Virus record (IMG/VR): IMGVR_UViG_3300030098_004823
Coordinates: 1 to 21,083 of that record
Length of the DNA stretch: 21,083 nucleotides
Reading direction: 5' to 3' (one strand)
From: a virus
A program made the translations under genes and the position numbers. The notes under the pieces are model-generated. The model did no database searches and was not told the origin of the DNA. It saw nothing but the letters and a program-made list of their open reading frames with translations. Within the stretch, counting starts at the first letter, position 1. Each line of letters begins with the position of its first letter. Shown piece after piece: positions 1-21,083 of the stretch.

Positions 1-2
1 AG

Positions 3-59
3 GAGGTTGATTCTACTGATAATTGTATTGAGGCTAAGGTAAGAAAATTTAAAAATTAG
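3..59 (+). CDS. Possible C-terminal end of an upstream plus-strand gene (partial)
   Basis: Reading from base 3 there is an open frame of 18 codons ending in TAG at 57-59. It would converge tail to tail with the minus-strand gene, whose stop lies at 56-58, giving a 3-base overlap. The visible peptide is short and charged and ends in KVRKFKN. It has no recognisable motif, and the start lies outside the window. The fragment is short enough that it could be open by chance. Confidence 0.3.
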   Translation, partial: EVDSTDNCIEAKVRKFKN

Positions 60-586
60 GCTCGTTTGACTGTATCTGATACTTTAACGCCTTCTGGAAC
101 TAACATACAGTAACAATTTGCTCCGCACCTTGACCATCCACTCCCTGGCATCCCTATAGCTTCCCATTCTTGCCAAGTCGCTACCTGTCCTGCTCTTGGT
201 TGGCAATCTTCGCATACTTTTCCGCCTTGCATCGTTACCCATTTAAATGTTTCTATGCTATCGCCATAAATGACACTTTGTCCGAGCCTAGAACTTTGCA
301 TAATTCCAAGTACAACTCCTCGCTTAATGGAATTTCGTAATTCCCCAAATATTCTTCCATTGGTCTCGTAGTCTCTTCGAATAGCTCCAACAATTCCAGA
401 TTCCGTTGCCCCTGCCGCTCTAAGGACTGCAATCTCTCGTTCAATTCGAGCAGTAAAGATAGAAATATCATATCCGAGTCCGAGAGCGATCCATAAGAGG
501 AGTCTTCTATCCTCTTCAGTAACTTCTCCCTCATACTTATTAAGGATTTCATTGATTTCTTCATCTGTTAATGCCCTTTCTGCCAT
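56..586 (-). CDS. Mu gpF-like phage head morphogenesis protein
   Basis: A 176-residue protein that I read as a short member of the Mu gpF / SPP1 gp7-like minor head protein group, which takes part in capsid assembly or DNA ejection. The N-terminal two thirds is helical and charged. The C-terminal third has the family's cysteine signature: CEDC near residue 124, then a GQVATWQEW stretch, then PGSGWSRCGANCYC near 147-159. This could be a small metal-binding fold, although the usual His in the PxHxxCRC motif is replaced by a GSGWSRC arrangement. The ATG at 584-586 is preceded by a strong GAGGAAG site that overlaps the end of the upstream gene, leaving one base between genes. It is last in the terL-portal operon, which suits a portal-associated head protein. 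The part encoding the Cys-rich domain is much richer in GC than its neighbours. Confidence 0.75.
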   Translation of the reverse strand: MAERALTDEEINEILNKYEGEVTEEDRRLLLWIALGLGYDISIFTARIEREIAVLRAAGATESGIVGAIRRDYETNGRIFGELRNSIKRGVVLGIMQSSRLGQSVIYGDSIETFKWVTMQGGKVCEDCQPRAGQVATWQEWEAIGMPGSGWSRCGANCYCMLVPEGVKVSDTVKRA

Positions 587-587
587 T

Positions 588-1052
588 TTACTTCCTCAAA
601 GCCCTATTAAGGCGTTTATATAGTCGTTTTTCCATAGCTAAATATCTTTGTTTTAATTTTGGGGGCAAATTATCACCTCTAGTAAATAAAAAAGGTCTAG
701 GTTTTATTTTTTCACCTGTCATATTGTGAGTAAATCCATCATTATGATCAAGACCATATTCTAAAATCCTTACACCATCTTTAACTGGTTTTATTGAATT
801 TAAAAGTTTTCCTGTATAATGTAGTGGTGTTGTACTGCCTGTTTTAGGTCGTGGATATTTTTTCCCTTTATTCCCTAATCTTCTTGCTTTCTTTGTAGAA
901 GTTCTTAAGGGTCTTAATTTACCTTCTGTTATTGTACTACGAGCAAATGCGGCAAAATCATTAGCTTTTATTGATAAATCTTCTTTTAATATATTATCAA
1001 GATTTCTTAAGAGTTTGCCGAAGCTAAAGTTAATTTCTATACTTTCAATCAA
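588..1052 (-). CDS. Phage virion morphogenesis / tail completion protein (gpG/gpS-like)
   Basis: A very basic protein of 154 residues. The middle contains HYTGKLLNSIK (about 78-88), then LEYGLDHNDGFTH, then a KPRPFLF motif (about 117-123). The TG-x-L-x-x-SI ... G ... RPFL order is typical of the Mu gpG / P2 gpS virion morphogenesis family, which completes the head-tail neck. The start is a TTG at 1050-1052, chosen because GAGG lies seven bases upstream and no ATG occurs nearby. It overlaps the stop of the preceding small gene by 8 bases, so it is probably translationally coupled. The coding DNA is distinctly AT-rich compared with the adjoining gpF-like gene. The exact role, head completion or tail completion, cannot be decided from sequence. 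Confidence 0.65.
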   Translation of the reverse strand: MIESIEINFSFGKLLRNLDNILKEDLSIKANDFAAFARSTITEGKLRPLRTSTKKARRLGNKGKKYPRPKTGSTTPLHYTGKLLNSIKPVKDGVRILEYGLDHNDGFTHNMTGEKIKPRPFLFTRGDNLPPKLKQRYLAMEKRLYKRLNRALRK

Positions 1053-1269
1053 TTAATCGCCTCGCTAGCTTCTTGCCTTCTTCTCTGGCTTTAATAAAGT
1101 CAGGTAGAAATTGAATAATAGTCTTCTCTATTAAGTCTTCTGCGTATTCTTCTGGTGAGTCTAGGAACTTTCCTTCTTCTAACTCTATACTATCCGCCTT
1201 GTTCCTCAGTTCTTCGAGTTGTTTGGAATGTTCTATTAAATAATCCTCTTTGCTCTTGACCTGTGCCAT
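1045..1269 (-). CDS. Small acidic helical protein overlapping the portal gene
   Basis: A 74-residue protein, strongly charged and predicted mostly helical, with no family that I recognise. The ATG at 1267-1269 has a good GAGAGG site spaced six bases upstream. That site lies inside the 3' end of the portal gene, so the two genes overlap by 80 bases in different frames. The C-terminus (EEGKKLARRLID) runs into the TTG start of the next gene. The ribosome binding site and the tight coupling on both sides support a real gene despite the long overlap. Position between portal and the neck-completion gene suggests a head-associated accessory or assembly role; this is inference only. Confidence 0.6.
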   Translation of the reverse strand: MAQVKSKEDYLIEHSKQLEELRNKADSIELEEGKFLDSPEEYAEDLIEKTIIQFLPDFIKAREEGKKLARRLID

Positions 1270-2518
1270 TTGCCCTCTCGTTTTCTGTAACTATAGCTTG
1301 AGCTTCTTCTATTGATAAATCAGTATTAATTTCGTTAAGTAATTTAGCTCTAGTCGTTAGATTATTCTCTAACCTAAAGTTATTCCATAAAATTTGATCC
1401 TGTATCGATTGTGGATACTCAGGTTCAATGAAATTTACACCGAATTTGTTAGATATTCCAATATTATTCGCTTTGGCAACTGCTTTTTCTACAACAAAAA
1501 GTTCTTCTTCATACATTCTCCAAAGATCAATGTCATCCATGTAATCTTCAGTTCTTTCTAAGTCTTTAATCATAAGACTTACACCAGATGGCATCTCACC
1601 ACCTTGTTCTGCCCAATGTATCCAAAGATGATTATTTTGTGCTACTAATTCTATCTGAAACTTAACATTATCAATTACAGAGTCAATATTTCCTTGTGGA
1701 GCTACTATATCAAATGTAGCACCCTCTGGTAAGCCTAATATGCTATCAGAGCCTGTCCTTGTAACATTCTTGTCTATATCTGCTCCTGTAGTTACAGGCT
1801 GCCCAAACATTTGAAACCTTAAACCAAGTTGCATCTCAGTCATAGTAATGTTTACTTGCTCGTTCACATTAATAATGTCGTTAGCTCCCTCGACAAAATG
1901 AGAGTCTATTTGGTCTTCTCTATGAGTAAATACAAATGGCAACATACCAAATCCATGCTCATATTGCATAACAATATTACCATCTTCATCATATTCAGCA
2001 TAATGCACATCATCCCAATAAGCGTAGTGCATTTCATCTGTTCTTGATGAATCATTTACTGGTAGCAGGAGCGGATAAGTAATCGCCATCGGCAAAAATG
2101 GGTCTTCATCAAAAAACGCATCATAATAATAGATTGGTCTGTATTCAAAATAAGTTCCGTTCGCATCCTCTTTTAACATAACTCTATTCGCAATCGTTCC
2201 AACAAGCCTAGTCATCCTCTCAATGTGTTTCATTCTTGCGTTCTTTTTGCGTGTGAGGAATAAGTATTCATCGCTTACATTCCTATCCGCTCCAAGAGTA
2301 TAAATTCTTGACATCTTATTAATAAATCTTCTAGTTATATTCACAGAATAAGGCGGTATCTCACGAAATGCACTTGATGCAAAGTGTTGATCTATATATT
2401 TATCTGTCTCTGTGTCCGTATAATAATCAACCATACGCCTAATTTCATCTCTTCTATTCTTCGCTATTCGAAGTTTCTCATTTTTAAGCGATTCTTGTAT
2501 TAATTCGTGTGCAATCAT
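1190..2518 (-). CDS. Portal protein
   Basis: A protein of 442 residues directly downstream of the terminase large subunit, with an ATGA overlap (stop and start share 2515-2518). Size, position and content fit the phage portal, the dodecameric ring at the packaging vertex through which DNA enters and leaves the head. The N-terminal half has a helical R-rich start, then PPYSVNITRRFINKMSRIYTLGA (about 55-77), resembling the portal wing. The region around 225-235 (VNEQVNITMTEMQL) and the following long helices fit the stem and crown. The C-terminal 40 residues are charged and polar (ENERANGTGQEQ, then an R/T-rich end), as is common for portal tails. I identify it more from synteny and general character than from a single diagnostic motif. 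The last 80 bases also encode the start of the next gene in another frame. Confidence 0.8.
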   Translation of the reverse strand: MIAHELIQESLKNEKLRIAKNRRDEIRRMVDYYTDTETDKYIDQHFASSAFREIPPYSVNITRRFINKMSRIYTLGADRNVSDEYLFLTRKKNARMKHIERMTRLVGTIANRVMLKEDANGTYFEYRPIYYYDAFFDEDPFLPMAITYPLLLPVNDSSRTDEMHYAYWDDVHYAEYDEDGNIVMQYEHGFGMLPFVFTHREDQIDSHFVEGANDIINVNEQVNITMTEMQLGLRFQMFGQPVTTGADIDKNVTRTGSDSILGLPEGATFDIVAPQGNIDSVIDNVKFQIELVAQNNHLWIHWAEQGGEMPSGVSLMIKDLERTEDYMDDIDLWRMYEEELFVVEKAVAKANNIGISNKFGVNFIEPEYPQSIQDQILWNNFRLENNLTTRAKLLNEINTDLSIEEAQAIVTENERANGTGQEQRGLFNRTFQTTRRTEEQGG

Positions 2519-3834
2519 CTTTGTAGTATCCTCACTTCTCTATTTTTAATTGGAAATCTATTTATGAAAAAGTATCTCAAAGCATCACAACCATGATCGT
2601 GATACCCATCCTTTACAGGGTCAGGTTTCAAAGGAAAACCCTCTTTTGGTTCAGGATAACGATAATTCTCTAAATCCTCAGCAATACCATGACATTGGTT
2701 GTGTACATGAAGGAATCTTTTGCCTTCAGCATTTTCAATAAAGCCTCTAACATGAGAAACACCTGCCTCTATCTTCCTAGAAACTTTATCTCTTATAGTC
2801 TTCACTATTATTCCATGTCTTTTGAATATCTCTATATCTCCTAAACCTGTTTGTCCCTGCGCTTGACCACCTGCTGGGTCGCCATAATAAGTAACATACT
2901 TGTAATTCCTTGACTTAATCCTATTTGCAAAGTCATCTGTTTTAATATCTGTTTCATGTATAATCTCGTCTATAATCCTTATATGCCAAAGCCCTTCTTC
3001 ACGATAGGTTTGAAACCATAACGCAGCAGGTTGTCTAAATCCAAAGTCTATACTACAAAAAGTAGGCAAACCAGGATCGTAAGGAAAATGACCCATATCA
3101 AGATTCCTATCAAATGGGTAAACCCTACCTGCGAAGGAAGTAAACTTCGCACCATACTCTTGATCAAATACTTCTTTTGCCAAATTTCGCTTAGCTTCAA
3201 GTAAATCGGAATCCCTATTACCATCAGGGTAAGCATAGTTATTTTCATGGCTTGGACTATTAAACGAGTGCCACATTTCATCTTTTTGTCCCAAAAGGTA
3301 TAGGTCATATACCCAGTTAAAGCCTTGGGGCGTTGTAATGAAAAGAGCAGACCCTTTGCGGTCAGAAAGAGTCGGTCGTAAATACATCTCCCATGTCTTC
3401 TTTTTAATTTTGGCTGCCTCATCGAGTATAAGTAAATCCAAACCTTCTCCAACCAAGCTGTCAGGCTTATCCGCACTTTTACCTTCAACCACGCTACCCC
3501 ACTCAAACTCGATGTATTGGTCTTTGTATGAGGCTCTTGTTGTCGGCATCGCCTTCTCAACAACCATCTTGTGCCAAATTTCTCTAAAAATCTTTTCCGA
3601 ACCATCGTAAGTCGGTGCAACACACCAAACTCTTTTGTTAGACTGCGAAAGTACGATTTGAGCCTCAACCGAAGCACTTACTGACTTACCCCATCTCCTA
3701 CCGCATACAGCAACGCAGAACCTCCAATCCTTATTTGGAAAGTGCAATTTCTTTTGACCATTATGGGGAACATAGTTTATAAAGTCAAACCATTTCTCCT
3801 TATGCTCTCTAATAAATTCTTGATTTTTTGACAT
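2515..3834 (-). CDS. terL: Terminase large subunit (packaging ATPase and nuclease)
   Basis: Motor and endonuclease that docks on the portal, pumps DNA into the prohead and cuts the concatemer. Numbered from the ATG at 3832-3834, it has 439 residues. The Walker A-type P-loop CGRRWGKS is at 44-51, and Walker B LLILDEA is near 134-140 with the catalytic Glu after Asp. A coupling motif, FITTPQG, is near 166-172. The C-terminal RNase H-like nuclease shows CSIDFG (Asp near 263), YYGDPAGG (Asp near 319) and HDHGCDALRYF (Asp near 413 and 417). An in-frame TTG two codons upstream (3838-3840) is possible. Neither start has a strong ribosome binding site, so I took the ATG. It is the first gene of the minus-strand operon. 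No small terminase subunit is recognisable in the window. Confidence 0.95.
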   Translation of the reverse strand: MSKNQEFIREHKEKWFDFINYVPHNGQKKLHFPNKDWRFCVAVCGRRWGKSVSASVEAQIVLSQSNKRVWCVAPTYDGSEKIFREIWHKMVVEKAMPTTRASYKDQYIEFEWGSVVEGKSADKPDSLVGEGLDLLILDEAAKIKKKTWEMYLRPTLSDRKGSALFITTPQGFNWVYDLYLLGQKDEMWHSFNSPSHENNYAYPDGNRDSDLLEAKRNLAKEVFDQEYGAKFTSFAGRVYPFDRNLDMGHFPYDPGLPTFCSIDFGFRQPAALWFQTYREEGLWHIRIIDEIIHETDIKTDDFANRIKSRNYKYVTYYGDPAGGQAQGQTGLGDIEIFKRHGIIVKTIRDKVSRKIEAGVSHVRGFIENAEGKRFLHVHNQCHGIAEDLENYRYPEPKEGFPLKPDPVKDGYHDHGCDALRYFFINRFPIKNREVRILQR

Positions 3835-3870
3835 ATTCAAGGCAAGTCAATTTAAGATAAATTTTCTTTT

Positions 3871-3900
3871 ATTACACTATATATAGTGTGGTTTAGTCAA
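3871..3900 (-). promoter_or_regulatory. Candidate sigma70-type promoter for the terL operon
   Basis: On the minus strand, TTGACT (3900-3895) and TGTAAT (3876-3871) are separated by 18 bases. Each hexamer matches the bacterial consensus at five of six positions. The predicted start of transcription is near 3864, about 30 bases before the terL start codon. The spacer and part of the -10 box are covered by a perfect palindrome, which suggests regulation. This is a visual match with no experimental support. Confidence 0.5.
3874..3889. promoter_or_regulatory. Perfect 16-bp palindrome, candidate operator
   Basis: ACACTATATATAGTGT is its own reverse complement over all 16 bases. It lies in the divergent intergenic region, across the spacer and the first bases of the -10 element of the proposed terL promoter. 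That is where a dimeric regulator would block or modify transcription. A hairpin in RNA is less likely, because the predicted minus-strand transcript starts downstream of it. The TATATA core alone could be melting-prone DNA. Confidence 0.5.
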
Positions 3901-3948
3901 ATTATTATTAATATACCACCATATTTTGAACACTTTTTAGTCAAAAAT

Positions 3949-3955
3949 AGGAGGG
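3949..3955 (+). promoter_or_regulatory. Ribosome binding site of the scaffold gene
   Basis: AGGAGGG ends four bases before the ATG at 3960. It is a near-perfect Shine-Dalgarno match and fixes the start of the first plus-strand gene. Confidence 0.8.
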
Positions 3956-3959
3956 CAGT

Positions 3960-4490
3960 ATGTCCGAAGAAACAAAAGTAGCAACCGAAACAGTTAGTGA
4001 GGGAACTACACCAGAAATTTCTATTGATGCCTTGCAAGAGAAATTAAAAGCAGAAGCAGCTTATAGTCAAACACAAAGGCAAAAAAAACAAGACGCTGAG
4101 GCACAACTTGCAAAACTTCAGGCGAAGTTAGAACAGCAAGAAAATGCTAAACTAAAGGAAAAAGAGGCTTTTAAAGAATTGGCAGAGAAATTTGAATCTC
4201 AAGTTAATGAATTAACGCCTTTTAAAGATAAATACGAAACGATACTTGCTAATCGCAAGGAACAATTATTGGAGCAGATTCCTGAAGATCAGCGTGAAAC
4301 ATTTAAAGATAAGGACATAGAAGTCCTGGAATTTATGATTAATAATATGCCGAAGTCAAATACCCCTGAAGTCCCCGCTAGAGGTTCAATCTCAAATGCT
4401 AAAGTTATAAAAGAAGATTGGACTAAAATGGATGACAGGGAAAGAAGGGCTAATTGGACTTCTATATTACAAAACTATAAAAAACGATAG
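3960..4490 (+). CDS. Capsid scaffold protein
   Basis: A 176-residue hydrophilic protein placed immediately before the major capsid gene. The first 25 residues are disordered and rich in T, S and E. Residues about 25-95 form a long coiled coil dominated by Q, K, E, L and A (for example AEAQLAKLQAKLEQQEN). A more mixed C-terminal region follows, with an SISNAKVIKEDWTKMD segment and a basic end (ILQNYKKR). Acidic N-terminus, central coiled coil and basic C-terminus directly before the capsid gene is the usual build of phage scaffolds, which guide prohead assembly and then leave or are degraded. No protease motif is seen here or in neighbouring genes, so how it is removed is not evident. It is the first gene of the plus-strand structural operon and has a strong AGGAGGG site. 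Confidence 0.75.
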   Translation: MSEETKVATETVSEGTTPEISIDALQEKLKAEAAYSQTQRQKKQDAEAQLAKLQAKLEQQENAKLKEKEAFKELAEKFESQVNELTPFKDKYETILANRKEQLLEQIPEDQRETFKDKDIEVLEFMINNMPKSNTPEVPARGSISNAKVIKEDWTKMDDRERRANWTSILQNYKKR

Positions 4491-4501
4491 GAGTAAATTA
4501 A

Positions 4502-5464
4502 ATGGATTTTAATAAATTGCGTAATTGGTCGCAAAATGGTGCTTTTGCTAATAATCTGTATATGGCAGATACTGGTGATAGTATTTTAGGTGCGGCTAGT
4601 ACGACTACTACACATTTAGAGTTTGTCCCTGAAATGTGGGGCGAGGGTATTTACAGATATTTTGAAAGAGGTACAATATTTAAAAACTTAATCGAAGATT
4701 ATTCTTCAATGGTTAAAGGTTCAGGAGATATTGTTAATATTCCTCAAATAGACTTAGTTGCGTCAAGCGATAAATCTATAGATTCATTAGTAACTTATGA
4801 TGCTACTCATTCAACAGTTACTCAGTTAGCAATAAATAAACACAAGTATAATGCTATGCTTTTTGAAGATGTCTTAATGATTCAAGCAAATGCTGACTTA
4901 GTTGCTAAATATTCACAAATGTTTGGAGAAGCACTAGCAAGAGCAGTAGATGCTGATATTTGGGCAGAGCTTGATGGCGTTAATGAAGGTGCTACTTTAT
5001 CTAATGATGATGCCTTGACAGATGCTGAGTTTCAAGCAGCATTGGCTAATTTAGGTGAAAATGATGTTCCTTATATGGATGGGGAATGTTCTTTTGTTGT
5101 AAATCCTACATTAATGGCTGACATACTTGATCCTAACGCAGGTGTATCCAGAGGATTCTGGAGAGCAGATGCAGGTGGTGATGGCTCTGTTTTGACTACT
5201 GGTGGAACTAAAGGGTTTATGGGCAAATTGTTTGGAATAAATGTATATATGTCTAATACAATTGCTACAGCAGGAACAGCAATATCAGGTGCAGTTTTTC
5301 ATAAATCAGCAGCAGTTTGTGCAGTTCAACAAGATGTAAGAGTTCAAGCTGAATACAGTATTGATGCTCTTGGAACAAAAGTTGTTGCCGATATGATATA
5401 CGGTGCTAAACTTATTGATTCAGCAAGTAATAAAAAAGGATATAAACTAACTAACGCTTCTTAA
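4502..5464 (+). CDS. Major capsid protein
   Basis: A protein of 320 residues right after the scaffold gene, preceded by an AGGAG site at 4490-4494. The sequence fits HK97-fold coat proteins of the type without a large prodomain. It has an N-arm with FVPEMWGEGIYRYFERGTIF (about 41-60), then DIVNIPQID (about 76-84), as in the E-loop/P-domain start of many coats. The long helix FGEALARAVDADIWAELDGV (about 140-159) corresponds to the spine. SFVVNPTLMADILDP (about 197-211) and the C-terminal VQAEYSIDALGTKVVADMIYGAKLID are characteristic of the A-domain and P-domain. It should be the most abundant virion protein. Just downstream lies a strong hairpin that may set its transcript level relative to later genes. 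Confidence 0.88.
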   Translation: MDFNKLRNWSQNGAFANNLYMADTGDSILGAASTTTTHLEFVPEMWGEGIYRYFERGTIFKNLIEDYSSMVKGSGDIVNIPQIDLVASSDKSIDSLVTYDATHSTVTQLAINKHKYNAMLFEDVLMIQANADLVAKYSQMFGEALARAVDADIWAELDGVNEGATLSNDDALTDAEFQAALANLGENDVPYMDGECSFVVNPTLMADILDPNAGVSRGFWRADAGGDGSVLTTGGTKGFMGKLFGINVYMSNTIATAGTAISGAVFHKSAAVCAVQQDVRVQAEYSIDALGTKVVADMIYGAKLIDSASNKKGYKLTNAS

Positions 5465-5487
5465 GTAATAGTTAAGTTGATCATTAT

Positions 5488-5511
5488 ATGGGGGTGGGTA
5501 ACTACCCCCAT
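5488..5511 (+). terminator. GC-rich hairpin after the capsid gene (attenuator or partial terminator)
   Basis: ATGGGGGT (5488-5495) pairs perfectly with ACCCCCAT (5504-5511) around an 8-base loop, GGGTAACT. It sits in the 66-base gap after the major capsid stop and is the most GC-rich element in this AT-rich area. No run of T follows (TTATAACAC), so it is not a textbook intrinsic terminator. It could be a partial terminator, an RNA-stabilising 3' structure or a processing site that raises capsid expression over downstream genes. Confidence 0.5.
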
Positions 5512-5530
5512 TATAACACAGGAGAATTAA

Positions 5531-5752
5531 ATGGCACAATTTTGGTACAAAAAAGACAAAAGAATTTTAAGGATTTCTGAGGATAATAACGATAGGGATG
5601 TAATTAAAAAAATTGCAGAATTAAAAGATAATGGTTATGTTCAAGTTAGTGAAAGAGGAAATCCAGAAGGTTCAATTATTGAAAAACCAAAACCAAAAGC
5701 AAAGCCTGTTGTAAAAAAAGCAAAACCAAAAGCAAAGGCTAAAAAGAAATGA
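5531..5752 (+). CDS. Small basic protein with lysine/proline-rich tail
   Basis: A 73-residue protein of unknown function with an AGGAG site before the ATG. Residues 1-45 look like a small mixed fold beginning AQFWYKKDKRIL, with DRDVIKKIAELKDNGYVQV. From about 50 to the end it is a low-complexity tail of K, P, A and V with repeated KPKAK units, closely resembling histone H1 or other nucleic-acid-binding tails. It follows the major capsid gene and its hairpin and overlaps the next gene by ATGA. A virion-associated DNA-binding or head decoration role is plausible but unproven. Many phages have a small accessory head protein at this place. Confidence 0.6.
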   Translation: MAQFWYKKDKRILRISEDNNDRDVIKKIAELKDNGYVQVSERGNPEGSIIEKPKPKAKPVVKKAKPKAKAKKK

Positions 5753-5934
5753 AAGATTTAAGTAAAAAAATTAGAAATGGTGGCGTTGAAAAATTTACTA
5801 GCTCACAATTAGGAATAAACACCCAGGGCAAAGGTAGTTTTCCAAGGTTTAATTATCAATCTGATGAAACTTACAAAAAGAATTTTGAAGCAATATTTGG
5901 GAAGAAGAAAAATGAGCCTAATAGAAGCAGTTAA
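5749..5934 (+). CDS. Small hypothetical protein between capsid and lysozyme
   Basis: A basic protein of 61 residues that starts at an ATGA overlap with the preceding gene and overlaps the lysozyme start by 23 bases. I see no known motif. The middle, with SSQLGINTQGKGSFPRFNYQ, looks loosely structured, and the end carries KKKNEPNRSS. It has no clear ribosome binding site of its own, so translation would depend on coupling. The codon pattern matches the neighbours. No function can be assigned. Confidence 0.5.
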   Translation: MKDLSKKIRNGGVEKFTSSQLGINTQGKGSFPRFNYQSDETYKKNFEAIFGKKKNEPNRSS

Positions 5935-6310
5935 AGAATCAGAAGGTTTTAGAAGTAAAGTATATAAGTGTACTGAAGGTATTGATACTATTGGGTATGG
6001 CTTTGCTATTAAAGACTTAGTATTAGATGAAGATATATGTGATATGATACTAGAGAGAAAGTTGAATAAATTGATAGATGCCGCCAATAAGAAGTTCCCT
6101 TTTTTAAGAGGATTGCCGCAAGATAAATGCGAAGTTGTATACGAAATGTGCTATCAGCTCGGCATCAACGGAGTTTCTAAATTTAAGAATATGCTTAAAC
6201 ACTTAGAAGCAAAGAACTATGAAAAGGCATCAGTTGAAATGTTGGACTCTTTATGGGCTAAACAAACACCTAACAGAGCTATAAAGCTTAGTAACCAAAT
6301 GAAAAAATGA
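5912..6310 (+). CDS. T4-type lysozyme (endolysin) with an E-C-T triad
   Basis: Muramidase that cuts the glycan strands of peptidoglycan at lysis. From the ATG at 5912 it is 132 residues. Glu11 is in SEGFR, Cys20 in YKCTEG and Thr26 in DTIGYGF, exactly the E-8aa-[D/C]-5aa-T spacing of phage T4-type (GH24) lysozymes. Thus Asp20 of T4 is replaced by Cys, a natural alternative known in several phage endolysins. The C-terminal lobe is preserved, with YEMCYQLGINGVSKFKNML and SLWAKQTPNRA, as in T4. I chose this start because it sits a few bases after GGGAAGAAG and gives the family's usual N-terminus. An in-frame ATG at 5864 would add 16 basic residues not seen in the family. No signal peptide or SAR segment is visible, so release needs a holin. 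The stop overlaps the next start (ATGA). Confidence 0.9.
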   Translation: MSLIEAVKESEGFRSKVYKCTEGIDTIGYGFAIKDLVLDEDICDMILERKLNKLIDAANKKFPFLRGLPQDKCEVVYEMCYQLGINGVSKFKNMLKHLEAKNYEKASVEMLDSLWAKQTPNRAIKLSNQMKK

Positions 6311-6531
6311 CAGAAGCACAAAAGCATAGGGAATATGTTATTAGTGTTTTATCGGAGCTTAAAAGCGATACTGAACACATTAAGGAAGGGGTAGCAAAGA
6401 ATGAGCAGCATCTTAGTGAAATTAATGGAAGGTTACGCAAGACAGAGGAGAAAGTCAAGTTCATGGAAGGCGTTGGGTCTATTCTCTCTGTTATGTTTAC
6501 TTTTTTTATCGGTTGGTTGTTTAGGAGATAG
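6307..6531 (+). CDS. XhlA-like membrane protein, holin candidate
   Basis: A protein of 74 residues coupled to the lysozyme gene by ATGA. Residues about 1-52 form an amphipathic coiled coil (SELKSDTEHIKEGVAKNEQH, then INGRLRKTEEKVKF). One hydrophobic helix follows near the C-terminus, GSILSVMFTFFIGWLF (about 57-72), ending in RR. This build matches XhlA / haemolysin-type lysis accessory proteins, in which the coil is cytoplasmic and the single C-terminal span anchors in the inner membrane. Its place directly after an endolysin makes a holin or holin-partner role likely. A spanin is less likely because the span is at the C-terminus. Confidence 0.65.
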   Translation: MTEAQKHREYVISVLSELKSDTEHIKEGVAKNEQHLSEINGRLRKTEEKVKFMEGVGSILSVMFTFFIGWLFRR

Positions 6532-7305
6532 ATGAGTAAAGTATTGAAAAGAGCTATCGTTACCCCTGATAAGCATTTTCCTTTACATTCACAACCTGCA
6601 ATTAACTGTGTTAAACAGGTTATTGAAATTGTGAAGCCTAATCTTTATATAGATTTAGGTGATACTGGTGAGTGGGGTAACTTCTCTCATTGGAAGTGGA
6701 AAAGAAAGAAAAAGCCTCCTTTAGAGATTATAATCCCTACATTAAACCAGGATGTTAAAGATGTTAATGAGGGTATGGATCAAATTGACGAGTCTTTAGA
6801 TAAGGTAGGTTGTGAAACTAAACACTTCATACAAGGCAATCACGAGCTTTGGTTAGATCAATTTGTAGATGAACATTCTTACTTGCCTCAGTATATGCCT
6901 AAAAATTGTTTAAGATTAGAAGATCGTGGGTATAAATACCATAAATGTGGTAAATTTCTTAAGGTAGGGAAGCTCAATTTTTATCATGGACATCTATATG
7001 GTGGGCAATATCATACCGCTAATCATCTTAGAAAGTTAGGTGCAAATGTTATGTATGGGCATTGGCACGACATCCAGCAAATGAGTGCAACCCATATAGA
7101 TGGACAGAAGTCAGCCTGGAGTATTGGATGCTTAAAGGATATGACAAGAGAAAGTAATGAGTGGTTAGGTGGTAGAGGACATAATTGGAGTCATGGGTTC
7201 GCTATAGTGGATTTCTTTAGAGGTGGCAATTTTTCAGTACATTTGATGCAAATAATTGATGGTGTTACTAGCTTGTATGGGGAGAAGATAGATGGGAATG
7301 TCTAA
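6532..7305 (+). CDS. Calcineurin-like metallophosphoesterase
   Basis: A 257-residue protein with the complete signature of the calcineurin-like phosphoesterase superfamily, which holds two metal ions and hydrolyses phosphoesters. The motifs are PDKHFP (Asp13, His15), DLGDTGEW (Asp44), QGNHELW (Asn103, His104, Glu105), FYHGH (His152/His154) and YGHWHD (His177, His179). A lysine-rich insertion, WKWKRKKKPP (54-63), lies between motifs two and three and may contact nucleic acid. The substrate is unknown; phage relatives are often annotated as DNA phosphoesterases or protein phosphatases. It follows the preceding stop with no gap and lies between two small membrane-protein genes in the lysis-like block, an unusual address for such an enzyme. 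There is no signal peptide, so it is cytoplasmic. Confidence 0.88.
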   Translation: MSKVLKRAIVTPDKHFPLHSQPAINCVKQVIEIVKPNLYIDLGDTGEWGNFSHWKWKRKKKPPLEIIIPTLNQDVKDVNEGMDQIDESLDKVGCETKHFIQGNHELWLDQFVDEHSYLPQYMPKNCLRLEDRGYKYHKCGKFLKVGKLNFYHGHLYGGQYHTANHLRKLGANVMYGHWHDIQQMSATHIDGQKSAWSIGCLKDMTRESNEWLGGRGHNWSHGFAIVDFFRGGNFSVHLMQIIDGVTSLYGEKIDGNV

Positions 7306-7723
7306 ACAAGAAATAGAGCAGAAGAAGAAAGAGCGAATGGCTGCTAAGAGGCTTATGATTGATAAGCTAAGATTTTGGGTTGGTGTATTTAGTGTTCCTA
7401 CTATATTGATTATGGCTTGTATGTTAATTGCCTCGGCATATTACTTAGGTGAAAGTCAGTTAGCGGTTGTAACAGGTCTTATTTCGACTATAACGATAGG
7501 TTTAATCAATGTTTTAAATGGGATGGTAGCTCCACCTGCACCAGAAGACCCATTAGCGACAGTAGCAAAAGATTTAGTACATCATCTTCAGGAGAACAGT
7601 AAGTCTGCTGAAATCATGATGGATAAAAACCACATTAAAATAGGTGGTAATGGAATGAAAGTAGCAACAAGTAACGATAAAGACTTAATATGGGGAAAAG
7701 ATGGCAAACCAAGAAAGAAATAA
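7292..7723 (+). CDS. Membrane protein with two transmembrane helices, holin candidate
   Basis: A 143-residue protein. The basic N-terminus (EQKKKERMAAKR) precedes helix one, FWVGVFSVPTILIMACMLIASAYYL (about 28-52), and helix two, LAVVTGLISTITIGLINVLNGMV (about 57-79), which form a tight hairpin. A soluble tail of about 64 residues follows, with VAKDLVHHLQENSKSAEIMMDKNH and a polar, lysine-rich end. The hairpin with a charged N-terminus would suit a class II-type holin, but the long tail is unusual for one. It overlaps the phosphoesterase stop by 14 bases and has GGGGAGAAG just upstream. A second ATG, two codons in, is equally possible. Function is inferred from topology and location only. Confidence 0.65.
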   Translation: MGMSKQEIEQKKKERMAAKRLMIDKLRFWVGVFSVPTILIMACMLIASAYYLGESQLAVVTGLISTITIGLINVLNGMVAPPAPEDPLATVAKDLVHHLQENSKSAEIMMDKNHIKIGGNGMKVATSNDKDLIWGKDGKPRKK

Positions 7724-7829
7724 AACACATAAAAGAAGAAAAGAAGCAATAGATGCCTTAAATGGCGAATATAATGGTTGGTGGATATATCAATATTACA
7801 AAGGGTTAGTTAGGGGAAGTGAGAAATAA
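7701..7829 (+). CDS. Small basic/aromatic hypothetical protein (42 aa)
   Basis: A 42-codon frame from the ATG at 7701 to the TAA at 7827-7829. It starts 22 bases before the previous stop and is preceded by a GGGG-AAAAG site. The peptide has a basic first half (KTHKRRKEAIDAL) and an aromatic second half (EYNGWWIYQYYKGL). It ends in a TAATG overlap with the next small gene. The ribosome binding site, coupling on both sides and neighbouring codon style support translation. No family is recognised. Confidence 0.5.
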   Translation: MANQERNKTHKRRKEAIDALNGEYNGWWIYQYYKGLVRGSEK

Positions 7830-7945
7830 TGGATTGGGGAAGATTATTAGATGCTTTTTTAACAAGTTTATTTATCGCAGTTCCTTTGTGGGTGTTTTAT
7901 GTAGGAATTAAGATATTAATAATGGATTGGTTAAATGGAAAATAA
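7829..7945 (+). CDS. Single-span membrane microprotein (38 aa)
   Basis: A 38-codon frame starting at the TAATG overlap at 7829 and ending in TAA at 7943-7945. After MDWGRL comes one hydrophobic helix, AFLTSLFIAVPLWVFYVGI (about 9-27), and a short polar end, MDWLNGK. The preceding codons contain GGGGAAG at 7813-7819, suitably placed as a ribosome binding site. As a tiny membrane protein in a lysis-like block it could be a holin, an antiholin or another envelope effector. Topology alone cannot decide. Confidence 0.5.
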   Translation: MDWGRLLDAFLTSLFIAVPLWVFYVGIKILIMDWLNGK

Positions 7946-8051
7946 TGTTAGCAAATCTGAAGATTTAAGATTTTACATAAACAATAAAGAAATAATATAT
8001 AAAATAAGGAGTGATTATGTTAGAAATGATCGCAGCAAATTTAACAGGTAA
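7935..8051 (+). CDS. Doubtful small ORF (38 aa)
   Basis: Open from the ATG at 7935 to the TAA at 8049-8051, in a different frame from both neighbours. It encodes a polar peptide with NNKEIIYKIRSDYVRNDR. It spans the otherwise noncoding gap 7946-8016 and runs through the ribosome binding site of the next gene. There is no convincing Shine-Dalgarno site before it. It may be chance, but it is the only frame that fills this gap. Confidence 0.25.
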   Translation: MENNVSKSEDLRFYINNKEIIYKIRSDYVRNDRSKFNR

Positions 8052-8316
8052 GGCAGTAGCTGTAGCAGGAGGAGGAGTTGCAGTTGTTGTCTCTACTTGG
8101 GTTTTAAAAAAGATACCTAATGCTACTATAAAAGCAAAGGTGGGGATGTGGATGTATGGACTAGGAGTTGGAGTAACTCTTGGAATGGCTAAATGGAAAT
8201 TTACTAAGCCAATATGGAATAAGGTTGTTGAGCCATATTTTATTGACTTAATAGATAATGTAATAATAACTGGACTATCAAAGTTTGTGGAGGGCATGAG
8301 ATCAGATAATGTCTAA
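8017..8316 (+). CDS. Small membrane protein upstream of fibre gene
   Basis: A protein of 99 residues from the ATG at 8017, chosen because AAGGAG (8006-8011) lies five bases upstream. A GTG at 8011 overlaps that site and is unlikely. Residues about 8-29, LTGKAVAVAGGGVAVVVSTWVL, are hydrophobic and glycine-rich. A second moderately hydrophobic stretch, VGMWMYGLGVGVTLGMA, is near 43-59, so two spans are possible. The C-terminal third is amphipathic (FIDLIDNVIITGLSKFVEGM). It overlaps the next gene by 8 bases. It could be a pore-former, holin or virion membrane-interacting protein; I recognise no family. Confidence 0.6.
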   Translation: MLEMIAANLTGKAVAVAGGGVAVVVSTWVLKKIPNATIKAKVGMWMYGLGVGVTLGMAKWKFTKPIWNKVVEPYFIDLIDNVIITGLSKFVEGMRSDNV

Positions 8317-9694
8317 TCTTAAATTAGATAATGCTTTAGATCATAATCTTAAACCAATAAAGGTAGAAGATAGAATTTTGCCTTTAAATGTTTCTGATAG
8401 TAAAATAGTTTATCCTAAAACACCTACAGATACTTACGAGGTGGCTAATAAAAAGTATGTAGATGATAATGCAGGTGGTAGTGGTGGTATAAGTGTAGAT
8501 AAGTTTTATAGGTCATCTGCTTTTTATCATGGTGGTGCAAATCTTGAATATATACCATTAGCAGGAGGTGCTATTGGCGAAGTGTCAAGTTTACAAGACT
8601 ACACTACCGATGATAGTAATTTTATTTGTCCTTACGACCTTAAAATAACTACAATATATGTACAAGCTACAAGAGCAAGTAGTTCAAGTTCTATTGCAGG
8701 AAATACATCTATGAGATTATATAAAAATGGTTCAACATTGTCTAATAAAGTAACAGTAAATATGTCTACAATAGGATATAATAGTACAGATATATATACA
8801 GTTTATACATTTGATTTTAGTGGAGAAACAAATACATATTCAGCAGGTGAAATCATGCAAATATCTATTGACCCAAGTAGTAGGAGAATATACATAATGA
8901 GTTTAACAAATAAGACAATAGCAAATACATATAAAGATGTATTACAAATTGACAATAGTAATAATGGAGCATCTGCTATAATAAAAACTGTAAAAAGTGG
9001 CAATGGCGTTGATACTGCATTAAGATTATCAAAGGAAATAGTAAGCGTAAGACCTTCAACTTCTGAAACTTCTACTGCATTAAGAGTGCAATCTTATGAA
9101 GGGAGTACATTACTGCAAGTAGATTCTACTAATACAGCAGTTAAAGCATTAGGACAATATGTAAATACAGGTGTTAAGCAATTTATGTATGCTGCTGCAC
9201 ATTCATATCCTGATACTGCTAATACTTGGAGTGCATTAGATGCAATAGGTGGAGGTAGATTTAGAAATTCTAATATAGAATTAGGTACAGGTTCGTCTCC
9301 TGCGACAACTTATGATGTATCAGGTGGAAATGTAGCTGATGATTTTGTACAATCAATTTGGTATGTTCCATTTAATATAGCTATTGATTCTGTAAAAGTA
9401 TGGTTTGGAGCGAGTAATTCATCGGGTGATGTAGTTAAATTTAGTTTGATGAGTTATACAATATCAACTGCAAATGATGCAACAGGTGGTGATTTAAGTG
9501 CAGGTGTAGAAAATTGTGTATCACCATCAACAATAACAGGTGCAGGATATGAACAGGCTTATTATCAATCATTAACAGTAAATACAGCAAATGTAGACGC
9601 AGGAAAAGCGATAGTAGCTTGTGTGCATCAAGATGGGACAAATTCTGATTTGACTGTAAATATGCAATTAGTATATCATTTAAGAAGTACATAA
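8309..9694 (+). CDS. Tail fibre / virion surface protein with repeated beta domains
   Basis: A 461-residue protein poor in Cys and rich in S, T, N and G, typical of trimeric phage fibres. Residues about 36-53, PKTPTDTYEVANKKYVDD, form the classic fibre hinge found at the base of many tail fibres. Two beta-sandwich-like regions follow. One is about 98-195 (CPYDLKITTIYVQATRAS) and the other about 310-460 (VPFNIAIDSVKVWFGAS). Between them, about 225-285, is a shaft-like stretch with ALRVQSYEGSTLLQVDSTN. Both sandwiches open with a similar hydrophobic beta hairpin, so one may be a copy of the other. The probable role is adsorption or head decoration. It is located between the lysis-like block and the neck genes rather than after the tape measure, so a head or neck fibre is as likely as a tail fibre. 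Confidence 0.65.
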   Translation: MSNLKLDNALDHNLKPIKVEDRILPLNVSDSKIVYPKTPTDTYEVANKKYVDDNAGGSGGISVDKFYRSSAFYHGGANLEYIPLAGGAIGEVSSLQDYTTDDSNFICPYDLKITTIYVQATRASSSSSIAGNTSMRLYKNGSTLSNKVTVNMSTIGYNSTDIYTVYTFDFSGETNTYSAGEIMQISIDPSSRRIYIMSLTNKTIANTYKDVLQIDNSNNGASAIIKTVKSGNGVDTALRLSKEIVSVRPSTSETSTALRVQSYEGSTLLQVDSTNTAVKALGQYVNTGVKQFMYAAAHSYPDTANTWSALDAIGGGRFRNSNIELGTGSSPATTYDVSGGNVADDFVQSIWYVPFNIAIDSVKVWFGASNSSGDVVKFSLMSYTISTANDATGGDLSAGVENCVSPSTITGAGYEQAYYQSLTVNTANVDAGKAIVACVHQDGTNSDLTVNMQLVYHLRST

Positions 9695-9711
9695 AATTAA
9701 GGAGATAAGTT

Positions 9712-11247
9712 ATGCCTAAAGCATTAGGATACGCCACAGGAACTTCGGCAACCTTTGAAAGTCAAAGTGGTGTAGTAGATAGAAGTAAAGCTGTTTCAAA
9801 AACTAAAAAAGGTATTGTATATTCTGCTGATACAAATAGTCTATTACTAGACATACAAAAAAGTACAAGTGAAACTACAGTACAATCTAGCGATATTAAG
9901 GCTTTAAATATTAAAAACACAGGTAAAGTTCCTGCATTTATTATTTTAGGATACAGATTATGGACTGAAGCCGCAACACAAAGTGCTAATAGTTATCATG
10001 TAAACTACTTACTCAAGCCAAATGAAGAATTGTATTTACCTACTATCAGAGGTGTAATAAGTGATGAAGATGTTGAGCCTCTTGGTGGGACTGCTGTAAC
10101 AGATGGTGTTCCAGATTCTAATATGTATACAGATTCTACCGCTAATGTGGATCATGCAACCTCAGCTACTATGGGTTCAGATGCGACACATACTACATTA
10201 AATTTAGAAGATGGTCATAGCAAATTCTTTAGGGTTGGAGATTTAATTAGATTAGAAGATGAAATATGTGAAGTTACTGCTACAGGCACAGGTGCAGATT
10301 TAGCGAATAGTACTTTAACAATTATTAGAGGTACGCATGGTTCGACAGCTGCAACACACGCTGATGAAGTAGCTGTAAGATTTCCATTTTTTAATGCTTA
10401 TCATAATTTTAATAAATATTCAGTAGCACAGACTGATGAAAGTGGAAGATTTAAGTGTTTTAATATGTTTGGTCAGGGTAGAGCAGCAACTGCTTTGCAA
10501 GGCATAGTACCTGGTAGTTTTTCAGTACAGTTTTATGAAGCAGGGTATCAAGAATTAGGTTTGACAGGAATTACATCTTCTACTAACTCAGGATTAACAG
10601 CTTCAACTGCTTATGAATTTGATATTCAGGTGGATGGCGGAACTAATTTTGATAATTTAAGTTTCACAACAGATTCTTCAAATGTTAATTTTGGTGGCAA
10701 GAATGGAATAGTCGCTAAGATACAAGAGGCATTAGATACTCAATTTTACACATCAGGCAATTTATTTGAAAAGAAAGTTCATGTCGAAATAGTTGGAGGT
10801 GATATAAGGTTTACATCAGGCTCTCATTTAGCTACATCTGCTATAGCTTTAGGAGCAGGTTCTAGTGGTACTGCTGAGTTTTTTGGAACAGGTAGAATCC
10901 CTGCTGCTCCTGCGGCAGCTACTGCTGTTGCAGCTAGATTAGCACCTACAGAAACTTACGATCCTGTTACTTACGGAAGTAGTTTTAAAGAAGACTTATT
11001 TGTGTATGATGATGGTAATGGTAATTTATTTGGCAAAGCTAGAGGAACTATAAATTATGAAACAGGTGCTGTTGATATGGTAGGATGTCCGCCTAATGCT
11101 CAGTTTGTTTATAATGTATTGCATACTTCGGCTTTTTCAGGTAAACAAGATGCTACAGAAGCTACAAAACAAAATAGTTTACAAGCAGTTTATGCTAACT
11201 TGCCTTCTCAGAAATGGGCAGGTGAAATAGAAATAGAGACATTTTAA
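9712..11247 (+). CDS. Virion structural protein
   Basis: A 511-residue protein preceded by AAGGAG. The N-terminal 115 residues resemble a beta domain that could pack on another virion protein (LNIKNTGKVPAFIILGYRLW). Residues about 170-225 hold a module seen in many phage structural proteins, VGDLIRLEDEICEVT followed by LTIIRGTHGSTAATHADEV. Residues about 298-380, with YEFDIQVDGGTNFDNLSF, FGGKNGIVAKIQEALDTQF and GGDIRFTSGSH, resemble the flagellin hook IN-like domain. An Ala/Pro linker (PAAPAAATAVAARLAPTE) is near 396-413. The C-terminal part (about 440-511) has GTINYETGAVDMVGCPP. The content fits a multi-domain decoration, fibre or neck protein. Exact location in the particle is unknown. Its stop overlaps the next microprotein start (TAATG). 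Confidence 0.6.
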   Translation: MPKALGYATGTSATFESQSGVVDRSKAVSKTKKGIVYSADTNSLLLDIQKSTSETTVQSSDIKALNIKNTGKVPAFIILGYRLWTEAATQSANSYHVNYLLKPNEELYLPTIRGVISDEDVEPLGGTAVTDGVPDSNMYTDSTANVDHATSATMGSDATHTTLNLEDGHSKFFRVGDLIRLEDEICEVTATGTGADLANSTLTIIRGTHGSTAATHADEVAVRFPFFNAYHNFNKYSVAQTDESGRFKCFNMFGQGRAATALQGIVPGSFSVQFYEAGYQELGLTGITSSTNSGLTASTAYEFDIQVDGGTNFDNLSFTTDSSNVNFGGKNGIVAKIQEALDTQFYTSGNLFEKKVHVEIVGGDIRFTSGSHLATSAIALGAGSSGTAEFFGTGRIPAAPAAATAVAARLAPTETYDPVTYGSSFKEDLFVYDDGNGNLFGKARGTINYETGAVDMVGCPPNAQFVYNVLHTSAFSGKQDATEATKQNSLQAVYANLPSQKWAGEIEIETF

Positions 11248-11321
11248 TGCCATACGGAAAAGGAACATACGGAAAAAAGAAGGGTAGACCAAAAAAGAAA
11301 AGAAAGAAAGGTCGTAAATAA
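11247..11321 (+). CDS. AT-hook-like microprotein (24 aa)
   Basis: A 24-codon frame linked at both ends by TAATG overlaps: the start shares bases with the stop of the 511-residue protein, and its own stop shares bases with the next start. The peptide has a YGKGTYGKK opening, then GRP (13-15) embedded in lysines and arginines (KKKGRPKKKRKK). This is the core of the AT-hook, which inserts Arg-Gly-Arg/Pro-type side chains into the minor groove of AT-rich DNA. Fifteen of the residues are Lys or Arg. The double coupling and clear composition argue for a real translated product. It may be a condensing peptide packaged with DNA or bound to phage DNA; function is inferred from motif only. Confidence 0.7.
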   Translation: MPYGKGTYGKKKGRPKKKRKKGRK

Positions 11322-12361
11322 TGGCAATTTCAAGTACAATAGAATATTGCACAGATTCAGATGTTTATCAGGTATATCCTGGTATTAATGCTGTAGATGG
11401 CAAAACAAGATTATATGGTGGATGGGTAGAAAGCGGTACATCACATTTATATTATATGTACAACACAGGATATACTGCTGTACTTTATAAAGATGGACAA
11501 GATTTAGGGTCAGAAACTACAGGTACTTTAGATGCCGATCCTGCTAATCAATGGCATTATACTGAGGCAGATGATAGGATTGAATACTATAAAGAAAGTA
11601 GTTCAGTTGCCGCTTTAAACGCTTCTATATGGGAAGCAGGTGTAGACTTTCAAACTTTACTACAGAACGCTAGAAGAAACGCATCAAGATATTTTGAGTC
11701 AAGAGTAGACTTTAGAACTGCTAAAGAAATTTCTAAAGATAGAGAAGGCAACTATCCTTATATTGTTATTCGTTGTACAGCACTTATAGCTGCCACGCTT
11801 TTAATTAAAGCACACGATGCTTCTGATCCAATATTTGAGCGTGGAGTATTAGAGATATTTGAAGAAGAAATAGATAATATTATTGATGGTATTAACACAG
11901 GCAAGATTACTCTTACACATCAAGTTACTATGGACTCTAGTAAAGGTATTATTAGAGATATTCAGTACACTCAAGGTACATCTCCTGATACAGGATTGAG
12001 ACCAGTAGAGCTTAGAGGAAAAGCTACAGGATTAAGTGGATTTGATTTAATAGAATTAAGGATTTCTACTGTAGGTGCTTTAGGTGTAGGGAAATATAGC
12101 GTAAAAGTTAAAGATAGTGATAAACTGAAAAATGACGAAGTGATTACAGATGAAATTATTTCAGGTGATTTTCAAGATTTAGCTTATGGTTTACAAGTAA
12201 GATTTGCAGGTGGAAGCGATGCTTCGGAGGCAAAATCAGGCGACAAATGGGAAATAGAAGTATATAGTTACTCTATGGACTCTACAGTATCAGAAGTAAA
12301 CTCAATGACACAAACAAGAGGTGGATATGGCGTTGCAGTTAAACGCAGCCTCAGGGTATGA
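11321..12361 (+). CDS. Head-tail adaptor / neck protein with extra C-terminal domain
   Basis: A 346-residue protein. The N-terminus IEYCTDSDVYQVYPGIN (about 7-23) matches the opening of phage gp6 / DUF1320-like head-tail connectors. An inserted beta segment (about 30-95) contains YMYNTGYTAVLYKDGQ. The helical core continues through FQTLLQNARRNASRYFESRVDF (about 112-133) and the acidic helix ERGVLEIFEEEIDNIIDGIN (about 174-193). About residue 225 onward is a second domain with VELRGKATGLSGFDLIELRI, GLQVRFAGG and SGDKWEIEVYSY. It resembles the beta domain with a C-terminal GD-x-W/Y signature often attached to phage tail proteins. So the usual connector appears enlarged by at least one decoration domain. 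It overlaps the next gene by about 35 bases, and gene order from here to the major tail protein fits a neck block. Confidence 0.6.
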   Translation: MAISSTIEYCTDSDVYQVYPGINAVDGKTRLYGGWVESGTSHLYYMYNTGYTAVLYKDGQDLGSETTGTLDADPANQWHYTEADDRIEYYKESSSVAALNASIWEAGVDFQTLLQNARRNASRYFESRVDFRTAKEISKDREGNYPYIVIRCTALIAATLLIKAHDASDPIFERGVLEIFEEEIDNIIDGINTGKITLTHQVTMDSSKGIIRDIQYTQGTSPDTGLRPVELRGKATGLSGFDLIELRISTVGALGVGKYSVKVKDSDKLKNDEVITDEIISGDFQDLAYGLQVRFAGGSDASEAKSGDKWEIEVYSYSMDSTVSEVNSMTQTRGGYGVAVKRSLRV

Positions 12362-12806
12362 TGATGTCTTTTGGACTAATGTCCTTAAAAAGATAGAAGC
12401 GTTAATAAATGATTCATCTACTTATGGTCATGTTTATATAGCACCTACAATGCAAGATAAATCGCCTCAGAGTGTGCGTATATGGGGAGATTCTGCTGAT
12501 TCTGAGGTGTTAAAGCATACAGAGTGGATAAAGCGATATAACGCAAATATATCCCTTTATATGATTTCAGAGTCTCCAACAGAGAATTTTTACAAAAGTT
12601 TTTATGAGCAATCGGAAGTTCTTTATCAAGTAATGGCTAATAATAATACAGTTACAGGTGCTTTAGGCTGGTACGATGGTGTAGTTGAAGATATAATTTA
12701 TGATGAATTAGATTCTATAGAAGAAGGGATTGATGGATTGCATAAGGCAAGTTTTGATTTTTCTTGCCTCGTTAATCGTATAACAACAGCGACAATTAAT
12801 TTATGA
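12327..12806 (+). CDS. Tail completion / terminator-like protein (copy 1)
   Basis: A 159-residue protein from the ATG at 12327, chosen because AAGAGGTGG lies just upstream; a GTG at 12321 is the alternative. Landmarks are DDVFWTNVLKKIEALI (about 12-27), VYIAPTMQDKSPQSVRIWGD (about 36-55), EWIKRYNANISLYMIS (about 66-81) and FYKSFYEQSEVLYQVM (about 88-103). These same landmarks recur in the N-terminal 145 residues of the next gene, so the two are paralogs. Size, alpha/beta layout and position between the connector and the tail tube fit the neck terminator or tail-completion class. The assignment rests on context, not on a diagnostic motif. The stop overlaps the next start (ATGA). Confidence 0.55.
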   Translation: MALQLNAASGYDDVFWTNVLKKIEALINDSSTYGHVYIAPTMQDKSPQSVRIWGDSADSEVLKHTEWIKRYNANISLYMISESPTENFYKSFYEQSEVLYQVMANNNTVTGALGWYDGVVEDIIYDELDSIEEGIDGLHKASFDFSCLVNRITTATINL

Positions 12807-15691
12807 CAACTTTACTTAAAAAAGATTATCAATATAGTAGCGTACTTTGGGAAGAAGTTATGCAAAGGGTTCAAGAAATTATTCGTGATGAATACAATAT
12901 ATCTCCTTATGTGTCGCCAACTTTAAACCCTAAAACACCATCTCCATTTAGAATTTGGTCATCTGCTCAAGGTACAGATGCACTATATGTTGGGGCATGG
13001 CATAAAGAGTACACAATATCTGTAAATCACTATTTAAAAACAGAGGATAGTGAAAGATTTTATAGAAAAGTTTACGAAGAGTCTGAAAGGCTTTATCAGT
13101 TATTTTTCAACAACCAAGGCACACAATCTACACAAACTTTAGGATTTTTTGGTGGTAGACCAGAAGGAATACAAATTTCACAAGAAGGTGATTATTTTAG
13201 AATTGAAGTTTTATTTACTTGTGAAGTATTGAGAGCTGATGATGTGGTTTATGTACAAACATTACCTTCTGAGATTCGAGCAACAAGAAGGGCATTGGAA
13301 TTACCTTTTAACTTTTGGTCTTTAGATTTTGATGGTACAGATGATTCTGTAAATTGTGGTAGTGTTTCATCTTTAGATGATATATTTGATGGTGGAGGTT
13401 CAGTTTCTGTATGGTTTAATGCAAGTGCAATCAATACTACACATACTATTGTTTCTAAAAAAAGTGGTGGAACAGGTTGGTGGGCTATTAGAATTTCAGA
13501 CCATGGTGGCAATAAAGGTAGATTTTATTTTGCAAAAACTTTTGATGGTGGCAGTTCTTACACTACACAGCAATCTACAAGAGATATTAATCCTAATACA
13601 TGGTATCATGCTGTTGTTGTATATAATGCCGATTCTGCTTCAAATAGAATAACTGCATATATAAATGGTGAAGAAGTTACAAATTTAATAGCTGATGGGT
13701 CGGAAATGGCAGGTACATCTGCACCAACAGGAACAAGAATTTCAGATGCTAGTCAAAACTTTTTAATAGGAAAAGACAATCAATTTGAATTTTTAGGGCA
13801 AATATCTGAGTTATCTGTATTTAATACTGAACTTACATCCTCTACTGTATCAACTATATACAACAATGGGCAACCAATACTTTTAACAGAAAATCAAGGT
13901 GGTTACAAGTCTAGTGGTAATTTAGTATCGTATTATAGAATGGGTAGTGGTAGTGGTGATGATAGGTCTACTGACGGATTGATAGCTGACCAAGTTGATA
14001 GTAGTATTGGTAGTGAATTATTAGATGAAACGAGTGATTTTACTGATGCTGCTTGGGATGATGACGGAACAATAACTTTTTCTGATGGGAATATAGTTTT
14101 TGCAAGAACTGATGATGGAGATGGTTCATATACAACAGGCTACTTAACAGAAGCTAATCCCTTTACAGTAGAGCCAAATGCAACATATAAAGTAGAATTA
14201 ACCATATCATCTTATACTGCTGGTAAGTTAATAATAAACTCTAATATAACTTATGGTAGTAATGGTACTATAGAATCAGCAGGAACTCATATAGGATACA
14301 TAAGACCTCCAGACACCCATGAAATAAGGTTAAAGCCTGATGGGTTACAAGGATTTGTAGGTATTTTAAGTGCTTTTAGTGTTAAAAAAGTTAGTGGTAA
14401 TGCAGGAATTATGCAAAACTTCGACAGCCTAGATTTTAGAACTAATGTACCACTATTATATGACAAAGCATTATTTTCAAATTCATTGTTGTTTGATGGT
14501 ACTGATGACCAAATAAATTGTGGTAGTGGTTCTAGCATTGACAATATTTTTGATGGAGGTGGTTCTGTTAGTTTATGGTTTAATCCATCTGCACAATCTT
14601 CTACGCTTGGAATAATTAAAAAACAGTATGTAGGTGGTTGGTATTTTGATTTAGCTGACCATTCTGGTGGAACATCTTGGAGGGGTAAGTTTGTACAAAC
14701 ATTTGATGGGGATAATTATCAGATTCAAGGTTCTTCAAGAACTTTTAGTATAGGTAATTGGTATAATGTTGTAATAGTTTATAATAGTTCAGCTACAAGC
14801 AATACTGCTACTATATATGTCAATGGTGAGGTACTTTCAATAACTACAGATTCTACGCCTTCAGGTACAAGGCATGACGATTCGAGTGGCAATTTACTAA
14901 TTGGCGACACAGGTAGTTATGAGTTTTTTGGGAATATAGCTGATGTAGCTTTGTTTAATTCTACTTTAGATGCCACTAATGTAACTGCTATATACAACTC
15001 TGGGAAACCTATAGATTTAACTTGTGATGCAGGTAATTATAATAACGCTAATAATTTAGTGGGTTATTGGAAAATGGGAGATGGATATTTAGATGAATTG
15101 CCGAGTGCTACTAATGAAGGTGGAATAATAGACCAAGTAACGCCAATAATAGATGATAAAGAATATGTAAATTTTTCTACACCACCTGCTGGGCAAGGTT
15201 ACCCAACTCATGATTTTAGTAATGGTTTAGACGGTTGGATTACTAGTCCTTTTGACACCTCTGATTTTGTTACTATAAGTAATAGTCAAGCGACATTGAC
15301 AGGGAATCGGACATTAACTTATATAGAATTAGCAGATGTTGTGCCAGATGGCGATAGTATTTATAGAATAGAAATTGATATAGATTCATTTACTATGGGT
15401 GCAAATGGTGAAGGTTGGGGATATACAGGTGGGGGCGTTATTTCTTATGTGGGTAGAAGAAATATTACCACAACAGGCAAACATATAGAATATTTTAAAT
15501 ATAATCCAGGTTCAGGTGCTGCTTTACATATAAGGGTAGAAGTAGGTGGTGCATCTACGGATTTGGAAAAAGAAACATTTGGTTCTAATACTTTAGTAGT
15601 CAATAGTGTTAGCGTTAAAAAAGTACAAGGTAATATTGGTATTTGTAAAAATATGAACGCATCAGCACAATCAATTAGCGTACCAAAATAG
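12803..15691 (+). CDS. Terminator-like domain fused to a duplicated LamG lectin module
   Basis: A 962-residue protein. Residues 1-148 are a second copy of the preceding tail-completion-like protein (VLWEEVMQRVQEII, PYVSPTLNPKTPSPFRIW, RFYRKVYEESERLYQLFF). Residues about 172-548 and 560-952 are two copies of one module. Each contains a LamG/concanavalin A-like sandwich (172-361 and 562-740) that opens FDGTDD-x-NCGS, then FDGGGSVS-x-WF, and ends with a TIYNNGQPI or AIYNSGKPI strand. Each module continues with a Y-x-MG ... DQV linker and a second beta domain (about 404-535 and 803-945), like a carbohydrate-binding module. These second domains close with VKKVSGNAGI-x-QN or VKKVQGNIGI-x-KN. LamG domains usually bind glycans or other polymers. 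A neck ring carrying such arms could form a collar or whiskers that adhere to cell or mucus polysaccharide. An ATGA overlap couples it to copy 1. Confidence 0.75.
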   Translation: MTTLLKKDYQYSSVLWEEVMQRVQEIIRDEYNISPYVSPTLNPKTPSPFRIWSSAQGTDALYVGAWHKEYTISVNHYLKTEDSERFYRKVYEESERLYQLFFNNQGTQSTQTLGFFGGRPEGIQISQEGDYFRIEVLFTCEVLRADDVVYVQTLPSEIRATRRALELPFNFWSLDFDGTDDSVNCGSVSSLDDIFDGGGSVSVWFNASAINTTHTIVSKKSGGTGWWAIRISDHGGNKGRFYFAKTFDGGSSYTTQQSTRDINPNTWYHAVVVYNADSASNRITAYINGEEVTNLIADGSEMAGTSAPTGTRISDASQNFLIGKDNQFEFLGQISELSVFNTELTSSTVSTIYNNGQPILLTENQGGYKSSGNLVSYYRMGSGSGDDRSTDGLIADQVDSSIGSELLDETSDFTDAAWDDDGTITFSDGNIVFARTDDGDGSYTTGYLTEANPFTVEPNATYKVELTISSYTAGKLIINSNITYGSNGTIESAGTHIGYIRPPDTHEIRLKPDGLQGFVGILSAFSVKKVSGNAGIMQNFDSLDFRTNVPLLYDKALFSNSLLFDGTDDQINCGSGSSIDNIFDGGGSVSLWFNPSAQSSTLGIIKKQYVGGWYFDLADHSGGTSWRGKFVQTFDGDNYQIQGSSRTFSIGNWYNVVIVYNSSATSNTATIYVNGEVLSITTDSTPSGTRHDDSSGNLLIGDTGSYEFFGNIADVALFNSTLDATNVTAIYNSGKPIDLTCDAGNYNNANNLVGYWKMGDGYLDELPSATNEGGIIDQVTPIIDDKEYVNFSTPPAGQGYPTHDFSNGLDGWITSPFDTSDFVTISNSQATLTGNRTLTYIELADVVPDGDSIYRIEIDIDSFTMGANGEGWGYTGGGVISYVGRRNITTTGKHIEYFKYNPGSGAALHIRVEVGGASTDLEKETFGSNTLVVNSVSVKKVQGNIGICKNMNASAQSISVPK
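13316..15658 (+). repeat. Internal duplication of a LamG plus carbohydrate-binding-like module
   Basis: Two diverged direct copies occupy about 13316-14446 and 14480-15658. The start of each copy is still recognisable at DNA level: TTTGATGGTACAGATGA at 13327 matches TTTGATGGTACTGATGA near 14491. Further matches are the TTTGATGGTGGAGG and TTTGATGGAGGTGG stretches and the ACTATATACAAC / GCTATATACAAC strand ends near 13854 and 14988. The centres are much less alike, so the duplication is old or under diversifying pressure. Confidence 0.75.
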
Positions 15692-15700
15692 GAGAAAAGT

Positions 15701-15949
15701 ATGGGATTTGAAAATAGAAAATGGGTAATAATAACCCTTGCAAGTTACACAGAAGAAGAACTAGAAAATTTAGTGGGTAACGCTATACAAAGTAGTGTAA
15801 ATTCCCTACGGAAGAGTGTAGACTCTACTAAGGCGATCCTAAAATGGGATGGCGAAACGCCTTCTGTCTTTAGTGGTATGACTACTTATAATCATAGTGA
15901 AATTTTAACAATATTAGCAACAGAGGAATGGACAGCAAATGAAGATTAA
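15701..15949 (+). CDS. Small hypothetical protein after the LamG fusion
   Basis: An 82-residue protein with a good AGGAG site nine bases before its ATG. It opens RKWVIITLASYTEEELENLV, followed by a helical segment (about 29-45). WDGETPSVFSGMTTYNHSEILTIL lies near 49-72, then an acidic end. It has no transmembrane segment or known catalytic motif. It overlaps the next small gene by 11 bases. Located between the lectin fusion and the major tail protein, it is probably a small virion or assembly protein, but I do not recognise its family. Confidence 0.6.
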   Translation: MGFENRKWVIITLASYTEEELENLVGNAIQSSVNSLRKSVDSTKAILKWDGETPSVFSGMTTYNHSEILTILATEEWTANED

Positions 15950-16112
15950 ATTAAAAGAAGGTAGTTTGCCGAATATGTGGAAACAATGTGGGGCAACTTA
16001 TAAAGACTGGCAAGATTTACATTCAGGGAAAGAAATTGAAGTTAAAAATGTCCCTGATTCAATAAAGCACTTAGTAGATGTTTCTGCTAATAAAAAAAAG
16101 GAGACTAAATAA
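15939..16112 (+). CDS. Small basic protein before the tail tube gene (57 aa)
   Basis: A 57-codon frame from the ATG at 15939 (inside the end of the preceding gene) to the TAA at 16110-16112, which overlaps the next ATG (TAATG). The peptide has MKIKLKEGSL, then PNMWKQCGATYKDWQDLHSG, and a KEIEVKNVPDSIKHLVDV stretch that looks like a small beta domain. The end is lysine-rich. It contains the GGAG site of the tail tube gene near its 3' end. Tight linkage on both sides supports expression. Its general form resembles the N-terminal part of the 73-residue protein at 5531, though too weakly to claim homology. Confidence 0.6.
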   Translation: MKIKLKEGSLPNMWKQCGATYKDWQDLHSGKEIEVKNVPDSIKHLVDVSANKKKETK

Positions 16113-17116
16113 TGGCAACAGTAGCACATGCGTTTTCTCCAAAAGAGTTTAAATGTTTCGTCATTTCTGATGCAACTAACGCAGGAACATCAGGAATACA
16201 CGCCACAAATATGCAACAATTAGATGTTGATTCAATAGGTTTTCCAAGCCTGAATGTTAATCAAGTTTTAGATGTTAGAAGTGGTGTTGGACATACTCTG
16301 AAGGATGAAGATTTTTTTCAAGATAATAAAATGAGAGTTGTAGAGCTTTCTTTGTCAGGCACATTACACGATGATGTAGCACATAGATTGCTTATAGCTA
16401 ATATTTGTGGAGCAGCAGAGGCAAATGACACAGATCAAACGATTGCAAGTGGACATAAAATAGTAGCACAAAAATATGGTGCTGCTGTAACAAATAACGC
16501 ATCATCGCTAACTGTAGTTCTTCAACCATCAGATGTTACTAATCAAACAGGTTTGGAATTTCCAGGAATGGTTGTAACAAACTTTGCAATATCTGCGGAT
16601 GCAGGTACTGAAGGTGGACTATATAAATGGAGTGCAACACTTCAATCAGGCAAAGTCCCTGATTTAAATTCTACTGCTGCGGCAGGTAGTACAGCATATG
16701 CAAATGGTACTACTACTACTTTAGCTTCTGCAAGTGGAGTTGAAGTTTATAATGCGGATGCAACATTAAATAGCTTTACTACCACAATAGATTATCCTGC
16801 TGTATTTACAGGGATTACATCTACAGGTTATGAAGTTGTTAGTAGAGGGGCAGAATGTTCTGTAACTCATGATTGTCAAGTCAAATACGATGGGAACACT
16901 AAAGCGTTAGTAAATTCATTTGACGGACAAACTGCTGCAAACGCAGAAACTACATTTATTGTTGTAAATAATGGAAAGTTTGGTGTAGATACTGCTAATG
17001 GAGTATTAACTAATGTAGCATATTCAGAAGGTGATATAATGATGCTTGATGTTTCAATTAAAGCTGTCGATGATGGTACAGATGAGTTGCTTATAATTGA
17101 TTTAAGCGATGGATAA
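16112..17116 (+). CDS. Major tail (tube) protein
   Basis: A protein of 334 residues immediately before the tail chaperone genes, where siphophages normally carry the tube protein that stacks in hexameric rings around the tape measure. It is rich in A, T, S, V and D with alternating beta strands. Typical elements are RVVELSLSGTLHDDVAHRLL (about 74-93), FPGMVVTNFAISADAGTEGG (about 149-168), and a YKWSATLQSGKVPDL strand-turn directly after it. Residues about 185-212 (STAAAGSTAYANG and following) are a low-complexity linker. The second half (about 213-334, with FTTTIDYPAVFTGI) may form the partner strands or an added domain. It is preceded by a GGAG site inside the small upstream ORF. A tube-protein role is strongly supported by position. 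Confidence 0.8.
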   Translation: MATVAHAFSPKEFKCFVISDATNAGTSGIHATNMQQLDVDSIGFPSLNVNQVLDVRSGVGHTLKDEDFFQDNKMRVVELSLSGTLHDDVAHRLLIANICGAAEANDTDQTIASGHKIVAQKYGAAVTNNASSLTVVLQPSDVTNQTGLEFPGMVVTNFAISADAGTEGGLYKWSATLQSGKVPDLNSTAAAGSTAYANGTTTTLASASGVEVYNADATLNSFTTTIDYPAVFTGITSTGYEVVSRGAECSVTHDCQVKYDGNTKALVNSFDGQTAANAETTFIVVNNGKFGVDTANGVLTNVAYSEGDIMMLDVSIKAVDDGTDELLIIDLSDG

Positions 17117-17126
17117 AGAGGTAAAA

Positions 17127-17408
17127 ATGAAAGAAGTTAAACTTAAAAATGGTAAAAAAGTAAAGTTAAAAGAGTTGTCTTTAGATGATAGGGACTTTCT
17201 TTTAGACAATACACAATATGTTATGGATAAAGGTGAGATACAGGAAGTCAAAATGATGCACTCTACTCTCACCAAGTATCTTAGAACAGGTATAGATGGC
17301 GACACATCTGATAAGACACTAATGAAGATGTCTTTTGAAGATAGAGTTGAAATCTTTAAAGCAATACAGGGGAATATGTTACTGGGGGAAGAGAATCCCT
17401 CAAGCTAA
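17127..17408 (+). CDS. Tail assembly chaperone, lambda gpG-like
   Basis: A 93-residue protein between the major tail gene and the tape measure, the invariant place of the siphophage tail chaperone. The start at 17127 is supported by AAAGAGGT just upstream. An in-frame ATG at 17109, inside the tail gene, would add six residues. The N-terminus is a lysine-rich beta hairpin, VKLKNGKKVKLKELS, typical of this family, followed by helices (DDRDFLLDNTQYV; FEDRVEIFKAIQGNML). The stop at 17406-17408 is preceded by a GGGGG run. The -1 frame is open from 17360 past that stop to 17830, as expected for a programmed frameshift to a longer G-T product. Confidence 0.75.
   Translation: MKEVKLKNGKKVKLKELSLDDRDFLLDNTQYVMDKGEIQEVKMMHSTLTKYLRTGIDGDTSDKTLMKMSFEDRVEIFKAIQGNMLLGEENPSS
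17384..17390 (+). other. Candidate -1 frameshift (slippery) site
   Basis: G-GGG-GAA in the chaperone frame, 16 bases before its stop codon. Shifting back one base re-pairs the GGG codon perfectly with GGG, while GAA would re-pair to GGA with one mismatch, so slippage would depend mainly on the P site. A second, weaker candidate is G-GGG-AAT at 17369-17375. The -1 frame is blocked by a TAA at 17357-17359, so the shift must occur between there and the stop. A hairpin lies about 80 bases downstream (17470-17499), farther than is normal for a stimulator. Confidence 0.55.
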
Positions 17409-17830
17409 CGCTTAATATTCTTAATGAAAGTTGGTGCGAGGGTTGTCAGTATCACTCGTTCCCCTATAAGGCTACACCACCTATAAGTGGGAGTAAGCCT
17501 CGGCAGTTTGAGTCTATGCAAGATGTATGGGATGTTGTTGATTTACTAATAGAGGAGGTGAAACATTTTAATAATGAGGGTAAGAGCTTTGATGTTAGTC
17601 GTTCAATTAATGCTCAGTTACCCTTTTTTACTTGCAAAAACCTATTTCATTCTAAAGAAAATCAAACAGACATTCAAAGATACATATACTGCCAAGACTT
17701 TAATATTCAACCCTATCCAGGCAGTTATGGTGAGCAACCTGTTTTATGGATAGAAAAAGCGTTTATAATAAAGAGTGCGTTAGCAAAATTAAACAAGGAT
17801 AAGATAGAAGATGGCAAGAGCAGAAAATAG
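17387..17830 (+). CDS. Tail chaperone T-like extension, expressed by -1 frameshift
   Basis: Continuation of the chaperone in the -1 frame. If the ribosome slips at 17384-17390, the product reads on through GRESLKLTLNIL, then NESWCEGCQYHSFPYKATPP, and ends at the TAG at 17828-17830. It gains about 147 residues, with a CEGC pair and an all-helical remainder (VWDVVDLLIEEVKHF; LWIEKAFIIKSALAKL). The first ATG in this frame, at 17516, has no Shine-Dalgarno site and would leave 107 bases without coding, whereas the upstream frame is open and protein-like. That favours frameshifting as in lambda gpG-T, where the rare longer form contacts the tape measure. It overlaps the tape measure start by 20 bases. 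The shift itself is predicted, not shown. Confidence 0.65.
   Translation, partial: GRESLKLTLNILNESWCEGCQYHSFPYKATPPISGSKPRQFESMQDVWDVVDLLIEEVKHFNNEGKSFDVSRSINAQLPFFTCKNLFHSKENQTDIQRYIYCQDFNIQPYPGSYGEQPVLWIEKAFIIKSALAKLNKDKIEDGKSRK
17470..17499 (+). other. Potential RNA hairpin within the T-like region
   Basis: GGCTAC (17470-17475) can pair with GTAAGCC (17493-17499) with one bulge, and inside it CCAC (17477-17480) pairs with GTGG (17487-17490) around a CTATAA loop. It lies inside the frame-shifted extension, about 80 bases after the G run. It might be a long-range frameshift stimulator or simply coding sequence able to fold. Confidence 0.3.
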
Positions 17831-19595
17831 TATAACGATTAAATTTACAGCCAAGGGCGAAAAGAATTTAGAACTTGCTTTAAAAAAATTAGATGTAGCA
17901 ACTAAGCGTTTAACTGGACAAACATCTAAATATGAAAAAGAAGTTCATCTTGTAAACCAAAGAGTAAGTGCTAATTCTAAAGGTATTAGTAAATTACAAA
18001 GTAGTATATCTGTATATCGTAATAAGTTATTATTAGCATCTTTTGCTACAACAATGTTTGGTGCTTCAATAGGAAAACTAGCAAAGTTATATGGAGAACA
18101 AGAAGCTGCCGAAAAAAGGTTACAAGCCGCATTAGGTAGGACATCTACTGCATTACTAGCTCAAGCATCCGCTTTCCAACAAAATTCTAAATTTGGAGAT
18201 GAAGAAGTTTTAAACGCTATGGCATTAGCGGCAGCTTATACAGATAATGAAAAAGCAATAAAAAAATTATCTGAAGCAGCTTTAGATTTATCTACTGCAA
18301 AAGGTATGGACTTAAATACTACTATGGATTTATTAACTAAGTCTGTATTCTCTTCAACTAATGCTATGAGTAGATATGGTATTGGTATAGAGGGTGTTGT
18401 TGGCAGTACTAAAAGACTAGAAAGTGCTACTGATAGTATAGCAAAATTATATGGTGGGAGAGCAAAGGATGATACTGAAACATTTTTAGGTGCTTCAAAA
18501 CAATTAGGTAATGCACTTGGAGATGTAGGTGAAAATTTGGGTTCTGTATTTATTCCTTTTTTACTTATATCTGCAAAAGGAATGAAAACATTTGCTGAAA
18601 CTTTTGATGAAAATAGAGTCAAGTCTTATGCTACTGCACTAAGTGGAGCTGCTATAGCTTATGGAGTATATGCTGTTGCTACTGGAAAAGCTGCAAAAGC
18701 TATGGTTCTGTTTAATAAAATATCTAAAAAAAATATAGCTGTATTAGCAGCTATGGTAGTAATTGGAGAGTTAATTGAAAAAATAAATTTATTTTCAGAT
18801 GGAACATCTGATTTAGAGGGAGAAATTGACAAATTAAATGGAACTCTTGGAGATTTAAATTTTAAACAAAAAGTTACTTTGCAACAGCAACAGGCTTTAG
18901 CAAACTCTGCTATGTTATTAGGTTTCGCAACAAATGAATTAAACGAATTTGAACAAAAAGAAGCTATCCAGTCTGCAAAAAAAGTACAATTAAACGAATT
19001 GCTTAATGCAGGACTTATTACGCAAATAGAATTTCAAACTAAAATGAATCAACTTACATTAGAAGATATTAATTTAGAAAAATTAAGACAACAAGCAAAG
19101 TTATCATCTTTTTCGGCTATAAGTGGGGCTTTAGCTAATTTAAATAAAAACTCTAGTGGTTCTGCTAAGGCTACAGCTCGTTTGATGCAAATACAAGCAG
19201 GTATAGATGCTTATGCAGCAGCAAATAGAGCATTAGCTTCAGGAGTTCCTCCTTTTAGTTATATTCAAGCGGCTGCATCTTATGCTATGGGGGCGGCAAA
19301 TGTTGTTCAAATTGAAAAAGGTATAGGCAAGTTTGAATCTGGTGGTTTAATTGGTGGTCGTAGACATTCACAAGGTGGAACTATAATAGAAGCAGAGCAA
19401 GGTGAGTTTGTTATGAGTAGGAGTGCTGTCGAGGCAGTTGGTATAGAAAATATGAATAGAATCAATCAAGGTGGCGGTGCAGGTATTACTGTAAATGTCT
19501 CAGGAAATGTAATGACACAAGACTTTGTAGAAAATGATTTAGCAGAAGCAATTAAAGAGGCAGCTCGTAAAGGTGCTGATTTCGGTATTTCATGA
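17811..19595 (+). CDS. Tape measure protein
   Basis: A 594-residue protein directly after the tail chaperones. It sets tail length and is threaded inside the tube, then helps DNA entry. The N-terminal 70 residues are a basic coiled coil (LELALKKLDVATKRLTG). A hydrophobic segment, LLLASFATTMFGASIGKL (about 73-90), follows, then long helical repeats rich in A, L and K. Membrane-like segments occur near 275-297 (SYATALSGAAIAYGVYAVAT) and 309-322 (IAVLAAMVVIGELI). The C-terminal region FESGGLIGGRRHSQGGTIIE (about 505-524), then EQGEFVMSRSAVEAVG, is a hallmark of many tape measures. The length is short for siphophages. At roughly 0.15 nm per residue it implies a tail of about 90 nm (inference). 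No lytic transglycosylase or peptidase domain is seen. The stop overlaps the next start (ATGA). Confidence 0.88.
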   Translation: MARAENSITIKFTAKGEKNLELALKKLDVATKRLTGQTSKYEKEVHLVNQRVSANSKGISKLQSSISVYRNKLLLASFATTMFGASIGKLAKLYGEQEAAEKRLQAALGRTSTALLAQASAFQQNSKFGDEEVLNAMALAAAYTDNEKAIKKLSEAALDLSTAKGMDLNTTMDLLTKSVFSSTNAMSRYGIGIEGVVGSTKRLESATDSIAKLYGGRAKDDTETFLGASKQLGNALGDVGENLGSVFIPFLLISAKGMKTFAETFDENRVKSYATALSGAAIAYGVYAVATGKAAKAMVLFNKISKKNIAVLAAMVVIGELIEKINLFSDGTSDLEGEIDKLNGTLGDLNFKQKVTLQQQQALANSAMLLGFATNELNEFEQKEAIQSAKKVQLNELLNAGLITQIEFQTKMNQLTLEDINLEKLRQQAKLSSFSAISGALANLNKNSSGSAKATARLMQIQAGIDAYAAANRALASGVPPFSYIQAAASYAMGAANVVQIEKGIGKFESGGLIGGRRHSQGGTIIEAEQGEFVMSRSAVEAVGIENMNRINQGGGAGITVNVSGNVMTQDFVENDLAEAIKEAARKGADFGIS

Positions 19596-21083
19596 TAACT
19601 TCTTTAAAATTTGATTCAGACACGCTATCAAATACTACTAATGTAGTTCCTTTAGTGTATATAGAAAAACCTATTGGTGATGAGGTTAATATTATGGGAT
19701 TTTCTACTTATCAATTAGAATTAACAGATATAAATGATGAGCCTTTGCAATACCATCCTCTTTTGTTAAATATTCCTTCTATAAGTGAAAAGATAAACAT
19801 AGAAACTAGAAAGTTTGTAATTTCATCAGTAACTTTAAATTTATCAAACATGGAATATTTAGGTGAAAAACTTAGCGATAAATATAATTTATTGATTAAT
19901 TCTAATGTATATATTTATTACAAAACTCAAAGTGCAAATACTTTAGAAGAATGTTTAAAAGTATATTCTGGAAAAGTAAAAAGAATTAATCATTCTAATG
20001 AAGATATAAATCTAATTTTAGAAGATATGTCTCAAGAAAAAATACAAAAACAAATTCCTAAAAATAAATTAAGTGATAATGGGTCAATAGTTCCTAAATA
20101 TAGAAATAAACCTATCCCTTTGGTTTATGGCATGGTAAATAAAAGTCCATGTGTATTAAAAGGTAGAGATATAATAATAGAATCAGAGGATATAACAGGA
20201 CTAGCTTTTGACCATCATCATAGTATTTTTAATAATTATAAAGAATATTCAATGTATGTACACGATGGAGATGAAACTTATGCAAATATTCTTCCATCAA
20301 TAGAAAAAATAATAGATGGAAGTTTTGAAATAGGCGAAGAAGATGATCCTATTAAATATAAAATACAAAGTCAATGGTATCAAAAACAAGATATTAATGG
20401 TTATAATACAATAGTTAAATTATATAATACAGAATTATTAAAAAGAAATGGTTTGCAAGTTAGAGTTTTTTCAAAACCTTCAGAGCCTGAACTAGTAAGG
20501 TATACTGAAAATCTTATTCATGAAGAGGTTATTGGATTAGAAGATGGTGATGAAATTAATCTTTTTGATGCTGATTCTTTATATACAGAAACTTTAGAAT
20601 CCATAGAGAATTTAACTGATAATGATTATTCTAATAAAGTATTAATATTGGATCATCCAGAATATTTAGTAGGTAGTACAGAATATGATATTGATTGGAA
20701 TTTAATATTAAATTCAGAATTTTTATATTATCAATTAAGGTTAAGTCCAATAAAATCTTCTAAAATAGAAATAATAAAAAATATTAGAGTAGCTATAAAT
20801 GGGCATGTTATGCCAACTCCCTTTAATCCTTTATATAATGAGCCAAGTATAGCAGAATTATTAGCATATTCAATAAGACAAACAAATCTTTCTAGTTATG
20901 AAGATTTTGCAGGAGATAATTTTATTTATGATTATTCTAATTTGTTAATATTTGATGAAGCAGAAATAGATTCTCATATAGATTATGCAGAAGACGGAGA
21001 TTTAGTTGGGGAAGAAGGTCTTAATGAAAAAAATGTAGATATTGCCTTTAAAGATATGACATCTCAAGATGGTGTGGCAGGTT
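19592..21083 (+). CDS. Tail tip / distal tail structural protein (partial, runs off the window)
   Basis: Open from the ATG at 19592, overlapping the tape measure stop, to the window end: 497 codons with no stop. The N-terminal 190 residues have NVVPLVYIEKPIG, then NIETRKFVISSVTLNLSNMEY. Later parts are VYSGKVKRINHSNEDINLIL and YRNKPIPLVYGMVNKSPCVL. Such 'epitope of surface strand then leD-x-S ... iP-x-vyG' patterns occur in tail-tip or baseplate proteins that follow the tape measure in marine phages. The remainder is acidic, N- and D-rich, beta-strand-like and without known enzyme motifs. It should start the tail-tip block that makes the adsorption apparatus. Its DNA is the most AT-rich of the window (only 13 of 60 bases G or C at 20041-20100), with many ATA, AAT and TTA codons. 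Confidence 0.65.
   Translation, partial: MITSLKFDSDTLSNTTNVVPLVYIEKPIGDEVNIMGFSTYQLELTDINDEPLQYHPLLLNIPSISEKINIETRKFVISSVTLNLSNMEYLGEKLSDKYNLLINSNVYIYYKTQSANTLEECLKVYSGKVKRINHSNEDINLILEDMSQEKIQKQIPKNKLSDNGSIVPKYRNKPIPLVYGMVNKSPCVLKGRDIIIESEDITGLAFDHHHSIFNNYKEYSMYVHDGDETYANILPSIEKIIDGSFEIGEEDDPIKYKIQSQWYQKQDINGYNTIVKLYNTELLKRNGLQVRVFSKPSEPELVRYTENLIHEEVIGLEDGDEINLFDADSLYTETLESIENLTDNDYSNKVLILDHPEYLVGSTEYDIDWNLILNSEFLYYQLRLSPIKSSKIEIIKNIRVAINGHVMPTPFNPLYNEPSIAELLAYSIRQTNLSSYEDFAGDNFIYDYSNLLIFDEAEIDSHIDYAEDGDLVGEEGLNEKNVDIAFKDMTSQDGVAG

Follow-up and report, generated by a model that had tools for sequence, protein, structure and literature searches.

Gene organisation of the locus

The window, meaning the whole 21,083-nucleotide stretch analysed here, belongs to a 22.9-kb IMG/VR record (IMGVR_UViG_3300030098_004823, positions 1 to 21,083) that carries the structural module of a siphophage. 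Terminase, portal-position and neck-like genes lie on the minus strand. The plus strand begins with capsid, lysozyme-like, phosphodiesterase-like, fibre-like and structural genes and a gene in the adaptor position, and continues with two genes termed here T1 and T2-LamG, an 82-aa gene, a tail-tube-position gene, chaperone-like genes, the tape-measure gene and a baseplate-position gene. Several of these names derive from gene order or the appearance of the sequence, without a family match. As the record is a fragment, it may be that further adhesins are encoded outside it. A terminase-based scan of genome contigs for the host returned no match. The capsid is distantly related to that of the Pelagibacter phage HTVC111P, and gp40 of this phage gave no match to the T proteins by BLASTP or phmmer.

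Upstream of the pair, a 346-aa protein (11321..12361, plus strand) occupies the head-tail adaptor position according to synteny in the group and is a putative head-tail adaptor from gene order, a search against family profiles having given no match. It contains internal variable patches, with nucleotide identity to the near-identical phage L002 ranging from 59 to 100% per 30 codons. Downstream, a 334-aa protein (16112..17116, plus strand) precedes the chaperone-like and tape-measure genes, the position of the major tail (tube) protein, and would be the tail-tube protein on that ground; it matched no family. This gene has swappable alleles, the window's protein being 28-42% identical to those of L001 and L002 and 95% identical to that of L003. 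The tape-measure gene likewise has markedly different alleles among the sister phages of the window.

A tandem pair of terminator-like genes

T1 (12321..12806, plus strand) encodes a plain tail-terminator-like protein of 161 aa from a GTG start (159 aa from the ATG at 12327), recognised by its paralogy to T2, a T-domain HMM and synteny. It overlaps by ATGA with T2-LamG (12803..15691, plus strand), whose 962-aa product, delimited from the ORF, Pfam, BLASTP and its relatives, joins a second terminator domain to LamG and CBM-like modules. The original prediction held the small protein and the N-terminus of the large one to be tandem paralogs on the basis of a spaced set of landmarks, and this has been borne out. 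BLASTP aligns T1 with residues 1-147 of T2 at 72.8 bits (E=1e-19; 38/115 identical, 33%), spanning residues 13-125 and 11-123 respectively, and all of the landmarks (W..V, P-T, RIW, W-K-Y and FY...YE-SE-LYQ) fall inside this alignment. The two domains are thus paralogous, with a similarity far beyond chance.

Tail terminators assemble into hexameric rings, which close the tail tube and help to join the tail to the head. In the case of the gpU/gp17 class, the hallmarks are this hexameric ring and the formation of polytails in mutants. Neither T1 nor the window's own N-domain significantly matched a family profile, and relatives were therefore collected by scanning with the divergent L066 copy, which yielded 80 loci that an iterated HMM linked to the window copies. 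Among these relatives, matches to the Pfam family Phage_tail_terminator_8 (PF20765) were weak (4.6e-4 to 0.011) and below the cut-off, and the T alignment, when searched against PDB sequences, found nothing meaningful. The AlphaFold2 (AF2) model of the T2 N-domain, built on a 34-sequence alignment, has a pLDDT of 78.9 and the order H-E-E-E-H-E-E. Foldseek returned 18 PDB matches for this model at E<=0.001, nearly all of them tail terminators, collars or tail caps, including the diffocin collar (4e-6), the monocin cap, T5 p142, the stopper-terminator of phage T1, lambda gpU (3fz2) and entries from GTA and R4C; by name, the exceptions are Listeria antigen B and an unannotated Salmonella protein. 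TM-scores to the PDB entries are moderate (0.5-0.6). The model thus upholds the neck-type fold that had been predicted for this domain and supports a tail-terminator fold for the anchor of the fusion (residues 1-147; 12803..13243, plus strand), whose limits follow from AF2 and Foldseek, nucleotide identity to L002 and dN/dS. T1 would share the fold by homology. Gene position is consistent across the window and the listed relatives, where T lies between the head-tail adaptor and tail-tube genes, the identities of both neighbours being themselves drawn from gene order. In the BFVD, the T fold was also matched inside two longer proteins, H9YSW2 (392 aa) and A0A6J5L8B8 (946 aa), a hint of additional fusions elsewhere.

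The LamG/CBM arm and its diversity

As originally predicted, LamG and carbohydrate-binding-like domains follow the second copy only. The anchor is succeeded by a linker (residues 148-171; 13244..13315, plus strand) that is conserved across the clade and of low confidence in the AF2 model at residues 148-160, where the model ends. The remaining modules are all encoded on the same strand. LamG domain 1 (residues 172-395; 13316..13987), defined by Pfam PF13385 and the identity profile, has a hypervariable core and a conserved C-terminal block. LamG domain 2 (residues 555-775; 14465..15127) was placed by Pfam and as an internal repeat. The Pfam Laminin_G_3 profile matches the 962-aa protein in two stretches (E=2e-29; 103.1 bits vs the curated cut-off of 27.6), and the two LamG stretches repeat each other with 38% identity over 354 aa (E=1e-57). 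Between them lies a hypervariable CBM-like beta-sandwich, module A (residues 396-548; 13988..14446), assigned by CBM_4_9 matches in relatives together with AF2 and Foldseek, and after them the CBM-like module B (residues 776-950; 15128..15652), detected with the HMM of module A (E=8e-25). The CBM_4_9 profile matched 6 of 35 relatives (best 4.9e-7), the window's own copy being unmatched, and the AF2 model of module A (pLDDT 76) has CBM29, CBM86 and BiXyn10A CBM1 as its leading PDB matches (E 2e-4). Since relatives of the repeated module match CBM_4_9 and its leading fold matches are CBMs, the domain order of the fusion is probably terminator-LamG-CBM-LamG-CBM. The intervening modules are accordingly described as CBM-like, and glycan binding is predicted for them from the modelled fold. 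The protein ends in a short conserved tail (15653..15688), which in the window clade reads MNASAQSISVPK; in unfused LamG genes the ending is mostly ...DTP.

Comparison with L002, which is 98.4% identical to the window in nucleotides at T1, showed how unevenly the gene varies when identity is taken per 30 codons. Anchor and linker are 93-100% identical (the anchor alone 97-100% when tabulated by domain), after which LamG1 drops to 38-57% before rising to 97% at its conserved block, CBM-A falls to 30-59% and returns to 80%, LamG2 is low again, and a rise to 90-92% is followed by a drop in CBM-B. Hence in near-identical phages the LamG/CBM modules diverge down to 30-60% nucleotide identity and three internal blocks stay at 80-97%. 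The same alternation is found in L001, L003 and L010, with a milder LamG1 drop in L001 and a lower anchor identity (70-97%) in L003 and L010. The 82-aa gene downstream is 91-98% identical among the sister phages. The profile is that of a fixed mount carrying an exchangeable binding part, and recombination is the probable cause of the module swaps.

What the arms would recognise is a separate question. The glycans bound by LamG and CBM folds are diverse, which leaves room for modules that serve adhesion to mucus or particles and not specific host recognition. Set against this is the strong diversification among near-identical phages, of the kind that host-surface variation would select, and adhesion to mucus or particles is accordingly regarded as a rather unlikely function, if one to be taken seriously.

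Distribution and origins of the fusion

Four other IMG/VR contigs (L001, L002, L003 and L010) carry the fusion as one unbroken ORF, and it begins in a further one, L011, where it is cut by the contig edge. Together with the window, these contigs form a clade with a tandem T and T-LamG (L011 and L026 being one contig), and a second, divergent clade with the same arrangement comprises L066/L086, L087 and L088, as well as L089, which is cut before LamG. Because independent contigs and a second clade have the fusion as well, a sequencing error as its source, the possibility raised with the original prediction, is ruled out. The related expectation that the lectin part might occur in relatives as a separate gene holds in the sense that it does so at other positions in the genome, but not in the sense that the fusion would then be an error. 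Both T copies are under purifying selection in both fused clades (dN/dS 0.06-0.37), with values in the window clade of 0.12-0.37 for T1 and 0.09-0.26 for the T2 anchor. An artefact or a pseudogene is therefore extremely improbable, given dN/dS well below 1 and a reading frame that is uninterrupted in the four contigs and also in L066, L087 and L088.

By far the commonest state is a single unfused T of ~144 aa upstream of the tail-tube gene position, present in >70 related contigs and likely to be ancestral. In the tree, T1 and T2 of the window form one starred group (100/99), those of L066 fall within a starred group of 11 rows that includes single-copy relatives, and the fused state takes two changes to explain, even when starred branches alone are considered. 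A tree constrained to unite the fused copies in one clade is worse by 44 log-likelihood units (AU p=0.00014), and p rises to 0.037 without two long-branch rows. A single origin of all fusions is therefore disfavoured by the tree and the AU test, with the reservation that the p-value is weaker without these two branches and that the deep branches are long. Two independent origins of the terminator-LamG fusion are likely from this phylogeny.

One terminator ring is normally needed per phage, and the presence of two maintained copies bears on how the task is divided. Both could enter one mixed hexamer in which some subunits bear lectins, with no second ring, as the shared fold, the adjoining genes with their coupling ATGA overlap and the selection maintaining both copies would suit. 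Against such co-assembly, 33% identity is low for interchangeable subunits, and T1 and T2 sit on separate well-supported branches in each clade; a mixed ring is thus considered unlikely. In a different division of labour, T2 would be the working terminator, a tail cap with lectin arms, and T1 would have moved to a stopper- or spacer-type role in the neck. T2 does lie nearest the tail-tube gene, at the site of single-copy terminators, and is at least as constrained as T1, but it is T1 that has the plain layout of the 70-odd single-copy homologs. Branch lengths of the two are similar in the tree and favour neither as the tail-capping copy. The exchange of roles is consequently quite improbable. 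The preferred reading remains that T1 caps the tail and T2 provides an anchor.

An 82-aa partner gene and a two-gene cassette

Directly downstream of T2-LamG lies the 82-aa gene (15701..15949, plus strand), identified from gene neighbourhoods as a partner of LamG proteins and proposed to encode an assembly factor. About 60 viral loci contain a relative, which almost always immediately follows a LamG/ConA-like gene, and in most loci the start lies at most about 10 bases from the LamG stop or overlaps it. Of 50 T-bearing contigs, 8 carry the 82-aa gene and all 8 of these carry LamG, 1 has LamG alone and 41 have neither, the absences being weak evidence because the contigs may be fragments. As the pairing with the LamG gene is so tight, the small protein is suggested to act as an assembly factor for the adhesin. 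Cyanophage S-SKS1 also has this gene, its product SWZG_00004 being 40% identical to the 82-aa protein. HTVC022P gp44 (79 aa, after a LamG gene) was considered as a further relative and proved unrelated.

In most relatives with visible context, the two-gene cassette of LamG and the ~82-aa gene is unfused and follows the capsid gene. It is fused behind a tail hub gene in L064, and L001 has an unfused cassette alongside its terminator fusion. S-SKS1 and marine viral contigs have the same LamG/ConA-like and ~82-aa cassette as the window, but unfused.

Precedents and comparison with known systems

A literature search of open-licence papers found no terminator-lectin fusion, and no named phage with the same fusion emerged from tblastn, in which the whole fusion, the L066 fusion and a single-copy relative served as queries. 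HTVC104P gp70 and S-SKS1 SWZG_00005 were rejected as instances, as they have only LamG in common and the genes upstream of them are not T homologs. The family phrog_347 ('tail terminator', 394 positions) matches the LamG parts of the window (E=1e-18), and its label joins a terminator with LamG-type sequence. However, its first ~85 positions showed no match to the T domains tested, many of its matches are LamG-only proteins, and matches of T-LamG fusions start at about position 87 or later and do not cover both halves of the profile; the family is thus at most a candidate for containing this fusion. The description of the system as undescribed therefore stands as far as the open-licence papers searched go and is qualified by a database label that already pairs 'tail terminator' with LamG.

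With lambda gpU, SPP1 gp17, T5 p142 and the diffocin collar, the T2 N-domain and, by homology, T1 have fold, size and gene position in common. They differ in that two copies stand in tandem here, one of which bears ~800 residues of lectin modules.

Most phages known to carry carbohydrate-binding appendages on the neck are dairy siphophages, and there the anchor is of another kind. In lactococcal 936 phages, the neck passage structure (NPS) has a near-identical N-terminal part of ~180 residues and C-terminal CBM domains that vary by group, and a CBM has been shown to bind host cells (PMC6669499). Domain swapping with preservation of the N-terminus has been described (PMC10684548), the anchor is BppU-like, and the NPS gene of TP901-1 lies after the baseplate genes (PMC4493119). 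A conserved N-terminal anchor and a variable C-terminus of known or, in T2-LamG, predicted carbohydrate-binding modules are thus features that T2-LamG shares with the NPS of 936 and P335 phages. In contrast, the anchor of T2-LamG is a duplicated tail terminator, its gene lies between the terminator and the tail tube, and its modules are LamG and CBM. BppU was absent from the top 50 Foldseek matches of the T2 anchor. Because the anchor is different, T2-LamG is best read as NPS-like without being an NPS, analogous to and not homologous with the lactococcal structure.

A proposed terminator-anchored collar

A glycan-binding neck collar anchored by a terminator, with T1 as cap, T2 as anchor and swapped LamG/CBM arms, is the reading we hold to be moderately probable. 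According to this proposal, the tail-terminator gene of a marine-type siphophage would have been duplicated in tandem, with T1 kept as a plain terminator to close off the completed tail tube and connect it with the head. T2 would have gained an in-frame fusion to a mobile display cassette composed of the LamG/CBM adhesin gene and its 82-aa partner, the latter probably aiding folding or assembly of the adhesin. As an anchor in the neck, T2 would most likely form its own ring beside the terminator, or else join the terminator ring. Several long LamG-CBM-LamG-CBM arms may then serve as an accessory collar for adhesion, attaching to glycans that are extracellular or on the host surface. The binding modules would be exchanged between phages by recombination at the conserved blocks and the anchor would be kept. 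Of its elements, the paralogy, the terminator fold, the domain make-up, the cassette, the diversity pattern and the two separate fused clades are results of computation, and the formation of a ring, the location in the neck, the binding of glycans, recombination behind the swaps and the role of the 82-aa protein are predictions.

A broader proposal, which is plausible but held more tentatively and at somewhat less than an even chance, is that terminator duplication and capture of a LamG/CBM cassette took place at least twice and left phages with two terminator-type proteins, one of them a lectin collar dedicated to adhesion and rapidly re-armed, making it a convergent neck adhesion organelle with a new type of anchor. 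If true, uncultivated marine-type viruses would have duplicated a ring protein used once per virion and turned it, apparently on two occasions, into a mount for exchangeable adhesins. This would offer a direct test of how phages gain adhesion devices without changing the baseplate, and it draws notice to a widespread cassette of LamG and an 82-aa gene whose small partner has no annotation.

The cassette and its partner gene

Downstream of the terminator-LamG fusion lies an unannotated gene encoding a protein of ~82 aa (15701-15949). This gene is widespread, occurring at about 60 viral loci, nearly always in association with LamG/ConA-like genes, and the protein has the consensus NRKWvIitladytde...TLRKsvDgTKAILKWDGdTP. 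On the closely related contig L001, an unfused cassette of LamG and the 82-aa gene lies with the capsid gene at 371-2835, alongside the terminator fusion on the same contig; the capsid gene itself looks unlike that of the window. On contig L064 (4433-6252), the LamG cassette is fused to an N-terminal part of ~155 residues, encoded directly 3' of the tail hub gene. Besides the terminator domain, this N-terminal part is a second putative type of anchor holding the LamG cassette on the virion.

The surrounding structural module

The gene order of the window is unusual for a siphophage: the terminase, portal-position and neck-like genes (56-3840) are on the minus strand and point away from those for capsid and tail (3960-21083). 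In the adaptor-position protein (11321-12361) and a structural protein (9712-11247), ends conserved at 97-100% nucleotide identity enclose internal patches that are variable (54-80%), which suggests that these patches are surface-exposed inserted regions.

Distinct alleles of the tail-tube-position (16112-17116) and tape-measure (17811-19595) genes occur among the window and its relatives L001, L002, L003 and L010. Between the window and L002, the tube-position gene has 42% amino acid identity, while in the same pair the plain terminator-like T1 and the chaperone-like genes share ~98% DNA identity. The chaperone-like genes (17109-17408 and 17516-17830) have a G / G-T arrangement, in which the downstream frame is -1, is open from 17360 and overlaps the end of the first gene. 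The overlap contains a GGGGGAAG run near 17390, common to the window and L066, a contig of a second, divergent clade, despite differing flanking sequence. A programmed frameshift in these genes of the window is likely.
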